Below, in pieces: positions 1 through 64,000 of a stretch of DNA of 64,000 nt; positions within the stretch are counted from its first letter, which is position 1, and every line of letters starts with the position of its first letter. Made by a program: the position numbers and the translations under genes. Origin of the DNA: Labrys monachus (GTDB taxonomy: Bacteria; Pseudomonadota; Alphaproteobacteria; Rhizobiales; Labraceae); the NCBI RefSeq assembly GCF_030814655.1, contig NZ_JAUSVK010000001.1:3727001-3791000 (forward strand), written 5' to 3'. The notes beneath the pieces were generated by a model, which was not told the origin of the DNA, did no database searches, and saw only the letters and a list, made by a program, of their open reading frames with translations.

Positions 1-87
1 ACGCGGCGCATGACGGGGGCGATCAAGGTCTTCGTCGACTTCGTGGCCGGCCTGCTCAAGGACGAGCCAAATCTGCGCATGCGATAG
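1..87 (+). CDS. C-terminal end of a LysR-family transcriptional regulator (partial)
   Basis: Only the last 28 codons are in the window, ending at a TAG at 85-87. The peptide (RRMTGAIKVFVDFVAGLLKD...) has the basic-then-hydrophobic helix that usually closes the effector domain of LysR-type regulators, where an R-x-x-x-x-x-I/V-x-x-F-x-D-F pattern is common. The start and the DNA-binding domain lie upstream, so the assignment rests on a short tail. Confidence 0.55.
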   Translation, partial: TRRMTGAIKVFVDFVAGLLKDEPNLRMR

Positions 88-477
88 TATCTGCAAGTGG
101 CTTGTGGAGGGGACAGTTTCAGAAATCGTGCCGCTATATAATTGCTCTTCTGGGTACAGCTCTTGCGCGAAGCAACAGAAAGAGGTCCGCACTCGGCCCC
201 ATACCGGCCTTCTCCACACGCCGTCGCTAACCTCAGCTTTGCGCCCCATGGCGGTCGTTCGGATACCATCTTTTATTTCCCATAAGCGGACATTTGGTAC
301 CGGCCAATCGAGGTGGGAAGAAGCCGGTCATGTTTTGGAGAAAACATCCCACGGGCTGGGATCTCACGCTGGAGCCTTGGGGTGGGCATCGTTGAATCCC
401 GCAGCCGGCGCGCCTTGATCGCGATCTGCGCCACGAGCACCACTTCTCTCGAATTCCAGATGCAGCTACCGTACAGA
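88..477. other. Intergenic stretch with no supported gene
   Basis: This 390-base stretch lies between the LysR tail and the endonuclease-like gene. Short open frames exist on both strands, but none has a recognisable domain together with a ribosome binding site, and they overlap one another. Nothing further is seen in it. Confidence 0.5.
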
Positions 478-1176
478 ATGGCTCCAAATCGAATCTCGCT
501 GCGCAAGTTCATCCGTTTCCAGCTCGAGCAGATGGGCGCGGGGAACGAAGCCCATCGCTTCGAAGACCTCGCCTTCGAACTGGCGCGCGCACGAGTCGCA
601 TCCAACGTCGTCAGGGCGACCGGCCCAGTGCAATCGGGCGGCGACCAGGGTCGCGATTTTGAGACATTCCGGACGTACCTCGGCAAGTCAGCGATAGCGG
701 GCAGCGCATTCGTCGCCAAGGCCTCGGGGAGCACCATCGTATTCGCCTGCACCCTAAATAAGCGAATCGAGGCCAAGATCCGCGCAGACCTGAGCACCAT
801 CTTCGGGGGCGGAGCGCGCCCGGACAGGGTCGCCTATTTCTGCGTTCCCGATGTCCCGGTCGCCTTACGGCACAAGTTGCAAGCCCATTGTCGCGAGGAG
901 CACAAGGCCGACCTGGACCTGTTCGACGGCCAGACGATCTCAGATATGCTCAGCGACGGAGATACGTTCTGGATCGCCGAGCATTATTTGTCCGTACCGT
1001 CCGAGATGTTCCCCCCGGTTACGGTCGATGCCGAGTATCAGGCGTTGAGGGAGCGGTGGCTCGCCGGCGAAGAACGTGGTCCCAGTAATCTCGCCGAATT
1101 CCTCGAGATCAAGCGAGGGCTTAGCAGGCTGCGGAAAAACGTGTTGCGTGGCCGCATATTTTGGCTGAGGGCCTGA
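478..1176 (+). pseudogene. N-terminal part of a restriction-endonuclease-like protein, interrupted by an IS5-family element
   Basis: The native coding part runs from ATG 478 to about 1122. The last codons up to the stop at 1174-1176 come from the IS end. Residues about 25-85 (RFEDLAFELAR..., then GGDQGRDFETF, then a strand ending in FACTLNK) have the E...D...K spacing of an Mrr-like PD-(D/E)xK nuclease fold, a domain often found at the N-terminus of bacterial defence effectors. The canonical (E/Q)xK is degenerate here. Longer open frames start upstream at 313, but the residues before 478 look non-native. The remainder should have continued beyond 1120 (FLEIKRGL...). Whether the piece at 2500-3129 is its other half is discussed as a finding. 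Confidence 0.5.
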
Positions 1177-2500
1177 TTTTTTGGGCTCGGTTTGATTTTG
1201 GCGGCCGATTTTCATGCAATGACCGCTGCCAAAACAGCATTTTGGATGCGTTTTCCGACATTTTGGCGCAGTTATCCTTTGATTTCGATCAATTTGGGCA
1301 ATCGGATCAGATTGCAGGCCGCCGCCGTCAGCGTGAAGGACCAACCGACGCGTTCAGTGCCTCGATGGCGGGTCTTGCTCAGTCCGCCACAGGTCTTGAT
1401 CCAGCCGAACCCTTCCTCGATCCGCTTGCGGATGCGCTGGCTGAGAGCGTAGCCGGCATGCCGGGTGGTGCGCCCGTCAATGGCGGAACGCCGGTTGGTG
1501 GTGTTCTGCGCCACATGCGGGGTGACCTTGATACTGCGCAGATCCGCCACAAAGCCAGCCACGTCATAGGCCTTGTCGGCAGCGACCGTGATGCGATGAC
1601 GGGCGTTGCGGCGCCTGAGCATGCTCAGGGCCGCTTCCCGCTCGGCAGTGCCGGTCGCAAGCGTCAGTTCGGTGTCGACGATCAGGCCGTGGCGGTTCTC
1701 CATGAGGAAGTGCCCCATATGGCACAGCCTGGCCGCGGCGCCGCGGCCCTTCTTGTAGAGCCGGGCATCCGGATCGCTGGTCGAGGCATGGGTCCGGTTG
1801 CTGCGCTTCTCGCCATGGAAATCGCGCTCGGCGTTCCGTCCGCCGGCGGGCTTGCCTTCCGGAGCCGCACCGGAAGCCGGCGGGACGCTGCCCGAACCGC
1901 CATCATCGCCCTTATCCGGGCTGTCGGCCCTATCGGCCTTGGGTTTGAAGCCCTTGATGCTCGCCCAGGCCTCGATCAGGGTGCCGTCCACCGAAAAATG
2001 ATCCTCCGACAGCAAAGCCGTCACCCGCGGCTGGGACAGCAGCGCAGCCAGGAACTTGGCGGCGATATCGCCTTCCTGCAGGCGCTCGCGGTTCTTGGTG
2101 AACACCGTCACATCCCAGATCGGCGCATCCATCGACAGCCCGGCAAACCAGCGGAACATCAGATTGTAATCCATCTGTTCCATCAGTTGCCGCTCCGAGC
2201 GGATCGTGAAGAAGGCCTGCAGCAACAGCGCACGCAGCAGCTTCTCCGGCGGGATCGAAGGACGCCCATGCCGCGAATACAGCTTGTCGAACTCCGGCGA
2301 CAGCGCCTCCAGCGCCTCGTCGACAATCGCACGGATCGCACGCAGCGGATGATCCGCAGGAACCCGAGCTTCGCAGCTCACATACGAGAACAGACTCTCC
2401 GTCCGAACATCCGCTCCGCGCATCGATCCCCTCCCGTTCATGCACCAGCAGTGAATCACCATGGAACGCTTCGAGGAAGACTTTTTCCGCAGCCTGCTAA
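1121..2500 (-). mobile_element. IS5-family insertion sequence with 19-bp terminal inverted repeats
   Basis: The element is bounded by perfect inverted repeats TTAGCAGGCTGCGGAAAAA at 1121-1139 and its complement at 2482-2500. It contains one transposase gene on the minus strand. The outermost bases may belong to the target: reading the repeat as GCAGGCTGCGG... gives flanks TTA on the left and TAA on the right, which are not a direct duplication longer than TA. The element separates an endonuclease-like fragment from a hypothetical fragment. Family assignment comes from the transposase. Confidence 0.85.
1272..2423 (-). CDS. IS5-family transposase
   Basis: This is a 383-residue DDE transposase. 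The start at 2423 is chosen because GGGAGGGG lies just upstream; an in-frame upstream start at 2462 would run into the terminal repeat. The N-terminal half is the DUF772-type domain (VPADHPLRAIRAIVDEAL, GRPSIPPEKLLRALLLQAFF). The catalytic residues are visible as the first D in SVDGTLIEA, the second D in ADKAYD and the E in RKRIEEGFGWIK, which has the Y/R-E-K type signature of IS4/IS5 enzymes. The frame is intact, so the element could be active. Confidence 0.9.
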   Translation of the reverse strand: MRGADVRTESLFSYVSCEARVPADHPLRAIRAIVDEALEALSPEFDKLYSRHGRPSIPPEKLLRALLLQAFFTIRSERQLMEQMDYNLMFRWFAGLSMDAPIWDVTVFTKNRERLQEGDIAAKFLAALLSQPRVTALLSEDHFSVDGTLIEAWASIKGFKPKADRADSPDKGDDGGSGSVPPASGAAPEGKPAGGRNAERDFHGEKRSNRTHASTSDPDARLYKKGRGAAARLCHMGHFLMENRHGLIVDTELTLATGTAEREAALSMLRRRNARHRITVAADKAYDVAGFVADLRSIKVTPHVAQNTTNRRSAIDGRTTRHAGYALSQRIRKRIEEGFGWIKTCGGLSKTRHRGTERVGWSFTLTAAACNLIRLPKLIEIKG

Positions 2501-3129
2501 TGCAGGAAGCTCGTGCGATGGCCGACTTCGAGCGCGAGGATGGCCGACTGATGCTCCAAGGCTCCAGGCCCGACTACGACCCTTTGACCGCGTCCGAGCT
2601 CAGCGGTCCCAAGGGCGACGCGACCATCTACTCAGCCGAGAAGGCGACCGAGATGATCTCCAACCGCTACCGAAGAATGGGGCCCTTCGCCGCGCGGGTC
2701 GTCCCCGGGCTCATGTCCAACGGCAGAACGAGAAAAATCCTTCAGGACCAGCACGACCTCGGGGTAAAGGATTGGGAGCTCGTCCTAATACTGTTCAACA
2801 TCACCCTCAATCGCTCCCTTCAGGTGGATCCGCGTGAGATGTCCGCCGCTGCATATGGCGATTTGAGGAAGCGCATGGCGACCATGTCTGAGAAGCTCCT
2901 CGAAGGTACGGCAGCACCACCCTTCAGAAGCGAATGGCTCAAAGCGGAGGAGCTTCCCATTGTTATGCAGGTCTCTATCGGCACCGTCGCCCAGAGCTGG
3001 GGGTTAAGCGTGCTGCGTCGAACGCCGGATTTCAATGCCATAAGGAAATTGCTCGTCGACCGCTTCCGTCACTTAGAGGACGACGTGGCACATGACGATT
3101 GGTTCGGATGGAAGGCGGCTCAGGGATGA
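2500..3129 (+). pseudogene. Hypothetical protein fragment downstream of the IS5 element
   Basis: An open frame runs from 2461, but its first 13 codons are the IS terminal repeat read through (MERFEEDFFRSLL), so the native part begins at or after ATG 2500. It encodes about 209 residues without a domain I recognise, beginning MQEARAMADFEREDG and ending DDWFGWKAAQG. The composition is ordinary for a soluble, charged protein. Joining base 1120 or 1122 directly to this frame, with 1377 bases removed, keeps it open. It could be the second half of the upstream gene or the tail of a different gene brought next to the IS by deletion. Confidence 0.4.
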
Positions 3130-3227
3130 GAATGGGCGGCCGCCAGATCCATTTGCAAGAGATTGCCATCCGCCATCGCGAGCGCGTCTCATCGGTCGGC
3201 GACGCCATGGCCTCTCTGCGGCGCTAG

Positions 3228-3548
3228 GGCCCACCAACCCACGATCCTGTCCGGAGCGAGTTATACCCGGGGGCTCCACCATTCGATTTTCGGTTTGAAT
3301 TCGACGACAACGACGGTCACCATAACTATCAGAACGGGGACTGGGAGACCCACGCGATGTTCTGGCGCTGGCAAGCCGAGTACGGCGAGGCAGGTGCACT
3401 GGATCGCATGAGAGCTGTTTACGACAAAAAGTATCCCAGCAAAGGCATGGCCTTCGCACTGGGCAACCAAGCCAAAAGGCCGCAGACTTGGCAGTTGCTG
3501 GGTGTTATCCGGCTAGACGAGATGATCCAGCCTGACCTGTTCGGATAG
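3228..3548 (+). pseudogene. Remnant of an unidentified gene
   Basis: The frame is open from just after a TAG at 3225-3227 to a TAG at 3546-3548. It reads as plausible protein (ELYPGAPPFDFRFEFDDNDG, HHNYQNGDWETHAMFWRWQ, then YPSKGMAFALGNQAKRPQTW), although the first ATG is only at 3357. The protein-like sequence upstream of any start codon suggests that the N-terminus was lost or frameshifted. An intact 63-residue gene starting at 3357 is possible but less likely. No family is recognised. Confidence 0.3.
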
Positions 3549-4124
3549 TCAGTCCGCCATGGAGACCCGCGCTACGACGTACGGGGGCAGCGCCTGCAGA
3601 CATCGCAAATCGCCCGGCAGGATCTCTGCAGACCCGCTCGCCCAAGCTTTCGCCAGCCTGGCTGGAGATCATCCGCCGCTTTTCCTGCACCAGCCCGTGT
3701 TTTGGCTCTTCGTAAGAAGCGGCGCTCTCAACCGTGGCTCGGTGTGACACGCTTATCGGCGACGATGGCCCGGACAATGTCCGCGAGCCGATACTTCAGG
3801 CGAAGGAAATGTCCGCTAGCGCCCTTCGGATATCACGAAGCTGCCGTTCCGCTATCGGCCCCAGACCGGCCGTTCCGCCAAAGTGAACAGCCCGCCCCAA
3901 ACAGACCTTTGCGAGCCTTGCTTCGGATCGAAGCCACACGCCTATCAACCCCCACACCGAAACCGCCCTCGCCAAGCGTCCGTCCGTCGAAGCCCGGCCC
4001 CCCTTTCCCTATCCCGGCCAGGAGCGCTGCACGTTCCCATGCCCGTTCCCGGATTGCGGCCGATCCGCCTGAGCGGCGGATGCCTGCGCGAAGCGGCCGC
4101 TCCCGCCAGCCGCTCCGCCTCCCC
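3549..4124. other. Gene-poor spacer
   Basis: About 575 bases separate the debris from the hydrolase. Short frames occur on both strands, but none shows a family motif or a good ribosome binding site. The stretch probably continues the decayed region to its left. Confidence 0.4.
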
Positions 4125-4982
4125 TCACCCCGCCTTCGCCCGGATCTCCTCCAGGATCGGCACCAGATACTCCCTGAACCGCGCCGGGTTCTCCGCCATC
4201 GGGAAGTGGCCGATATCGGTCATGTGCACGAATTTGGAGCCGGGGATCATCGCGGCCAGTTCGCGGCCCTCCTCCACCGTCGCCGACCAGTCGTAATCGG
4301 CGTTGAGGAGGTAGAGGTCGATCTTCGAGGTGTCGATGTCCTTGGCCGTGTGGGTGAGATCGTGCTCCTCGACGTAATAATGCAGGTCGCCCGGGAAGAC
4401 GCAGGGGGCGCCCTGGCTGTACATCCAGATCGTCTCGCGCCGATGCGCCTCCGGGCTGTTGGGCGAGCATTGCGTGTGCTGCAGGGCGGCGCGGCTGTCG
4501 TTGGAGACGGTCGGGTGCCAGTACCAGTCGGTCAGCGTGCCGGGCTCGGGGCTCTTGATCAGCGGCTCGATGGCGATCGCGGCGCGGAATTTTTCGGGAT
4601 GGTAGAGCGCGAGGTCGGTGGCAAGCAGGCCGCCCATCGAGCAGCCCATGAACACCGGCCGGTCGAGCTCAAGCGCGCCGGCGAGATCGAGCACGAAGCG
4701 CATGAACCAATCCATGTGCAGCTTGTAGCCGGTCTCCCAATAGCGCTGCGTCAGCGGCGGCAGCGACTTGCCGTGATAGGGCAGGTCCCAGGCGATGAAG
4801 CGGAAATGCTTCGTCAGTTCCTCGTCTTCGAGGAGATGGCGGAACTGCCGTCCGTCGGTGCCCGCCGTGTGCTGGCACAGCACCGGGATGCCGGTGCCCG
4901 CCTGTTCGAGATAGACGCGGTATTCGACGCCGTCGATGGTGAGATAGAGATAGCCGCAGTCGACCTTCGCGAATTTCGCCAT
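4125..4982 (-). CDS. Alpha/beta hydrolase
   Basis: This 285-residue protein has the alpha/beta hydrolase fold. The nucleophile elbow is G-C-S-M-G-G with Ser at about residue 115, the oxyanion region is QHTAGTDGR at about 37-45, and the acid and base lie in the C-terminal third, with the His in DIGHFPMAENP. Proteins of this type cleave esters, lactones or C-C bonds of small acids. It is the first gene of a minus-strand pair with the SCP2-like gene upstream, 11 bases away. The divergent aldehyde dehydrogenase and the downstream transporters suggest a catabolic role, but the substrate is not evident. Confidence 0.85.
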   Translation of the reverse strand: MAKFAKVDCGYLYLTIDGVEYRVYLEQAGTGIPVLCQHTAGTDGRQFRHLLEDEELTKHFRFIAWDLPYHGKSLPPLTQRYWETGYKLHMDWFMRFVLDLAGALELDRPVFMGCSMGGLLATDLALYHPEKFRAAIAIEPLIKSPEPGTLTDWYWHPTVSNDSRAALQHTQCSPNSPEAHRRETIWMYSQGAPCVFPGDLHYYVEEHDLTHTAKDIDTSKIDLYLLNADYDWSATVEEGRELAAMIPGSKFVHMTDIGHFPMAENPARFREYLVPILEEIRAKAG

Positions 4983-4993
4983 GTTCAGCTCCC

Positions 4994-5398
4994 TTACGCC
5001 CTGCTTCTGTTGACTTCGGCCCGCATCACCGCGGCGATGCGCTGGAGCGCGCCGTAATAGGCGTAGAGGGAGGACAGATCGCCCCCGAGCCGCATGCCGG
5101 CATGGATGGCGGCGGGGAAGAAATCGTTGCAGAAGCGCTTCGGCATCGGCTCGAGGATCGCCCGCCAGGTGGCGCGCGGGCCGCCCACATAGATGGTCGA
5201 GGACTGGTAACCGTCGGTGCCCTTACGGAAATCCGTCACCATGCCCTTCTCGATCTGCATGAAATATTCGTCCGCCTCATTGGTGTAGAAGCGGATGCGG
5301 GCGTTCCAGAACCGCCCGGCGATGGCGAATTCCGGGTCCCGGTTGACGCCGTCGCGGACGGCGTCGACGGGTATGACCAATCGGTCCTCTTCGGGCAT
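4994..5398 (-). CDS. SCP2-like small protein
   Basis: This is a 134-residue protein. The start at 5398 is supported by GGAGG seven bases upstream; the frame is open further back to 5764 but without protein-like sequence. Segments DPEFAIAGRFWNARIRFY, YFMQIEKGMVTDF and the C-terminal helix LYAYYGALQRIAAVMR fit an SCP2 sterol-carrier-like fold, which binds hydrophobic ligands. The assignment is by general pattern, not by a diagnostic motif. It sits just upstream of the alpha/beta hydrolase on the same strand and is divergent from the aldehyde dehydrogenase gene, so it is probably part of the same pathway. Confidence 0.5.
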   Translation of the reverse strand: MPEEDRLVIPVDAVRDGVNRDPEFAIAGRFWNARIRFYTNEADEYFMQIEKGMVTDFRKGTDGYQSSTIYVGGPRATWRAILEPMPKRFCNDFFPAAIHAGMRLGGDLSSLYAYYGALQRIAAVMRAEVNRSRA

Positions 5399-5680
5399 GG
5401 GCGATCCTCCATCTTCGGTCCGCCGCCGGCACTCGGCCGCGGCGGCGCTGCGTGCGGGAATGGCGGGACTCCGCCGTCTCGCAGCCCCGAATTCAAGCGT
5501 TCCGGCACGCCCGGGCCGAGAAATCACGTACGTGATATCGCCCCTGCGCCCGGCGCGCAGGTTTGCAATCGGGCGGTCCGGGCCGGACAATGACGGCCTG
5601 ACCACGCCCGAATTCGATCCCGGCCGCAGGCTCAAGGCCGGGCCGGAGGTCGGGCGCCCTTCCCTTTCCAGGTGATCGAG

Positions 5681-7150
5681 ATGAACGAGAACGCCGCGAC
5701 GACGATGGGCCTCACCGCCGAAAGGCTGGATCATTATATCGGCGGCAGCCTGCGCAAGCCGCATTCAGGCCGCTACCTGCCCAACCAGGATCCGAAGACC
5801 GGCAAGGCCATCGCCACCGTCGCCGCCGGCGACGCGCAGGACGTCGCGGCCGCCGTCGATGCGGCCTCGGCCGCGTTTCCGGCCTGGCGCGACGTGCGCC
5901 CGATCGTCCGCGGCCGCGTGCTCCTCGCCATCGCCGCCAAGATCCGCGAGACGCGCCAGGCGCTGGCCACGATCGAATCGGAGGAGACCGGCAAGCCGCT
6001 GTGGCAGTCGCTCGCCGACATCGAGGTGGCCGCGCAATATTTCGAGTTCTATGGCGGCATGGTCAACGCGCTGCACGGCGAAACCATCGATCTCGGCGCC
6101 GCTTACCATTCCTTCACCCGCCGCGAGCCGTTCGGCGTCGTCGGCGTGATCCTGCCGTGGAACGTGCCGATCAATCAGGCGGCGCGCGGCATCGCCCCGG
6201 CGCTCGCGGCCGGCAACACGGTGGTGGCCAAGCCCTCGGAAAAGACACCCTCGACGCTGGTCGCGCTCGCCAGGATCGCGGTCGAGGCGTGCGAACTGCC
6301 CGCCGGCGTGCTCAATGTCGTACTCGGCGACGGCGCCTCGGCCGGCTCCGCGTTGGTCGAGCATCCGGACGTGCGCAAGATCGCCTTCACCGGCAGCGTG
6401 CGCGCCGGGCGGGAGGTCGGGCGCGTGGCGGCCGAGCGCATCATCCCGGTGACGCTGGAACTCGGCGGCAAATCGCCGAACATCATCTTCGAGGATGCCG
6501 ACCTCGCCCGCGCCATCCCCAATTCGGCCTGGGTGTTCACCTTCAACGCCGGGCAGACCTGTTCGGCCGGCACGCGCTGCCTCGTGCATGAATCCATCCA
6601 CGACGAAGTCGCCGAAGGGCTGGCGCGCGAGGTGCGCAAGCTGACGGTCGGGCCGGAGGAGGATGCCCGCATCGGTCCGCTCACCACCGAGGCGCAGTAC
6701 AGGAAGGTGCAGCATTACTACCAGGTGGCGCGCGAGGACGGCGCGACGGCGCTCGTCGGCGGCAGCCTGCCGGAGGAAGAGCGGCTGAAGGCCGGCTGGT
6801 TCGTGGCCCCGACCATCTATACCGGTGTCGACAACAGCATGCGCATCGCCCGCGAGGAAGTGTTCGGCCCGGTGGTGACGGTCATCCCGTTCAAGGACGA
6901 GGCGGAGGCCATCGCCATCGCCAACGACACCGATTACGGCCTCGTCGCCACGGTGTGGACGCAGAATCTGAGCCGGGCGCTGCGGGTCTCCTCGGCCCTG
7001 CAGGCCGGGCAGGTCGCGGTCAACGAATGCCTGGCGGGCGGCGTCGAGACGCCGTTCGGCGGCTACAAGCAGAGCGGCCACGGCCGCGAGAAGGGCGTGG
7101 AGGCGCTGCATCATTATACGCAGCTCAAATGCGTTACGATCCGCGTCTGA
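5681..7150 (+). CDS. NAD(P)+-dependent aldehyde dehydrogenase
   Basis: This 489-residue ALDH-superfamily enzyme oxidises an aldehyde to an acid. It shows VTLELGGKSPNIIF with the general-base Glu, FNAGQTCSAGTR with the nucleophilic Cys, EEVFGPVVTVIPF, and the C-terminal TPFGGYKQSGHGREKG. ATG 5681 is preferred over the in-frame GTG 5672 because AGGTGA at 5670-5675 is well placed as a ribosome binding site and overlaps the GTG. The gene is divergent from the SCP2-like/hydrolase pair and is followed by a GntR regulator on the same strand. Length is normal for the family, and the substrate is unknown. Confidence 0.93.
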   Translation: MNENAATTMGLTAERLDHYIGGSLRKPHSGRYLPNQDPKTGKAIATVAAGDAQDVAAAVDAASAAFPAWRDVRPIVRGRVLLAIAAKIRETRQALATIESEETGKPLWQSLADIEVAAQYFEFYGGMVNALHGETIDLGAAYHSFTRREPFGVVGVILPWNVPINQAARGIAPALAAGNTVVAKPSEKTPSTLVALARIAVEACELPAGVLNVVLGDGASAGSALVEHPDVRKIAFTGSVRAGREVGRVAAERIIPVTLELGGKSPNIIFEDADLARAIPNSAWVFTFNAGQTCSAGTRCLVHESIHDEVAEGLAREVRKLTVGPEEDARIGPLTTEAQYRKVQHYYQVAREDGATALVGGSLPEEERLKAGWFVAPTIYTGVDNSMRIAREEVFGPVVTVIPFKDEAEAIAIANDTDYGLVATVWTQNLSRALRVSSALQAGQVAVNECLAGGVETPFGGYKQSGHGREKGVEALHHYTQLKCVTIRV

Positions 7151-7206
7151 TTCGATGAGGGCAGGCCGGCGCGGTCCTGGGTGCCGGGCATCCTGAAAGG
7201 AGAGGC

Positions 7207-7941
7207 ATGACCGACCTCGAGCCCCTCGCGCGGCTGCCGCGCCGCGCCGGCAGGAAGGCCCCCCTGGCCGACGGCAGCGGCGACTGGGCGCTGCAGTCGA
7301 GGACGACGGTCGAGCACCAGATCGCCGAAGTCCTGCGCGAGAAGATCATCGTCGGGGTCATCGCACGCGGCCAGAAGCTGAAGCAGGCCGAGATCGCCAG
7401 CATGCTCGGCGTGTCGATCACGCCGGTGCGCGAGGCGTTGCGGCTGCTGGAGGCGCAGGGCTATGTCGCCGTCGTCGCCCATCGCGGCGCGGTGGTCGCC
7501 CCGTTCGTCGTCGAGGGGGCCGAGGAGCTCTACCGCCTGCGGCAGGTGCTGGAGACGCGGCTGACCCTGGAGGCGGCGCGGCGCATCACCCCGCACGATC
7601 TCGACGTCCTCAAGGCCGTGAACCACGATCTCCTGGTGGCGGTGAGGACGCAGACGCGCCCCACGCTCCAGGAGAAGAACTTCCGCTTCCACTTCCGCTT
7701 CTACGAACTCGCCAACCAGCCGCAGACGATCGACTTCGTGCGCATTCTCTGGGCCAAATATCCGCTGGACATGCTGAGCACGATGCCGGGCCGGCCGATG
7801 CGCGTCTTCGAGGAGCACGCGGCGCTGCTCGCCGCGCTGGAGCGCCGGGATCCGGACGAGGCGGTCCGCGCCATGGAGGCCCATATCCGCACGGGCTGGG
7901 ACGAATTCCGCTCGAATTACGCGGTGCCTGGCACGGATTGA
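7207..7941 (+). CDS. GntR-family transcriptional regulator, FCD type
   Basis: This 244-residue protein has an N-terminal winged helix at about residues 35-100 (EVLREKIIVGVI, then LGVSITPVREALRLLEAQGYV, the recognition helix) and an all-helical FCD effector domain behind it (LYRLRQVLETRLTLEAARR, then FHFRFYELANQ). FCD regulators usually respond to a small organic acid and repress adjacent catabolic genes. AGGAGAG precedes the ATG. Its position between the aldehyde dehydrogenase and the first CUT2 transporter suggests that it controls one or both. Confidence 0.9.
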   Translation: MTDLEPLARLPRRAGRKAPLADGSGDWALQSRTTVEHQIAEVLREKIIVGVIARGQKLKQAEIASMLGVSITPVREALRLLEAQGYVAVVAHRGAVVAPFVVEGAEELYRLRQVLETRLTLEAARRITPHDLDVLKAVNHDLLVAVRTQTRPTLQEKNFRFHFRFYELANQPQTIDFVRILWAKYPLDMLSTMPGRPMRVFEEHAALLAALERRDPDEAVRAMEAHIRTGWDEFRSNYAVPGTD

Positions 7942-7985
7942 GGCGGGAAGCCGGAGCACGCCGCGCGGCACCCCGAGCATTCTCA

Positions 7986-8008
7986 AGCAAAGCCCCCGCG
8001 GCTTTGCT
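7986..8008 (+). terminator. Hairpin downstream of the GntR gene
   Basis: AGCAAAGCC at 7986-7994 pairs perfectly with GGCTTTGCT at 8000-8008 around a 5-base loop. It lies 45 bases after the GntR stop and about 300 bases before the next gene, so it probably ends the ALDH-GntR transcript. There is no long T run, which weakens the call. The rest of the gap 7942-8311 shows nothing else supportable. Confidence 0.5.
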
Positions 8009-8311
8009 CTGAAAAACTGTGCCTCCACAGTAAAAGAACGCGGCGGGCCCGCGCTCCATTCGAATGCAGCTCGTCTAGTCGCGCCTGCATGACGGCCAAT
8101 ACGCCGGTCCATCGCAAAGGACGAGGCGCCCCTTCCAAACCACGACTTCGCCGGCGAGATTCATGTTCCTATAAATTGCCGGCAAGAAGCGCGCCCCGGC
8201 CTCGCCGCCGGAGGCGGGCTCGCATCGATGCGGGGCACAAGCGCCCGCCGGGCCGGAAGCGACCGGGATTCGAGGGCGCGTCCGGCCCTGTTTCACCAAG
8301 GGAGGATGAAG

Positions 8312-9538
8312 ATGACTTCGTGGAGGGATCGAGCGGCAGGAGCCCTGCGCCTTTGCGCCGTGGCGGCCTGTTCCGCTCTTATCGCGTTTGCCGGCATGCC
8401 GGCGGCCCAGGCCGCCGACCCGACGGCGGAGCAGCAGGCCAAGGCGCTGTCCGCCGTGCCGAAGGACGCCCAGAAATATTACGGCGGCTACTGGTATGCC
8501 AGCGACATCATCGCCAACCCGTTCTCCGACTGGAAGCCGCATCCGCCGCCATGGCAGATCTGCCACAATGATTCCTATCTGGGCAATTCCTGGCGCGCCA
8601 ACCTCGTCGCCGAATTGCGGGCGCTGACCAAGCAGCTTGCCGACCAGGGTCTCGCCAAGCCCGACCTGAACGTCACCAATTCCAACGGCGACATCAATCT
8701 GGAACTCACCCAGCTCAAGGCCCAGATCGCCCAGGGCTGCGACATCATCATGAGCTATCCGGGCTCGGCCACCGGCCTGTGCTCCGGCATCAAGGAGGCC
8801 TATGACAAGGGCATCCTGTTCGTGACCATCGACTCCACGGTCACCTGCCCCGAGGCCCTCAACGTCGCGACCAACCCCTATTACCGCGGCCAGTTCGAGG
8901 GCGACTGGATCGCCAAGCAGCTGAACGGCAAGGGCAACGTCATCGTCATGAACGGCCAGCCGGGCACGGCGAACACCGTCGCCCAGGAATCCGGCTTCCG
9001 CCAGGCCGTCGCGCCCTATCCGGGCATCAAGGTGGCCGGCAGCCTGTTCGGCATGTGGACGGGCTCCGTCGCCAAGTCGGAAGTGCTGAAGTTCCTCGCC
9101 ACCCATCCGCAGCCGATCCAGGCGGCGTTCTCGACCGGCAATATGGGCGTCGGCATCGGCCAGGCCTTCGAGCAGTCGGGCCGGCCCATCCCGATCATCA
9201 CGGAAGTGACGAACCTGTGCAGCCTGCTTGCCTATTGGAAGGAGAAGAAGCTGACGGCCAACACCTTCGTGCAGGACGGCGGGCCGATGGCCTATGCCGC
9301 CTTCATCCCCGCCCTTCACATGATGGCCGGCCAGAAGCCGAAGGTGAGCACCATCTTCATGCCGCTGCCGAGCATCACGGCCGAGAACTTCAACGACTAT
9401 TACGACCCGTCGATGACCGTGCAGAGCACCTGCTTCGCCAATGGCAAGGACCTGCATCTGGTGCCCGACGCCTATTTCGACCAGTTCTTCACCGGCGGCC
9501 AGCCCCGGGCGCAGGTCAAGATCGTCGCCAAGCAATAG
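8312..9538 (+). CDS. CUT2-type ABC transporter substrate-binding protein (first system)
   Basis: This is a 408-residue periplasmic binding protein of the ribose/xylose-binding type. GGAGG at 8301-8305 abuts an ATG at 8306, so the start is the ATG at 8312, spaced six bases. A signal peptide follows (LCAVAACSALIAFAGMPAAQAAD). The mature part begins with an unusual extension (KYYGGYWYASDIIANPF) before the typical first strand and helix (QICHNDSYLGNSWRANLVAEL). Later motifs are ITEVTNLCSLLAYWK and the closing strands. It is longer than the usual 300-340 residues. It heads the gene order binding protein, permease, ATPase, permease. The ligand is not deducible. Confidence 0.9.
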   Translation: MTSWRDRAAGALRLCAVAACSALIAFAGMPAAQAADPTAEQQAKALSAVPKDAQKYYGGYWYASDIIANPFSDWKPHPPPWQICHNDSYLGNSWRANLVAELRALTKQLADQGLAKPDLNVTNSNGDINLELTQLKAQIAQGCDIIMSYPGSATGLCSGIKEAYDKGILFVTIDSTVTCPEALNVATNPYYRGQFEGDWIAKQLNGKGNVIVMNGQPGTANTVAQESGFRQAVAPYPGIKVAGSLFGMWTGSVAKSEVLKFLATHPQPIQAAFSTGNMGVGIGQAFEQSGRPIPIITEVTNLCSLLAYWKEKKLTANTFVQDGGPMAYAAFIPALHMMAGQKPKVSTIFMPLPSITAENFNDYYDPSMTVQSTCFANGKDLHLVPDAYFDQFFTGGQPRAQVKIVAKQ

Positions 9539-9556
9539 GCCGTCTTCCGCCACCCG

Positions 9557-9587
9557 GCGTTCGCGCGGAGCCTCTCCGCGCGAACGC
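9557..9587 (+). terminator. Strong hairpin between binding protein and permease genes
   Basis: GCGTTCGCGCGGAG at 9557-9570 pairs perfectly over 14 bases with its complement at 9574-9587, with a 3-base loop and TTCTTTC following. Placed 19 bases after the binding-protein stop, it may act as a partial terminator or an mRNA-stabilising stem that keeps the binding protein more abundant than the membrane parts, as is known for many ABC operons. Confidence 0.7.
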
Positions 9588-9671
9588 TTCTTTCGTCCGG
9601 GGAGGCGCGCGAGCGGCCTCCCATTCTGTCCAATGCGCCGGCCCGCCGGCCGGCGATCACGGGTGTACGCG

Positions 9672-10640
9672 ATGCAAACCGCACTGCAGATCCTCCGGCG
9701 AGCGGCAGGGCCCGGCGTCCCCTTCCTCCTCGCCATCGGCCTGTTCTTCGTCATCAACATCTTCATTCCAGGCTATGCCAACATCAACAGCCTGCTCTCG
9801 CTGCTGCTGCTGTCGAGCCTGCTGGGCATCGCATCGATCGGGCAGACGCTGACGATCGTCATCGGCGGCTTCGACCTGTCCATCCCCGCCGTCATCGGCC
9901 TTGCCAACGTGCTGTTCTCGCTGCTCTACGGCGCCGGCTACTCCGCCTTCTCCGTCACGGTGTTCATCCTCGCCGTCGGCGCGCTCATCGGTCTCGCCAA
10001 CGGGTTCGCCTCGCGCTACCTCCAGCTCAATCCGCTGGTCGTCACCCTGGCCTCCGGCTCGATCATCTTCGGCGCGATCTGGGCCGGCACGCATGGCGAG
10101 GTTTCCGGCTTCGTACCCGACTGGCTCGTCGACATGGTCTCGGTCATCGGCCAGACCGGGCCGATCCCCCTGCCCGGTTCCGTCGTCGTATGGATGGTGA
10201 TCGCCGCCGGCATCCTCTTCCTGGAACACCGGACGACTCTCGGCCGCTGGATCTTCGCCGCCGGCGCCAACCCGCGCGCCGCCGAAGTCGCCGGCGTGCC
10301 GATGCTGTTCGTGTGGATGAGCGTCTACGCCCTCAGCGCCGTCCTCGCCGCGGCGACCGGCATCCTCCTCGCCGGCTTCAGCGGCGCGGCCGACCCGACC
10401 GTCGGCACCGCCTACCTCTTCACCACGGTCGCCGCCGTCGTGGTCGGCGGTACGTCGCTGACCGGCGGGCGCGGAGGCTATGGCCGCACGATCGCCGGCT
10501 GCCTCGTGGTGACGGAACTCAGCACGCTGCTGGTCGGGCTCGGGCTCGACCAGGCGGCACAGCAGATCTTCCTCGGCTTCCTGATCGTGGGGCTGGTCGC
10601 CCTCTATGGCCGCGAGCCCCCCTTGAGCATGCGCATATGA
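9672..10640 (+). CDS. CUT2-type ABC transporter permease (first system, subunit A)
   Basis: This 322-residue, very hydrophobic protein of the RbsC family has about eight to ten membrane segments, starting at about residue 15 (GVPFLLAIGLFFVINIFIPGY). The family motifs SIGQTLTIVIGGFDLSIPAVIGL near residue 60 and TAVGGTSLTGG-like TVAAVVVGGTSLTGGRGG near residue 260 are clear. The start is the ATG at 9672, with a weak GGGTG upstream. The stop overlaps the start of the ATPase gene by four bases, so translation is coupled. It forms the channel with the second permease at 12220. Confidence 0.9.
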   Translation: MQTALQILRRAAGPGVPFLLAIGLFFVINIFIPGYANINSLLSLLLLSSLLGIASIGQTLTIVIGGFDLSIPAVIGLANVLFSLLYGAGYSAFSVTVFILAVGALIGLANGFASRYLQLNPLVVTLASGSIIFGAIWAGTHGEVSGFVPDWLVDMVSVIGQTGPIPLPGSVVVWMVIAAGILFLEHRTTLGRWIFAAGANPRAAEVAGVPMLFVWMSVYALSAVLAAATGILLAGFSGAADPTVGTAYLFTTVAAVVVGGTSLTGGRGGYGRTIAGCLVVTELSTLLVGLGLDQAAQQIFLGFLIVGLVALYGREPPLSMRI

Positions 10641-12223
10641 ACAAAGACATGGCCTTCAGCATGAGAGGCGAGAGCTTCGCTGCGGTACCGGCGGACCGCC
10701 CCCTCCTCGAAGCGCGCGACATCCGGCGCACCTTCGGCGAGACCATCGCCCTCGATTCCTGCTCGCTCCGCGTCCAGCCGGGCGAGATCCATGCCGTCGT
10801 CGGCGAGAACGGCTCGGGCAAGAGCACGCTCATCAAGATTCTGAGCGGGATCGTGAGAGCCGAATCCGGCACGCTGGAATGGGACGGCAAGCCCGCCCGC
10901 TTCCGCTCGCCGCGCGCCGCCCAGGAAGCCGGTATCGCCACGGTGTTCCAGGAGACGCTGATCCTGCCGGACATGTCGATCCGCGACAATGTCATGCTGG
11001 GGCTCGACGGCGTCATCCGCCGCAAGGCGGGCACGGCGCGCGAGCAGGCGCTGGTGCGCGAGGCGCTGAGCGTCGTCGGCATCGGCGATCTCGACGTCGA
11101 GCGGCTGACGGGCACGCTGTCGCTGGCCAATCGCCAGCTGGTGGGCGTCGCCCGCTCGCTGATGCGGCCCTGGCGCCTGCTCATCCTCGATGAATCCACC
11201 TCGGCCATCGACATCGAGGATCGCGACAGGCTGTTCGCCGCCCTGCGCAATTTCCGGGCGGAAGGGCGCTCCATCCTGTTCGTGTCCCATCGCATGGACG
11301 AAATCGACAGCCTGGCGGACCGGGCGACGGTGCTGCGCTCGGGCCGCAGCGTCGCGAGCCTCGACCGCGGCGACTTCTCCAGCGAGAAGCTGCTCGAACT
11401 GATGTCGACGCGCGAAGGCGCAAAGGCGGCCGAGGGCGCGGGCTCGCGCCCGCTCGGCGCGGTGCGCGACGAGAAAGTCATCATGGTGCGCGGCCTGTCG
11501 GTCCTGCGCGGCAAGCGCAGCTTCGACCTCGACATCCATGCCGGCGAGATCATCGGCGTCGGCGGCCTGGAGGGCCACGGCCAGCTCGCCTTCCTCGAAT
11601 GCATCGCCGGCACGCGCCAGGCGCCGTCCGGCAGCGTGCGGGCCGGCGAGGCGACGATCCGGTCGCAGGGCGACGCCGCCCGCGCTAGGATCGCCTTCCT
11701 CCCCCGCGACCGCAAAACGGAAGGCATCTTCGCGCCGCTGTCGGTGCTCGACAACGTCACCATCTCCGCGCTGGGTTCGGTGGCGCGCTGGGGCATGCTC
11801 AGTTCGTCGCGGCGCAGGAGCATGGCCGACCAGGTCTGCCGGCAGACCAAGGTGAAGATGGCAAGCCCGCACACGCCGATATCGTCCCTCAGCGGCGGCA
11901 ACCAGCAGAAGGCCCTGCTCGGCCGGCTGATCGCCAGGAACCCCCGCGTCCTCGTGCTGAACGACCCCATGCGCGGCGTCGATCTCGGCGCCAAGCGGGA
12001 CCTCTACGAGGTGCTGAGCGCCCTCGCCGCCGGCGGCATGTCGATCCTCCTGCTATCGACCGAGCTCGTCGAGCTCTGCCTGCTGTGCCATCGCGTCGTC
12101 GTCTTCCACGACCACGCCGTGAGCGCCGTGATCGGCCGGGAAGCGCTCAACGAACGAGCGCTGATCGATGCCATGTTCGAACACCGCACGTCCCTGGAAG
12201 CCACGATGGGAGCATCGGCATGA
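10637..12223 (+). CDS. CUT2-type ABC transporter ATPase, two fused nucleotide-binding domains (first system)
   Basis: This 528-residue protein is built like RbsA/XylG. The N-terminal ATPase has Walker A GENGSGKST at about residue 56 and Walker B LLILDESTSAID, but its signature is degenerate (LSLANRQLVGVARS). The C-terminal ATPase lacks a Walker A lysine (GGLEGHGQLAF), has LSGGNQQKALLGR as signature and VLVLNDPMRGVD as Walker B, with Asp in place of the catalytic Glu. This split of complete and incomplete sites is normal for RbsA-type proteins. Four-base ATGA overlaps join it to both neighbouring permease genes. Confidence 0.93.
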   Translation: MNKDMAFSMRGESFAAVPADRPLLEARDIRRTFGETIALDSCSLRVQPGEIHAVVGENGSGKSTLIKILSGIVRAESGTLEWDGKPARFRSPRAAQEAGIATVFQETLILPDMSIRDNVMLGLDGVIRRKAGTAREQALVREALSVVGIGDLDVERLTGTLSLANRQLVGVARSLMRPWRLLILDESTSAIDIEDRDRLFAALRNFRAEGRSILFVSHRMDEIDSLADRATVLRSGRSVASLDRGDFSSEKLLELMSTREGAKAAEGAGSRPLGAVRDEKVIMVRGLSVLRGKRSFDLDIHAGEIIGVGGLEGHGQLAFLECIAGTRQAPSGSVRAGEATIRSQGDAARARIAFLPRDRKTEGIFAPLSVLDNVTISALGSVARWGMLSSSRRRSMADQVCRQTKVKMASPHTPISSLSGGNQQKALLGRLIARNPRVLVLNDPMRGVDLGAKRDLYEVLSALAAGGMSILLLSTELVELCLLCHRVVVFHDHAVSAVIGREALNERALIDAMFEHRTSLEATMGASA

Positions 12224-13185
12224 ACTGGATCAAGAGCCGCAGCTATGCCTGGCCGATCCTGGCCGCCGTGGTGGTGTTCACCGCGCTCAACGCCATCATC
12301 AGCCCCGCCTTCACCGATCCTTCGAACTGGAACGGCATGCTGATCGGCGTCGCCCCCTTCATCATCACCGCCCTCGCCCAGACGGCGCCCGTGATGTCGG
12401 GCGACGGCGGCATCGACCTGTCCGTCGGCCCTCTCGCCGGATTGGTGAATGCGCTCGTCACCGCCATCCTGGTGCCGCAGGGCTTCGCCGACCCTTTCAC
12501 GGTGATCGGTGCATGCCTCGCCGTCGGCGCCCTGTCGGGACTGCTGAACGGCTTCATGATCGCGGTGGTCCGCGTGCAGCCGATCATCGCCACGCTCGGC
12601 ACCTTCCTCGCCTTCCAGGGCATCACCCTCGAAATGCTGCCGATGGCCGGCGGCCAGGCACCGGCCTGGCTCGTCGGCCTCGCCAACAATCATGGCGGCA
12701 TTTCGGGCGTATTGGTGCTGCTCGTCGGCCTCGGGCTCCTCTGGGTGCTGTTCGAACGCACGGCCTACCGGCGCAATCTCCTCGCCGTCGGGGGCGATGC
12801 CCGCGCGGCCTATGCCTCGGGCGTGAACGTCACGGGGGTCCGGATCATCGCCTATGTGATCGGAGGCCTGCTCGCCGCGGTCGCCGGTCTGGTGTTCACG
12901 GCCGCGCTCGGCTCGGGCGACCCTCGCGTCGGCGTCCCCTACACGCTGACCTCGATCTCGGCGGTGGCGCTCGGGGGGATCGCCCTGAACGGAGGCCGCG
13001 GCGGCATGCTGGGGGCGGCGGCGGCCGGCACGCTGCTCTTCCTGATCCAAACGCTCTTCACCCTCGCCCAGGTCTCGATCTTCTACATCCAGATCATGTA
13101 CGGCGTGATCCTCTTCGTCGCCCTGACGCTGAACGCCGCCGGCGAGCGGGCCCGCAGGCGGCGCATGGCCGAACAACTGGGCTGA
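12220..13185 (+). CDS. CUT2-type ABC transporter permease (first system, subunit B)
   Basis: This is a 321-residue RbsC-family membrane protein. It shows the loop SGDGGIDLSVGPLAGLVNAL near residue 65, LGTFLAFQGITLEMLP near 125, and the conserved C-terminal SAVALGGIALNGGRGG near 250. Its ATG overlaps the ATPase stop by four bases. Together with the permease at 9672 it would form a heterodimeric channel, unlike the RbsC homodimer, so the transporter has two different membrane subunits. It is the last gene of the first transporter unit. Confidence 0.9.
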   Translation: MNWIKSRSYAWPILAAVVVFTALNAIISPAFTDPSNWNGMLIGVAPFIITALAQTAPVMSGDGGIDLSVGPLAGLVNALVTAILVPQGFADPFTVIGACLAVGALSGLLNGFMIAVVRVQPIIATLGTFLAFQGITLEMLPMAGGQAPAWLVGLANNHGGISGVLVLLVGLGLLWVLFERTAYRRNLLAVGGDARAAYASGVNVTGVRIIAYVIGGLLAAVAGLVFTAALGSGDPRVGVPYTLTSISAVALGGIALNGGRGGMLGAAAAGTLLFLIQTLFTLAQVSIFYIQIMYGVILFVALTLNAAGERARRRRMAEQLG

Positions 13186-13487
13186 GGAGAGGCGATGGAG
13201 AGTCCCTGGACCGTCAGAGGACGGAAATCCCTTGCAGGTTTACGCCGCCCCCACCCCATATGCGCTGCCCCTCTCCCTTGCCCTCTCCCCGCGCTGCGGG
13301 GCGAGGGGGCGGCAGCCTCGCGTCTCGACGGGTAAGCGCGGCAGCACACGGCGTCAACGCCCTATCATGATCGCGCATCGCGATGGGTGCATGCTGAACG
13401 ACGACTCAGAACACGCCGGGCGGTGTCCTAAAAATTCCTTCCAGTATCCGGGCGGCACAGCAGCCAGTCGGGAACCGGGAGGAGAAC
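13186..13487. repeat. Intergenic region with a palindromic repeat element
   Basis: The gap between the two transporters contains a pyrimidine-rich run and a palindrome: CCCTCTCCCCGC at 13281-13292, loop GCT, and GCGGGGCGAGGG at 13296-13307, pairing with one mismatch. CCCTCTCC...GGCGAGGG palindromes of this kind are recurrent intergenic repeats in rhizobial genomes. It may also act as a terminator for the first transporter. No gene is seen. Confidence 0.5.
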
Positions 13488-14495
13488 ATGAAACTGCTGA
13501 AGGCCACGCTGTCCAGGCTGGGCAAGTCTTCCGTCGCGGCCGTTTCCGCCGCCCTTCTTCTTGCGGGGCTCGGAGGGGCGAGCCCCGCCGCCGCGCAGGG
13601 CAAGCCGAGGATCGTCATGCTCGCCGGCCCGCAATGGGACCCCTTCTTCGGCGCCATGAAGAAAGGCGCCGACGACGCCGCCCGCGATCTCGGCGTCAAC
13701 TATCAGTGGATCACCGGCACCGACCCCAACAATTTCGTCGCCGACTACGCCAAGCTGGTGAAGCAGGCGGCGACGCAGAAGCCGGCCGCCATGGTGATCG
13801 GCAACTACTTTCCCGACACCCTCGACCCGATCATCAAGCAGATCACCGCCAGCGGCATTCCCGTCATCATCCAGCATGACGGCGGCGCGTCCTGGCAGCA
13901 GGACGGCGCCATCTCCTATGTCGGCTTCAGCGCCCGGGATCTCGGCCGGGCCGTCGGCGAGCGGGAAGTCGCAGCGGGCGCCAAGTTCGGCCTCTGCGTC
14001 GACCACGTGCCCGGCAACACCACGCTGGACCTCGATTGCCAGGGCTACAACGACGCCTTCAAGGCGGCCGGCGGCGATTCCAAGGTGCTGATGATCCAGT
14101 TCTCGGACGCCAGCAATCCGACCTTCGTCGTCAACGCCATCAAGGGCGCCCTGCAGGGCGACAGGAAGATCGACGCGATCTGGACCATCGGCGCGGTGCA
14201 GGGCGTCGCCTCGGTCGATGCGGTCAAGAAGTCGGGACGCAAGATCGTCAACGGTTCGCTCGGCCTTTCGCTCGGCTCGCTCGAAGCGCTCAAGAACGGC
14301 GATCTGCTCTTCATCGCCGACCTGCAGCCCTATCTCGACGGCTATTATGCGCTGCTCGCGGCCTATCAGTACGTCCAGTTCAAGATGCTGCCGATGGGCC
14401 AGATCTCGACCGGCCCGCTGATGCTGACCAAGGACAATGTGGACGAGGTCCTCAAGGTCAACCAGCAATTCCCGGGCGTTCGCGGCGCCTCCTGA
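13488..14495 (+). CDS. CUT2-type ABC transporter substrate-binding protein (second system)
   Basis: This 335-residue periplasmic binding protein starts at the ATG preceded by GGGAGGAGAAC. The signal peptide is about residues 1-36 (VAAVSAALLLAGLGGASPAAAQ). The mature protein has the sugar-binding-like lobe: IVMLAGPQWDPFFGAMKKGADDAARDLG, then QKPAAMVIGNYFPDTLDPIIKQITASGIPVIIQHDGG. The ligand-pocket residues differ from the first system's protein, so the two probably take related but distinct ligands. Permease and ATPase genes follow. Confidence 0.9.
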   Translation: MKLLKATLSRLGKSSVAAVSAALLLAGLGGASPAAAQGKPRIVMLAGPQWDPFFGAMKKGADDAARDLGVNYQWITGTDPNNFVADYAKLVKQAATQKPAAMVIGNYFPDTLDPIIKQITASGIPVIIQHDGGASWQQDGAISYVGFSARDLGRAVGEREVAAGAKFGLCVDHVPGNTTLDLDCQGYNDAFKAAGGDSKVLMIQFSDASNPTFVVNAIKGALQGDRKIDAIWTIGAVQGVASVDAVKKSGRKIVNGSLGLSLGSLEALKNGDLLFIADLQPYLDGYYALLAAYQYVQFKMLPMGQISTGPLMLTKDNVDEVLKVNQQFPGVRGAS

Positions 14496-14514
14496 CGCAC
14501 GCCGCCGACGAAAA

Positions 14515-14538
14515 GGCGGACCGGCACGCCGGTCCGCC
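14515..14538 (+). terminator. Hairpin between binding protein and permease genes of the second transporter
   Basis: GGCGGACCGG at 14515-14524 and CCGGTCCGCC at 14529-14538 form a perfect 10-base stem with loop CACG, 19 bases after the binding-protein stop. As in the first transporter, it is placed to attenuate transcription or protect the upstream message. Confidence 0.6.
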
Positions 14539-14580
14539 GCAGCGCCGGGCCTCGAGCCGTTCATCCAGCGGAGCACTTGC

Positions 14581-15618
14581 ATGACGTCCTACAGCCAGGA
14601 ACTTCGCGACAGGGGAGCGGCGGCAAAAGCGCCGGCGCGGCGCTTTTCATGGTCCGGGCTGACGCGCCGGCCGGAGTTCGGCGCCTTCATCGCGACAGTG
14701 CTGGTCTATGGCTTCTTCGCCGCCACGGCCTACGACGCGGGCTTCGCCACCTTCGACGGCACCGCGGGCTGGATGAACACCTCCGCCGAACTCGGCATCA
14801 TCGCCATCCCCGTCGGCCTGCTGATGGTGGCCGGCGAATTCGACCTGTCGGTCGGCGCCGTCGTCGGCGCCTCCTCCATCACCGTCGCCATAGGCACCAC
14901 CCTGTTCGGCCTGTCCATCTGGCCGATGATCGCCGCTGCACTGGCCCTCGGCGTCGCCGTCGGGCTCCTGAACGGCTTCCTGGTGGTGCGGACCGGTCTG
15001 CCCTCCTTCATCGTCACGCTGGCCTCGAGTTTCAGCGTCGGCGGGCTTTCGCTCGGCCTGGCACGCGTTTTGAGCAACACGACGTCGGTCTCGGTCAAGT
15101 CGCCGCCGCTCGCCGACTCGCTTTTCGCGGCGACCTGGGGCCAGGCCAACATCGCCATCCTCTGGTGGTTCGCCGTCACCCTCCTCGGCGGCTGGGCGCT
15201 CGCCCGCACCCCGTTCGGCAACTGGATCTTCGCGACCGGCGGCAACCCTGTCGCCGCCCGCGGCGCCGGCGTGCCGACCGGCCTGGTCAAGACCGCGCTG
15301 TTTGTCGCGACGGGGGCCGGCGCCGCGCTGGTCGGCGTCATCCAGGCAGTCGAATACCATTCAGGCAATGCCACGGCGGGGCTCGGCTATGTGTTCCAGG
15401 CGCCGATCGTCGCCGTCATCGGCGGCGTGCTGCTGGGCGGCGGCTACGGCTCGGCCTTCGGCGTGTTCCTCGGCACCGTGATCTTCGGCGTGATCAATAT
15501 CGGCATCTTCTACACCGGATGGAGCACCGATTGGGTGCAGCTCTTCCTCGGGGTGCTGCTGATGCTGGCCGTGCTCACCAATCACTATTTCCGCCGTCTC
15601 GCCATGAGCTCGAGCTGA
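14581..15618 (+). CDS. CUT2-type ABC transporter permease (second system)
   Basis: This 345-residue RbsC-family membrane protein has a soluble N-terminal tail of about 35 residues. Motifs include IIAIPVGLLMVAGEFDLSVGAVVG near residue 80, RTGLPSFIVTLASSF near 140, and PIVAVIGGVLLGGGYGSAFG near 280. Only one permease gene accompanies this binding protein and a single-domain ATPase, so the complex should be a homodimer, as in fructose-type FrcABC systems. The start is the ATG at 14581; the frame is open upstream, but that part is not protein-like. Confidence 0.9.
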   Translation: MTSYSQELRDRGAAAKAPARRFSWSGLTRRPEFGAFIATVLVYGFFAATAYDAGFATFDGTAGWMNTSAELGIIAIPVGLLMVAGEFDLSVGAVVGASSITVAIGTTLFGLSIWPMIAAALALGVAVGLLNGFLVVRTGLPSFIVTLASSFSVGGLSLGLARVLSNTTSVSVKSPPLADSLFAATWGQANIAILWWFAVTLLGGWALARTPFGNWIFATGGNPVAARGAGVPTGLVKTALFVATGAGAALVGVIQAVEYHSGNATAGLGYVFQAPIVAVIGGVLLGGGYGSAFGVFLGTVIFGVINIGIFYTGWSTDWVQLFLGVLLMLAVLTNHYFRRLAMSSS

Positions 15619-15663
15619 GGGCGGGGATGGCGAAGTCGACATTTCCAGCAACGGGATGAAGCC

Positions 15664-16497
15664 ATGCCGTCCGAAGCCACCCCTCTCGTCGAGTTGCGCA
15701 ACGTCTCGAAGCGGTTTGCCGGCGTCCACGCCCTGAGCGACGTCTCGCTCCGCGTTCCGCCGGGCAGCGTCGTCTGCCTCCTCGGCGACAACGGCGCCGG
15801 CAAGTCCACCCTCATCAAGGTGCTGTCGGGCTTCTACCAGCCGTCGGACGGCACCATCCTGCTCGACGGCAAGGAAACGCGCTTCAGCGATCCGCGCGAT
15901 GCCCGCGCCCGGGGCATCGCCACCGTGCATCAGGATGTCGGCACCATTCCCCTGATGAGCGTCGGGCGGAACTTCTTCCTCGGTGCCGAGCCGAAGAAGG
16001 GCTGGGGACCGTTCGCACGCCTCGACATCGACAAGGCCAACGGCATCGCGCTCGAGCAGATCCGCCGCTTCGGCATCACCAGGGTACGCGACGGCAACCA
16101 GCTCGTCGGCGCGCTTTCAGGTGGCGAGCGGCAGGTTCTCGCCATCGGCCGGGCGATGTATTTCGGCGCCCGTGTCCTCATCCTCGACGAGCCGACCTCC
16201 GCCCTCGGCGTCAAGGAAGCCGCCACGGTGCTGCGCTTCATCCTGGCGGCCCGCGCCGAGGGGGTCGGCATCGTCTTCATCACCCACAACGCGCATCATG
16301 CGACGCTGGTCGGGGACTATTTCACCGTGCTCATCCAGGGCAGGGTCGCCGCCAGCTTCAGGCGGGGCGAGAAGAGCAGCGCCGAATTGCTGTCGCTGAT
16401 GGCGGGCGGCGAGCAGATGGAAGACATAGCGGGCGAATTGTCGAGACCCGATCTCGGCATCCCGGGACAGGGCGCCGCACAGGGAGCGAGAACATGA
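15664..16497 (+). CDS. CUT2-type ABC transporter ATPase, single domain (second system)
   Basis: This 277-residue ATPase has Walker A GDNGAGKST at about residue 43, the Q-loop in ATVHQDVG, signature ALSGGERQVLAIGRAM, Walker B VLILDEPTSALG and the switch His in VFITHN. Unlike the first system it has only one nucleotide-binding domain, as in FrcA, so two copies would serve the complex. The last codons overlap the next gene by four bases (ATGA at 16494), tying the serine hydrolase to the transporter operon. Confidence 0.93.
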   Translation: MPSEATPLVELRNVSKRFAGVHALSDVSLRVPPGSVVCLLGDNGAGKSTLIKVLSGFYQPSDGTILLDGKETRFSDPRDARARGIATVHQDVGTIPLMSVGRNFFLGAEPKKGWGPFARLDIDKANGIALEQIRRFGITRVRDGNQLVGALSGGERQVLAIGRAMYFGARVLILDEPTSALGVKEAATVLRFILAARAEGVGIVFITHNAHHATLVGDYFTVLIQGRVAASFRRGEKSSAELLSLMAGGEQMEDIAGELSRPDLGIPGQGAAQGART

Positions 16498-17681
16498 CGA
16501 TAGTGGACGTCCAGGCGATGGACAGCCTTCTTCGTGAGCCGGTGGACGCGAAGGAGATTCCGGGAGTCGTGGCGATGGCCGCGGACCGCGGCGGCCGCCT
16601 CTATGAGGGCGCCTTCGGGGTGCGCAGCCTCGCCACCGGCGTGCCGATGAGCCTCGATACCGTGCTCTGGTATGCCTCGATGACCAAGGCGCTGGTCGCG
16701 ACCGGCGCCATGCAGCTGGTCGAGCAGGGGCGTGTCGCCCTCGACGAGCCGATCGGCCGCATCATCCCGGCCCTCGCCGCGCCGCAGGTGCTCGACGGCT
16801 TCGACGCCGCCGGCAAGCCCCTCCTCAGGCCGGCGAAGAGGCCGATCACCCTGCGCCATCTCCTCACCCACACCTCGGGCTTCGGATACGACATCTGGAA
16901 CGCCTCGGTGGAGCGCTACATGCGCGAGAACGGCGTGCCGCTGCTGGTCGATTGCAAGCTGAGCTCGCTCGGCCAGCCGCTGGCGGCCGATCCCGGCGAG
17001 AAGTGGGAATACGGCATCAGCATCGACTGGGTCGGCCAGGTCGTCGAGGCGCTTAGCGGGCAATCCCTGGAGGCCTATCTGACCGAGCACCTGTTCAAGC
17101 CCCTCGGCATGAACGACACCGCCTTCATCGTGCATCCCGAGCGGCGCGCGCGCCGGGCCGACGTCCACCAGAGGCATCCCGACGGCTCTCTGGAGACGAT
17201 CGATCACGAGATCTCCCAGGAGCCCGAATTCTTCATGGGCGGCGGCGGGCTCTATGGCACCGCGGGCGACTATATCGCCTATATCCGGATGATGCTGAAC
17301 GATGGGCGCGCACCGGACGGCACGGCCGTGCTCCAGCCGGAAACCGTCGATCTCATGGGGCGCAACGCCATCGGTGACATCGAGGCCGGCGTGCTGCGGC
17401 CCGTCCTGCCCAAGCTCGCCAACGATACCGATTTCTTCCCCGGCATGTCGCAAAAATGGGGGCTGAGCTTCCTCATCAACACCGCCGACGCCCCGAACGG
17501 GCGCAGTGCCGGCAGCCTCACCTGGGCGGGCCTCGCCAACTGCTACTTCTGGATCGACCGCACCAAGCGCCTCGGGGGCGTGGTGATGACGCAGATCCTG
17601 CCCTTCGGCGATCCGCGCGTGCTGAGGCTCTACGGCGCCTTCGAGCAGCAGGTCTATCGTCGCCTCGCAAAGGCGGCGTGA
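16494..17681 (+). CDS. Serine hydrolase of the beta-lactamase/EstB family
   Basis: This 395-residue protein has the penicillin-binding-protein fold. The catalytic S-x-x-K is Ser62-Met-Thr-Lys65 (WYASMTKALVATG), a Tyr motif is present as WEYGISIDW, and LLTHTSGFGYDIWN and GGGGLYGTAGDY are family landmarks. No signal peptide is visible, so it should act in the cytoplasm on an imported substrate as an esterase, lactonase or transesterase rather than as a secreted beta-lactamase. Its start overlaps the ATPase stop, which implies cotranslation with the second transporter. Confidence 0.88.
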   Translation: MTIVDVQAMDSLLREPVDAKEIPGVVAMAADRGGRLYEGAFGVRSLATGVPMSLDTVLWYASMTKALVATGAMQLVEQGRVALDEPIGRIIPALAAPQVLDGFDAAGKPLLRPAKRPITLRHLLTHTSGFGYDIWNASVERYMRENGVPLLVDCKLSSLGQPLAADPGEKWEYGISIDWVGQVVEALSGQSLEAYLTEHLFKPLGMNDTAFIVHPERRARRADVHQRHPDGSLETIDHEISQEPEFFMGGGGLYGTAGDYIAYIRMMLNDGRAPDGTAVLQPETVDLMGRNAIGDIEAGVLRPVLPKLANDTDFFPGMSQKWGLSFLINTADAPNGRSAGSLTWAGLANCYFWIDRTKRLGGVVMTQILPFGDPRVLRLYGAFEQQVYRRLAKAA

Positions 17682-17798
17682 ACCACGCCCTGCGGCAGCC
17701 GAGCACAGGATCGGAGGCGGGGATCGATGGTCGCCCCTCTCCCTTCTCGCATATTTCCGCCGAAGCCGGCGGCGGCATGGGAATGTCGGCGTCCCGGT

Positions 17799-18629
17799 TC
17801 AGCTGAAGATGCTGGCCTTGCCCTGGTTCTGGACTGCCCGGCGCGCCATGACGCGAACGAGGTTGGCCCGATAGGCCGTGGAGGCGTGGATGTCGCCGAT
17901 GAGGCTGTCGGGATCGAGGGCGGCGCCATCGAGCGCCTGTGCCGAGAAGTCCCGCGCGAGGGCCTCCTCGGCCTCCGCCCAGCGGAACACCCCTTCATTG
18001 CCGGCGCCCGTCACCGCCACCCGGATCGAGCCGTCGCCGAGGCGGCTGACGAAGACCGCCGCCATCGCGTAGCGCGAGGCCGGATTGCGGAACTTGGCGT
18101 AGCCGGCGGAAGCGGGAATCGGGAAGGTCAGCGCCGTGACGATCTCGCCTGGCTCCAACGCCGTCGCATAGAGACCGGTGAAATAGTCGCCGGCGGCGAT
18201 CGAGCGCCGGTCGGTGACGACCGTGGCGTCCAGCGCCAGCACGGCCGACGGGTAGTCGGCAGCCGGATCGTTGTTGGCGACGGAGCCGCCGATCGTGCCG
18301 CGATTGCGCACCTGGACGTCGCCGATCGAGCCGGCAAGGGCCGCAAGCACCGGAATCGCCGTCCTCACCGTCTCGGACTTCGACACCGCGACATGGGTGG
18401 CGCCGCCTCCGATGCGCAGCAGGCCGTCAGCGATGTCGATGCCCTGCAGGTCCGGGATGGCGCGCAGGTCGATGAGCGTGTCCGGGGCGGCGAGGCCCGC
18501 CTTCATCACCGGAAGCAGCGTATGGCCGCCGGCAATGAACATGGCGTCGTCGCTTCCGCCGTGAAGCGCGAGGGCATCCGACAGCGTGACCGGGCGGTGA
18601 TAGCTGAAATTCGGCAGGACGATGCTCAT
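17799..18629 (-). CDS. Molybdenum hydroxylase FAD-binding subunit (CoxM-like)
   Basis: This 276-residue medium subunit of the xanthine dehydrogenase/CO dehydrogenase family passes electrons from the iron-sulphur subunit to FAD. FAD-binding landmarks are [15 protein letters not shown] at about residue 32 and [20 protein letters not shown] at about 110. The start at 18629 overlaps the stop of the small-subunit gene by four bases; the frame is open further upstream, but that is the other gene's sequence. It is the last gene of the minus-strand run leuC-leuD-coxS-coxM. It needs the large subunit encoded at 21371-23749. Confidence 0.9.
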
Positions 18630-19120
18630 GATGCAACTTTCGACGCCGGCGCCGGCCGGCTCATCGCCGCGCTGGCCGACATGATGGCCTTGACGATGTT
18701 CTGGTAGCCCGTGCACCGGCACAGATTGCCTTCCAGTTCGTCGCGCACCGTCTCTTCGGTCAGCGCCGCGCCGTGCCGGGCGATCATGTCGACTGCCATC
18801 ATCAGCATCCCCGGCGTGCAGAAACCGCATTGCAGGCCGTGATGGGCGCGGAAGGCTTCCTGCACGGGGTGAAGCGTCTCGCCCCGTGCCAGGCCCTCGA
18901 TCGTGGTGACCTGGGCGCCGTCGGCCGAGGCCGCCAGGACGGTGCAGGACTTCACGGCCACGCCGTCCATGATGACGGTGCAGGCGCCGCATTGGGTGGT
19001 ATCGCAGCCGACATGGGTTCCGGTCAGATGCAGGTGCTCGCGCAGGAATTGGACCAGCAGGATCCGGTCTTCAATGTCGCGCCTGTAAGGCGTGCCATTG
19101 ACGTACAGTATGACGCTCAA
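18626..19120 (-). CDS. Molybdenum hydroxylase 2Fe-2S subunit (CoxS-like)
   Basis: This 164-residue small subunit carries two 2Fe-2S centres. The N-terminal plant-ferredoxin-like centre is in [18 protein letters not shown] with a fourth Cys in VKSCTV, and the C-terminal centre is in CGFCTPGML and [10 protein letters not shown]. Length and all eight cysteines are normal for the family. It lies 33 bases downstream of leuD and overlaps coxM by four bases, so it is embedded in a leuCD-coxSM operon. It relays electrons from the molybdenum site to FAD. Confidence 0.93.
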
Positions 19121-19153
19121 CGTGCGTTTCCTCCATTCGGCGATCGTGGCGGA

Positions 19154-19759
19154 TCAGCCTTCGCTCTCGGCGCGACGCCGCTCGAATTCGTCGACCTTGT
19201 CCATCTGGGACAAGGTATAGTCCAGTTCGTCGATGCCCTTGAGCAGGCAATGCTTGGAAAAGGGATCGATGTCGAAGGAATGGGTCACACCGTCCGGCCC
19301 GGTGAGCCTCTGGGCCTCCAGGTCGACTTCGATCGTCGCGCCGGGTTCCCGCGACAGGGCGGCGATCAGCGCCGTCGTCGCCTCGGCCGGCAGGACGACG
19401 GGCAGCAGGCCGTTCTTCAGGCTGTTGCTGAAGAAGATATCCCCGAAGCTCGAGGCGACGACCACGCGGTAGCCATAGTCGGCGATGGCCCAGACGGCGT
19501 TCTCGCGGGATGACCCGCAGGCGAAGTTCTCCTCGCCGACCAGGATGCGGGTATTGCGAAACGCCGGCTGGTTGAGGACGAAGCCACTCCTCTCCGCACC
19601 GGTCTCATCGAAGCGCAGATCGTGGAAAAGGTACTGGCCGAAGCCACCGGAGCGGGGCTTGGACAGGAAACGGGCCGGCAGGATCTGGTCGGTGTCGACA
19701 TTGATGCCGGCGAAGGGCAAGGCCGGCGCGCGGAAGGTCTCGAACGATTCCACCGTCAT
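19154..19759 (-). CDS. leuD: 3-isopropylmalate dehydratase small subunit (LeuD family)
   Basis: This 201-residue swivelling subunit of the aconitase superfamily begins with the conserved GINVDTDQILPARFL. It also has FACGSSRENAVWAIADYGYRVVVASSFGDIFFSNSLKNGLLPVVL, the typical substrate-recognition and core motifs. Size is normal. The start overlaps the leuC stop by four bases. Its neighbours coxS and coxM, not leucine genes, make a dedicated catabolic isomerase plausible; related enzymes act on methylmalate or dimethylmalate. Sequence motifs alone do not separate these roles. Confidence 0.88.
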   Translation of the reverse strand: MTVESFETFRAPALPFAGINVDTDQILPARFLSKPRSGGFGQYLFHDLRFDETGAERSGFVLNQPAFRNTRILVGEENFACGSSRENAVWAIADYGYRVVVASSFGDIFFSNSLKNGLLPVVLPAEATTALIAALSREPGATIEVDLEAQRLTGPDGVTHSFDIDPFSKHCLLKGIDELDYTLSQMDKVDEFERRRAESEG

Positions 19760-21189
19760 TCTCCCAGCTGAAGCTGCCGCACGTCGGCGAGCCGCCCGGT
19801 CACCGCCGCGGCGGCGGCCATGGACGGGCTCATCAGATGCGTCCGCGCCCCGCGACCCTGCCGCCCGACGAAGTTCCTATTGGACGTGGAGGCGCAGCGC
19901 TCGCCCGCCGCCACCGTCTCGCCATTGGTGCCGAGGCAGAGCGAGCAGCCCGCGTCGCGCCACTGGAAGCCGGCCTGGCGGAAGATGAGGTCGAGACCTT
20001 CGGACTCGGCCTGCTCCTTGACCAGCCCGGAGCCCGGCACCACCCAGGCTTCGACGCCCGGATGCACGCTGCGGCCTTTGACGACGGCGGCGGCGGACCG
20101 CAGATCCTCGATGCGTCCGTTGGTGCAGGAACCGATGAACACGCGGTCGACGCGGATCTCCGAAAGCGCCGTGCCCGGTGACAATCCCATATAGGCCAGC
20201 GCCTTCGACATGCCCTCCCGGCGCTCGGCCGTCGCGGCGCCGTCGGGATCCGGGACATGGCCGTCGATCGGCGCGACGTCCTCGAGGCTGGTGCCCCAGG
20301 TCACCATCGGCGCGATGTCTCCGGCATCGAGCGTCACCTCGCGGTCGAAGACCGCATCGGCATCGCTGGCGATCTTCGACCAGCGCTCCACCGCGCGGTC
20401 CCAGGCATCGCCTTCCGGCGGCGCGTAGTTGCGACCCCTGACATAGGCAAAGGTCGTCTCGTCCGGCGCGATCATGCCGGCCCGGGCGCCCGCCTCGATC
20501 GACATGTTGCACACGGTCAGCCGCCCTTCCATGGACAGGCTGCGGATCGCCGAGCCCGCATATTCGATGACGTGGCCGACCGCGCCGGCGGGGCCGATCT
20601 TCCGGATGATGGCCAGGATAACGTCCTTGGCAGTGACACCGAAGCCGAGTTCGCCCTCGACGAAGATCCGCATCGACTTCGGCTTGCGCTGCCAGAGCGT
20701 CTGGGTGGCGAGCACCTGGGTCGCCTGGGTCATGCCCACGCCGAAGGCAAGCGCGCCGAGAGCGCCATGCGTCGAGGTGTGGCTGTCGGCACAGACGATG
20801 GTCATGCCCGGCTGGCTGATGCCCTGCTCGGGGCCGATCACATGGACGATGCCCTGCCGGCGATCGGCGAGCTCGAACAGGGTGATGCCGTAATCGTTGG
20901 AATTCTCGACAAGCGACTGGACCATGTCGCGCCGTTCGGCGCTGGCGATGCGTTCGACAATGCGCCCGTCGGTCGGCACATAGTGATCGGGCGTGCCGAA
21001 GGTCTGCTTCGGCGAGCGCGGCCGCAACTGCCGGGCCTGCAGGAATTCGAAGGCGGGGGCATAGCCGTCATGGATGAGATGCGTGTCGACATAGAGCAGC
21101 GTCTGCCCGTCGGCGCGCTCCAGGATGCTGTGCTGCGCCCAGATCTTGTCCAGCATGGTCATCGCGGCAGGACGAGGGGCCGGGATCAT
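19756..21189 (-). CDS. leuC: 3-isopropylmalate dehydratase large subunit (LeuC family)
   Basis: This is a 477-residue aconitase-family subunit binding a 4Fe-4S cluster. Landmarks are LLYVDTHLIHDGYAPAF, VCADSHTSTHGALGALAFGVG, VFIGSCTNGRIEDLR with the first cluster Cys, and DAGCSLCLGTNGE with the other two. The start at 21189 is chosen because GGAGA lies five bases upstream; an ATG at 21210 is in frame without a site. It carries the full active-site set. It heads the leuC-leuD-coxS-coxM run, behind a hairpin that follows the coxL-like gene. Confidence 0.88.
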   Translation of the reverse strand: MIPAPRPAAMTMLDKIWAQHSILERADGQTLLYVDTHLIHDGYAPAFEFLQARQLRPRSPKQTFGTPDHYVPTDGRIVERIASAERRDMVQSLVENSNDYGITLFELADRRQGIVHVIGPEQGISQPGMTIVCADSHTSTHGALGALAFGVGMTQATQVLATQTLWQRKPKSMRIFVEGELGFGVTAKDVILAIIRKIGPAGAVGHVIEYAGSAIRSLSMEGRLTVCNMSIEAGARAGMIAPDETTFAYVRGRNYAPPEGDAWDRAVERWSKIASDADAVFDREVTLDAGDIAPMVTWGTSLEDVAPIDGHVPDPDGAATAERREGMSKALAYMGLSPGTALSEIRVDRVFIGSCTNGRIEDLRSAAAVVKGRSVHPGVEAWVVPGSGLVKEQAESEGLDLIFRQAGFQWRDAGCSLCLGTNGETVAAGERCASTSNRNFVGRQGRGARTHLMSPSMAAAAAVTGRLADVRQLQLGE

Positions 21190-21337
21190 AGGATTCTCCA
21201 TAGAAATCAAGTCGGGCAGGCATGAGAGACAAGCGTTATCAGGTCGATCCAGCGCTCATCCACGCCGGAACTCTGACGATTCCGACAATTCTATTTCTAG
21301 ACCGCGTGAAGTGCCCGAAAGGAATCTTTGTTGGGAA

Positions 21338-21366
21338 GGCGATCATCGCAAAGCGCGATGATCGCC
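21338..21366 (-). terminator. Terminator-like hairpin after the CoxL-like gene
   Basis: GGCGATCATCGC at 21338-21349 and GCGATGATCGCC at 21355-21366 form a perfect 12-base stem with a 5-base loop, only four bases beyond the CoxL-like stop in the direction of minus-strand transcription. It probably separates or attenuates the leuB-coxL and leuC-leuD-coxS-coxM segments. The remaining 130 bases before the leuC start should hold a promoter or allow readthrough. Confidence 0.65.
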
Positions 21367-21370
21367 GCCC

Positions 21371-23749
21371 TCACGCCGCCGATGGATGCTCGGCGCCGGC
21401 TTTCGCTTCCTGGATGGCATTCCAGATCCGCTCCGGCGTGGCGGGCATGTCGATGTGGCGTATGCCGAACGGCCGCAACGCATCGGTGACTGCGTTCATC
21501 ACCGACGTCAGGGAGCCGGCGCAGCCCGCCTCGCCGCAGCCCTTGGCACCGAGGGGATTCGTCAGGGCCCGCGTCGGATGGTTGCCCATGGCGATCGGCG
21601 GCACGTCGCCGGCGCGCGGCAAAGCGTAGTCGGTGAAGGAGCCGGTCAGGAGCTGGCCCTGTTCGTTGAACACCGTGCGCTCCATCAGCGCCTGTCCGAT
21701 GCCCTGCGCGACACCGCCATGCGACTGCCCCTCGACCAGCATCGGATTGACGATCGTGCCAAAATCGCTCACCGCCGTGTAGCGCACCACGTGGCAGGCG
21801 CCGGTCTCCGGATCGATCTCCACCTCCGCGACATGGCACCCGTTCGGAAAGGCCGAAGGCACGCCGTCATGCACATGCGTGACGTTCAGTGTGGCAGGCA
21901 GGCCCGGCGGAAGATCGAGCCCGGCATGAAGCCTGGCGGCGAGGTCCATCAGGCCGATCTCGCGGTCGGTCCCGACCACGACGAAGCGGCCGGCGGCGAA
22001 TTCCACGTCCTGCTCGGCCGCCTCCAGCTCGTGGGCGGCGATCTTGCGGCCGGCCTCGATCACCTTGGCGGAAGCCTCGATCATGGCGCGGCCGCTGGCG
22101 ACCAGCGATTTCGAGCCGCCGGTGCCGCTTCCGGCTACCAGTTCGTCGCTGTCGCCCTGGATCAGCTTCACCTTGTCGAAGGGGATGCCGAGTTCCGACA
22201 CCAGCACCTGGGCGAAGGCGGAGGCATGCCCCTGCCCGGTGTCCAGCGTGCCGGTGATCATGGTGACGGTGCCGTCCGGCTCGAAACGCACGCCGCCCAT
22301 CTCCGTGCCGGGCGCTCCCGTCACTTCGAGATATTGGCCGACGCCGCGCCCGCGCAGCAGGCCGCGTGCCCTGCTCTCCTCCCGGCGCGCGGCAAAGCCG
22401 TCCCAGTCGGAGAGACGGAGCGCATCGTCCATCAGCGCGGTGAAATCGCCGCTGTCATAGACCTGCCGGCCCGCCGAGGTGAAAGGGAGCTCCTGCGGCC
22501 TCACATGGTTGCGCCGCCGCAGTTCCACCGGATCGATGCCGAGCTCCAGCGCGGCGAGATCGATGACGCGCTCCACATAGTAGTTCGCCTCGGGGCGGCC
22601 GTTGCCGCGATAGGCGCCGACAGGATTGGTGGTGGTCAGCACGCATTTCGTCTCCACCTCGAGCAGCGGCGTGCGGTAGACGCTCGGCAGGTTCTTCATC
22701 TGGTTGACCGCCGGCGGGAAGACGCCGCCCTGGGTCAGATAGGCGCCGACATTGCCGACGCCGCGCACGCGCATCGCCACGAAATTGGCGTCGGCGTCGA
22801 GCGCGAGCTCGATCGTCATCTCGTGATCGCGCCCATGCGTGTCCGACAGGAAGCTCTCGCTGCGCGAATCCGACCATTTGACCGGCCGGCCGAGGTCGCG
22901 CGCGGCATGGAGCACGCACAGATCCTCGGCGAAGGGATGGGCCTTCATGCCGAAGGAGCCGCCGACATGGCCGGTGAGGATCCGCACCTTGCCATCCTCG
23001 ACACCGAGCATGTGCTCGACCACCTTGCGCGCGCCATGGGCGCCCTGGCAGGCGTGGCGCAGGGTGAAGCGCTGCGCCTGCGCATCGTAGCTGCCCAGCG
23101 AGGCTCGCGGCTCCATGGCCGCGACGATGACGCGATTGCTGATGATCGGCAGGCGCGTCACATGGGCGGCGGCAGCAAAGGCCGCCGCCACCGCGGCACT
23201 GTCCCCGAAGTGGAAGTCGAGCGCGGCATTTCCGGGAAATTCGTCGTGAACCAGCGGCGCGCCCGGCTTCACCGCCTCGCTCGCCGCGGTCACCGCGGGC
23301 AAGGCCTGGATGTCGACATCGACCAGGACCGCCGCCTCGCGTGCGGCGACGGCGCTTTCCGCCACCACGAAGGCGACGCCCTCGCCGATATGGCGGACCT
23401 TGCCCACGGCCAGCGCGCGCCAGGCCGGCCAGCGCATGGGAGAGCCGTCGCGGTTGGGAGCCGTCACGCCGGCCGGCTGCGGACGCTGGCCCGCCTTCAC
23501 CAGATCCTCGCCCGTATAGATGGCGAGGACGCCGGGTATGGCGAGAGCCGCCGTCAGGTCGATACCCCGGATCAGGCCATGGGCATGCTGGCTCCTGACC
23601 ACGGCGCCATAGGCCTGCCCGGGCAGGTTCTGGTCGTCGGAATAGGATCCCTCGCCACGCACCAGCGTGCGGTCTTCCTTGCGCGGAACGGACTGGCCGA
23701 TACCGACAAGCGGGGGCCTGTGCTCATTCGAGTTGACCGGCGCTTCCAT
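21371..23749 (-). CDS. Molybdenum hydroxylase large subunit (CoxL-like, not true CO dehydrogenase)
   Basis: This 792-residue molybdopterin-cytosine-dinucleotide-binding subunit follows GAGGA upstream of its ATG. Landmarks are FVVAESAVAAREAA, GHVGGSFGMKAHPFAEDLCVLHAARDLGRPVKW, AYRGNGRPEANYYVER at the active-site loop, VTMITGTLDTGQGHASAFAQV, and the C-terminal GAKGCGEAGCAGS with the catalytic Glu. The loop is not the AYRCSFR of form I CO dehydrogenase, so CO oxidation is unlikely; hydroxylation of a heterocycle or aldehyde-like substrate is expected. The gene is separated from its small and medium subunits by leuC and leuD, which is unusual. Confidence 0.9.
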   Translation of the reverse strand: MEAPVNSNEHRPPLVGIGQSVPRKEDRTLVRGEGSYSDDQNLPGQAYGAVVRSQHAHGLIRGIDLTAALAIPGVLAIYTGEDLVKAGQRPQPAGVTAPNRDGSPMRWPAWRALAVGKVRHIGEGVAFVVAESAVAAREAAVLVDVDIQALPAVTAASEAVKPGAPLVHDEFPGNAALDFHFGDSAAVAAAFAAAAHVTRLPIISNRVIVAAMEPRASLGSYDAQAQRFTLRHACQGAHGARKVVEHMLGVEDGKVRILTGHVGGSFGMKAHPFAEDLCVLHAARDLGRPVKWSDSRSESFLSDTHGRDHEMTIELALDADANFVAMRVRGVGNVGAYLTQGGVFPPAVNQMKNLPSVYRTPLLEVETKCVLTTTNPVGAYRGNGRPEANYYVERVIDLAALELGIDPVELRRRNHVRPQELPFTSAGRQVYDSGDFTALMDDALRLSDWDGFAARREESRARGLLRGRGVGQYLEVTGAPGTEMGGVRFEPDGTVTMITGTLDTGQGHASAFAQVLVSELGIPFDKVKLIQGDSDELVAGSGTGGSKSLVASGRAMIEASAKVIEAGRKIAAHELEAAEQDVEFAAGRFVVVGTDREIGLMDLAARLHAGLDLPPGLPATLNVTHVHDGVPSAFPNGCHVAEVEIDPETGACHVVRYTAVSDFGTIVNPMLVEGQSHGGVAQGIGQALMERTVFNEQGQLLTGSFTDYALPRAGDVPPIAMGNHPTRALTNPLGAKGCGEAGCAGSLTSVMNAVTDALRPFGIRHIDMPATPERIWNAIQEAKAGAEHPSAA

Positions 23750-23862
23750 TCGTCTTCCTCACCAGATCGTTCTTGAAAAATGTCGATATGAATTTCGAAT
23801 CTGCAATGCGTCAAAACAACGGCCCGTGACCGCCTCCCCCTTGCGGAGAGGAAGCGACAGCC

Positions 23863-24972
23863 TCACGAGAGGGAAGCCGAAACCAGCTTGCTGCCGCCGC
23901 CCGACTGCAGGACGGCCTCGACCACGGCATCGCCCATCTCGCGGGTGCCGACCAGCCTGCTGCCGGGCTGCATGATGTCCCCCGTCCGATAGCCGTCGCG
24001 CAGGACCGAGCCTACGGCTTCCTCGACGCGAGCGGCATGGTTTTCGAGCCCGAAGGAATAGCGCAGCATCATCGCCACCGACAGGATGGCGGCCAGCGGA
24101 TTGGCGATGTTCTTGCCGGCGATGTCGGGCGCCGTGCCGTGCACGGGCTCGTAGAGACCCTTGTTGTCGCTGCCCAGCGAGGCGGAAGGAAGCATGCCGA
24201 TGGACCCGGCGAGCATGGCGGCGGCGTCCGAGAGGATATCGCCGAAGACGTTGCCGGTGACGATGACGTCGAACTGGCGGGGATTGCGGATCAGCACCAT
24301 GGAGGCGGCGTCGATATAGAGGTGGCTGAGTTCCACGTCCGGATATTGCTTCGAGACCTCGATGACGACCTCGCGCCACAGCGCCATCGTCTCCAGCACA
24401 TTGGCCTTGTCCACCGAGCAGAGCTTCTTCCGGCGCCGCCTCGCAGCCTGAAAGCCGGCATGGGCGATCCGCTCGATCTCCGCGTCGGTATAGCGCATCG
24501 TGTTGAAGCCGACGCGCCTGCCTTCGGCATCCGTCTCGATGCCCCGCGGCTGGCCGAAATAGAGATCGCCGTTGAGTTCGCGCAGGATGACCATGTCGAC
24601 ACCGCCGACGACGTCCGGCTTCAGGGTCGAAGCGTCGAGCAGTTCCGGGAAGAGCTTCACCGGCCGGAAATTGGCGTAGAGCGACAGCGCCTTGCGCAGC
24701 TTGAGGAGGCCGTAGCCGGCGCCTTCGCTGGGCGGGCGCTTCTCGTCCTCCGGCACGCCGGTGCCGCCGAGCAGGATCGCGTCGGCCTGACGCGCGACGG
24801 CCAGGGTCTCGGGAGGCAGCGCGTCGCCGACGGTGTCGAGGCCCTCGCCGCCGATGACCGCCTCCTGCAGATCCAGGGAAAACTCGTTTCCGATGACCGC
24901 GCGCAGGGCCTTGACCGCCTCCGCCGTCACTTCTTTTCCGATGCCGTCACCTGGGAGAACCGCGATCTTCAA
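23863..24972 (-). CDS. leuB: 3-isopropylmalate dehydrogenase (LeuB family)
   Basis: This 369-residue beta-decarboxylating dehydrogenase has [14 protein letters not shown] at the start, the substrate-loop arginines in [16 protein letters not shown] and [34 protein letters not shown] with the catalytic Lys, [30 protein letters not shown], and [20 protein letters not shown] for NAD+. These are close to genuine LeuB motifs rather than tartrate or isocitrate dehydrogenase. The next gene downstream is the CoxL-like gene, 113 bases away on the same strand. Together with leuCD it would isomerise and oxidatively decarboxylate a 2-alkylmalate. Confidence 0.9.
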
Positions 24973-25131
24973 GGCAATACCTTTCGACAGGACAGGGCGG
25001 GAATGGACGATCGTCTTCCGCCGTTGCCGTCTTATAGGAGCCGGCCCGGCGCCGCCGGGAGTCGTTCTTCGGAACGCTCACATCGTCGGCTGCGATGGTT
25101 TGGGCATGCGATGAACCGCGGGAGAACGCCC

Positions 25132-26022
25132 TCAGGCGCCGTCCTTCGTCAGGTGCTTGAGCAGGAGCTTCACCGGAGACGGCAGGGACTGGCCGTCCTG
25201 AACGCAGATGTTCCACTGGCGCACGGCCCAGGGCTCGTCGAGCTCGATTGCCTTGAGCTTGCCGCCGGTGACGTAGCGCGCGGCGCATCCCTCGGGCACG
25301 AGCCCGACCCCGAGTTCGGCCTCGACCATGCCCCTCACGGTCTCGAAACCATTGACACGCACCGGCATCTTCAGCGGCCGGCTGAGATCCGACGCGGCCC
25401 GCAGCACCAGGGAATCGAGAAAGCTTCCCTTCGTCGGACCGATCAGGTCGTAATCCGGCAGGTCGGCGAAACGCAGCGACGGCCTGTCGCCCAGCGGATG
25501 GCCGAGAGGAAGCAGCACGACGAGCCGGTCGGCGCGATAGGGAAAGATCTTCAGGCCCTGCCGCGGCACGACGCCGCCGAAGATGCCGATATCCGCGGCG
25601 TTCTCGGCGACCGCCTCGACGGCCTGCTGGCTAGTGCCTTCCTGGAGGACGATACGAATGGCCGAATGGCGCGCAAGGAAGTCCCTGAGGTCGTCGGGCA
25701 GATGCTGGATGATGGTGGAAACGCTGGCATAGACGCGCACCTGGCCGCTGACACCGCTGGCGTGATGGGCGAGTTCGATCTCCATCTGGTTGAGATCGCG
25801 CATCAGCACCCGTGAATGGTGCAGCAGCGTATGGGCGGAAGCCGTCAGTTCCAGCCCCTTCGAGCTGCGGTGGAAGAGCGGCGTGTTGAGCCTCGCCTCG
25901 AGATCCGACATGCGCTTGCTGACCGCCGACGCCGCGATATGCTCGCGGTCGGCCGCCTTGGCGATGCTCTGCTCTTCACAGACCGCAACGAAAAGCTGGA
26001 GCGACAGAAGGTCGAAACGCAC
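25132..26022 (-). CDS. LysR-family transcriptional regulator
   Basis: This 296-residue regulator begins at a GTG at 26022 (VRFDLLSLQLFVAVCEEQSIAKAA), with GGAGA eight bases upstream; the longer frame to 26076 is not LysR-like. The N-terminal winged helix carries REHIAASAVSKRMSDLEARLNTPLFHR, and an effector domain follows from about residue 90. It lies upstream of leuB on the same strand and is divergent from the SDR gene, so it probably controls both directions. LysR proteins of this style commonly respond to a pathway intermediate. Confidence 0.9.
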   Translation of the reverse strand: MRFDLLSLQLFVAVCEEQSIAKAADREHIAASAVSKRMSDLEARLNTPLFHRSSKGLELTASAHTLLHHSRVLMRDLNQMEIELAHHASGVSGQVRVYASVSTIIQHLPDDLRDFLARHSAIRIVLQEGTSQQAVEAVAENAADIGIFGGVVPRQGLKIFPYRADRLVVLLPLGHPLGDRPSLRFADLPDYDLIGPTKGSFLDSLVLRAASDLSRPLKMPVRVNGFETVRGMVEAELGVGLVPEGCAARYVTGGKLKAIELDEPWAVRQWNICVQDGQSLPSPVKLLLKHLTKDGA

Positions 26023-26168
26023 GTGGCATTCTCCGGTATCGGCAGCGGATGTCGGGCCGCCGGCAAGGCGGGTCACCAGGCCCGCCGCGACGGCATGACC
26101 GCATCGCCGACCGCGACGACCGCGTTCCGAATGAAGTCTTCTGGCGGACCGTCAAACGGCGAATATGG

Positions 26169-26215
26169 CCCTTACCCTTGATCCTCCCAGAGTCAAGGAG
26201 ATTTGCCGTTAGGGC
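26169..26215. promoter_or_regulatory. Candidate LysR operator in the divergent intergenic region
   Basis: The arms CCTTGA at 26176-26181 and TCAAGG at 26193-26198 form a dyad spaced by 11 bases, which is the geometry of LysR boxes. They are nested within an outer imperfect pair, GCCCTTAC at 26169-26176 and GTTAGGGC further right. The site lies about 60 bases before the SDR start and 150 bases from the LysR start. It is an inference from symmetry and position only. Confidence 0.4.
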
Positions 26216-26258
26216 AGGCGCATGCGCGAGCCTGACGACGCCAGTTCGGATTTGATCA

Positions 26259-27011
26259 ATGAACCTCTATGATTTCAAGGACCGCGTCGCCGTCGTCACC
26301 GGCGGTGCGCAGGGCATCGGCCTGGCCGTGGTGCAGCGCCTCGCCCGGTCGGGCGCCAGGGTCGCCATCTGGGACCGCGACGGCGCCCTGCTCGGCCGCA
26401 CGCTCGCCGAGCTGGCGCTGCCGGACGCCGTCCTCGGCGTGAACGTCGATATCGGCGACCTCGCCTCGGTGGAGGCGGGCGTCGCCCGCACGTTGGAGCG
26501 CTTCGGGAAGATCGACATCCTCGTCAACAATGCAGCGCTCGTCGGCCCGAATGCGCCGACCTGGGAATATCCGCCCGAGGCGTTCGCCGAAGTCGTGCAT
26601 GTCGGCCTCGTCGGCACCTTCCATTGCTGCCGCGCGGTGGTGCCGTCCATGCGCGAGCGCAATTACGGGCGCATCGTCAACCTCTCCTCGGTCGCCGGCA
26701 AGGAGGGCAATCCCAATGCGGTCGCCTATTCCTCGATGAAGGCGGGCGTGATCGCCTTGACGAAATCGCTCGGCAAGGAGCTCGCCGCCACGAACATCGC
26801 CGTCAACTGCGTCACGCCGGCGGTGGCGAAGACGCCCGGCGCGATGATGCAGACGCAGGAGCATATCGCCTACATGCTCAGCAAGATCCCGCGCGGCAGG
26901 ATGCTGGAACTCGAGGAAGCCGCCTCGATGATCTGCTGGCTGGCGACGGAAGAGAATTCGTTCACCACCGGCGCGGTGTTCGATCTGTCGGGCGGCCGCG
27001 CAACCTACTGA
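26259..27011 (+). CDS. Short-chain dehydrogenase/reductase
   Basis: This 250-residue classical SDR has the NAD(P)-binding TGGAQGIG at about residue 14, NNAA at about 90, the catalytic Ser in VNLSSVAG and the YSSMK motif (Tyr-x-x-x-Lys) at about 155-159. An acidic residue after the second strand (AIWDRD) suggests NAD+ preference. The gene is divergent from the LysR regulator and 19 bases upstream of the glutaredoxin-DinB gene. It would oxidise an alcohol or reduce a ketone in the neighbouring pathway. Confidence 0.9.
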   Translation: MNLYDFKDRVAVVTGGAQGIGLAVVQRLARSGARVAIWDRDGALLGRTLAELALPDAVLGVNVDIGDLASVEAGVARTLERFGKIDILVNNAALVGPNAPTWEYPPEAFAEVVHVGLVGTFHCCRAVVPSMRERNYGRIVNLSSVAGKEGNPNAVAYSSMKAGVIALTKSLGKELAATNIAVNCVTPAVAKTPGAMMQTQEHIAYMLSKIPRGRMLELEEAASMICWLATEENSFTTGAVFDLSGGRATY

Positions 27012-27030
27012 CGATACAGGAAACGCAGCG

Positions 27031-27795
27031 ATGCACATCGATCCGATCAGGGTGTTCTGGGTGCCGGGATGTTCGGCCTGCGTCAAGGCCAAGGAATTCC
27101 TCACCAGCCTCGGCGTGCCCTTCGAATCGGTCAATCTCCTGGAGAACGAGCAGGGCGCCGCCGATCTCGCCGCATTGGGTGCCCGATCCCTGCCGGTGAT
27201 CGCACGCGGCGGGGATTTCGTGTTCGCCCAGTCGCTCGACCAGGTGGCGAAATTCCTCGGCCGCGAGCACACCGGCGCCGATCGCCTGTCGCCGGAGATG
27301 CTGGTGCGGCGATGGGCGGATTTCCTCGGCCTCGCCTCGTCTCTCGTTGCGGACATGCCCGGCGAACTTCTGGAGCATCGGCCCATCCCCCGCCGAGACA
27401 GGACGATGCGGGAACTCGCCTATCACATCTATCAGATCCCCGATGTCTTCGTGCGCAATGTCGCCGGCGAGTTCGAGGATTGGGCGCATCATGTCAACCT
27501 GCCGGTCCCCGATGCGGTCAGGACCACGGGCGACATCCTCGCCTTCGGCGGCCGGGCGAGCGCTGCCATGATCGGATGGTGGGAAGGGCTCGATGACCGG
27601 GCATGCCTGTGGACCGTGCAGACCTATTACGGCGCCCGTCCGGCATGGGAGCTCCTGGAACGCCAGACCTGGCATTCGGCCCAGCACGTCCGCCAGTTGG
27701 AGGCGGTGCTGCAGGGCTTCGCGGTTCCCCTCGCCCGGACAGCGCCGCCGCGGCTCTATGAGGGCCTGCCCCTGCCGGCAGGCCTGTGGGCGTGA
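27031..27795 (+). CDS. Glutaredoxin-like/DinB-like fusion protein
   Basis: This 254-residue protein has two parts. Residues 1-80 resemble glutaredoxin: VFWVPGCSACVKAKEFLTSLGVPFESVNL, with a C-S-A-C redox motif, and then SLPVI with the cis-Pro. Residues about 90-240 form a helical DinB/YfiT-like domain with three spaced histidines (LAYHIYQ, DWAHHVN, WHSAQHVRQLEAVL), which in this superfamily bind a metal or a low-molecular-weight thiol. The fusion suggests a thiol-dependent isomerase or transferase. It is cotranscribed with the SDR gene. The domain calls are by motif and fold pattern. Confidence 0.7.
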   Translation: MHIDPIRVFWVPGCSACVKAKEFLTSLGVPFESVNLLENEQGAADLAALGARSLPVIARGGDFVFAQSLDQVAKFLGREHTGADRLSPEMLVRRWADFLGLASSLVADMPGELLEHRPIPRRDRTMRELAYHIYQIPDVFVRNVAGEFEDWAHHVNLPVPDAVRTTGDILAFGGRASAAMIGWWEGLDDRACLWTVQTYYGARPAWELLERQTWHSAQHVRQLEAVLQGFAVPLARTAPPRLYEGLPLPAGLWA

Positions 27796-27867
27796 ACAGG
27801 GCGCGGCTGCGGCATTGAGATCATGCGACCGCCCTGCCCGGTGATCGAGGCAGCGACGCCGGACCGG

Positions 27868-28632
27868 TCAGCCCAGCCGCGACAGAAAGGCCCTCGTCCT
27901 TTCCTGCTGCGGGGCGCCGAAGATCTGCCCGGGGCTGCCCTGCTCGACGATGACGCCGCCGTCCATGAACAGCACGCGATCGGCGACCTCCTGGGCGAAG
28001 CGCATCTCGTGGGTCACGACGATCATCGTCATGCCGTCGGCGGCAAGGCCGCGCATGACGGCGAGGACCTCGCCGACCAGTTCGGGGTCGAGCGCGCTGG
28101 TCGGTTCGTCGAACAGCATCAGCTTCGGCTTCATGGCGAGCGCCCGCGCGATCGCCACGCGCTGCTGCTGGCCGCCCGACAGCTGGTGGGGATAGGACGC
28201 CAGCTTGTCCTCGAGCCCCACCCGCTTCAGCAGGGCCTTCGCCTCGTCGACGACCTCCTGGCGATTGCGCCGCTGCACGCAGATCGGCGCCTCGATGACG
28301 TTCTGGAGCGCCGTCATATGGGTGAACAGGTTGAAGCGCTGGAAGACCATGCCGATCTCGGCCCGCTTGACCGCGACCTCCGCCTCGCCGAGTTCGTAGA
28401 GCTTGTTGCCGACACGGCGGTAGCCGACGAGCTCGCCATCGACATAGAGGGCGCCGCCGTCGATCTTCTCGAGATGGTTGATGCATCGCAGCAGGGTCGA
28501 TTTGCCCGATCCCGACGGGCCGACCAGGCAGACGACCTCGCCCTGCCCGACATGGAAGTCAACGCTCCTGAGCACCTGCAGATGGCCGAAGCTCTTGGAG
28601 ATGCGCTGGCCCAGCACGGTCGGCTTCGTCAT
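27868..28632 (-). CDS. Polar amino acid ABC transporter ATPase
   Basis: This 254-residue ATPase of the HisP/GlnQ class has Walker [10 protein letters not shown] at about residue 37, the Q-loop [18 protein letters not shown], signature [17 protein letters not shown], Walker [16 protein letters not shown] and the switch His in VVTHEMRFA. These wordings are diagnostic of amino-acid importers. The start at 28632 overlaps the permease stop by four bases, although the frame is open much further upstream. It completes the binding protein-permease-ATPase set read on the minus strand. Confidence 0.95.
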
Positions 28633-29567
28633 GGCGCGGCTCCGTTCAGCTTGGCGGCGAGCACGGCCGCAGCGCCGCCGGCGGCGACGTCCTTCGGCGC
28701 GAACGCCTTCTCGACCAGTCCCTGGAGGAAGGACAGCACCGTGGTGGCGGCGAGATACCACACGCAGGCGACGAGAAGCAGCGGGATGGTCTGGAAGGTC
28801 CGCGAGGAAATGTTCTGCACGGAGTAGAGGAGATCGGACAGCGCGATGACGCTCACCAGCGACGTCGTCTTCAGCATGCTGATGATCTGGTTGCCGGTCG
28901 GCGGGATGATGATGCGGATGGCCTGGGGCAGCACGATGCGCCGCATGATGCGGCCCTGCGTCATGCCCAGCGCTCTCGCCGCCTCCCGCTGCCCCGGATC
29001 GACGGACAGGATGCCGGCCCGGACGATCTCGCTCATATAGGCGCCTTCGTTCAGCCCGAGGCCGAGCAGCGCCGCCGTATAGGGGGTGATCAGGTCGTTG
29101 GCGGAGGCCTGATACAGCACCGGCCCGAAAGGCAGCTTCAGATAGACGATGGGCACGATGATCGCCAGGTTGAACCAGAATATCAGCTGCACGAGGATCG
29201 GCGTGCCGCGGAAGAGCCAGACATAGGCGGAAGCGGGGATGCGTAGGAAGACGTTGGTGGAGATGCGCATGGAGGCGCAGACCGTGCCGATGACGGTGCC
29301 GATCAGCATGGAGACGACGGTGAGCCAGATCGTCAGCCAGAGTCCCTGCAGGATGGTCGGGGAGAAGACGTAGGCGGCGACGACATCCCACTCGAAGTTC
29401 GGGTTTTCGGCCGCGGACAGGATGAACCAGATCGTGGCCAGGGCCATGACGATGCCGGCCACCCACCGTCCCGGCCGCCGCCGCGGCACGACGGGCAGCA
29501 GATGATCTTCGACGTCGTCCCTCGACTGCACGGCGGCGCTCGGCCTGGTCGCTTTGTTTGCCAACAT
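28629..29567 (-). CDS. Polar amino acid ABC transporter permease
   Basis: This 312-residue permease of the HisMQ class has about five membrane segments, the first at about residue 40 ([18 protein letters not shown]). A longer gap than usual separates the first segment from the channel core. The EAA loop is [33 protein letters not shown]. Only one permease gene is present, so the channel is probably a homodimer. The start is uncertain: ATG 29567 (MLANKATRP) is used here, and an in-frame ATG at 29609 would add 14 residues. Confidence 0.9.
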
Positions 29568-29699
29568 CACAATCTCAATCGATGAGCGGTCGGAACTTTG
29601 CAAGGTCATGCTGTCAAGCCGGATGCGGTGGGAACGGCGGTCGGGATCGGGCAGAGCTTGCAGGCGAGCCGTCGAGGCTCGCCTGCAAAGGCATCGAAA

Positions 29700-30671
29700 T
29701 TACGGCTTCGGGGCCGGCGAGCCGAGATTGATGCCGGGCTTGTCGACCTTCAGGGCCGCGAGGTCCCACTTGTCCATGACCTTGTCATAGACGCCATCGG
29801 CGATCAGGGCCTCGACACCGGCGAGAAGCGCCTTCGCCAGCTCCATATTGTCACGCTTGACGACGAAGCCGTCGATCTTGCGCGGCAGGATGTCCGGCGT
29901 GAACAGCTTCAGAGGGCGCGAGCTCCTCTTCTTGATCTCGGCGGCGGAGGAAGCGTCGTTGACGAGGAAGTCGACGCGGCCGGAAAACAGCGCGAGCAGC
30001 GTCGCGTCGGCCGTCGGAAACTCGCTCTTGGCGATCGCGGGCTTGTTGTGCTTGAGGCAGAAGGGATTGAGGACGTCGTCGACGCTCTGGCCGAAGGTCG
30101 TGCCCTTCTGGGCCGCGGTCTTGAGGCCGCAGAGGGACAGCGGATCATTGGTGACCGGGCTGCCCTCCAGCGTGAAGATGCCGTTCACCGAGATCGACAG
30201 GTCGACGAAGGTGACCTGCTTCTGCCGTGCGGGGGTGTCGGAGATGCACTCCATCGCGGTGTCGAAGCGCCCGCTCTGCACGCCGGGGATGAGGCCGTCG
30301 AAATCGATCGACGAGGCCACGAACTTCACGCCCATCTTCTTGCCGAGCGCTTCCCACAGGTCGGGCTCCCAGCCCACCATGGTCACGTTGTCCTCGGCGA
30401 AGCTCTCGCATGGCGGATAATGCGCGTCGGTCGCCAGCTTGATCACGCCGGCATCCTGGATCGCCTTCGGCAGCAGGGCGTGGAGCGCGGGATCGGTCTT
30501 GACGGCCGCCGTGATGGCATCGTCCGCCCACGCCTTCGTCGGGCCTGCGAGGCCGGCGCCGGCCACGGCCGCCAGCGCGACGGCAGCCGCGCCGAGGGCG
30601 GCGCGGATGCGCCTGGAGGCGAAGCGGCCCGGCGCTCCACCGACAGACGGTTCGAACTCGAGATTTCTCAT
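29700..30671 (-). CDS. Polar amino acid ABC transporter substrate-binding protein
   Basis: This 323-residue periplasmic binding protein starts at 30671, with AGGGA five bases upstream. A long N-terminal region leads into the signal peptide (AALGAAAVALAAVAGAGLAGPTKAWA), and the mature protein begins at about residue 50. It has the family-3 solute-binding pattern: KLATDAHYPPCESF, GWEPDLWEALGKKMGVKF, FDTAMECISDTPARQKQVTFVD. Such proteins bind amino acids, opines or related zwitterions. It lies upstream of the permease and ATPase genes and downstream of the ThDP-enzyme gene, all on the minus strand. Confidence 0.9.
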   Translation of the reverse strand: MRNLEFEPSVGGAPGRFASRRIRAALGAAAVALAAVAGAGLAGPTKAWADDAITAAVKTDPALHALLPKAIQDAGVIKLATDAHYPPCESFAEDNVTMVGWEPDLWEALGKKMGVKFVASSIDFDGLIPGVQSGRFDTAMECISDTPARQKQVTFVDLSISVNGIFTLEGSPVTNDPLSLCGLKTAAQKGTTFGQSVDDVLNPFCLKHNKPAIAKSEFPTADATLLALFSGRVDFLVNDASSAAEIKKRSSRPLKLFTPDILPRKIDGFVVKRDNMELAKALLAGVEALIADGVYDKVMDKWDLAALKVDKPGINLGSPAPKP

Positions 30672-30750
30672 AGGATTCCCTTTCTGGATGAAGTGGTTCG
30701 TCGGCATCCCCTTCTGGCGAGGGATTGCTCCGATAGGTTGGGTTGCCGCC

Positions 30751-32457
30751 TCAGCCGGCAGACGAGGATGAGGCTGCGAGGCGCCTGCGCCTCAGGTCGG
30801 AGAGCGTGTAGCGCGTGTGGATGACGTCGCGGTCGACGATGAGCTCGATGAGCGCCGGCTTGCCCGCCGCGAGGGCGCGTTCGAACGCCGGCTCGAATTC
30901 CTCGGTCGAGGCGACCTTCTCGCCATGGGCGCCGTAGGCCTTCGCCAGCAGGGCGAAGTCGGGATTGACAAGCTCGGTGCCGTGGGTGCGGCCCTGCAGG
31001 CGGTTTTCCTCGTGGATCCTGATCGTGCCGTAAAGGCTGTTGTTGAACAGCACGATCACCACATTCGCCTTGTACTGGACGGCGGTGGCGAGCTCCTCAG
31101 CGCTCATCTGGTAGCAGCCGTCGCCCACGAAGCACACCACCGTGCGGCCGGGGTGGAGGAGCTTGGCCGAGATCGCCGCCGGCAGGCTGTAGCCCATCGA
31201 GCCGCTGATCGGGCCGAGCTGGGTGTGAAGCTTCGAATGAGAGAAATAGCGCTGGCTCCAGGTCGCATAGGCACCGACGCCGTTGGTGACGATGGCGTCG
31301 TCCGGCAGGCGCCGGCGCAGCCATGTCATGATCGAGGGTATGTCGAGGCTGCCCGGACAAGGCTGCGGCGCCCTCTCCGCCTCGAAGGTCGCCCGCAACG
31401 CCGAACTCCAGGGGCGGAAGCGCTCGGGCTGGATCGGCGCCATCGCCCCGAGGGCGGCCGCGAAGGCGTCGTTGTCGGCCACCAGCGCCAGGCTCGCCTG
31501 GAACACCCGGTTGAGATCGCCGAAACTGCCGGTGACGTGGATGAGCTGCTGCCTCGGCGTGGGGATGCTGAAGAGCGTGAAGCCCTCCATATAGCCGGCG
31601 CCGATGGTGTTGACGTCGCTCAGCGCGTCGTTGCACATGATGACGAGATCGGATTGCTTGATGTGTTCCAGCAGCCTCGGATTCGAGCCGATGCCGATCT
31701 CGCCGGCATAGTGCTCGAAGGCGTGATCGATAATGTCGCGGCGGCGGAAGGTGGTGACGACGGGGATGGCCTGCGTCCGGGAGAAGGCCTGGACGGCGTC
31801 GCGCGTCGCCTCGGTCCATCCCGAACCGCCGACCACGAGCACGGGCTTCTCGGCAGCCGCGATCATGCCGGCGATGCGGCCGAGATCCTGCGCCGCGGGA
31901 ACGCCGGCGCGGACGCGCTCATAGGGACGCGAAGGCGCCGTTTCGCAATGCTCCTCGAAGACGTCCTCCGGCACGACCAGGACCACCGGGCCCATGCGGC
32001 CGGTCATCGCCGTGTGGAAGGCGCGCTGGATGAATTCAGGGATGCGCCTGGGATCGTCGATCTGGGCGACCCATTTGGTCAGCGGGGCGAAGAGCGTCCT
32101 GAAATCATAGGACATGAAGGCTTCACGCTCCATCAGGGAGCGCTTGACCTGCCCGACGAAGAGGATCATCGGCGAACTGTCCTGGAAGGCGGTGTGAACC
32201 GCGTTCACGGCATTGGTCGCCCCGGGACTGCGGGTGACGAACGCGATGCCCGGCCGGCCGGTGAGCTTGCCATAGGCCTCGGCCATCTGGGCGGCGCCGT
32301 TCTCGTGGCGGCAGGAAATGCAGCGTATGTCGGGGTGGCGCGTCGAAAAGGAATCGAGCGCCGGCAGGAAGCTCTCGCCGGGCACGTGATAGACGAGGTC
32401 GACGCCGTTCGCCTTCAGCTCGTCGGCAATGATGTCGCTTCCTGTCCGGGCTTCCAT
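30751..32457 (-). CDS. Thiamine-diphosphate-dependent enzyme (acetolactate synthase/decarboxylase family)
   Basis: This 568-residue enzyme has three domains. The N-terminal PYR domain has VYHVPGESFLPALD with the ThDP-activating Glu and CRHENGAAQMAEAYGKLTGRPG. A central domain follows at about residues 190-330. The C-terminal PP domain has GDGCYQMSAEELATAVQYK followed by FNN, the ThDP-Mg motif. The start at 32457 is preferred because AAGGAG lies six bases upstream; an ATG at 32472 is also in frame. The pattern fits acetolactate synthase-like carboligases or 2-oxoacid decarboxylases. An aldehyde dehydrogenase gene lies just upstream, which favours 2-oxoacid decarboxylation followed by aldehyde oxidation. 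Confidence 0.85.
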   Translation of the reverse strand: MEARTGSDIIADELKANGVDLVYHVPGESFLPALDSFSTRHPDIRCISCRHENGAAQMAEAYGKLTGRPGIAFVTRSPGATNAVNAVHTAFQDSSPMILFVGQVKRSLMEREAFMSYDFRTLFAPLTKWVAQIDDPRRIPEFIQRAFHTAMTGRMGPVVLVVPEDVFEEHCETAPSRPYERVRAGVPAAQDLGRIAGMIAAAEKPVLVVGGSGWTEATRDAVQAFSRTQAIPVVTTFRRRDIIDHAFEHYAGEIGIGSNPRLLEHIKQSDLVIMCNDALSDVNTIGAGYMEGFTLFSIPTPRQQLIHVTGSFGDLNRVFQASLALVADNDAFAAALGAMAPIQPERFRPWSSALRATFEAERAPQPCPGSLDIPSIMTWLRRRLPDDAIVTNGVGAYATWSQRYFSHSKLHTQLGPISGSMGYSLPAAISAKLLHPGRTVVCFVGDGCYQMSAEELATAVQYKANVVIVLFNNSLYGTIRIHEENRLQGRTHGTELVNPDFALLAKAYGAHGEKVASTEEFEPAFERALAAGKPALIELIVDRDVIHTRYTLSDLRRRRLAASSSSAG

Positions 32458-32523
32458 TTCCGTCTCCTTCATCGAGGTGCGTGCCGGGAGGGCGGGCCAT
32501 GCGCGATCCGCATCGGGCCCCGC

Positions 32524-34020
32524 CTATCCGATCACGAACGGATTGGGGACTTCGCTCGCCGTCGAGATCCAGACGGCCTTGGTCTGCAGATATTCGCGAA
32601 TGCCTTCCACGCCGTTCTCCCGGCCGATGCCGCTCTTCTTGTAGCCGCCGAAGGGCGTCGTGTAGGAGATGTCGCGATAGGTGTTGATCCACACGCTGCC
32701 GGCCTCCAGCCGTTCGGACATGCGGATCGCGAGCTGCATGTCCGACGTCCAGACCCCGGCCGCCAGGCCGAACTCGCTGTCGTTGGCGATCGCCACCGCC
32801 TCTTCCGGATCGTCGAAAGGAATGGTCGACAGCACGGGGCCGAACACCTCTTCCCGGGCGATGCGCATGTCGTTGCGGACGCCCGAGAAGATGGTCGGCT
32901 GGATGAAGAAGCCGTCCCGGCATTCCGCCAGCTCCGGCCGGCAGCCGCCATAGAGCAGCTCGGCGCCCTCGCTGACGGCGATGTCGATATAGCCGAGGAC
33001 CTTGTCGTACTGCATCCGGTTGGCGATGGGGCCGATCTGGGTTTCCAGATTGGTGGGGTCGCCGACCCGGGCCTTGCGGGTGAAATCGATCAGCTTCTCC
33101 AGGAAGCGGTCGTGAACGGATCGCTGCACGAGAAGCCGGGAGCCGGCGATGCAGGTCTGGCCGGTGGCGCCGAAGATGCCGCCGACCACGCCCCTGACGG
33201 CATTGTCGAGATCGGCGTCGGCAAAGACGATGTTCGGCGACTTGCCGCCGAGTTCCAGCGACACCCGCTTCACGTCGCGGGCGGCGAGGGAATAGAGGTG
33301 CGCGCCGGTGGCCGTCGAGCCGGTGAACCCGACATGCCGCACGAGCGGATGGGTCACCAGCGGCTCGCCGATCTCCTTGCCGAAACCGGTGACGACGTTG
33401 AACACGCCGGGCGGAAAGCCGGCGTCCTCGACCAGCGTCATCAGCTGGAGGGCGCTCGCCGAAGTATGCTCGGCCGGCTTGATGATGATGGTATTGCCGG
33501 CAGCGAGCGCCGGCGCCGCCTTCAGCGACAGCAGCAATAGCGGCGCGTTCCACGGCACGATGCCGACGCACACCCCCAGCGGCTCGGGCCGGGAGAAGCT
33601 CAGCGCCGGCTTGTCGCAGGGATGGACGACCCCCTCGATCTTGTCAGCCAGTCCCGCGTAATACCGGTACCAGTTCGGGATGTAGCGGATCTGATGGCGC
33701 ATCTCGGCGAGAAGGCGGCCATTGTCGCGGACTTCGGTGGCCGCCAGGGCGTCGGCGTTCGCTTCGATCAGCTCACCGAAACGATAGAGGATGCGGGCGC
33801 GCTCGCTGGGATGCATGCGCCCCCAGGGGCCTTCCTTGAACGCCTTGTGCGCCGCTTTCACGGCCCGGTCGGCATCGGCGGCCGACCCGCGGGGAACCAG
33901 CGCCCAGGGCCTGGCGGTGAACGGATCGACGGTCTCCAGATAGTCGCCCTGCGCCGGCTCTACCCATTCGCCCCCGACATACATCTTCAGCCGATCGAGA
34001 GCCGCGTGCCCGTCGCTCAT
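32524..34020 (-). CDS. Aldehyde dehydrogenase
   Basis: This 498-residue ALDH-superfamily enzyme has VSLELGGKSPNIVF with the general-base Glu, GATGQTCIAGSR with the catalytic Cys, REEVFGPVLSTIPF and TPFGGYKKSGIGRENG. The start is taken at 34020 (MSDGHAALDR); an upstream ATG at 34071 would overlap the operator-like palindrome. It is the promoter-proximal gene of the minus-strand run ALDH, ThDP enzyme, binding protein, permease, ATPase, and is divergent from the HutC-type regulator. It likely oxidises the aldehyde made by the ThDP enzyme. Confidence 0.93.
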   Translation of the reverse strand: MSDGHAALDRLKMYVGGEWVEPAQGDYLETVDPFTARPWALVPRGSAADADRAVKAAHKAFKEGPWGRMHPSERARILYRFGELIEANADALAATEVRDNGRLLAEMRHQIRYIPNWYRYYAGLADKIEGVVHPCDKPALSFSRPEPLGVCVGIVPWNAPLLLLSLKAAPALAAGNTIIIKPAEHTSASALQLMTLVEDAGFPPGVFNVVTGFGKEIGEPLVTHPLVRHVGFTGSTATGAHLYSLAARDVKRVSLELGGKSPNIVFADADLDNAVRGVVGGIFGATGQTCIAGSRLLVQRSVHDRFLEKLIDFTRKARVGDPTNLETQIGPIANRMQYDKVLGYIDIAVSEGAELLYGGCRPELAECRDGFFIQPTIFSGVRNDMRIAREEVFGPVLSTIPFDDPEEAVAIANDSEFGLAAGVWTSDMQLAIRMSERLEAGSVWINTYRDISYTTPFGGYKKSGIGRENGVEGIREYLQTKAVWISTASEVPNPFVIG

Positions 34021-34079
34021 TTTCAACCCCGTCCATTCCAAGCCTGACATGCGATCCACCGGGGGTGGCACCCCGATAA

Positions 34080-34107
34080 GATATCATTTCATCGCATTAA
34101 TGATATC
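34080..34107. promoter_or_regulatory. Candidate operator for the HutC-type regulator
   Basis: GATATCATT at 34080-34088 and AATGATATC at 34099-34107 form a perfect 9-base inverted repeat with a 10-base spacer, about 60 bases upstream of the ALDH start. A related sequence, AATGATATAATATC, lies at 34185-34198, about 35 bases before the regulator's own start. A partial copy, CGATATGATGCATT, is at 34151-34164. The region 34021-34233 is strikingly AT-rich against its surroundings. The repeats suggest that the divergent GntR protein controls both transcripts. Confidence 0.6.
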
Positions 34108-34233
34108 GATAGGCAGCGCATAATTTTGTGTCAAGCATAAAAAAATGGCACGATATGATGCATTCCAAGGCTGGACGGCGTCCTAATGATATAATATCTG
34201 ACTGGTTATCACATACGTTTAAGGCGAAGCAGA

Positions 34234-35031
34234 ATGAGTTCGTCGCTTGCGACCCAGCAGCCGCTCTATGCGCAGATCAAGGCGGCGATCACCAAACGTA
34301 TCAACGAGGACAAATGGCCGGTCGACTTCCAGATCCCCAGGGAAGAGGATCTGGCGGAGGAATTCGACGCATCGCCCCTGACGGTTCGCCGGGCCCTGCG
34401 GGAACTCCAGTCCGAAGGCCTGCTGGTGCGCATCCAGGGCCGCGGCACCTTCGTGCTGGGATCGAGGATGCAATGCGCGGTCTTCGATCTGAAGGACGTT
34501 TCCGAGGAGATCGAGGACGCCGGCGGCGTCCACACCAGCGAGGTCATCGTCCTGGAAGTGCTCGATCCGCAGAGCCCGTTCGGCAAACTGCTGCAACTGC
34601 CGCCGGACGTGCCAGTCTTTCATTCGCGGATCGTCCACAAGGAGGACGGCACGCCCATCCAGATCGAGGACCGCTTCGTCAATTCCAGCGAGGCGCCCGA
34701 CTATATGCGCCAGGATTTCGCGCGCCTCACCCCGCATGACTATCTGCTGCGCGAGACCGAAGTGACGTCGGTGGACAACACGATCCGGGCGATCCGGCCG
34801 GATCGCGAAAGCGCGCAGCTGCTTCAGATCGACGAGAACCAGCCCTGCCTCCTGCTGGACAGGAGGACCTGGCGCAACGCCGTGCCGGTCACGCGCAGCC
34901 GCTTTCTCTACCCGGGCGACCGGTACCGGCTGCGGAGTTCCCACGAAGCGTCCTACCAGGGCAGCAAGACCGCCGGCGGCAAGGCCGCTTCGCCCGCCGT
35001 CAACATCCAGCCGCCGAGGAAGATCCGATGA
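34234..35031 (+). CDS. GntR-family transcriptional regulator, HutC/UTRA type
   Basis: This 265-residue regulator has a winged helix at about residues 8-75 (PLYAQIKAAITKRINEDKW, then FDASPLTVRRALRELQSEGLLVRIQGRGTFV) and a UTRA ligand-binding domain behind it. That domain runs from VFDLKDVSEEIEDAG through PVFHSRIVHKEDGTPIQIEDRFVN to the closing strand PVTRSRFLYPGDRYRL. The start is the ATG at 34234, with AAGG upstream. Its stop overlaps the ubiD start by four bases, so it leads the ubiD-ubiX operon. It probably binds the GATATC palindromes just upstream. Confidence 0.92.
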   Translation: MSSSLATQQPLYAQIKAAITKRINEDKWPVDFQIPREEDLAEEFDASPLTVRRALRELQSEGLLVRIQGRGTFVLGSRMQCAVFDLKDVSEEIEDAGGVHTSEVIVLEVLDPQSPFGKLLQLPPDVPVFHSRIVHKEDGTPIQIEDRFVNSSEAPDYMRQDFARLTPHDYLLRETEVTSVDNTIRAIRPDRESAQLLQIDENQPCLLLDRRTWRNAVPVTRSRFLYPGDRYRLRSSHEASYQGSKTAGGKAASPAVNIQPPRKIR

Positions 35032-35823
35032 GAGATTATATGCAGCGGTTGCGGGACCGCGGGGACCTTCTGGTCGTCGACAGGGAGATCGATCCCGCCC
35101 ACGAACTCGCCGCAGTGACGGCCGCCGCGCAGAAGCGCTGGGGCAAGGCCATCCTCTTCACCCATGTGAAGGGAACGCGCTTTCCGGTTCTCACCAACAT
35201 CTACGGCTCCCGCGACCGGCTGGCGGAGCTGATCGGCATCCAGGCGTCCGATTTCTGCCGCCAGTGGAGCAACCTGTCCAATCTCGGCAGCCGGATGAAG
35301 GAAGGGGGCTTCTTCACGAGGGACGCCGAGCCGGAACTCGTCGACTGCAAGCTCAGCGATCTCCCGCTCATCACCTATTCCGACCGGGACGGGGGGACCT
35401 ACTTCACCTCCGCCATGTTCATCGCTAGGGATCCGGAAACCGGCGTCGGCAACCTCTCCTTCCACCGCTCGATGTATATCAGCGACGAAGAGCTCCGCTG
35501 CCGGCTCGCGCCGCGCCACCACCTGACGATCTATCACGAGAAGGCGGAGAAGATGGGCAAGCCGCTCGAGGCGGCCATGCTGATCGGCCCGCCGCCGACG
35601 AGCTTCCTGACCGCCGCCGCGCCGCTTCCCTACGACGTGGACGAGCTCGAGGTCGCCGCGTCCCTGGCGGGCAAGCCGATCGCCATGCGCAAATGCCGGC
35701 ATATCGACCTCGAAGTGCCCGCGGATACGGAGATCGTCAGAGCTGGCTCGGGAAAAACGGACAGGACCGATAAGTGGAATTTGGCCCTGAACCTGGCATA
35801 GGATGCCAAGAACAGGAGCGACG

Positions 35824-36135
35824 ATGACGAGACGAGCACGCCGGAACCATGGCCCGGCTTTCAAGGCGAAAGTAGCCTTGGCGGCGATCAAGGGCGAGAA
35901 GACGCTGAATGAGTTAGCTCAGCAGTTTGATGTCCACACCAACCAGATCAGTCAGTGGAAGACACAGCTTCTTGAAGGGGCAACCGGGGTATTCGGTGCG
36001 GGTGGCACGGCCGTGCCAGCTTCGTCCGGGGTTGATGTCAAAACCCTCCATGCCAAGATCGGGGAGTTGACGCTTGAGAATGATTTTTTAGAAGGAGCGC
36101 TCACCAAGGCCGGCCTTCTGAGCGCAAGAAAATGA
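35824..36135 (+). CDS. IS3-family transposase OrfA
   Basis: This 103-residue helix-turn-helix protein (FKAKVALAAIKGEKTLNELAQQFDVHTNQISQWKTQLLEG) ends in a leucine-rich coiled segment (VDVKTLHAKIGELTLENDFLEGAL) typical of OrfA. The ATG at 35824 has AGGAG five bases upstream. Its stop overlaps orfB in AAAATGA, a run suited to the -1 frameshift that makes the OrfAB transposase in this family. Confidence 0.9.
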   Translation: MTRRARRNHGPAFKAKVALAAIKGEKTLNELAQQFDVHTNQISQWKTQLLEGATGVFGAGGTAVPASSGVDVKTLHAKIGELTLENDFLEGALTKAGLLSARK

Positions 36136-36962
36136 TCGACCGCACGCACGAACTTCCGATCACTCGCCAAGCCAAGGCTTTGGGACTGGCGCGAAGCAGC
36201 GTCTACTATCTGCCCCGTCCTGTGCCGCCCGCCGACCTTACCCTGATGCGGCAGATCGACGAGCTGCACCTTGAGCATCCCTTCGCCGGTTCTCGCATGC
36301 TGCAAGGTCTTTTGGCTGCCGATGGGCACCAAGCCGGACGGTTGCACGTCGCCACGCTGATGAAGCGCATGGGGATAGAGGCAATCTACCGGCGACCGAA
36401 CACCTCGAAACCAGCGCCGGGACACAAGATCTATCCCTATCTCCTGCGCGAACTGCCGGTGACCAAGCCCAATCAGGTCTGGGCGATGGACATCACCTAC
36501 ATCCCGATGCGGCGTGGCTTTGTCTATCTGGCAGCCGTGGTGGATTGGTTCAGCCGCCGCGTGCTGTCCTGGCGGCTCTCGATCAGCATGGAGGCGGACT
36601 TCTGTATCGAGGCGGTCGAGGAGGCTCTGGTGCGTTATGGCAAGCCGGAAATCTTCAATACCGATCAAGGCAGCCAGTTCACCAGCGAGGCCTTCACCGG
36701 CTTGCTGATCAAGAACGACATCAAGATCAGCATGGATGGCAGGGGCGCCTGGCGCGACAATGTCTTCGTCGAGAGAATTTGGAGGTCGGTGAAATACGAG
36801 GAAGTCTATCTCCACGCCTACGACACGGTGTCCCAGGCCCGCGCCTCGATCGGCCGATATTTGATTTTCTACAATACCCGCAGACCCCATTCGAGCCTTG
36901 ACCGGAAGACACCCGATCAGGCCTACTTCAGCCAGCCAACCCCAATCCCGGCCGCGGCATAA
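36132..36962 (+). CDS. IS3-family transposase OrfB
   Basis: This 276-residue integrase-like catalytic protein begins with the HTH_21 region (HPFAGSRMLQGLLAADGHQAGRLHVATLMKRMGI). The DDE core follows: D in WAMDITYIP, D in NTDQGSQFTS and E in NVFVERIWRSVKYEEVY, ending with YNTRRPHSSLDRKTPDQAY. All three acidic residues are present and the frame is intact. It overlaps orfA by four bases. Confidence 0.93.
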   Translation: MIDRTHELPITRQAKALGLARSSVYYLPRPVPPADLTLMRQIDELHLEHPFAGSRMLQGLLAADGHQAGRLHVATLMKRMGIEAIYRRPNTSKPAPGHKIYPYLLRELPVTKPNQVWAMDITYIPMRRGFVYLAAVVDWFSRRVLSWRLSISMEADFCIEAVEEALVRYGKPEIFNTDQGSQFTSEAFTGLLIKNDIKISMDGRGAWRDNVFVERIWRSVKYEEVYLHAYDTVSQARASIGRYLIFYNTRRPHSSLDRKTPDQAYFSQPTPIPAAA

Positions 36963-37667
36963 TACGGGCTGAAATCCACTTATCCGGCAGGGCTAAGCTG
37001 TCCAAACAAACCGAGCCAACTCTGTCATCGAGGGCCGCTTCCTGCCCAACATCCGCCGGCCCGAAGGCCCGTTCGGCGAGTTCATGGGATATTACGTGCC
37101 CGTCGGCCCGAACGCCGTCTTCGAGGTGCTCGGCGTCACCGTCCGCAAGGACGCGGTCTTCCACAGCATCCTCTGCGGCTCGGCCGAAGAGGTGCTGACG
37201 CTCGAACTCTCGGTGTCCGCCAACATCTACCAGCGGCTCAGCGCAGCCCTGCCCGGCATCGTCGACGTCACGTGCCAGCCTTTCGTCACCCATCCCATCA
37301 TCAAGATCGACCAGCAATATGAAGGCCATGCGAGGCAGGTGATGCTCGCCACCATCGGTGCCGAGCCGACCTGGGCCAAGGTCATCACGGTGGTCGACCA
37401 GGATGTCGACATCTACGACATGGACGACGTGATGTGGGCGATTCTCACCCGTGCCCGCCCCGACAAGGATATGCTGATCATCCCCGAGACGCCTTCCTTC
37501 TACCGCGACGAAGCCAGGGATCATTGGGGCCGCCTGCTGATCGACGCCACCGCCCCCTTCCACAGGCGCAGCGAGTTCGTGCGCAAGAAGCTGCGGATGG
37601 CCAACGACATCAACCTGGCGGACTGGTTCGAGAACGCGACCTGAAGGCCGACCGGGAGGAGCCTGCG

Positions 37668-38339
37668 ATGGAACAGACCAGAAGCCGGCAGCGCGGCGAC
37701 CAGGCGCCTTCCAGGCCGCCGCGCCGCATCATCGTCGGCATCAGCGGCGCCTCGGGCGCCCTCTACGGCGTCCGCGCCCTGCAGATGCTCGACGCGGCCG
37801 GCATCGAGACGCATCTGGTCGTGACGCGCTCCGCCCATCTGACGCTGGCCCAGGAACTGGAGATGCAGCCGCGCGACCTGAAACAATGGGCCGGCGTCGT
37901 GCACAACATCAACGATATCGGCGCCTCCATCGCCAGCGGCTCGTTCAGGACATGCGGCATGATCATCGCGCCCTGCTCCATCCGCTCGCTGTCCGAGATC
38001 GTGTCCGGGGTTACCTCGAGCCTGCTGACGCGGGCGGCGGACGTCGTCCTCAAGGAGCGCCGCCGGCTGGTGCTGATGGTGCGCGAGACGCCGCTCCATC
38101 TCGGCCATCTAAGGACAATGACGGCAGCGGCGGAGATGGGGGCGGTCATCATGCCGCCGGTGCCGGCCCTCTATGCCCGGCCGGACAGCATCGAGAGCAT
38201 GGTCAGCCACAGCGTCGGCCGGGCTCTCGACCTGTTCGACGTGGAGACGGACGCGGTCGTCCGCTGGGAGGGCCTGGCCAGGCGGGCGCCCGGCCCGGGC
38301 GCCGGCGACGCCGACGACGGTCCGCCCTCGACAAGCTAG
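37668..38339 (+). CDS. ubiX: UbiX-family flavin prenyltransferase
   Basis: This 223-residue enzyme makes prenylated FMN, the cofactor of UbiD decarboxylases. It shows IIVGISGASGALYGVRALQML near residue 21, VVTRSAHLTLAQEL, GSFRTCGMIIAPCSIRSLSEIVSGV with the flavin-binding PCS, and LMVRETPLHLGHLRTM near residue 155. GGGAGGA precedes the ATG by seven bases. It lies 23 bases after ubiD. It remains intact although the partner gene is broken, so it either serves another UbiD elsewhere or has not had time to decay. Confidence 0.93.
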   Translation: MEQTRSRQRGDQAPSRPPRRIIVGISGASGALYGVRALQMLDAAGIETHLVVTRSAHLTLAQELEMQPRDLKQWAGVVHNINDIGASIASGSFRTCGMIIAPCSIRSLSEIVSGVTSSLLTRAADVVLKERRRLVLMVRETPLHLGHLRTMTAAAEMGAVIMPPVPALYARPDSIESMVSHSVGRALDLFDVETDAVVRWEGLARRAPGPGAGDADDGPPSTS

Positions 38340-38359
38340 GTCACGCTCCGGAGGTTCCG

Positions 38360-39097
38360 ATGCACAAGCAGGACGATGCGGATCGGCGGCGACGGCCGGT
38401 CCACGGCACGATGATCGGCATCATCGTGCTGGACACCCAGTTCCGCAGGCTCCCCGGCGACATCGCGCATGTCGACAGCTGGGACTTTCCGGTGCAGTTC
38501 GCGGTCGCGCGGAACGTGCGCCCGCAGGACGTCATCGAAGGCGATGCGCAGGAGGCCCTCGACGTCTTCCGGGGCGCCATCGACCAGCTCGTCGCCCTGG
38601 GCGTGGACGGCATCACCACGTCCTGCGGCTACCTTTCTGCGGTGCATCGGCAATTGCGCGAGCACAGCCCGGTTCCTCTCGCCTCATCGAGCCTGCAACA
38701 GATCCCGATGGTGCTGAACATGCTGCCGGCGGGAAAGACGGCCGGCGTGATCGTATCCGACCGCTCGGCCATGCGCGACATCCACTTCACCAATGTCGGC
38801 TCCCCCACCGGCCTGCCGATCGCCGAATTGCCCGAGGCCGGCGCCATCCGCCGCAACATGCGGACGAACAGCCTCGACATCGACGCCGGGGAGCAGGAAG
38901 ACGAGGTGCTCGACGTCGTCCGGCGCCTGCTCGCATCCCATCCGGAGGTGGGGGCGATCGTCAGCGAATGCGCCAACCTCCCGCCTTATTCGGCCGCGAT
39001 CCAGCGGACCTTCGGCCTGCCGGTCTTCGACATCGTGACGCTGGTCACCTGGATGCATGGCGGCCTGCGCCCGCGAACCTTCCCTCTCTTCGGCTAG
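38360..39097 (+). CDS. Aspartate/glutamate (hydantoin) racemase-family protein
   Basis: This 245-residue protein of the Cys-Cys racemase/isomerase superfamily has one catalytic Cys in the strand-loop ITTSCGYLSAV at about residue 92 and a second in IVSECANLPPYSAAI at about 205, with SSSLQQIPMVLNMLPAGKTAGVI between. Members racemise amino acids or hydantoins, isomerise maleate, or decarboxylate arylmalonates, so the exact reaction is open. The ATG at 38360 follows GGAGG. It sits between ubiX and the flavoprotein dehydrogenase genes, suggesting conversion of a substrate enantiomer. Confidence 0.8.
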   Translation: MHKQDDADRRRRPVHGTMIGIIVLDTQFRRLPGDIAHVDSWDFPVQFAVARNVRPQDVIEGDAQEALDVFRGAIDQLVALGVDGITTSCGYLSAVHRQLREHSPVPLASSSLQQIPMVLNMLPAGKTAGVIVSDRSAMRDIHFTNVGSPTGLPIAELPEAGAIRRNMRTNSLDIDAGEQEDEVLDVVRRLLASHPEVGAIVSECANLPPYSAAIQRTFGLPVFDIVTLVTWMHGGLRPRTFPLFG

Positions 39098-39109
39098 CCG
39101 GGCGGGGCC

Positions 39110-40231
39110 ATGAGGGCAGCGGCGGCAAAAAACATCGATCTTGCGGTGATCGGCGGCGGGCTGATCGGCGCCGCGATCGCCTGGGGCGCGGCACGGCGAG
39201 GCGCGCATGTCGCGCTGCTCGACGAGGGCGACACGGCGCTGCGGGCCTCCCGCGGCAATTTCGGCCTCGTCTGGCTGCAGGGAAAGGGGCTCGGCGCTCC
39301 CCCCTATATGCGCTGGTCGCTGCGCGCCGGCAGGCTCTGGCAGGATTTCGACGCCGCGCTGGCCGAGGATTGCGGCTTCGACATCGGCTGGCGCCGGCCG
39401 GGCGGCTTCCATTTCTGCTTCAGCGACGCGGAACTCGAGGGCCGGCGGCGGGTGGCGGAGCAGACCCGTTCGGCCGGCGGCGATATCGACATCGAGGTGA
39501 TCGAGCGGGCGCAGCTGCAGAAGGATCTTCCGCGCCTGGGGGAACGGGTCGCCGGCGCCTCCTATTGCTCCCAGGATTCCCATGTCAGCCCGCTGCTGCT
39601 GCTGCGCGCCCTGCATCTGTCGCTCCGGCGCCGGGGCGGCAACTACCGGCCGGGCTTCCCGGTCGACCGCATCGAACCGGACGGGCAAGGCTTCACGCTG
39701 TCGTCGGGCGGCGAGCGGCTGGGCTGCGACAAGGTGGTGGTCGCCGCCGGCCTGGGCGGTCCCTCGCTGGCAGGGCAGCTCGGCATCGCGCTGCCGGTGA
39801 AGCCGGAACGCGGCCAGATCGTGGTCACGGAAAGGGTCGCCCCGTTCTTTCCCTATGCGGCGAACAATCTGCGCCAGACCGAGGAGGGTTCCTTCCTCTT
39901 CGGCAGCAGCCATGAGGAGGCGGGCCTCGACGACGGCACCGACGTCGCAACGGCGGCCAGGCTCGTCAGGGCGGCGATCGAGGTGTTTCCCGCGCTGGCG
40001 GAGGCTTCGGTGGTCCGCGTCTGGGGCGCCCTGCGCATCCTGTCGCCGGACGGACGGCCGATCTATCAGCAGTCGCCCCGCCATCCCGGCGCTTTCGCCG
40101 TCACCTGCCACAGCGGCGTGACACTCGCCAGCGTGCACGCGCTGGACCTCGGCCCGGCCATCCTGGCCGGCCGGCTCCCGGACGATGTCCGGACCTTCTC
40201 AAGCGATCGCTTCCATGTTCAAGCGCATTGA
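39110..40231 (+). CDS. FAD-dependent D-amino/imino acid oxidoreductase (beta subunit, DadA-like)
   Basis: This 373-residue DAO-family flavoprotein has the dinucleotide fold DLAVIGGGLIGAAIAWGAARRGAHVALLDEG at its start, RASRGNFGLVWLQGKG at the flavin, VVVAAGLGGPSLAG in the middle and PDGRPIYQQSP near the C-terminus. Together with the next two genes it matches the three-subunit dehydrogenases of the opine oxidase, D-hydroxyproline dehydrogenase and HcnABC type. It would be the subunit that oxidises the amine C-N bond. The end overlaps the following 2Fe-2S gene. Confidence 0.85.
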   Translation: MRAAAAKNIDLAVIGGGLIGAAIAWGAARRGAHVALLDEGDTALRASRGNFGLVWLQGKGLGAPPYMRWSLRAGRLWQDFDAALAEDCGFDIGWRRPGGFHFCFSDAELEGRRRVAEQTRSAGGDIDIEVIERAQLQKDLPRLGERVAGASYCSQDSHVSPLLLLRALHLSLRRRGGNYRPGFPVDRIEPDGQGFTLSSGGERLGCDKVVVAAGLGGPSLAGQLGIALPVKPERGQIVVTERVAPFFPYAANNLRQTEEGSFLFGSSHEEAGLDDGTDVATAARLVRAAIEVFPALAEASVVRVWGALRILSPDGRPIYQQSPRHPGAFAVTCHSGVTLASVHALDLGPAILAGRLPDDVRTFSSDRFHVQAH

Positions 40232-40511
40232 CGGCGCCGCGGCGCGGCCCGGCGGCACCCTCTTCTTCGAAGGCCGGGCGGTAGCCTTCGAGGCCGGGGA
40301 CAGCGTCGCCGCCGCCCTTCTCGCGGCATCGATCGACGGCTTCCGCGACCATGCGGTCACCCGCTCCGCCCGCGGTCCCTATTGCATGATGGGGATCTGC
40401 TTCGAATGCCTGGCCGAAGTGGACGGCGTGCAGAACCGGCAGACCTGCCTCCTGAAGGCCGAGGACGGCATGGCCGTGCGGCGGCAGCGCGGCGCCAGGG
40501 TGCTGCCATGA
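40215..40511 (+). CDS. 2Fe-2S-binding gamma subunit of the three-subunit dehydrogenase
   Basis: This is a 98-residue ferredoxin-like protein, counted from ATG 40215 (MFKRIDGAAARPGG); an ATG at 40185 is also in frame. The cluster ligands are in GPYCMMGICFECLAEVDGVQNRQTC, with the spacing C-x4-C-x2-C-x~11-C. It overlaps the upstream flavoprotein gene by 17 bases and the downstream alpha-subunit gene by four, so the three are translated together. Members of this family bridge the two flavoprotein subunits. Confidence 0.9.
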   Translation: MFKRIDGAAARPGGTLFFEGRAVAFEAGDSVAAALLAASIDGFRDHAVTRSARGPYCMMGICFECLAEVDGVQNRQTCLLKAEDGMAVRRQRGARVLP

Positions 40512-41914
40512 CGCAGATCTGGGACGCCATCGTGATCGGAGCCGGACCGGCCGGGGCGAGCGCCGCGGCGCGCCTCGCGGAAGAGGGCGCCTCCGTGCTG
40601 GTGATCGACCAGCAGGATGCGCCGGGCGGACAGATCTATCGCGGGCTCGAACGGAACCGCGACAACGCCGCGCTGATGGCCGTGCTCGGCCCCGATTATG
40701 CGGGCGGCGGCGCGCTCCTCGACAGGCTGCGCCGTTCCTCCGCATCCCTGGCCCTCGGCCGTTCGGTCTGGCGCGTCGACGCCGGCGGCGAGGTCTGGAC
40801 GAGGGAAGGCGACCGGCTGGAGCGGCAGCGCGGCCGCCACGTCGTCGTCGCCTGCGGCGCGATCGAGAGGCCGGTTCCCCTGCCCGGCTGGACCTTGCCG
40901 GGGGTTATGACGATCGGCGCCCTGCAGATCATGCTGAAGGAATCCGGCCTGGTGCCGCGAGAGGATGTCGTCCTCGCCGGCACGGGCCCCCTGCTCTATC
41001 TCTATGCCCGGCAATGCCTGCAAGCCGGTTCCGGCCGGGTCGTGATCCTCGATACCGCCACCACGGCGGACCGGCTCGCCTCGCTCGGCCGGTTGCCGGG
41101 CGCGCTCGCCGGCCAGGGCTGGCGCTATCTCGCCAAGGGCATCGCCATGCTCGCCTCGATCAGAAGGCTCGGCGCGGAGGTCCACAGCGGCGTGCGCGGC
41201 ATCGCGATCGAAGGCGACGAGCGGGTGACCGGCCTGTCCTTCTCGGCCGGCGCCCGGCGATTGCGCCGAGCCTGCAGCCTGGTCGCGCTGCATGAGGGCA
41301 TCGTTCCGCACCAGCAGATGACGCGCTCGCTCGACTGCGTCCATGATTGGGACGCGGCGGAGCGCTGCTTCCGCCCCCGCAGAGACCAATGGGGCGAGAC
41401 CTCGGTGCGCAACATCTTCGTGGCCGGCGATGCCGGCGGCATCGTCGGCGCGCGTGCGAGCGCCTTCGACGGCGAGATCGCGGCCGTTTCGATCGCCGCC
41501 CGCCTGGGCAGGCTGTCGGCCGCCGAGCGGGACGCGGCCTGTCGCACGCTCGCAGGGCATCGCAAGGCCCACCTCGCCGTCCGCCCCCTGCTGCAACGGC
41601 TCTACAGGCCGCGCGAGGAAATCCTGAATCCGTCCGACGCCGTCATCGTCTGCCGCTGCGAGAATGTCGGCGCCGGGCAGATCCGCGACGCGCTCGCCCA
41701 CGGCGGCCTGGGCCCCGGCCAGGTCAAGACCTATGTCCGCACAGGCATGGGGCCGTGCCAGGGGCGGCTGTGCGGCACCAGCCTGACCGAAATCACCGCC
41801 AGGCAGCGGAAGACCGATCCCGGCGAGGTCGGATATTACCGCATCCGCTCGCCCCTCACCCCCCTTCCGGCCGCCGCCCTGGCCGCGCTGACGATCGAGG
41901 ACGAGACGCAGTGA
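40508..41914 (+). CDS. FAD/NAD(P)-binding alpha subunit with BFD-like 2Fe-2S domain
   Basis: This 468-residue pyridine-nucleotide-disulphide-type flavoprotein has DAIVIGAGPAGASAAARLAEEGASVLVID near residue 6, a second Rossmann segment (VVLAGTGPLLYLYARQCL) near 160, and NIFVAGDAGGIVGARASAFDGEIAA near 310. Its C-terminus is a BFD-like cluster domain: VICRCENVGAGQIRDAL, then GMGPCQGRLCGTS, with four cysteines. This layout is that of HcnB and of the alpha subunits of opine oxidase and D-hydroxyproline dehydrogenase. It overlaps its neighbours on both sides by a few bases. Confidence 0.88.
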   Translation: MTQIWDAIVIGAGPAGASAAARLAEEGASVLVIDQQDAPGGQIYRGLERNRDNAALMAVLGPDYAGGGALLDRLRRSSASLALGRSVWRVDAGGEVWTREGDRLERQRGRHVVVACGAIERPVPLPGWTLPGVMTIGALQIMLKESGLVPREDVVLAGTGPLLYLYARQCLQAGSGRVVILDTATTADRLASLGRLPGALAGQGWRYLAKGIAMLASIRRLGAEVHSGVRGIAIEGDERVTGLSFSAGARRLRRACSLVALHEGIVPHQQMTRSLDCVHDWDAAERCFRPRRDQWGETSVRNIFVAGDAGGIVGARASAFDGEIAAVSIAARLGRLSAAERDAACRTLAGHRKAHLAVRPLLQRLYRPREEILNPSDAVIVCRCENVGAGQIRDALAHGGLGPGQVKTYVRTGMGPCQGRLCGTSLTEITARQRKTDPGEVGYYRIRSPLTPLPAAALAALTIEDETQ

Positions 41915-43086
41915 TGCCGCAGGAATTCGACGTCGCCGTGGTGGGGCTCGGCGCCATGGGAGCCGCGACGCTCTACCAGGCGACGACACGGGGGGCGACG
42001 AGCCTCGGCATCGATCGCTTCCGCCCGCCGCATGCGCGGGGCGCCAGCCACGGCAACAGCCGCGTGACGCGCGAGGCCGTCGGCGAAGGCGCCGATTACG
42101 TTCCCCTGGTGATGCGCTCGCACCGGATCGTCGCCGAGCTGGAACGCGAACTCGGCGAAACCTTCCTCGTGAGGTCGGGCACGCTGATCATCGGCTCCCA
42201 AGCCGCCGGGGGTGCGCTGCACGGCGCACCGGATTTCGTCGCCGGCAGCATCGCCATGGCCCGGCGGTTCGGCATCGAGCATGAAATCCTGGATGCCGGC
42301 GAGCTGCGCAGGCGCTATCCGCAGTTCCGCACGATCCGCGACGCGGACCGCGGCTATTTCGAGCCGAATGCCGGCTATATGCGGCCGGAGGCCCTCATCG
42401 ACGCGCAGATCGCGGGCGCCTGCCGCGCCGGCGCGACGGTGTTGCCGGACACCGTGGTCGAAAGGATCGGACAGGCCGGCGACCGGGTTCGCATCGAGAC
42501 CAATGCCGGCGCCTTCGCCGCACGCCACCTGGTCGTCGCGGCGGGGGCCTGGACGCGAAAGCTCCTCGGTCCGCCCTATGACGGCCTGCTGACGGTCACG
42601 CGCCAGGTGGTCCGCTGGTACGCGGTCGAGGATCCCTCATCCTTCCGGCCGGAGAAGATGCCGGTCTTCATGTGGTTCGTGTCGGAGCGCCCGGGCGATT
42701 ATTTCACCGGCTTCCCGGTCGCCGACCCGGCCGAAGGGCTGAAGATCATCACCAGTGACGACGGCCCCGATATCGACCACGAAGCCATGGAGCCCGCCGA
42801 TATCGAGGCCTCGCTGGCGTTCCACGCAAGGCTCCTCGCCCCCAACATCGCCGGCGTCCGTCCGAAAGTGGTCGCCAACGCCACCTGCTTCTACACGAAT
42901 ACGCCCCACAGGGGCTTCGTGATCGACCGGCATCCGGCCATGGACCGCGTCACCGTGATCTGCGCCTGCTCCGGTCACGGCTTCAAGCACTCCCTGGCGA
43001 TCGGCGAAGCGGTGGCGCAGACGATCCTCGAAGGCAGGAGCACGATCGACCTGGCGCCCTTCGCGCTGTCCCGGCTGAAGCGATAG
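41914..43086 (+). CDS. Monomeric sarcosine oxidase / N-methyl-tryptophan oxidase-like enzyme
   Basis: This 390-residue flavoenzyme of the SolA/MSOX family begins with VAVVGLGAMGAATLYQ, followed by GASHGNSRVTREA, which fits the flavin-binding HxxGSSRxxR region. CACSGHGFKHSLAIGEAVA near residue 350 contains the Cys that binds FAD covalently in this family. It would oxidise a secondary amine to an imine, releasing formaldehyde or an aldehyde and H2O2. The TGATG overlap with the alpha-subunit gene ties it to the same operon. It is the last gene before the intergenic inverted repeat. Confidence 0.87.
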   Translation: MPQEFDVAVVGLGAMGAATLYQATTRGATSLGIDRFRPPHARGASHGNSRVTREAVGEGADYVPLVMRSHRIVAELERELGETFLVRSGTLIIGSQAAGGALHGAPDFVAGSIAMARRFGIEHEILDAGELRRRYPQFRTIRDADRGYFEPNAGYMRPEALIDAQIAGACRAGATVLPDTVVERIGQAGDRVRIETNAGAFAARHLVVAAGAWTRKLLGPPYDGLLTVTRQVVRWYAVEDPSSFRPEKMPVFMWFVSERPGDYFTGFPVADPAEGLKIITSDDGPDIDHEAMEPADIEASLAFHARLLAPNIAGVRPKVVANATCFYTNTPHRGFVIDRHPAMDRVTVICACSGHGFKHSLAIGEAVAQTILEGRSTIDLAPFALSRLKR

Positions 43087-43148
43087 CCGTCGTCCACGAT
43101 CGGCCGATGGGCGCTCGAACATGATGGCTTCAGGTTGAACGCAGAACC

Positions 43149-43255
43149 CGTCATTCCGGCTGAAGCGAAGCGAAAGGCCGGAACCCATAGCCGCACCATC
43201 GGCAGGACGGCGTTTATGGGTTCCGGGCTCGCCCCTCGGGCGCCCCGGAATGACG
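43149..43255. repeat. Two-tier inverted repeat, about 107 bases
   Basis: The outer arms CGTCATTCCGG at 43149-43159 and CCGGAATGACG at 43245-43255 are exact complements. The inner arms CCGGAACCCATA at 43178-43189 and TATGGGTTCCGG at 43215-43226 are also exact. The whole can fold as a branched stem. It lies between the convergent solA-like and uspA genes, so it may also terminate both. Similar CATTCCGG...CCGGAATG elements are common intergenic repeats in alphaproteobacteria. Confidence 0.8.
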
Positions 43256-43292
43256 TTCGCGATTCGATGCGTTCGTACGCGGACGAATTTGC

Positions 43293-43730
43293 TCAGGGAA
43301 CCACGACGACCGCGCAGGGCGACAGGCTCGCCAGCTTCTGCGACACGCTTCCGAGCAGCAGGCCGGCGAGACGGCCGCGGCCTCGCCGGCCGACGACGAG
43401 CATGTCGGCGCCCGCCTGCGCCGAAGCCTCCAGGACCTTCTCCGCGACGTCGCCCCAAGCCTGCCGGGTCTGGATATCCGTTACGCCCTTGGCCGATGCC
43501 CGCTCCCGGGCATGCGCGAGAACGCCCCGGGACCGCATCTCGATGGCGTCGCCGACAAGCTGGTCCATGGCCGGGTTCTGCTTCAGCTGGTCGAGAGCCT
43601 CCTCCGGCAAGTCGCTGGCGACGTTGACGATATGCAGGGCGCAGCCGCCCATCCTTGCAAGCTCCGCGGCGATATCCACCGCCCGGTTCGCGCTGTCGGA
43701 GCCATCCGTCGCCACCATGATCCCTCGCAT
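43293..43730 (-). CDS. Universal stress protein, UspA family
   Basis: This 145-residue protein starts at 43730 (MRGIMVATDGSDSANRAVDIAAELAR); the frame is open further upstream without family sequence. The ATP-binding signature GRRGRGRLAGLLLGSVSQKL follows the G-x2-G-x9-G-S pattern, so nucleotide binding is expected. The gene lies upstream of the ABC exporter operon's last gene but is separated from it by more than 150 bases, and is probably transcribed on its own. Confidence 0.9.
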   Translation of the reverse strand: MRGIMVATDGSDSANRAVDIAAELARMGGCALHIVNVASDLPEEALDQLKQNPAMDQLVGDAIEMRSRGVLAHARERASAKGVTDIQTRQAWGDVAEKVLEASAQAGADMLVVGRRGRGRLAGLLLGSVSQKLASLSPCAVVVVP

Positions 43731-43886
43731 GTCCGTCCGCTCCATAGCTCCTGCGCGTCGATGAGGCCGCCCGCAGGGATTCTGCTGGGAAAGGTACCCG
43801 CCATCGCCGCCGCGCGCTTGATGCACGTCAACGCGTCCGCGTTCCGCATCGGGCGGGCGCGGCGGCCTCCCGGCCTCGATCGCGCG

Positions 43887-45008
43887 TCATTGCATGCTGA
43901 GCAGCGCCTTGCGGAAGCGCAGGGTCGCGAGAGCGAAGAAGGCGGCGCCGATGACGACGAAGGCCGCCATCTGCGGCCAGACGATCGAGAGGCCGGCGCC
44001 GCGGTAGAGCACGGCCTGGGACAGGGCGACGAAATGCGTCGACGGCGAGACCTGCATGACGTCCTGCAGCCATGCCGGCATGCTCTCCATCGGCGTGGTG
44101 CTGCCGGACAGGAGATTCATGACGATCAGCACGGGAATGGCGATCAGCCCGAACTGCGCCATCGAGGTCGAGACCGTGGCGACGAGGATGCCGAGCGCCG
44201 TGACCGAGAAGAGATAGAGCACCGCCGCCGTAGCAAAAAGGGTCAGCGACCCCACCACCGGAACGCCCAGCAGGCGCTCGACGACCGCCAGCAGCGACAG
44301 GATCGCCGCCGTGACGATGACGAGCCCGTTGGCCCAGATCTTGGCGAGCATGATCTCCACGGGCCGCACCGGCATGACGAGCAAATGCTCGATGGTACCG
44401 TGCTCTCTTTCGCGGATCAGCGCGGCGCCCGCCAGGATCACCGACAGGATGGTGATGTTGTTGATCACCTGCATGACGGCGGTGAACCACTCGGATTTGA
44501 GGTTGGGATTGAACTTGGCGCGCACCACGAGATTGATGGGGTCGGTCTGCGCAAGGCTGGGCATGGCCGCCGTCACCTCGTTCAGGAGGATGTTCTCGAT
44601 ATAGGAGGCGCCGTTGCCGGCCTGCGACATGGCTGTCGCGTCGATGTCGAGGCCGACCTCGGGATGCCGGCCGGCGATCACGTCCTGCTCGAATTTGGGC
44701 GGAATCTCGACGATGAATACATAGTTTCCCGCGTCCATGGCCGTATCGACCTGATCGGCCCCGATGAGCGCCGGCTCCTTGAAGAAGGGCTTCAGCAGGG
44801 CATCGCGCAGCCGGGCGGAAAGCATGGAGCGGTCTTCGTCCACGACGGCGACGGAGGCGTTCTCCACCTCGAACTTCGCGCCCGTCGCCACGGCGTAGAT
44901 GGCGAAGGTGAAGGTGTAGACGATCAGCACCACGAGGATCGGGTCCGCCCTGAGGCTGTAGAGTTCCTTGATGCCGAGGCGCAGGATCCTGACGAGGGAA
45001 GCGATCAT
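43887..45008 (-). CDS. ABC-2 type permease (YhhJ-like)
   Basis: This 373-residue membrane protein has one N-terminal segment (PILVVLIVYTFTFAIYAVA), a large extracytoplasmic domain at about residues 45-170, and five more segments from about 180 (NNITILSVILAGAALIREREHGTIEHLLVMPVRPVEI, the ABC-2 signature). It is adjacent to the fused ATPase-permease gene, which ends one base downstream of its start. With that gene and the HlyD-like gene it forms a three-gene exporter arranged like yhiI-rbbA-yhhJ. Confidence 0.9.
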   Translation of the reverse strand: MIASLVRILRLGIKELYSLRADPILVVLIVYTFTFAIYAVATGAKFEVENASVAVVDEDRSMLSARLRDALLKPFFKEPALIGADQVDTAMDAGNYVFIVEIPPKFEQDVIAGRHPEVGLDIDATAMSQAGNGASYIENILLNEVTAAMPSLAQTDPINLVVRAKFNPNLKSEWFTAVMQVINNITILSVILAGAALIREREHGTIEHLLVMPVRPVEIMLAKIWANGLVIVTAAILSLLAVVERLLGVPVVGSLTLFATAAVLYLFSVTALGILVATVSTSMAQFGLIAIPVLIVMNLLSGSTTPMESMPAWLQDVMQVSPSTHFVALSQAVLYRGAGLSIVWPQMAAFVVIGAAFFALATLRFRKALLSMQ

Positions 45009-45009
45009 G

Positions 45010-47730
45010 TCACACTCCCTGCTTGCGCAGCGTCATGATCGCCACGGCGATGAAGCCCACGCCGAAGAAGACGAGCACCGCGAGGTTGGGCCATAACGCC
45101 TCGAAACCGAGCCCCTTGGCGAAGGTCCCGACGCTGATCGGCTGGTACCAGGCCGCAGGAAAGGCGAGCCCCATCAGCCGCCCGCTGCCGGAAAGCGAGG
45201 AGACCGGCACCAGCAGGCCGGAGAAGTTCACGGCCGGGATCAAGGCGATGATGGCGGTGGCGAAGATCGCCGCGACCTGGCTCCTGACGAAGCTCGACAC
45301 CAGCAGGCCGAAGCCGGTGGTGGCGAGCACATAGGCCAGCGACCCCGCGGCGAGCATGGGAAAGGAGCCCTTGAGCGGCACGCCGAAGGCGAGCCAGGCC
45401 AGGGCCAGGAGCGAGAGGAAGCTTGCGAAGGCGATCGCCACATAGGGCAGCTGCTTGCCGAGCAGGAATTCGATCCGTGTCACCGGCGTGGCCCGGAAAT
45501 TGGCGATCGAGCCCGTCTCCTTCTCCTTGACCACCCCGATCGCCGTCATGATCGCAGGGATCATCACCAGGATCAGCACGATGACGCTGGGCACGATGGC
45601 GTTCACGCTCTTGAAGGCCTGGTTGTAACGGTAGCGCGGCTCGATCCCGATCGGATAGGGGGAAATGGCCTTGCCGCCCCGCCGCATCGCTTCATCCGTC
45701 ACATAGCTCGTCGCGAGGCCGGTGACATAGCCGCGCGTCGTCTCGGCCCGGAAGGGCATGGCGCCGTCGAGCCAGACGGCAACCTCCGGCGTACGCTGGC
45801 GCAGGAGATCCCGGCCGAAGTCGGGAGGCACCTCGACCGCGAGCTTCAGTTCCCCGCTCTTCAGGCGTGCCTCCATGTCGCCCGCCGAGGTGATGGGCGG
45901 CTGCTCGTCGAAATAGCGCGAGCCCTGGAAGCTCTCCAGCAATTGGCGGCTCTGCGCCGTCCTGTCCTGGTCGAAGGCCGCAAAGGGCAGGTGCTCGACA
46001 TCGAAGGAGATGCCGTAGCCGAATGCCAGCAACAGCACGACCGGGCCGAGGAAGGCGAAGACCAGCCGTGCCGGATCGCGCAGGATCTCGAGGATCTCGC
46101 GCCATGCATAGGCCCAGAGCCGGCGTGGATCGACGGCCTTCGGCTCCGAAGCAGCCCGGGAGCGGGGCGGAGCGGAGAGGCTCCCCTCGCCGGCCTCGCT
46201 GCCCATCCCGGCCTGTTCGAGCACCTCGATGAAGACCTCTTCCAGATTATCCTTGCCGCGCTGCTGCTTCAGTTCCGCCGGGCTGCCGACCGCGAGCACC
46301 CGGCCCGCATGCATGAGCGAGATGCGGTCGCAACGCTCGGCCTCGTTCATGAAATGGGTCGACAGGAAGATGGTGACGCCCTCCTCCCGCGACAGGGCGA
46401 GGAGGAAGCGCCAGAAGCCGTCGCGCGCGACCGGATCGACGCCGGAGGTCGGCTCGTCGAGGATGAGCACCTCGGGCCGGTGGATGGCGGCGACCGCCAG
46501 CTGCAGCCGCTGGCGGACGCCGAGCGGCAGGCTTTCCGGCCGGCTGCCGACGACGCCCGCGAGGTCGAAACGGTTCAGCATCTCCTGCACGCGCGGCTCG
46601 ATCTCCTCATGCGGCATGCCGAACAGCTGCGCATGCAGCACCAGGTTCTGCCGCACGGTGAGCTCGCCGTAGAGCGAGAAGGATTGCGACATGTAGCCGA
46701 CACGCCGGCGGGTCTCCATGTCGCCCGCGTTCAGCGGCTGGCCGAACAGCGCCACCCGGCCCTCGCTGGCGGGCAGGAGGCCGGTCAGCATCTTCATCGT
46801 CGTGCTCTTGCCGCTGCCATTGGAGCCGAGGAAGCCGAATATCTCCCCCTTCTCGATACGGAAGCTGACGTGATCGACCGCGGTGAACGTGCCGAAACGG
46901 CGGGTGAGGCCCTCGGCCTCGATCGCCGGGGCGCCGTCATGGACGACGCGCGGCGCGACCTCCAGCGGCGTGTCGGCCCGGCGTATGTCCTCCGGCAGCA
47001 GGGCGACGAAGGCCCGCTCCAGCGTCGCCTCGCCCGTCTGCTGCCGGACCTCGGCCGGACTGCCGGTCGCGATGACGCGCCCGGCATAGAGGGCCGCCAG
47101 CCAGTCGAAGCGCTCGGCCTCCTCCATATACGCGGTGGCGACGATGACGCTCATGTCCGGGCGGCGCGCCCGCATGCGGGCGATGAGATCCCAGAACTGG
47201 CGGCGCGACAGCGGATCGATGCCGGTCGTCGGCTCGTCGAGGATGAGGAGGTCGGGGTCGTGGATGAGCGCCGCGCAGATGCCCAGCTTCTGCTTCATGC
47301 CGCCCGAGAGCTTGCCGACCGGCCGGTCCCTGAACGGAGCGAGGCCGGTCGCGGCCAGAAGCTCCTCGATGCGGGCGCGGCGCTCGGCGCCGTCCTGGCC
47401 GAAGAGACGGCCGAAGAAATCGAGATTCTCCGCCACGCCCAGGGTCGGATAGAGATTGCGCCCGAGGCCCTGCGGCATATAGGCGATCCGCGCGCCTGCG
47501 GAACGGCGCTGGCGGGCATCGGCCATGTCGCCGCCGAGCACGCGCACCTCTCCCTGCTGGACGCGGACGACGCCGGCCGCAAGCCCGAGAAGGGTCGACT
47601 TGCCGACCCCGTCCGGCCCGATGAGACCCGCCATGGATCCGGCCGGAATCGCCAGGTCGACATTGTCGAGGGCCAGTGCCTTGCCGTAGCGGTGAACGAC
47701 CTGCTGGAGGTTGACCGAGACCTCGCTCAT
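45010..47730 (-). CDS. RbbA-like fused ABC protein: two ATPase domains plus ABC-2 permease
   Basis: This 906-residue protein has a first ATPase at about residues 1-230 (Walker A GPDGVGKST, signature KLSGGMKQKLGIC, Walker B LLILDEPTTGID) and a second at about 270-500 (GSNGSGKSTTMKML, then LILDEPTSGVD, with a weak signature PLGVRQRLQLA). A permease domain runs from about 555 (RLVFAFLGPVVLLLAFGYGI) to the end, with an extracytoplasmic loop. The start at 47730 overlaps the HlyD-like gene by four bases. Homologues are called ribosome-associated ATPase, but the operon context indicates export of a small molecule or drug. Confidence 0.9.
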   Translation of the reverse strand: MSEVSVNLQQVVHRYGKALALDNVDLAIPAGSMAGLIGPDGVGKSTLLGLAAGVVRVQQGEVRVLGGDMADARQRRSAGARIAYMPQGLGRNLYPTLGVAENLDFFGRLFGQDGAERRARIEELLAATGLAPFRDRPVGKLSGGMKQKLGICAALIHDPDLLILDEPTTGIDPLSRRQFWDLIARMRARRPDMSVIVATAYMEEAERFDWLAALYAGRVIATGSPAEVRQQTGEATLERAFVALLPEDIRRADTPLEVAPRVVHDGAPAIEAEGLTRRFGTFTAVDHVSFRIEKGEIFGFLGSNGSGKSTTMKMLTGLLPASEGRVALFGQPLNAGDMETRRRVGYMSQSFSLYGELTVRQNLVLHAQLFGMPHEEIEPRVQEMLNRFDLAGVVGSRPESLPLGVRQRLQLAVAAIHRPEVLILDEPTSGVDPVARDGFWRFLLALSREEGVTIFLSTHFMNEAERCDRISLMHAGRVLAVGSPAELKQQRGKDNLEEVFIEVLEQAGMGSEAGEGSLSAPPRSRAASEPKAVDPRRLWAYAWREILEILRDPARLVFAFLGPVVLLLAFGYGISFDVEHLPFAAFDQDRTAQSRQLLESFQGSRYFDEQPPITSAGDMEARLKSGELKLAVEVPPDFGRDLLRQRTPEVAVWLDGAMPFRAETTRGYVTGLATSYVTDEAMRRGGKAISPYPIGIEPRYRYNQAFKSVNAIVPSVIVLILVMIPAIMTAIGVVKEKETGSIANFRATPVTRIEFLLGKQLPYVAIAFASFLSLLALAWLAFGVPLKGSFPMLAAGSLAYVLATTGFGLLVSSFVRSQVAAIFATAIIALIPAVNFSGLLVPVSSLSGSGRLMGLAFPAAWYQPISVGTFAKGLGFEALWPNLAVLVFFGVGFIAVAIMTLRKQGV

Positions 47731-48758
47731 TGCGGCAGCTTCACGGCAAGTTCGGCAGGCCACACCGCCGCCCGGCTGGTACGTGCATAGGCGACGCCCC
47801 GCACGCCGATCTTCACCTGCGATTCATATTGGCGCAAAAGGCTCGAGGCGATCTGCAGCTTGACGCGGAACATCAGCTTTTCGCGCTCGTCATCCGTCTC
47901 CACGGTCTTCGGCGTGAACTGCGCTTCGGATGCAACGAAGGAGACCGTCGCCGGCACCACATAGTCGGGAGCAGGATCGAGGATGATGCGCGCCTCGTCG
48001 CCGATGGCGAGGCGGCCGGCGGCCGAGGCCGGCAGGAAGACCGTCATATACACGTTGGAAAGATCCAGCAGCGTGACGATCGGAGCCCCGGCGGCGACGA
48101 CCTCGCCCGACTGGACGAGCTTGTATTCCACCCGTCCCCGGCGTGGCGCCGTCAGCACCGCATCGTCGAGCTGCGACTGGATGCGGGCGACGTCGGCCCG
48201 GGCCGCATCGGTCGCCGCATGGGCCTCTTCGAGGCCTGCGCCGGCGGCCGTGCAGGCGGCCTGGGCCGCCGTGAGCTGGCTGCGGCGCAGATCCAGATCC
48301 TGCGTCGTGCCGTAACCCCGGGCGTTCAAGGTGAAGGCCCGATCATATTGCTGCTGGGCGAGCACGAGCTCGCTGTTGCGCTGCGCGATCACGGCCTGCG
48401 CCTCGGTCTCGGCCTTTTCCGTCCGCCGGACGACCGCCTGGGCGCCGTTGAGCTGGGCCTGGAGATCCGCGGTGTCCATGCGGGCCACCACGGCACCGGC
48501 CTCGACCGTCTGCCCCTCGTCGACGAGAACCTGGGAGACGCGGCCGGCGAGCTTGGCCGAAACCAGCACCTCCTCGGCCTCGATGCGCCCGTTCGTCATC
48601 ACGATGCCGTCGGGGAGATGCTTGCCGCCGAGCCGAGCCCACAGAGCCTGCAGCTTGTCGCCGAAGCTGGTTTCGGCGGCGGCGGCCGCCCCGACGCCGC
48701 CGAGGCCGATGCAGGCCGTCAGCGCGGCGGCGATGAAGAAGGAAACGGGAGAGCGCAC
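47727..48758 (-). CDS. HlyD-family membrane-fusion (adaptor) protein, YhiI-like
   Basis: This 343-residue periplasmic adaptor starts at GTG 48758, with GGAG nine bases upstream; an in-frame GTG at 48803 is also open. The signal sequence is SPVSFFIAAALTACIGLGGVGAAAAA. The biotinyl-lipoyl-like half is GRIEAEEVLVSAKLAGRVSQVLVDEGQTVEAGAVVARMD. A helical hairpin at about residues 105-190 (AQLNGAQAVVRRTEKAETEAQAVIAQRNSE...) follows, then the second lipoyl half and barrel. It links the exporter to an outer-membrane channel, whose gene is not in the window. Confidence 0.9.
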   Translation of the reverse strand: MRSPVSFFIAAALTACIGLGGVGAAAAAETSFGDKLQALWARLGGKHLPDGIVMTNGRIEAEEVLVSAKLAGRVSQVLVDEGQTVEAGAVVARMDTADLQAQLNGAQAVVRRTEKAETEAQAVIAQRNSELVLAQQQYDRAFTLNARGYGTTQDLDLRRSQLTAAQAACTAAGAGLEEAHAATDAARADVARIQSQLDDAVLTAPRRGRVEYKLVQSGEVVAAGAPIVTLLDLSNVYMTVFLPASAAGRLAIGDEARIILDPAPDYVVPATVSFVASEAQFTPKTVETDDEREKLMFRVKLQIASSLLRQYESQVKIGVRGVAYARTSRAAVWPAELAVKLPQ

Positions 48759-49015
48759 CGAAAACAGCTCCAATGAACCATTGGCCAGCGGGACGCCGGC
48801 CACCCTGTCAATGCGTGACTATCAAGGTACCGGCCGGCCGACATTGACCTGGATCATGGGCAGGCGTCGCTGCGGATGAGGCGAGCGCAGGGGCACAGGG
48901 TGGCGGGTCCCGCCTTTTCGAAGCGGCTTCGCGGCAATGGCCGATGCGCCGAGCGGCGGAGACGTTCATGCGGCGCTGCGAGGCCCCCTGTTTCCCTCGC
49001 GCGCTCCCACCCCCC

Positions 49016-49582
49016 TCATGCCGCATAGGCCGCCGCCGCGACGACCGCGCCTATCACGCCAAGGACGAGCGACGTATACCACGGCCAGCGCCGGCCGCCG
49101 GTGATGATGGCGATGGTGGCGATGGCGATCGAAATGTGAAGCAGCGTCACGGCGACGGTCAGGAAATGGTGGCGCCGTTCATGGACTTCGGCTTTCTCGA
49201 GCGCGTCGTCGGACCGCGCTTCGAAATCCTTGGCCCTCTTCTGGATGTCCAGGCTGTCCGCCTCGTTCCGTGCCGCCTGGGCCTGGAACTCTTCCGATTT
49301 TGGACCTCCCTGAGCGGCGGCGATGTCGTACATGTTCTTCTTCAGGCTCTTTGCCTCGAAGAAGTTCCAATTGTCGGTGGCCTTGTTCTGGAAGAGCACC
49401 GATTCGGTCTTGGCTGCGGTCGAGGCCCCGCTTTCGATCGTCTCCAGGCTGCCGACGCCGGCTGCCAGCACGGCGAGGATGGCGATCGTCATCGCGACGA
49501 GCGGAACGAATTTATCGGTGCTGTGAGCGGCATGCTCGGCGTGCTCGGTGTGCTCATAGGCTTCGGTCGGCGCGTCATCCAT
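49016..49582 (-). CDS. DUF4337-family membrane protein
   Basis: This 188-residue protein has a His-rich, acidic N-terminus (YEHTEHAEHAAHSTDKF), one membrane segment at about residues 25-45 (VPLVAMTIAILAVLAAGVG), a charged central coiled region (EEFQAQAARNEADSLDIQKRAKDFEARSDDALEKAEVHERRHHF) and two closing membrane segments (VALLHISIAIATIAII-like and WYTSLVLGVIGAVVAAAAYAA). This is the DUF4337 architecture. Function is unknown. It is not obviously linked to its neighbours. Confidence 0.8.
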   Translation of the reverse strand: MDDAPTEAYEHTEHAEHAAHSTDKFVPLVAMTIAILAVLAAGVGSLETIESGASTAAKTESVLFQNKATDNWNFFEAKSLKKNMYDIAAAQGGPKSEEFQAQAARNEADSLDIQKRAKDFEARSDDALEKAEVHERRHHFLTVAVTLLHISIAIATIAIITGGRRWPWYTSLVLGVIGAVVAAAAYAA

Positions 49583-49955
49583 GATCGTTCTTCCTGCCGC
49601 CGGGTGGAGCTGCGGTCGCGCCCTCCTCTATATCGTCATTCCTGCTCGAGGGCAGGATCCTGCGGGCGGGCGATCGAAATTGGCGGCTCGCCTTGATGCC
49701 ATGGCCGGGAGGGATCTCGTCAAGCGTCGTGCCGACGAGCGTGTCGCGCCGGAACGGCCCTTGCCGAAGAGACCGCAACCCGCACCGGCGTGCCATGGTC
49801 ACGCTCCCTCGGTGCACGGTCGCGGCGGCGACAGGGGCAGCCTATCGGCCCCGTCATGATCCGCGGCGCCGGAGCACTCTCCGGCGCCGGGACGTAAACC
49901 GGCCCGGAGAGCACATGCGCAGGCAGGCACGACGGCCTCCCAGGCGGGCGGGCGA
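49583..49955. other. Gene-free spacer with a terminator
   Basis: No convincing gene is seen between the DUF4337 gene and the broken binding-protein gene. A perfect 11-base stem, CGGCGCCGGAG at 49864-49874 with its complement at 49879-49889 and loop CACT, lies 67 bases after the binding-protein stop on the minus strand and probably terminates that transcript. Confidence 0.5.
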
Positions 49956-50967
49956 CTAGTGCGCGCGCTCGATCGCCTTGATCACCTCGGCCTGCGAGTA
50001 CTCCTTGTTGGCGACACCGCCCACCGGCGTCTCGGCCAAATATTTGTCGAGATCGTTCGCCTCGATGGTCAGGATACCCATCGGCACCTGATGGGGCACC
50101 TTCTTGCCGTCGAGCACCTTGCTGGGCGACCCAGAACGCGAAGGTGACCATCCCCGGCGCTTCCGAGGCCGACCAGCTGTCATAGCTGCCGGCCGCGCGC
50201 TGCTGCTTCCACCAGGCCAATTCGTCCTGGCGGTTGCCCAGCATGATCAGCGGCAAGGGGCGTCCGCCGGCCTTGAAGGCCTGCGCCGTGCCGTAGCCGT
50301 CGCCGCCCTGGTCGATGACGGCCGCGATCTCCGGCAGGGAAGGAAGAGCCGTGGCGACAGCCTTCTGCGCCGTCGTCTGGTCCCAATTGCCGTTGACCTC
50401 GGATACGATCTTCAGGTTCGGATGCTTCTGGATCTCCGCCTGGACCCCGGTGGTGATGTCGGCGTCGATGCTGGTGCCGGCAAGGCCGCGGACATAGAGC
50501 ACATTGCCGCCATTGGGCAGGCGCTTGGCGACCTGGCGAACCTGCTCGGCGCCATAGGTCTCCGCGAGGTCCACGGTGACCTTGTAGGCACAGGGTTCCG
50601 TAACGAGGCCGTCGAAGGCGACGACGACGATACCCGCGTCGCAAGCCTGCTTGACGGCGCCGTTCAAGGCCTCGGGAGAGGCCGCATCGAGGACGATGGC
50701 GTCGTAGCCCTGCAGGATCAGGTTCTGGATCTGTGCGGCCTGCGTCGGCGCCTCCTTGTCGGCCGTGGTGAAGGGATCGGCGGCCGCGACGATCTTGTCC
50801 GCCACGGCCTGCTTGCCGACCTTGTCCCAGCTCTGCAGCATGGCCTGGCGCCAGGAATTGCCGGCGTAATTGTTGGACAGCGCGATCTTCTTGCCGGACG
50901 TGTCGGCAAGCGCGGTGGTGGCGAGGCACAGGGCCAGCACCGAGGCGATGGCGATTGCAGGTTTCAT
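49956..50967 (-). pseudogene. Frameshifted CUT2-type substrate-binding protein
   Basis: The gene starts at 50967 with GGAGG upstream, then a signal peptide (AIAIASVLALCLATTALA) and a ribose-binding-like protein (KIALSNNYAGNSWRQAMLQSW...). At about 50123-50128 the frame breaks: before it the protein reads GMVTFAFWVA, and after it KVLDGKKVPHQVPMGILTIEANDL and the natural end YSQAEVIKAIERAH appear one frame over. Deleting one base from the GGG run at 50124-50126 restores an intact protein of about 336 residues. It is an orphan: no permease or ATPase gene is adjacent. It could be a real mutation or a sequencing error. Confidence 0.85.
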
Positions 50968-51135
50968 GGAGATCCTCCCGTTCGTTTTGCGTCGGCGTTC
51001 GCCGTGGCCTCCCCGGGCCCTTGCGGCTCGTTCGAGGCGACCGCGAGAAGTCACCTCGAATTTGAATTGAACCTAAGGTACAAGTCGGCTTAAGGTCAAG
51101 ATGCCTCGCAAACCCGGCCCATCAAGAGAGCGAAA

Positions 51136-52053
51136 ATGCCTGCGACCCCCTCCTGTTTCGAGTGTCTAGACGAGCGCTTCCGCCGCCTGTTCATCCCGAC
51201 AGCGCGGCTCGACACCTTGTTCACCGGATGCCGCTGGGCCGAAGGCCCGGCCTATTTCCCGGCGGCCCGCTCGCTCGTCTGGTCCGACATCCCCAATGAC
51301 CGCATGCTGCGCCTCGACGCGTGCAACGGCATCGTGTCGGTCTTCCGCAGCCCGGCCGGCCACTCGAACGGCAATACGGTGGACCGGTCCGGGCGCCTCG
51401 TGACCTGCGAGCATGGCGGACGGCGGGTCTCCCGCACGGAATTCGACGGCAGCGTGACGACGCTTGTCGACCGCCATGACGGCAAGCGGCTCAACAGCCC
51501 GAACGACGTGGTGGTGAAATCGGACCACAGCATCTGGTTCACCGATCCCACTTATGGCATCGATTCCGATTATGAGGGCCATCTCGCCGCGAGCGAACAG
51601 GCCGGCAACCACGTCTATCGCCTCGATCCGGCCGGCGGACTGCGCCTCGTCGCCGACGATTTCGTGCAACCCAACGGCCTCGCCTTCTCCCCGGACGAAA
51701 GCCTGCTCTACATCGTCGATACCGGCCGCAGCCATCGCCCCGACGGACCGGCGCATATCCGCAAATTCACGGTCTCGGATGGCGGCACGCTCCGCGGCGG
51801 CGGCATCTTTGCCGATTGCCAGGCCGGATTCTTCGACGGGCTACGCGTCGATACGAGCGGCCGGATCTGGACGAGCGCCGGCGACGGCGTTCATTGCTAC
51901 GACCCCGATGGAACGCTCATCGGGAAGATTCTTGTTCCGGAAGTGGTTGCAAATGTTTGCTTCGGCGGACAAAAACGCAATTATCTCTATATTTGCGGCA
52001 CGACGTCGCTCTATGGCGTGCGCCTGCCCGTGAACGGCGCGGCGACGTTCTGA
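51136..52053 (+). CDS. SMP-30/gluconolactonase-family lactonase
   Basis: This 305-residue six-bladed propeller enzyme hydrolyses sugar lactones. Metal and active-site landmarks are the Glu in RWAEGPAYFP, the Asn in LNSPNDVVVKSDHSIWFTDPTYG, PNGLAFSPDESLLYIVDT and the Asp in FFDGLRVDTSGRIWTS. The gene is divergent from the broken binding-protein gene. With the downstream aldolase and FAD-linked oxidase it fits a sugar-acid degradation route: lactone to acid, acid to cleavage by aldolase. Confidence 0.9.
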   Translation: MPATPSCFECLDERFRRLFIPTARLDTLFTGCRWAEGPAYFPAARSLVWSDIPNDRMLRLDACNGIVSVFRSPAGHSNGNTVDRSGRLVTCEHGGRRVSRTEFDGSVTTLVDRHDGKRLNSPNDVVVKSDHSIWFTDPTYGIDSDYEGHLAASEQAGNHVYRLDPAGGLRLVADDFVQPNGLAFSPDESLLYIVDTGRSHRPDGPAHIRKFTVSDGGTLRGGGIFADCQAGFFDGLRVDTSGRIWTSAGDGVHCYDPDGTLIGKILVPEVVANVCFGGQKRNYLYICGTTSLYGVRLPVNGAATF

Positions 52054-52082
52054 GCGCGGCGCCCCTGTCGCCTGGCGTCTCG

Positions 52083-52790
52083 TCAAGCGCCCTGCGCGAC
52101 GTTGCTGATCAGGCCCTGCTGAAGCGCCGAGACGTAGGATTGGCGGGTCCCGAGGATGTGGCGGACCAGGATGGAATCGATCTCGATCAGATCTCCCCGC
52201 TCGAAGGCGCTGATGATCTGCTGGTGTTCGACATAGGATCGATCCTGCACGCCGGCGAGCGGCACCGAAAGATGGGTTCTCAGCGTGGCGATGAGGCCTG
52301 CGACGAGCGCGTAGCCATCCTCCAGGTAGCGGTTATGGCAGTTGCGGAAGAAGGCTTCATGGAAGGTGGTGTCCGCGCGCGAATAGGCGATGGGATCCCG
52401 CCGCAGCCGGGCCGCCTCCATGGCCGCCATCGCCTCGTGCAGCATGGCGATGGTTTCGCTGCGGCGCCTCGTCATGGCGAAGCTCACCGCCCGGCATTCG
52501 AGCAGAATGCGGTATTCGCACAGATCCAGGAGATCCTGCTCGGTGGGAAAGAAGACATAGCTGCCCTTCTGGGGAATGATGTTGACCATCCCCTGCAGCT
52601 GCAGCATGGAGAGGGCTTCGCGCACCGGCGTGCGGCTCACCCCGAGCTTGGCCGCGAGCCCCAGTTCCGAAAGCTCGCTGCCGAGCGGCAGCTCGGAATC
52701 GATGATCGCCTGGCGCAACCTCTCGGCCACCGTGGCGGTGAGGGTGCGGGGACGGTCGATCGAGAGCGAGGCGGACTCGGCAAGCGGCAT
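52083..52790 (-). CDS. GntR-family transcriptional regulator, FCD type
   Basis: This 235-residue regulator has a winged helix at about residues 15-75 (TVAERLRQAIIDSELPLGSELSELGLAAKLGVSRTPVREALSMLQLQGMV) and a helical FCD effector domain after it (LCEYRILLECRAVSFAMTRR, then ADTTFHEAFFRNCHN with metal-type Asp/His). ATG 52790 is preferred to a TTG at 52814. It is convergent with the lactonase gene and divergent from the aldolase gene. Similar short motifs lie before the lactonase/binding-protein pair and before this gene. Confidence 0.9.
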   Translation of the reverse strand: MPLAESASLSIDRPRTLTATVAERLRQAIIDSELPLGSELSELGLAAKLGVSRTPVREALSMLQLQGMVNIIPQKGSYVFFPTEQDLLDLCEYRILLECRAVSFAMTRRRSETIAMLHEAMAAMEAARLRRDPIAYSRADTTFHEAFFRNCHNRYLEDGYALVAGLIATLRTHLSVPLAGVQDRSYVEHQQIISAFERGDLIEIDSILVRHILGTRQSYVSALQQGLISNVAQGA

Positions 52791-52825
52791 GAAGGCGGCG
52801 GTCCCGGTGAACAATCAGGTTGCAT

Positions 52826-52947
52826 CTAGGATACAAGACGCATGCCGCTTCGGCAAATCCTGCAGCCGAACGATGCGAAATCGCCTCGGCGCGAGGTCCG
52901 CGGCAAGGTCGGCTCTACCTTATTTTGCGGTGTGAGGTACTGTACTT
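52826..52947. promoter_or_regulatory. Candidate operator region for the FCD-GntR regulator
   Basis: The sequence AGGATACAAGAC lies at 52828-52839, just upstream of the regulator gene, and the near copy AGGTACAAGTC lies at 51076-51086, between the broken binding-protein gene and the lactonase gene. A small palindrome, AGTACAGTACC on the minus strand, lies near 52936-52946 on the aldolase side. Shared words in two divergent promoters suggest one regulator, but the match is short. Confidence 0.35.
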
Positions 52948-53044
52948 CAGTTTCCAGCACGGCTAGGATGCCATCGGTTTAGCGTGCCCCCGCCCCGCTT
53001 GCATGCGCGGACCAAGCCGGCGCCGACGCCCATGGAGACGGAAT

Positions 53045-53878
53045 ATGTTCAAGCCAAATATATTGAAAAGGCGCCTCGGCGCCGGCGAAGCCTTGTTCGG
53101 CGCCTGGATCGAGACGGGCAGCGCCACGAATGTCGAGATTCTCGCCCATCAGGGTTTTGATTTTCTCATTCTCGATCTCGAGCACGGCTTCGGCGAGTTG
53201 CGCGATGCCGTGGACATGCTGCGCGCCGCCGAAGGCGTCGTGCCCTGCATCGTGCGGGTGCCGTGGAACGATCCGATCGTTCTCAAGCGCCTGCTCGATG
53301 CCGGCGCGGACAGCCTGATGATTCCCTCCGTCGAGACGGCGCAGGAAGCCGAAGCCGCAGTTGCGGCGTGCCGCTATCCCCCTCAGGGACGGCGCGGCTA
53401 CGCAGCCCCGCTCGTGCGCGCCTCGACCTTCGGCAAGGCCGCCGATTACATGCGCCGCGCCAATGACGAGATCCTGATCGTCGTCCAGCTCGAATCGGCC
53501 GGGGCCGTCAGCCGCGCCGCGGAGATCTGTGCGGTGGACGGCGTGGACGTCCCCTTCCTCGGGGTCAACGATATGGCCGGATCGATCGGCCTCCTGGAAC
53601 AGCTCGGGCGGCCGGAAGTGCGTACGCTCGTCGCTGAGGCCGAGGCGGCCATGCTCGCCTGCGGCAAGCCGATGGGAACCGTGCCCAGCGCCGGCGCCAC
53701 CTGGCAGAGCCTGATCGGCACCGGCTACCGCCTCATTCCCGTCGCCAGCGACGTCAGCCTCATGCGCGACGCCGCCCTCGCGGTGGTGCGCGAACAGGTC
53801 GAGTTCCGCCGGCAGGGGGCGGCTCCGGGCGGGGGCGCCCCCGGCGGGCAGAACGCTCCGTCGCCCCGTGGCTATTGA
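53045..53878 (+). CDS. HpcH/HpaI-family aldolase/citrate lyase-like protein
   Basis: This 277-residue protein of the phosphoenolpyruvate/pyruvate aldolase fold cleaves 2-keto-3-deoxy or 4-hydroxy-2-oxo acids to pyruvate and an aldehyde. Landmarks are FGAWIETGSATNVEILAHQGFDFLILDLEHG near residue 18, LLDAGADSLMIPSVETAQEAE, the metal-ligand Glu in IVVQLESAGAVS near 143, and the Asp in FLGVNDMAGSIG near 170. A Gly/Pro-rich tail of about 20 residues (RQGAAPGGGAPGGQN) is unusual. The FAD-linked oxidase gene follows 10 bases later. Confidence 0.87.
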   Translation: MFKPNILKRRLGAGEALFGAWIETGSATNVEILAHQGFDFLILDLEHGFGELRDAVDMLRAAEGVVPCIVRVPWNDPIVLKRLLDAGADSLMIPSVETAQEAEAAVAACRYPPQGRRGYAAPLVRASTFGKAADYMRRANDEILIVVQLESAGAVSRAAEICAVDGVDVPFLGVNDMAGSIGLLEQLGRPEVRTLVAEAEAAMLACGKPMGTVPSAGATWQSLIGTGYRLIPVASDVSLMRDAALAVVREQVEFRRQGAAPGGGAPGGQNAPSPRGY

Positions 53879-53888
53879 GGCTTCGCCT

Positions 53889-55274
53889 ATGGCATCCTCG
53901 AACATCGTGGAGCAGCTGCGTCAGGCGCTCGGGCCGTCGGCCGTGCTGGCGGGCGACGACATCCCGGATCGGAACCTTCAGGATTGGAGCACCCTCGGGC
54001 CGGTGCGCCCGCAGGTCGTCATACGCCCCTCCGATCCGCAGGGCGTGGCCACGGCCATGCGGATCGCCGCGCAGCATGGCATCGCCGTCGTCCCGCAAGG
54101 CGGCCTGACCGGGCTCGCCGGGGGCAGCCGGCCGATCGAGGGCGGCATGGCGCTCTCGCTCGAACGCCTGGTGGGCATCGAGGAAATCGATCCGGCGGCC
54201 GCGACGATGACGGTACGGGCCGGCACCACGCTGGAGGCGATCCAGCGGGCCGCCGACGACGCGGGCTTTCTCTTCGCCCTCGATCTCGGCGCCCGCGGCT
54301 CCTGCGCGATCGGCGGCAATATCGGCACCAATGCCGGCGGCAACCGGGTCATCCGCTACGGCATGATGCGCGACATGGTGCTGGGCCTGGAGGTGGTGCT
54401 GCCCGACGGCACGCTCGTCGACGGGCTCAACAAGATGATCAAGAACAATGCGGGCTACGACCTCAAGCAGCTCTTCATCGGTTCGGAGGGGACGCTCGGC
54501 GTGGTGACCCGCGCCGTCCTCAAGCTTTTCCCGAAGCCGGCCTGCACCATGGCCGCCTTGTGCGGGCTGGGCAGCTACGAGGCCGTGCTCGAACTGCTGG
54601 CGAGCGCCCGGCGCTGGCTCGGTCCCACCCTCTCGGCTTTCGAGGCGATGTGGCCCGATTATTGGGAGGTGGCGACGCGCCGCGTGCCGAACATCCGCCG
54701 GCCGATCGCCGGCGACCATGAATTCTACATCCTGGTGGAGGCACAGGGCAGCCATGCCGACGACGCCCGGCGGTTCGACAGCTGGCTGGAAAGCCAGGCC
54801 GAGGCGGGAACCATCGAGGACGCGGCCGTGGCCCAGTCCCTGGCGGACGTGAAGGCATTCTGGGGATCGCGCGACGCGGCGGCGGATTTCAAGCTGGTGC
54901 TCGGCCCGCACAGCTCCTTCGACATCGGGCTTCCGGTCGCCGGCATGGATGCCTATGCGCGCGCATGCCGTGCCCTCCTGGCGGCCGAGATACCGGGCTG
55001 CACCAGCTATTTCTACGGCCATATCGGTGACGGCAACATGCACATCATCGCCTGCGTGCCGGGCGCCGACGCCCAGCCCTATGACGCGATCGACGACGTG
55101 GTCTACCAGTTGGTGCGCAGGCATGGCGGCACGATCTCCGCCGAACACGGCATCGGCCTCAAGAAGAAGAAATTCCTGGCCTATACGCGCACACCGGAAG
55201 AATTGGCGCTGATGCGCGTCATCAAGAACGCCCTGGATCCGCAAGGCATCCTGAACCCGGGAAAGGTCCTCTGA
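53889..55274 (+). CDS. FAD-linked oxidase, GlcD/D-lactate dehydrogenase type
   Basis: This is a 461-residue VAO-family flavoprotein. The FAD domain carries PQGGLTGLAGGSRPIEGGMALSLERL near residue 70, GGNIGTNAGGNRVIRYGMMRDMVLGLEVVLPDG near 140 and FIGSEGTLGVVTRAVL. The C-terminal cap has YGHIGDGNMHIIA and GGTISAEHGIGLKKKKFL, the metal and substrate region. It should oxidise a 2-hydroxy acid to a 2-oxo acid and pass electrons to the respiratory chain. ATG 53889 is taken as start. It is cotranscribed with the aldolase gene. Confidence 0.92.
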   Translation: MASSNIVEQLRQALGPSAVLAGDDIPDRNLQDWSTLGPVRPQVVIRPSDPQGVATAMRIAAQHGIAVVPQGGLTGLAGGSRPIEGGMALSLERLVGIEEIDPAAATMTVRAGTTLEAIQRAADDAGFLFALDLGARGSCAIGGNIGTNAGGNRVIRYGMMRDMVLGLEVVLPDGTLVDGLNKMIKNNAGYDLKQLFIGSEGTLGVVTRAVLKLFPKPACTMAALCGLGSYEAVLELLASARRWLGPTLSAFEAMWPDYWEVATRRVPNIRRPIAGDHEFYILVEAQGSHADDARRFDSWLESQAEAGTIEDAAVAQSLADVKAFWGSRDAAADFKLVLGPHSSFDIGLPVAGMDAYARACRALLAAEIPGCTSYFYGHIGDGNMHIIACVPGADAQPYDAIDDVVYQLVRRHGGTISAEHGIGLKKKKFLAYTRTPEELALMRVIKNALDPQGILNPGKVL

Positions 55275-55430
55275 GCCCGCGCAAGCTTCTGCGCTGGCCC
55301 TCATCCTCCGGCGACGGATGCAGTGCGCTCGACAGGCTCGGGATGCGGCTGCCCGTCGCCGACAGCGGCGTCGCGCCGGCCCAGGCCGAGCATGGCGGAG
55401 CCGCCCGCCCAAGGACGGCCGGCACTCCCT

Positions 55431-55655
55431 TTACGGATTGGCGGGCGATTCTGGCCACAGGAAGTATCCGTCCTTCTCGATGGCCGCCTTCACTTGGTCC
55501 GTGCCCACAGGGCTCTCGCTCGTGGGGGCGGCGACATCGATCTGCTTCAGATACATCCAGACCCCCGAGGTCAATTTCGGCAATCGCGACCCTGCCCTGT
55601 CGCCCACGAGCGCCTGCGCTGAACCCGGTGTCGCCGTGAACTGATAGAAAATCAT
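55431..55655 (-). CDS. Small hypothetical protein
   Basis: This 74-residue frame has GAGGA six bases before its ATG. The sequence (MIFYQFTATPGSAQAL, then GVWMYLKQIDVAAPTSESP, then KAAIEKDGYFLWPESPANP) looks protein-like but contains no domain I recognise. It lies alone between the FAD-linked oxidase gene and an AT-rich spacer. It could be a small regulatory or structural protein; no function is proposed. Confidence 0.45.
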   Translation of the reverse strand: MIFYQFTATPGSAQALVGDRAGSRLPKLTSGVWMYLKQIDVAAPTSESPVGTDQVKAAIEKDGYFLWPESPANP

Positions 55656-55985
55656 CGCTTCCTCGCCGAATAATGGAAAGAGACCCTATTAGATTTGAAT
55701 ACCGTCAAAATAGTGTCGCGAGGCGACGAAATCCAAAGAAATCGATTATATTTCGTAAGGTCCATTCCGAATTTTATTCCGATTAAAAGATCTTCATGTC
55801 GGAACAAAACGCTGACATGGCTGACCTCATGGAATTTTACCTTTGATCCCCAACTCAAGTCGCCATATTTTCTGAATACAGGCACGCTGTGCACCTCTCT
55901 TTCCGCCCCTCCATCGCGAGACCTTCGCTCAGGCCGGCTCGACCGCCTCTCTCGATATCGGCAGCGCGGATGCGGGTCGCTCCCG
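55656..55985. other. AT-rich spacer
   Basis: This stretch is clearly richer in A and T than its surroundings, especially 55660-55890, and contains no supported gene. It may hold the promoter of the small hypothetical gene, or be acquired DNA. Confidence 0.4.
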
Positions 55986-56264
55986 TCAGCCCCGGTGGCG
56001 CAGCGTATCCGCCAGCAGCGCGAAGGCTGCGGAAGGCTGTCGCCAGCTCGGATACTAGAGATGGTAGCCCGGAAAGGGAGAACACCCGTCCTCCGGCACG
56101 CGCACCAGGCTGCCGTCGGCGACGAAGGCTTCGGCCTGGTCCTCCAGCACGCAGGCGAGGCCAAAGCCGGCCACGGCGGCGCGGATGATCATCGGCACGT
56201 CGTTGAACACGAGCTGGCCTTCCACCCGGACCGCCTGCATGCCACACTCGCGCGATGCTGCCGG
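55986..56264 (-). pseudogene. Remnant of a LysR-family regulator with a nonsense codon
   Basis: On the minus strand, residues [57 protein letters not shown] are the end of a LysR effector domain. A TAG at 56057-56055 stops the frame exactly where relatives read GYHLYYPS. After it the same frame continues YPSWRQPSAAFALLADTLRHRG to a second stop at 55988-55986. The N-terminal two thirds are missing. This is a decayed gene. Confidence 0.75.
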
Positions 56265-56307
56265 CGGCGTGGGCGCTCGCCGGCTTTTCGGCGACGAGGA
56301 GAGGACG

Positions 56308-56718
56308 ATGGAGATCAGGCGAAACGGCTCGCAGCCATCGGCGAAGGGGCCGGAGGCCTATTTCACCGGCACCGTGAGGATCGATGCGCCGTTCAGCGGC
56401 AGCGGCGGGGCCCGCGTCGGCGGCGCCACCGTCACCTTCGAGCCCGGCGCGCGGACCGCCTGGCACACCCATCCTTTCGGCCAGACGCTCATCGTCGTCT
56501 CCGGGCTCGGCCGGGTGCAGCGGGAAGGCGGCCCGGTCGAGACGATCCGTCCCGGCGATATCGTTTGGTTCGCGCCGGCGGAAAAGCACTGGCATGGCGC
56601 CGCGCCCGATTGCGCGATGACGCATATCGCGATCGCCGAGGCGCTCGACGGCAAGGTCGTCGAGTGGATGGAGAAGGTCACCGACGAGCAATACGGCGCC
56701 GACGCGGCCGTGCGGTGA
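56308..56718 (+). CDS. Cupin-domain protein
   Basis: This 136-residue single-domain cupin follows GAGGAGAGG at its ATG. The metal-binding motifs are visible: [31 protein letters not shown], with two His, a Gln in the place of the usual Glu region and the closing Gly, and [19 protein letters not shown] with a third His. Similar proteins sit next to carboxymuconolactone decarboxylase or alcohol dehydrogenase genes, and an alcohol dehydrogenase remnant follows. It may be a small isomerase or a binding protein. Confidence 0.87.
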
Positions 56719-56804
56719 CGGCCGCCGCGCCACGGCGAGCGAAGGACCATGACGATATCGCCTCTGCACCCGCGAAGACCGAAAGGAAATGCTCGCGGTC
56801 GGCC

Positions 56805-56942
56805 TCGGTGCCGGTCAAGCACGGCATCAATCCCTGCCTGCCGCTGCTCGACATCGACGGCACCCTGGTGCTCGTGGGACAGATCGGAACGGCCGGACGT
56901 TCGCTACGTTTCGTGATCGACATGGCATCGCCACCGGCATAG
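56805..56942 (+). pseudogene. Remnant of a zinc-type alcohol dehydrogenase
   Basis: The 45-residue open segment HGINPCLPLLDIDGTLVLVGQIGTAGRS followed by LRFVIDMASPPA matches two separate parts of YahK/cinnamyl-alcohol-type dehydrogenases: the end of the Rossmann domain and the C-terminal RFVIDMA motif, with the middle deleted. No start codon or catalytic domain is present. It is gene debris. Confidence 0.55.
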
Positions 56943-56952
56943 GCGCCGGTTT

Positions 56953-57219
56953 CTAATACCGTCCGCGGGAGCCGCCTCCCCGCCTGGCGGCCAGCCGCAA
57001 CCAGGGTGCCGCATGGAAGGCGCTCATCAGCAGATACATGGCCGCCATGCCGCCCAGCGGCGATCCGCCCTCCCCGGCCGAGCAGAGCATATCCGGCGCG
57101 CTGCCGCCAGGAACGCCCGCGAGCAGCGCCATGATGGCGAAGGTCGGCGCCGCCGCGAGGCCGAGCCAGTCGGCCGCGCCGAGGGTGGCGGTGCCGCCGC
57201 CCCTGCAAGCCTCACTCAT
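56953..57219 (-). CDS. Small membrane protein, hypothetical
   Basis: This 88-residue protein starts at 57219, with GGGAG seven bases upstream. Two hydrophobic segments are visible: [19 protein letters not shown] at about residues 18-36 and [21 protein letters not shown] at about 55-75. The tail is basic ([12 protein letters not shown]). It is downstream of the DUF899 gene on the same strand, with 50 bases between, and may be cotranscribed with it. No function is assigned. Confidence 0.6.
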
Positions 57220-57269
57220 GTCCTGTCTCCCGCTTCGGCATGACCGAGCCACAAAGAGGACGCCTTCCC

Positions 57270-58037
57270 TCAGGCCCTGTCATACTCGTCATGGCGGCGC
57301 CACCAGATGCCCGCCTCGTTGCGGCCCTTGGGGGCGCGGTCCAGCCACTGATACATGCCCCAGATGCCGTCCAACCCGCGCGCATAGGTGGAATAGGTAT
57401 GGTAGACGACGCCGTCCTCCCGCACGAAGGTGCTCAGGCCCGGCCTGTCGCGTGAATAGGTGGCCGCGTCGGTTCCCGACATCGCCGCGAACTCGGCGAC
57501 GGGAGCGGGAACCGGTGTGGCGTCCATCGCGTGGCCGCCGCTCCGGTAGTTGTATTCGATGGTTCCCGCGCGCTGCTGCTCCTCGGTGAAAGAGACGTTG
57601 AAGTCGAAATTGAAGTCCCCGCCCTGCGAGGAGGCCCAGGCAAACCTCCAGCCCATCCGCTGCTTGTAGGCCTGCAGCTTTTCGAGCGGCGCCCGCGACA
57701 CCGCCGAAAGCGTGACGTCGTGATTGGCCAGATGGACGACGAATCCGTCGAACCCGTCGGCGATCGACGAGCAGGACGGGCATCCCGCCTTGTAGTCGGG
57801 CCCGAACATGAAGTGATAGACGAGAAGCTGCGAGCGCCCTCTGAAGAGGTCGGCCAGCGAGGCCGAGCCCTCATCGGTTTCGAACCGATAGGCCTTGTCG
57901 ACGCGCACCCATGGCAGCGCCTGGCGCCGGCGCGCCAGTTCGTCGCCGCGCCGCGTCAATTCCTTCTCGGCTTCGAGCAGAGCGAGCCGGGCATCCAGCC
58001 ACTCTCCGCGGGTTCCCGTCATGTGTGTCGTCGGCAT
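57270..58037 (-). CDS. DUF899-family thioredoxin-like protein
   Basis: This 255-residue protein is of the DUF899 family: [55 protein letters not shown] with a C-P-S-C at the position of a thioredoxin active site, then [26 protein letters not shown] and [18 protein letters not shown]. The function is uncharacterised; the fold suggests thiol redox or peroxide chemistry. It is divergent from the HTH protein gene across about 120 bases, a pairing that suggests regulation by that protein. Confidence 0.88.
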
Positions 58038-58158
58038 GGGTCTCTCCTTCGTTGGTCTCGTCGTCGCCCGGTGCCGATACGGCTTGCCGCCGGGCGGTCG
58101 TGAGATAGGCTAGGACCGGCTGTCGAAGGCTGGGAGTGACAAATGTGGCGGGATTTCC

Positions 58159-59394
58159 GTGGACTCGCTGATCACCACCGCGGCGCGCGCGCTCGCCGCG
58201 GGTGATCCTCTCGGCGCGCTGAACCGGGTCGCCCTGCGCGAGGACGCGCCGGCGCTGGCGCTGCGAGGCATCGCGATGGCGCAGCTCGGCGACTTCGATC
58301 GCGCCAGGATCCTGCTGCGCCGTGCGGTCCGTGCCTTCGGCCCGAAGGAAGCGGCGGCCCGCGCGCGATGCGTCGTCGCCGAGGCCGAGATCGCGCTCGT
58401 GTCGCGCGACCTCGGCTATCCCGCGAAGGCGCTCGAGGCGGCGCGGGCAACGCTCGAGGCGCATGGCGACCGCGTCAATGCCGCGCATGCCCGCTACCTC
58501 GAGGTCCGGCGCCTCCTTTTGATCGGGCGGCTCGACCAAGCTGAGCATGTGCTGTCCGAGCATATGCTGGCCGATCTCGATCCCGCGCCTCTCCCGCCCG
58601 CTTCGCAGGCCGCCCATGCCCTCGTGGTCGCCGGCATCGCGATGCGGCGCGTCAGGGCGGGGGAGGCCCGGGCGGCGCTCGCCCGGGCCGGGGAGGCCGC
58701 ACGCCGCGCGGGCATCCCGGCGCTGACGGCGGAGGTCGAAAGCGCCTCTCTGGTGCTGGAGACACCCGCCGCGCGCCTGATCGCGCGCGGCGAAGAGCGC
58801 CCTCTCCTGCTCGACGAGGTCGAGGCGCTGCAGGCATCGAACGCCCTCGTCGTGGATGCCTGCCGTTACATCGTGCGCAGCCGGGGCGTCGTCGTCTCGC
58901 TCGCAACCCGTCCGGTGCTGTTCGCGCTTGCGCGGACGCTGGCCGAGGCATGGCCGGGCGACGTGTCGAGGGACGCGCTCGTCGCGCGTGCCTTCGGCGC
59001 GAAGGCCGCCGACGAATCGCATCGGGCGCGGTTGCGGGTCGAGATCGCCCGGCTTCGCGCCATGCTGCGGGCGCTGGCGGGCATCGGCGCCACGAAGCGG
59101 GGATTTGCGCTGGCGCCGCGCCGGGGCGCCGAGGTCCTCGTGCTGGCGCGCCCGGTCGAGGAGCGGCATGCGGCCGTGCTCGCCTTGCTCGCCGACGGCG
59201 AGTCGTGGCCAAGTTCGGCCCTGGCGCTCGCCCTCGGCGCCAGCCAGCGCACCGTGCAGCGTGCCCTCGACCAGCTTGCGGCGGCCGGCAAGGTGCAATC
59301 CCACGGCCGCGGGCGTGCGCGGCGCTGGATGACCCCGCCCGTTCCCGCTTTCGCGACGACGTTGTTACTCCCTGCCATCCTGCCGGGCGGCTAG
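58159..59394 (+). CDS. HTH protein with TPR-like N-terminal region
   Basis: This is a 411-residue protein. The N-terminal half is made of alanine- and arginine-rich helical pairs resembling TPR repeats (ARILLRRAVRAFGPKEAAARARCVVAEAEIAL, YPAKALEAARATLEAHGDRVNAAHARYLEVRRLL). Around residues 235-315 an OmpR-like winged helix is suggested (SRGVVVSLATRPVLFALARTLAEAWPGDVSRDALVARAF). At about 335-385 there is a second HTH (ALALGASQRTVQRALDQLAAAGKVQSHGRGRARRW). It is probably a transcriptional regulator of the divergent DUF899 gene and the following propeller gene. Confidence 0.65.
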   Translation: MDSLITTAARALAAGDPLGALNRVALREDAPALALRGIAMAQLGDFDRARILLRRAVRAFGPKEAAARARCVVAEAEIALVSRDLGYPAKALEAARATLEAHGDRVNAAHARYLEVRRLLLIGRLDQAEHVLSEHMLADLDPAPLPPASQAAHALVVAGIAMRRVRAGEARAALARAGEAARRAGIPALTAEVESASLVLETPAARLIARGEERPLLLDEVEALQASNALVVDACRYIVRSRGVVVSLATRPVLFALARTLAEAWPGDVSRDALVARAFGAKAADESHRARLRVEIARLRAMLRALAGIGATKRGFALAPRRGAEVLVLARPVEERHAAVLALLADGESWPSSALALALGASQRTVQRALDQLAAAGKVQSHGRGRARRWMTPPVPAFATTLLLPAILPGG

Positions 59395-59439
59395 GATCGA
59401 GGCTCGACGTTCCCGCTCCTCCGCCGGCAGGACAGAAGC

Positions 59440-60126
59440 ATGAAGCGATCAGAAGCCGAGATTCTCCGCGAGTACGGCCCCTTTCCGGGCGTCTGCAACG
59501 TCGCCGGCGTCACGTTCGACGGCCGGCACGCATGGTTCGCCTCCGGCGACAGGCTGAACGCCTTCGATCCGGCCAGCGGCGAGCCGGTGCGCTCGCTCGA
59601 CGTGGCCGCCGATGCCGGAACGGCGTTCGACGGCCGGCATCTGTTCCAGATCGCCGCGGATCGCATCCAGAAGATCGATCCGCACACCGGGCGCGTGCTC
59701 GCCACGATCCCGGCGCCCGGCGGCGGCGGCAATTCCGGCCTCGCCTGGGCGGAAGGGACGCTCTGGGTCGGCCAGTACCGCGACCGGAAGATCCATCAGG
59801 TCGATCCCCATACGGGGGCGATCCTGCGCACCATCGAATCCGACCGTTTCGTCACCGGCGTGACCTGGGTGGACGGCGAGCTCTGGCACGGCACCTGGGA
59901 AGGTGACGAGAGCGAGGTGCGGCATATCGATCCCCGAACAGGTGAGGTGATCGAGAGGCTCGACATGCCGACTGGTATGGCTGTTTCGGGCCTCGAATCC
60001 GATGGCGGCGACCGGCTTTTCTGCGGCGGCGGCAACAGCGGCAAGGTGAGGGTCGTGCGCCGGCCCCGGCGAAACGCCGCGGCTGGCGGCGGTTCTGCGA
60101 CGACCATCGGCGCCACGGCCGAGTAG
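59440..60126 (+). CDS. Beta-propeller protein, glutamine-cyclotransferase/PQQ-like
   Basis: This 228-residue protein consists of repeated propeller blades, each ending in a pattern like IDPHTGRVLATI (residues about 78-90), VDPHTGAILRTI (about 125-137) and IDPRTGEVIERL (about 170-182). There is no signal peptide, so it is cytoplasmic. The repeats resemble the glutamine-cyclotransferase-like propellers, but no catalytic residues are evident. It follows the HTH gene at 45 bases and is probably in the same operon. Confidence 0.7.
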   Translation: MKRSEAEILREYGPFPGVCNVAGVTFDGRHAWFASGDRLNAFDPASGEPVRSLDVAADAGTAFDGRHLFQIAADRIQKIDPHTGRVLATIPAPGGGGNSGLAWAEGTLWVGQYRDRKIHQVDPHTGAILRTIESDRFVTGVTWVDGELWHGTWEGDESEVRHIDPRTGEVIERLDMPTGMAVSGLESDGGDRLFCGGGNSGKVRVVRRPRRNAAAGGGSATTIGATAE

Positions 60127-60295
60127 ATCCTTCGGGTGCTCTTTTCGATCGCTGCGCCACGGCGCGGCGCATTCCGGAGCGGTGGCGGGCTACCCATCGG
60201 TAAAGAGGCCGAATGCCGGTGGCGCCGGGTCATCGCGACCAGCCGACAGTCGAAGCGGGAAATCGCTCCGCGGCCCACGGCTCCTTCCGATATCG

Positions 60296-60703
60296 CTACG
60301 CGGATTCGGCTCCCGGGCTGCCCACAGCGTCCACTTCGCGTGGCCGCCCGACAGCCCAGGTCAGCAATGCGTCGAGGGCCGGGCACAGCGCCTGGCCCCA
60401 ATCCGTCAGGGCATATTCGACCTTCGGCGGGACCTGGTGATGGACGAAGCGATGCACGATGCCGTCCTTTTCCATCTGCCGGAGTTGCTGGATCAGCATC
60501 TTCTGCGAGATCGAGGGGATCGCGCGCTCCAGATCCGAGAACCGCAGCACGCGGCCGCCGAACAAATGGAAGAGGATCACCAGCTTCCAGCGTCCCTCCA
60601 ACAGCTTCAGGGCTCGCTCCACGCCCTCGGCGGCCGTCTCGCGCGTGTAGCCATCATGCTCACCTTTCGGTAAGTACCCAACTTTTTCGTGCGTTCTTGT
60701 CAT
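60296..60703 (-). CDS. HxlR-family transcriptional regulator
   Basis: This 135-residue winged-helix protein has the HxlR core: [58 protein letters not shown], then [23 protein letters not shown]. These regulators often sense aldehydes or oxidants. It is divergent from the SnoaL-like and SDR genes across a 72-base gap that should hold its operator. Confidence 0.93.
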
Positions 60704-60775
60704 TCTGTCAGCCTAGGGCCAGTTTCGCTCCGACGCAATCGATCGGCCGCAAGCGCGTTGCCGGAAGGAGCCCAG

Positions 60776-61102
60776 ATGACGATCCAATTGCCCGCCCCCC
60801 TATCGGCCTATTTCAAGGCGGACGCCGTCGATGGCGAAGCCGTAGCCCAATGCTTCGCCGAAGCCGCCATCGTCACCGACGAGGGCGGCACGCATGCCGG
60901 GCGCGACGCGATCCGGCAGTGGAAGGCCGGCGCTTCGGCCAAATACACCTACACCAGCGAACCGTTCGCGATCACCACCGAAGGTGGCCGGATCGTCGTC
61001 ACCAGCCATGTCACCGGCGACTTCCCCGGCAGTCCGGTGGACCTGCGCTACCTTTTCGTCCTCGATGGCGGCAAGATCGCTTCGCTGGAGATCGTCGCAT
61101 GA
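60776..61102 (+). CDS. SnoaL/NTF2-like protein
   Basis: This 108-residue protein follows AAGGAG upstream of its ATG. The sequence [46 protein letters not shown] is the helical start of an NTF2-like fold, and the strands [33 protein letters not shown] complete the cone. Members bind or isomerise small hydrophobic molecules. It overlaps the next SDR gene by four bases. Confidence 0.9.
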
Positions 61103-61881
61103 GCTTCGACCTCGATCTTGCCGGCCGTCGTGCCCTCGTCACCGCCGGAACGAAGGGCATCGGCGCCGCCGTCGTCCAGGCCCTGGCCGAGGCCGGCGTG
61201 AAGATCGTCGCCGCGGCGCGATCCGTGCCCGAAGTCCCCCCTCCGGACGTCCACTACGTCGCCGCCGACATGACGCGGCCTGAGGGCTGTGCCGAGGTCG
61301 CCCGTAGCGTTGTCTCCCATCTCGGCGGCGTCGATATCATCGTGAACGTCCTTGGCGGTTCCTCCGCGCCTCCCGGCGGCTTTGCGGCTCTGGGCGATGA
61401 CGAGTGGCTCAAGGAGATCAATCTCAACCTGATGCCGGCCGTGCGTCTCGACCGCGCCCTCCTGCCCTCGATGATCGAGCAGGGACACGGCGTCATCATC
61501 CACGTCACGTCGATCCAGCACGAATTGCCCCTCCCCGAATCCACCACGGCCTATGCCGCCGCCAAGGCCGCCCTGGCGACCTACAGCAAGAGCCTGTCCA
61601 AGGAGGTGACGCCCAAGGGCATCCGAGTGGTCCGCGTTTCGCCCGGCTGGGTGGAAACCGAAGCGGCAGTCGCCCTGGCGGAGCGTCTCGCGGCGGATGC
61701 GGGCACGGACTATGAGGGTGGCAAGCTGATCATCATGGATGCGCTCGGCGGCATTCCGCTCCGACGCCCTGCCAAACCGCGAGAGGTCGCCGACCTCATC
61801 GCGTTCCTCGTATCGCCGAGAGCCTCCGCGATCACCGGCACGGAATACACGATCGACGGCGGCACCGTTCCGACTGCCTGA
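61099..61881 (+). CDS. Short-chain dehydrogenase/reductase
   Basis: This 260-residue SDR has [27 protein letters not shown] near residue 10, a TAG variant of the usual TGG cofactor motif. It also has VNVLGGSS, the catalytic Ser in [23 protein letters not shown] with the Tyr-x-x-x-Lys pair, and the end [16 protein letters not shown]. The Arg after the second strand (AAARSV) suggests NADP(H). It forms an operon with the SnoaL-like gene under the divergent HxlR regulator, a common defence-against-electrophile layout. Confidence 0.92.
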
Positions 61882-62104
61882 AGGCCGTCACGCAGGCCGG
61901 CGCTTGTCCGCAAAGCAGGCCGCAGAGTCGCTGGAACAGCCTCAAGACGCGATCCCGGCGATCGAAGGAGAAGTCGTTCCATGTCCGACGCGGCCGCCCC
62001 TCCATCGAAGCCTGCCACCTGCTTCACCGCCGAAATCAAAACGGCCCGTACCGCCGAGATGGCTTCCGAGCCCATGGAGCCCAGCACGGTTGCCGCGCCA
62101 GGCG

Positions 62105-62362
62105 TCACCGTCGGCGGCGCCAGAGTGAAGCCATCCTCCATATGGTGCCGCGCGTTACGGGAACGGTCGCGTCATGCACGATCGGCGCGGTATGCAGGCG
62201 TCGCCATGCGAAACCGCCGGCCGCCAGCAAAAGCAGCGTGAGCGCGCCGAGCATCCAGATGCGAGGATTGCGCCGCTTGTCGCGGCGCCCCGCATCGGCG
62301 GCGCGCTTGGGGCTGTCGGCGGCATCGCGATACGCGGCATGGCCTCTGATCTGATCGTCCAT
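62105..62362 (-). pseudogene. Truncated N-terminus of an RND-type periplasmic adaptor
   Basis: This is an 85-residue frame with a basic start, one membrane segment at about residues 36-54 (IWMLGALTLLLLAAGGFAW) and the sequence APIVHDATVPVTRGTI, which is how RND/MacA-type adaptors begin the mature chain. After that the frame turns into WRMASLWRRRR and stops. The rest of the adaptor is not found downstream, although the adjacent frame continues open as EDGFTLAPPTVTPG. It is probably a deletion remnant. Confidence 0.5.
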
Positions 62363-62545
62363 CGCCCGGACTGCGAAACGGCAGGGTAACCTACCGCATT
62401 CGGGAACGGCGAGATTGATCCGGATCTGGCCGACATCGAAGCATCATGAAACCGTCATCCTGGATGCGGGCCCTGTCGATTATCCTGGCGGCGGGGAGCA
62501 GAATGCCCTGCTCGCAGAGAAAGTCAGACGGTTCTTCAGGGCGAC

Positions 62546-63274
62546 ATGAAGCGGGATTATCGGCGCTGGTACAGTCCGCGCCTGCATCGGGACATGGAAC
62601 TCCTGATCTTCGGCCATGCCGGAGCGAAGGTGCTCATGTTCCCGACGCGGGAGGGGCGCTTCTGGGAATATGAGAAGCTCGACATCGTCACGAGCCTCGC
62701 CGGCAAGGTCGGCGCCGGGCATTTGCAGCTCTATTGCATCGAGGGACTGGCGCAGGAGACCTTCTATGCTTCCGGCCGCCATCCGGCCGACCGCATCCGC
62801 CGGCACGCCGCCTTCGAGGACTATATCCTCAACGAGGTGCTGCCGCTGATGGCCCAGACCAACCCCCACGATTGCACGATGGCGATGGGCTGCAGCCTCG
62901 GTGCATTCCAGGCCGCCAGCCTCGTCTTCCGGCATCCGCATCTGTTCCGCAAGCTCGTCGCCTTTTCCGGCCGCTACGATCTGACGACGCAGGTGGAATG
63001 CTTCGGCGACCTGTTCGACGGCTATTACAGCGACGACGTCTATTTCCACACCCCGACGCATTTCCTGCCCGGCCTCGACTGCGCATGGCGGCTGAGCGAG
63101 TTGCGCCGGCTCGACATCGTCTTCGTCATCGGAAAGGCCGACCCTTTCCTCGACAACAACCGCCATCTCAGCCGTCTCCTCGATGAGAAGGGCATCCGCC
63201 ATCAGCTGCATTTCTGGGACGGACGCGCCCATCGCGCCGGAGCATGGCGAAGAATGGCCACCTTGTATGTCTGA
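62546..63274 (+). CDS. Esterase-family alpha/beta hydrolase
   Basis: This 242-residue protein of the Esterase-D-like family has MELLIFGHAGAKVLMFPTREGRFWEYEKLD at the N-terminus and a nucleophile elbow MAMGCSLGAFQAASLVFRHP with Ser at about residue 115. IGKADPFLDNNRHLS carries an acid candidate, and FWDGRAHRAGAWRRM holds the His. There is no signal peptide. It stands alone between the adaptor remnant and the convergent delta-60-repeat gene. Substrate unknown. Confidence 0.85.
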   Translation: MKRDYRRWYSPRLHRDMELLIFGHAGAKVLMFPTREGRFWEYEKLDIVTSLAGKVGAGHLQLYCIEGLAQETFYASGRHPADRIRRHAAFEDYILNEVLPLMAQTNPHDCTMAMGCSLGAFQAASLVFRHPHLFRKLVAFSGRYDLTTQVECFGDLFDGYYSDDVYFHTPTHFLPGLDCAWRLSELRRLDIVFVIGKADPFLDNNRHLSRLLDEKGIRHQLHFWDGRAHRAGAWRRMATLYV

Positions 63275-63504
63275 AATTGAGGCCGAAGGCGGCACCGACC
63301 TTGCCTTTCGTGTCAGACATGATCGGGAAATCCAGCTTGTTCTCGCTGATGGACCCGCAGCCGCTGGTCGCCACCCGCAGCGTGTGCGCTCCATGTCGCA
63401 GTGGGGCACCACACGCCGCGGTCAAAACCGACGATCAGCGATCCCTTTGACACAAATTGCCTCCATCGGGAGGATGGCGAGCAAATCGCCCGCCGCCGGG
63501 ACAA

Positions 63505-63535
63505 GCCGCACGGATCCCAAGCCGATCCGTGCGGC
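63505..63535 (-). terminator. Terminator-like hairpin between convergent genes
   Basis: GCCGCACGGATC at 63505-63516 pairs perfectly with GATCCGTGCGGC at 63524-63535, with a 7-base loop. It lies 18 bases beyond the stop of the delta-60-repeat gene on the minus strand and is followed there by TTGT. It is a good candidate terminator for that gene. The remainder of 63275-63504 shows no gene. Confidence 0.65.
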
Positions 63536-63553
63536 CTCCTCCGCTCGCCGGCG

Positions 63554-64000
63554 TTACCTGGCCAGCAGGCGCAGCAGAACGATGTTCTTGCTGTGGTCCT
63601 TGTCTTCGGTGCTGCCGGCGACGACGATCAGTTTGGAGCCGTCGATCACCAGGCCGCTGGCCACGTCGTCGCCGGCGCCCAGCGAGATGCCGAACACGCC
63701 GTCCGGCGTACCGTCATTGTTGCCGTCCGCGCCGAAGCTCTTGTCCAGTTGGCCGCTGGCCAGATAACGGGCAACAGCGATATTCTTGCTGCCACCGTCG
63801 GTGTGGTAGCCGGCGACGACGATCTTGCCGTCGGGCTGGAGGCCCAGCGAAGTGGCGGCATCGTCGCCCTTGCCGAGATCGAGGCTGACGAAACCGTCCG
63901 GCGTGCCGTCATTGCCGCCATCCGCGCCGAAGGTGGTGTCCAGTCTGCCGTTGTGCAGGAAGCGGGCGAGCACGAAGTTCGAACTGCCATCCTTGCCGAC
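63554..64000 (-). CDS. Delta-60-repeat protein (C-terminal part; 5' end outside the window)
   Basis: The frame is open through the right edge of the window, and 148 residues are visible. Two delta-60-type repeats are clear: FLHNGRLDTTFGADGGNDGTPDG followed by LGLQPDGKIVVAGYHTDG, and YLASGQLDKSFGADGNNDGTPDG followed by LVIDGSKLIVVAG. The spaced D, G and N residues resemble calcium-binding loops. Such proteins are usually secreted or surface propellers. The internal GTG at 63973 is not a start, since the repeat continues upstream of it. Confidence 0.82.
   Translation of the reverse strand, partial: VGKDGSSNFVLARFLHNGRLDTTFGADGGNDGTPDGFVSLDLGKGDDAATSLGLQPDGKIVVAGYHTDGGSKNIAVARYLASGQLDKSFGADGNNDGTPDGVFGISLGAGDDVASGLVIDGSKLIVVAGSTEDKDHSKNIVLLRLLAR

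Follow-up and report, generated by a model that had tools for sequence, protein, structure and literature searches.

The 64,000-nucleotide stretch of Labrys monachus DNA analysed here (the window) contains a second set of leuB, leuC and leuD genes that most likely, judging by sequence comparison, serves the breakdown of a branched hydroxy-acid and not the synthesis of leucine. The catabolic reading is supported, whereas a conserved partnership of LeuBCD with the molybdenum hydroxylase CoxLSM, the genes of which are interleaved with them, is not supported. Our overall interpretation, to which we give somewhat less than even confidence, is that of a horizontally spread catabolic module made up of a LysR-type regulator, specialised LeuBCD and an SDR, to which CoxLSM is a local addition.

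The minus-strand genes run in the order LysR–leuB–coxL–hairpin–leuC–leuD–coxS–coxM. The LysR-type regulator (25132–26076; Pfam LysR_substrate and HTH_1) heads the group and is followed by a leuB paralogue encoding a predicted decarboxylating 3-substituted-malate dehydrogenase (23863–24972), a coxL-like gene for the molybdopterin subunit (21371–23749; Pfam MoCoBD_1/2 and Ald_Xan_dh_C), paralogues of leuC for the aconitase-family large subunit (19756–21210) and of leuD for the small subunit (19154–19759), a coxS-like gene for the [2Fe-2S] subunit (18626–19120; Pfam Fer2 and Fer2_2, both cluster motifs present) and a coxM-like gene for the FAD subunit (17799–18629; Pfam FAD_binding_5). The six genes from leuB to coxM are all intact where the preliminary description had placed them, and the four-base overlaps that it noted at leuC/leuD and coxS/coxM are both real. 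The start of the leuC reading frame was taken at 21210; several ATGs follow, so the true start is uncertain. The hairpin between coxL and leuC (21338–21366, minus strand) has a perfect 12-bp stem and a 5-nt loop, is a single copy in the window, lies in a 67-nt stretch with a folding z-score of -3.75 and is absent from the terminator-like sites listed. The module reaches past the interval first described, as the LysR gene and the SDR gene divergent from it (26259–27011, plus strand) are counted as members. For the convergent neighbour, a β-lactamase-fold hydrolase of the AcmB-like type (16494–17681, plus strand; NF052559, 451 bits, below the cut-off of 550) and a candidate esterase or lactonase, membership is uncertain.

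All three Leu proteins exceed the NCBIfam cut-offs of their leucine families (LeuB, TIGR00169, 459.9 bits against 353.2; LeuC, TIGR00170, 659.7 against 560.25; LeuD, TIGR00171, 196.7 against 116.25), and the Fe–S cysteine motifs SCTNGR and GCSLCLGTN of LeuC and the GSSRE motif of LeuD are present. The set is not the sole copy: further leuC, leuD and leuB genes elsewhere in the genome are 57, 45 and 48% identical to those of the window. In the LeuC tree, with SH-aLRT supports from a quick method, the window protein groups with that of Devosia at 100, within a 19-row clade supported at 97 that comprises Devosia, Variovorax, Paraburkholderia/Caballeronia, Acidisphaera and a member of the Xanthobacteraceae, while the other LeuC of the genome lies apart, among 36 rows beyond a branch supported at 100. 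The clade also differs in residues. Glu88 of LeuB (numbering from alignment with 1A05), singled out as the residue that best distinguishes tartrate from isopropylmalate enzymes (PMC2796266), is Gly in 19 of 19 clade rows, the window included, and Glu in 20 of 20 others; the Asn following the active-site Asp222 is Ala in all 19 clade rows and in none of the 20 others. Only these two LeuB positions were retained as clade markers; Asp136, Met159-Arg160 and Leu193 were rejected as clade-specific, since 4iwh shares the full set and 1a05 lacks only Arg160. In the window LeuC, the GCSLCLGTN motif has Thr at a position where Met occurs in 54 of 73 others. Tartrate dehydrogenases carry Trp at the Glu88 position (PMC2796266), where the window LeuB has Gly, and their model TIGR02089 gives it 233.2 bits against a cut-off of 470.4.

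Because of the other genomic copies, the separate LeuC clade and the lost Glu88, the window set is not the leucine set, in line with the preliminary description, which had denied that this is a leucine-synthesis locus; on these characters the three genes are specialised second copies. That they are mere duplicates of leucine-synthesis genes, as the family scores alone might suggest, is most improbable given the same tree, residue and copy-number evidence, and the features listed around four annotated clade clusters, the gene tables of which are incomplete, include no isopropylmalate synthase. In the L. monachus genome, TIGR00973 (the LeuA family) gave two matches, both under the cut-off. Paralogy, clade membership, residue changes and the linkage of LysR, LeuBCD and SDR can all be read directly from the sequences.

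The linkage extends beyond L. monachus. The window LysR is 66% identical to that of the closest relative, a Devosia LysR–leuB–leuC–leuD cluster (66, 76, 80 and 62% identity, respectively), and LysR relatives (tblastn, E ≤ 1e-60) occur on five plasmid records, each at most 9 kb from a leuC of 63–64% identity. SDR relatives of at least 65% occur on six plasmid records, all at most 5 kb from a leuC of 63–65%; in the six Paraburkholderia/Caballeronia plasmid records, which are close kin and not independent, an SDR 3–5 kb from leuC is 66–69% identical to that of the window. On plasmids, the nearest LysR and SDR relatives were thus found only within 9 kb of a related leuC. A scan of viral contigs found no relatives of the SDR, and a LysR relative of 46% in one other of 385 class genomes was set aside, its locus having no leuBCD matches. 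The best PDB chain for the SDR is 6d9y (286.7 bits), which has been called a putative L-KDR (2-keto-3-deoxy-rhamnonate) 4-dehydrogenase (PMC11199699), and Lys209 and Arg247, residues named in the same source, are kept. By this closest structure, itself putative, and these two residues, the protein is consistent with an LRA5-type L-KDR 4-dehydrogenase.

Transporters, lactonases or esterases, alcohol dehydrogenases and an own LysR accompany the clusters, so that they look catabolic, as had been proposed. LeuCD is present in every clade locus, whereas the SDR (at least 50% identity) is found in only six of 21 loci, the 12 from Variovorax all lacking it, and the route after LeuB may therefore differ among members; the SDR of the Devosia cluster is unrelated, with 28–29% identity to those of loci L181 and L182. 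In each of the 12 Variovorax loci, genes for LysR and TctC sit next to leuCDB, and the only further matches are SMP-30 in two loci and hydrolase-type ones 7–9 kb away in four; in the Xanthobacteraceae locus, leuB is followed by TctA. Together with the many alkyl malates accepted by isopropylmalate dehydrogenases (PMC2796266), this arrangement would suit simple alkyl-malate catabolism, in which an imported citramalate- or isopropylmalate-like acid is turned by LeuCD and LeuB into an ordinary 2-oxo acid and the SDR and CoxLSM act on other substrates. We regard this as rather unlikely, since the change of Glu88 to Gly is clade-wide, Variovorax included, and the SDR and LysR are linked here and in Paraburkholderia/Caballeronia.

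The preliminary description had proposed a shared CoxLSM–LeuBCD pathway and had named conservation of the gene order as a check, which does not support it: leuB–coxL–leuCD–coxSM was found at no other locus examined, the comparison drawing on the best 80 of 180 LeuC relatives, nor in any of four genus mates (E ≤ 1e-200 for LeuC and 1e-250 for CoxL). coxL occurs in one of 21 clade loci and coxS in two; the other 19 have no CoxS, CoxM or CoxL match within the stretch examined, so most members apparently manage without CoxLSM, and the Devosia cluster has no cox match within 17.4 kb. This argues against the order of reactions first proposed, in which CoxLSM would start the route by oxidation of an aldehyde or ring, and the substituted malate so formed would pass to LeuCD and LeuB. 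The same-strand interleaving with short gaps and a [2Fe-2S] molybdenum-hydroxylase subunit gene after the Acidisphaera cluster speak for that order, which we nevertheless consider unlikely.

The cox genes encode molybdenum hydroxylase subunits by Pfam, and CoxL, with the motif AYRGNGR and the catalytic-Glu motif KGCGEAG, presumably resembles the form-II CoxL-type enzymes. The active-site loop of aerobic CO dehydrogenase is AYRCSFR, as in 1ffu, with which CoxL was aligned, and TIGR02416 for that enzyme gives 472.8 bits against a cut-off of 991.15; the best-scoring NCBIfam family is glyceraldehyde dehydrogenase (NF041018, 565.5 bits, below the cut-off of 790). CoxL groups with 20 other coxL rows (support 100/100), most of which stand alone, and its nearest kin differ from those of CoxSM. 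Across the 25 plasmid records listed, CoxM proteins are 55–64% identical to that of the window. A general rule by which a lone coxL pairs with a separate coxSM was discarded: of 20 CoxS places chosen from the matches, one of them the second of L. monachus itself, 19 are S–L–M operons with their own CoxL (42–46%) and one (L193) is an S–M pair without L. The differing kin, the interleaving found at no other locus examined and the Devosia cluster without CoxLSM would fit a passenger that landed in or beside the leuBCD operon and shares only its transcription. This alternative is rather unlikely; against it, all three subunits are intact with their cofactor motifs although L and SM flank leuCD, where decay of useless genes would be expected. 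The hydroxylase appears to have been recruited locally, in which case it may be an aldehyde oxidase, or else to be a passenger.

The following account of the catabolic module, from the substrate through each reaction to what CoxLSM does, is inferred. LysR would sense the substrate, LeuCD would shift the hydroxyl of a 2-substituted (hydroxyalkyl) malate and LeuB would convert the resulting 3-substituted malate, by oxidation and decarboxylation, to a 2-oxo acid. A 4-hydroxy-2-oxo acid is the most likely form of this product both in L. monachus and in Paraburkholderia/Caballeronia, and oxidation of its C4 by the SDR would yield a 2,4-dioxo acid. In sister clusters, a diketo-acid hydrolase, with L-2,4-diketo-3-deoxyrhamnonate hydrolase 8gsr as its best PDB match and 426.5 bits against NF053535 (cut-off 500), would cleave this to pyruvate and an acid. 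The window has no match to it at E ≤ 1e-15; in this genome the activity may come from elsewhere, where 68 and 64% relatives are encoded, the 16-kb stretches around these two candidates being without such an SDR. For the SMP-30 lactonase of the module, the genome offers nothing closer than a partial match of 34%, and any lactonase assignment in L. monachus is a guess. CoxLSM would most likely serve as an aldehyde oxidase, its substrate arising within this route: were the side group hydroxymethyl, the SDR product would itself be an aldehyde, and its oxidation would give oxaloacetate. In its most specific form, this would be an aerobic pathway not described before, acting on 2-(1-hydroxyalkyl)malates and on their lactones (itatartarate and 2-hydroxyparaconate, for instance) and ending in the diketo-acid hydrolase of sister clusters or, only here, in the molybdenum aldehyde oxidase; so detailed a version is quite doubtful. 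The preliminary description knew of no pathway with this gene set, and none appeared in listings from the open-licence PubMed Central literature either.

Pantoate breakdown proceeds through 4-oxopantoate and 3,3-dimethylmalate to 2-oxoisovalerate, and would employ an alcohol dehydrogenase (the SDR), an aldehyde oxidase (CoxLSM) and a LeuB-type enzyme in this order. It is nevertheless a very unlikely role, as 3,3-dimethylmalate has no C3 hydrogen and would leave LeuCD, present in every clade locus, without a job, and the SDR comes closest to enzymes for 2-keto-3-deoxy acids; no paper on a 'dimethylmalate dehydrogenase' was among the literature matches listed.

If the proposed route is true, LeuCDB would feed a 2-keto-3-deoxy-type acid to sugar-acid enzymes, a new join of two textbook pathways, and would provide a bacterial route for branched hydroxy-diacids. 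The leuC, leuD and leuB (3-isopropylmalate) labels that clade genes carry in public records would mislead metabolic models.

Among known systems, clostridial nicotinate fermentation combines a molybdenum hydroxylase with dimethylmalate dehydratase. The parallel drawn earlier stands for the combination of enzyme types, but only as an analogy: the LeuD/DmdB model TIGR02087 gives the window LeuD 68.7 bits against 108.95, and the hydroxylase is not conserved in the clade. With form-II CoxL-type hydroxylases the window enzyme shares the AYRG-GR motif and three-subunit make-up, and differs in its mostly lone CoxL clade mates and in subunits split by leuCD. In the Pseudomonas itaconate/2-hydroxyparaconate cluster, opening of the lactone yields itatartarate, which is a 2-(hydroxymethyl)malate and for which the authors speculate on an aconitase-like dehydration; an engineered Pseudomonas putida carried out this opening of 2-hydroxyparaconate, but neither that compound nor itatartarate was likely assimilated, and 2,4-dihydroxybutyrate from itatartarate is called a dead end (PMC9875883). 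Reduction of 4-hydroxy-2-oxobutanoate, the product predicted for LeuCD–LeuB, would give this same 2,4-dihydroxybutyrate. The enzymes named in that report are CoA-based, with no LeuCDB among them (PMC9875883). Leucine-biosynthetic LeuB, LeuC and LeuD share their families and catalytic motifs with the window set, which differs in its own clade, the Gly at Glu88, the LeuC Thr, its other neighbours and its regulator. Finally, the non-phosphorylating L-rhamnose pathway (LRA5 SDR and LRA6 diketo-acid hydrolase) is matched by the SDR, nearest to the putative 6D9Y, and by the sister hydrolase, nearest to 8gsr and to NF053535 below its cut-off; here, however, the 2-keto-3-deoxy acid would come from LeuCDB and not from a sugar-acid dehydratase.

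The six genes and the minus-strand order assigned to window positions 17799-24972 in the preliminary description, namely leuB, coxL, leuC, leuD, coxS and coxM, were borne out by a gene-by-gene check, as were the four-base overlaps of leuC with leuD and of coxS with coxM. LeuB, LeuC and LeuD exceed the NCBIfam cut-offs for the leucine enzymes, the cox genes encode a hydroxylase of the xanthine-oxidase family with its molybdopterin, [2Fe-2S] and FAD subunits, and all of the cofactor and catalytic motifs searched for were found in the cluster proteins. The module reaches past this interval, to a LysR gene (26076-25132, minus strand) and an SDR gene (26259-27011, plus strand). The leuB-coxL and leuD-coxS gaps measure 113 and 33 bases, respectively, and a perfect 12-bp hairpin lies directly 3' of coxL, within the coxL-leuC gap. 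This hairpin is absent from the terminator-like sites called, and no sigma-70-like promoter was found in window 17600-26400; the minus-strand genes may form either one transcript or two.

On the plus strand, 8228-17681 is occupied by genes for the binding proteins, permeases and ATPases of sugar-type ABC importers, ending in an AcmB-like hydrolase gene convergent with coxM. A minus-strand group at 27868-34071 encodes an aldehyde dehydrogenase, a ThDP enzyme assigned to the PRK08199 family (780.6 bits) and further ABC importer components, of which the binding protein was recognized by Pfam (SBP_bac_3) and the ATPase by eye. This group could conceivably be connected with a 2-oxo acid product. 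At 35028-38303, a ubiD-type decarboxylase gene gives separate matches for its two halves, 35028-35747 and 37015-37551, on either side of an integrase-core ORF (rve, HTH_21; 36132-36962); next comes a ubiX-type gene (37722-38303) that is 54% identical to one near a Neorhizobium coxGSM group.

The genome is a single 6.92-Mb contig, in which a further LeuC (57%), LeuD (45%) and LeuB (48%) are encoded, each at a different place. Relatives were collected from 84,980 species genomes with exact peptide patterns; 218 stretches matched, and a LeuC relative is encoded in 180 of them, of which the best 80 were analysed. A LeuC tree of 94 rows, built by a quick method, rooted at the midpoint and with SH-aLRT support values, pairs the window protein with that of Devosia (support 100) within a 19-row clade (97) made up of the window, three plasmid loci and 15 of the best 80. 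The other LeuC of the genome lies beyond a branch with support of 100, in a group with 35 rows whose titles are mostly alphaproteobacterial. A sister clade of 13 rows (support 99; L020, L023, L025-L029, L031, L032, L034, L035, L038 and L138), in which 12 of the 13 stretches lack a LeuB match, possibly represents another specialized use of LeuCD. At thresholds of E<=1e-200 for LeuC and 1e-250 for CoxL, neither protein is matched in any of the four genus mates, and the module therefore looks acquired.

The active-site lining of LeuB includes Glu88, Leu91, Leu92 and Val193, and Glu88 is the best discriminator between tartrate and isopropylmalate enzymes, according to PMC2796266. On alignment with the reference structure 1A05, Glu88 is replaced by Gly in the window LeuB, while Leu91 and Leu92 are retained; this position is Gly in all 19 clade sequences, whereas it is Glu in all 20 others compared. 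The residue following the active-site Asp222 is Ala in 19/19 clade sequences versus Asn in 20/20 others, with Asn also in 4iwh and 1a05. The LeuC motif GCSLCLGTN carries Thr throughout the clade (19/19); Met takes its place in 54 of 73 others. Clade LeuD proteins are distinct at Lys34 and Phe40 (18/19 each); in the small subunit, substrate choice is reported to be set by a short region (PMC7308503). These clade-wide changes argue, at the level of sequence, for a substrate other than 3-isopropylmalate, without naming which. Together with the other leuBCD copies and the separate LeuC clade, the LeuB residues uphold the earlier view that the locus does not serve leucine synthesis; its description as catabolic is probably also right.

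Neighbours were tabulated for 21 loci, comprising the clade and two Paraburkholderia plasmid loci (L219 and L220; LeuC 63-65%, outside the tree), the 20 non-window loci spanning 15-25 kb each. The window order LysR-leuB-leuC-leuD recurs in Devosia sp. Root436, where the genes for two esterases, a TRAP transporter, an alcohol dehydrogenase and a different kind of SDR come next; no cox gene was matched in this 17.4-kb stretch. The 12 Variovorax loci contain LysR, TctC, leuC, leuD and leuB, and two of them also contain an SMP-30 relative (60-63%). Three annotated Paraburkholderia/Caballeronia loci combine leuCDB with an ABC importer, an SDR, a diketo-acid hydrolase, a second binding protein, an SMP-30 lactonase and LysR. 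Paraburkholderia PREW-6R departs from this pattern: leuB and the SDR gene are separated by an MFS transporter gene, LysR is of the Variovorax type, and a diketo-acid hydrolase of that kind is lacking. The Acidisphaera locus contains an importer, an amidohydrolase and an iron alcohol dehydrogenase whose nearest model, 4-hydroxybutyrate dehydrogenase, gives 411.8 bits against a cut-off of 500. The SDR occurs in six of the 21 loci. Six plasmid records, closely related to one another and hence not independent, encode SDR relatives of 66-69%, each 3-5 kb from a leuC of 63-65% (the next record reaches 62%); LysR matches at E<=1e-60 fall in five plasmid records, all among these six, with leuC 8 kb away. 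Conservation across alpha- and betaproteobacteria marks LysR, LeuBCD and the SDR as the core of this branch.

The top PDB match of the SDR is 6D9Y (E 1.3e-84), described in PMC11199699 as a putative L-KDR 4-dehydrogenase with 51 and 54% identity to two L-KDR dehydrogenases; Lys209 and Arg247, singled out there, are both retained in the window SDR. The hydrolase of the related plasmid clusters is closest to 8gsr, an L-2,4-diketo-3-deoxyrhamnonate hydrolase. Such a pair would convert a 4-hydroxy-2-oxo acid to pyruvate and an acid, and LeuB would supply the 4-hydroxy-2-oxo acid if its malate bears a 1-hydroxyalkyl side group; a lactone of this malate would account for the lactonases. We infer a chain from the malate through LeuB and the SDR to the hydrolase. 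The genome encodes 68% and 64% relatives of the hydrolase at other sites, and neither of the surrounding 16-kb stretches contains a matching SDR. In one stretch of the genome (L223, 5408000-5424000), a hydrolase relative (65%) and a further CoxL-like gene (44%) lie about 0.9 kb apart on opposite strands. Within the window, an SMP-30-family protein (51136-52053), 28% identical to the plasmid-cluster lactonase, is encoded 24 kb from the module.

The LysR-LeuBCD-SDR core, with a 4-hydroxy-2-oxo acid as its likely product, is a stronger finding than the hydroxylase link. In the neighbour table coxL occurs at one of 21 loci and coxS at two, the second being Acidisphaera, with a 41% match 179 bases past the amidohydrolase, cut by the locus end; this match (L015:17091-17384) is the first part of a gene for the [2Fe-2S] subunit of a molybdenum hydroxylase, immediately 3' of the leuCDB cluster. 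Beyond the clade, leuCD of locus L033 lies a few kilobases from a CoxL gene (48%) on the other strand. Conservation of the interleaved order had been set beforehand as the test that could refute the proposed joint LeuBCD and hydroxylase pathway; the order was not seen elsewhere, as far as searched, and so the joint pathway is unproven. CoxLSM is a local addition to the module and a candidate for a role in the pathway.

The window CoxL falls in a clade of full support (100/100) with 20 coxL genes from other genomes of its class (57-62% identity), a chosen subset of the CoxL matches, which at E<=1e-230 cover 54 of 385 genomes including its own. Eighteen of these 20 stretches (8-18 kb) have no CoxS or CoxM match. 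The 20 stretches (L118-L137) thus carry mostly lone CoxL genes of one alphaproteobacterial clade, and many of the same genomes also have ordinary coxSLM operons. A plasmid search placed CoxS and CoxM nearest to rhizobial and roseobacter pairs, which coxG adjoins in three annotated examples; the Salipiger and Celeribacter coxSM stretches have no CoxL match, and that of Neorhizobium petrolearium has two (45 and 40%). Judged from these differing nearest kin and neighbours, separate histories of CoxL and CoxSM seem likely. Identity as a CO dehydrogenase was ruled out (loop AYRGNGR; 472.8 bits against a cut-off of 991.15). The top NCBIfam family for CoxL is glyceraldehyde dehydrogenase, with a score below cut-off, and because of this best family an aldehyde may be guessed as the substrate.

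In the open-licence part of PubMed Central, no paper was found that joins a catabolic LeuBCD with either a molybdenum hydroxylase or LRA5/LRA6-type (rhamnonate SDR/hydrolase) enzymes; subscription papers lie outside this scope. A bacterial 2-hydroxyparaconate lactonase described in PMC9875883 yields itatartarate, which the cells likely did not assimilate; formation of 2,4-dihydroxybutyrate was seen, and an aconitase-like first step was the authors' speculation. Acting on itatartarate, LeuCD and LeuB would give 4-hydroxy-2-oxobutanoate, which would stand one reduction from the 2,4-dihydroxybutyrate reported there.
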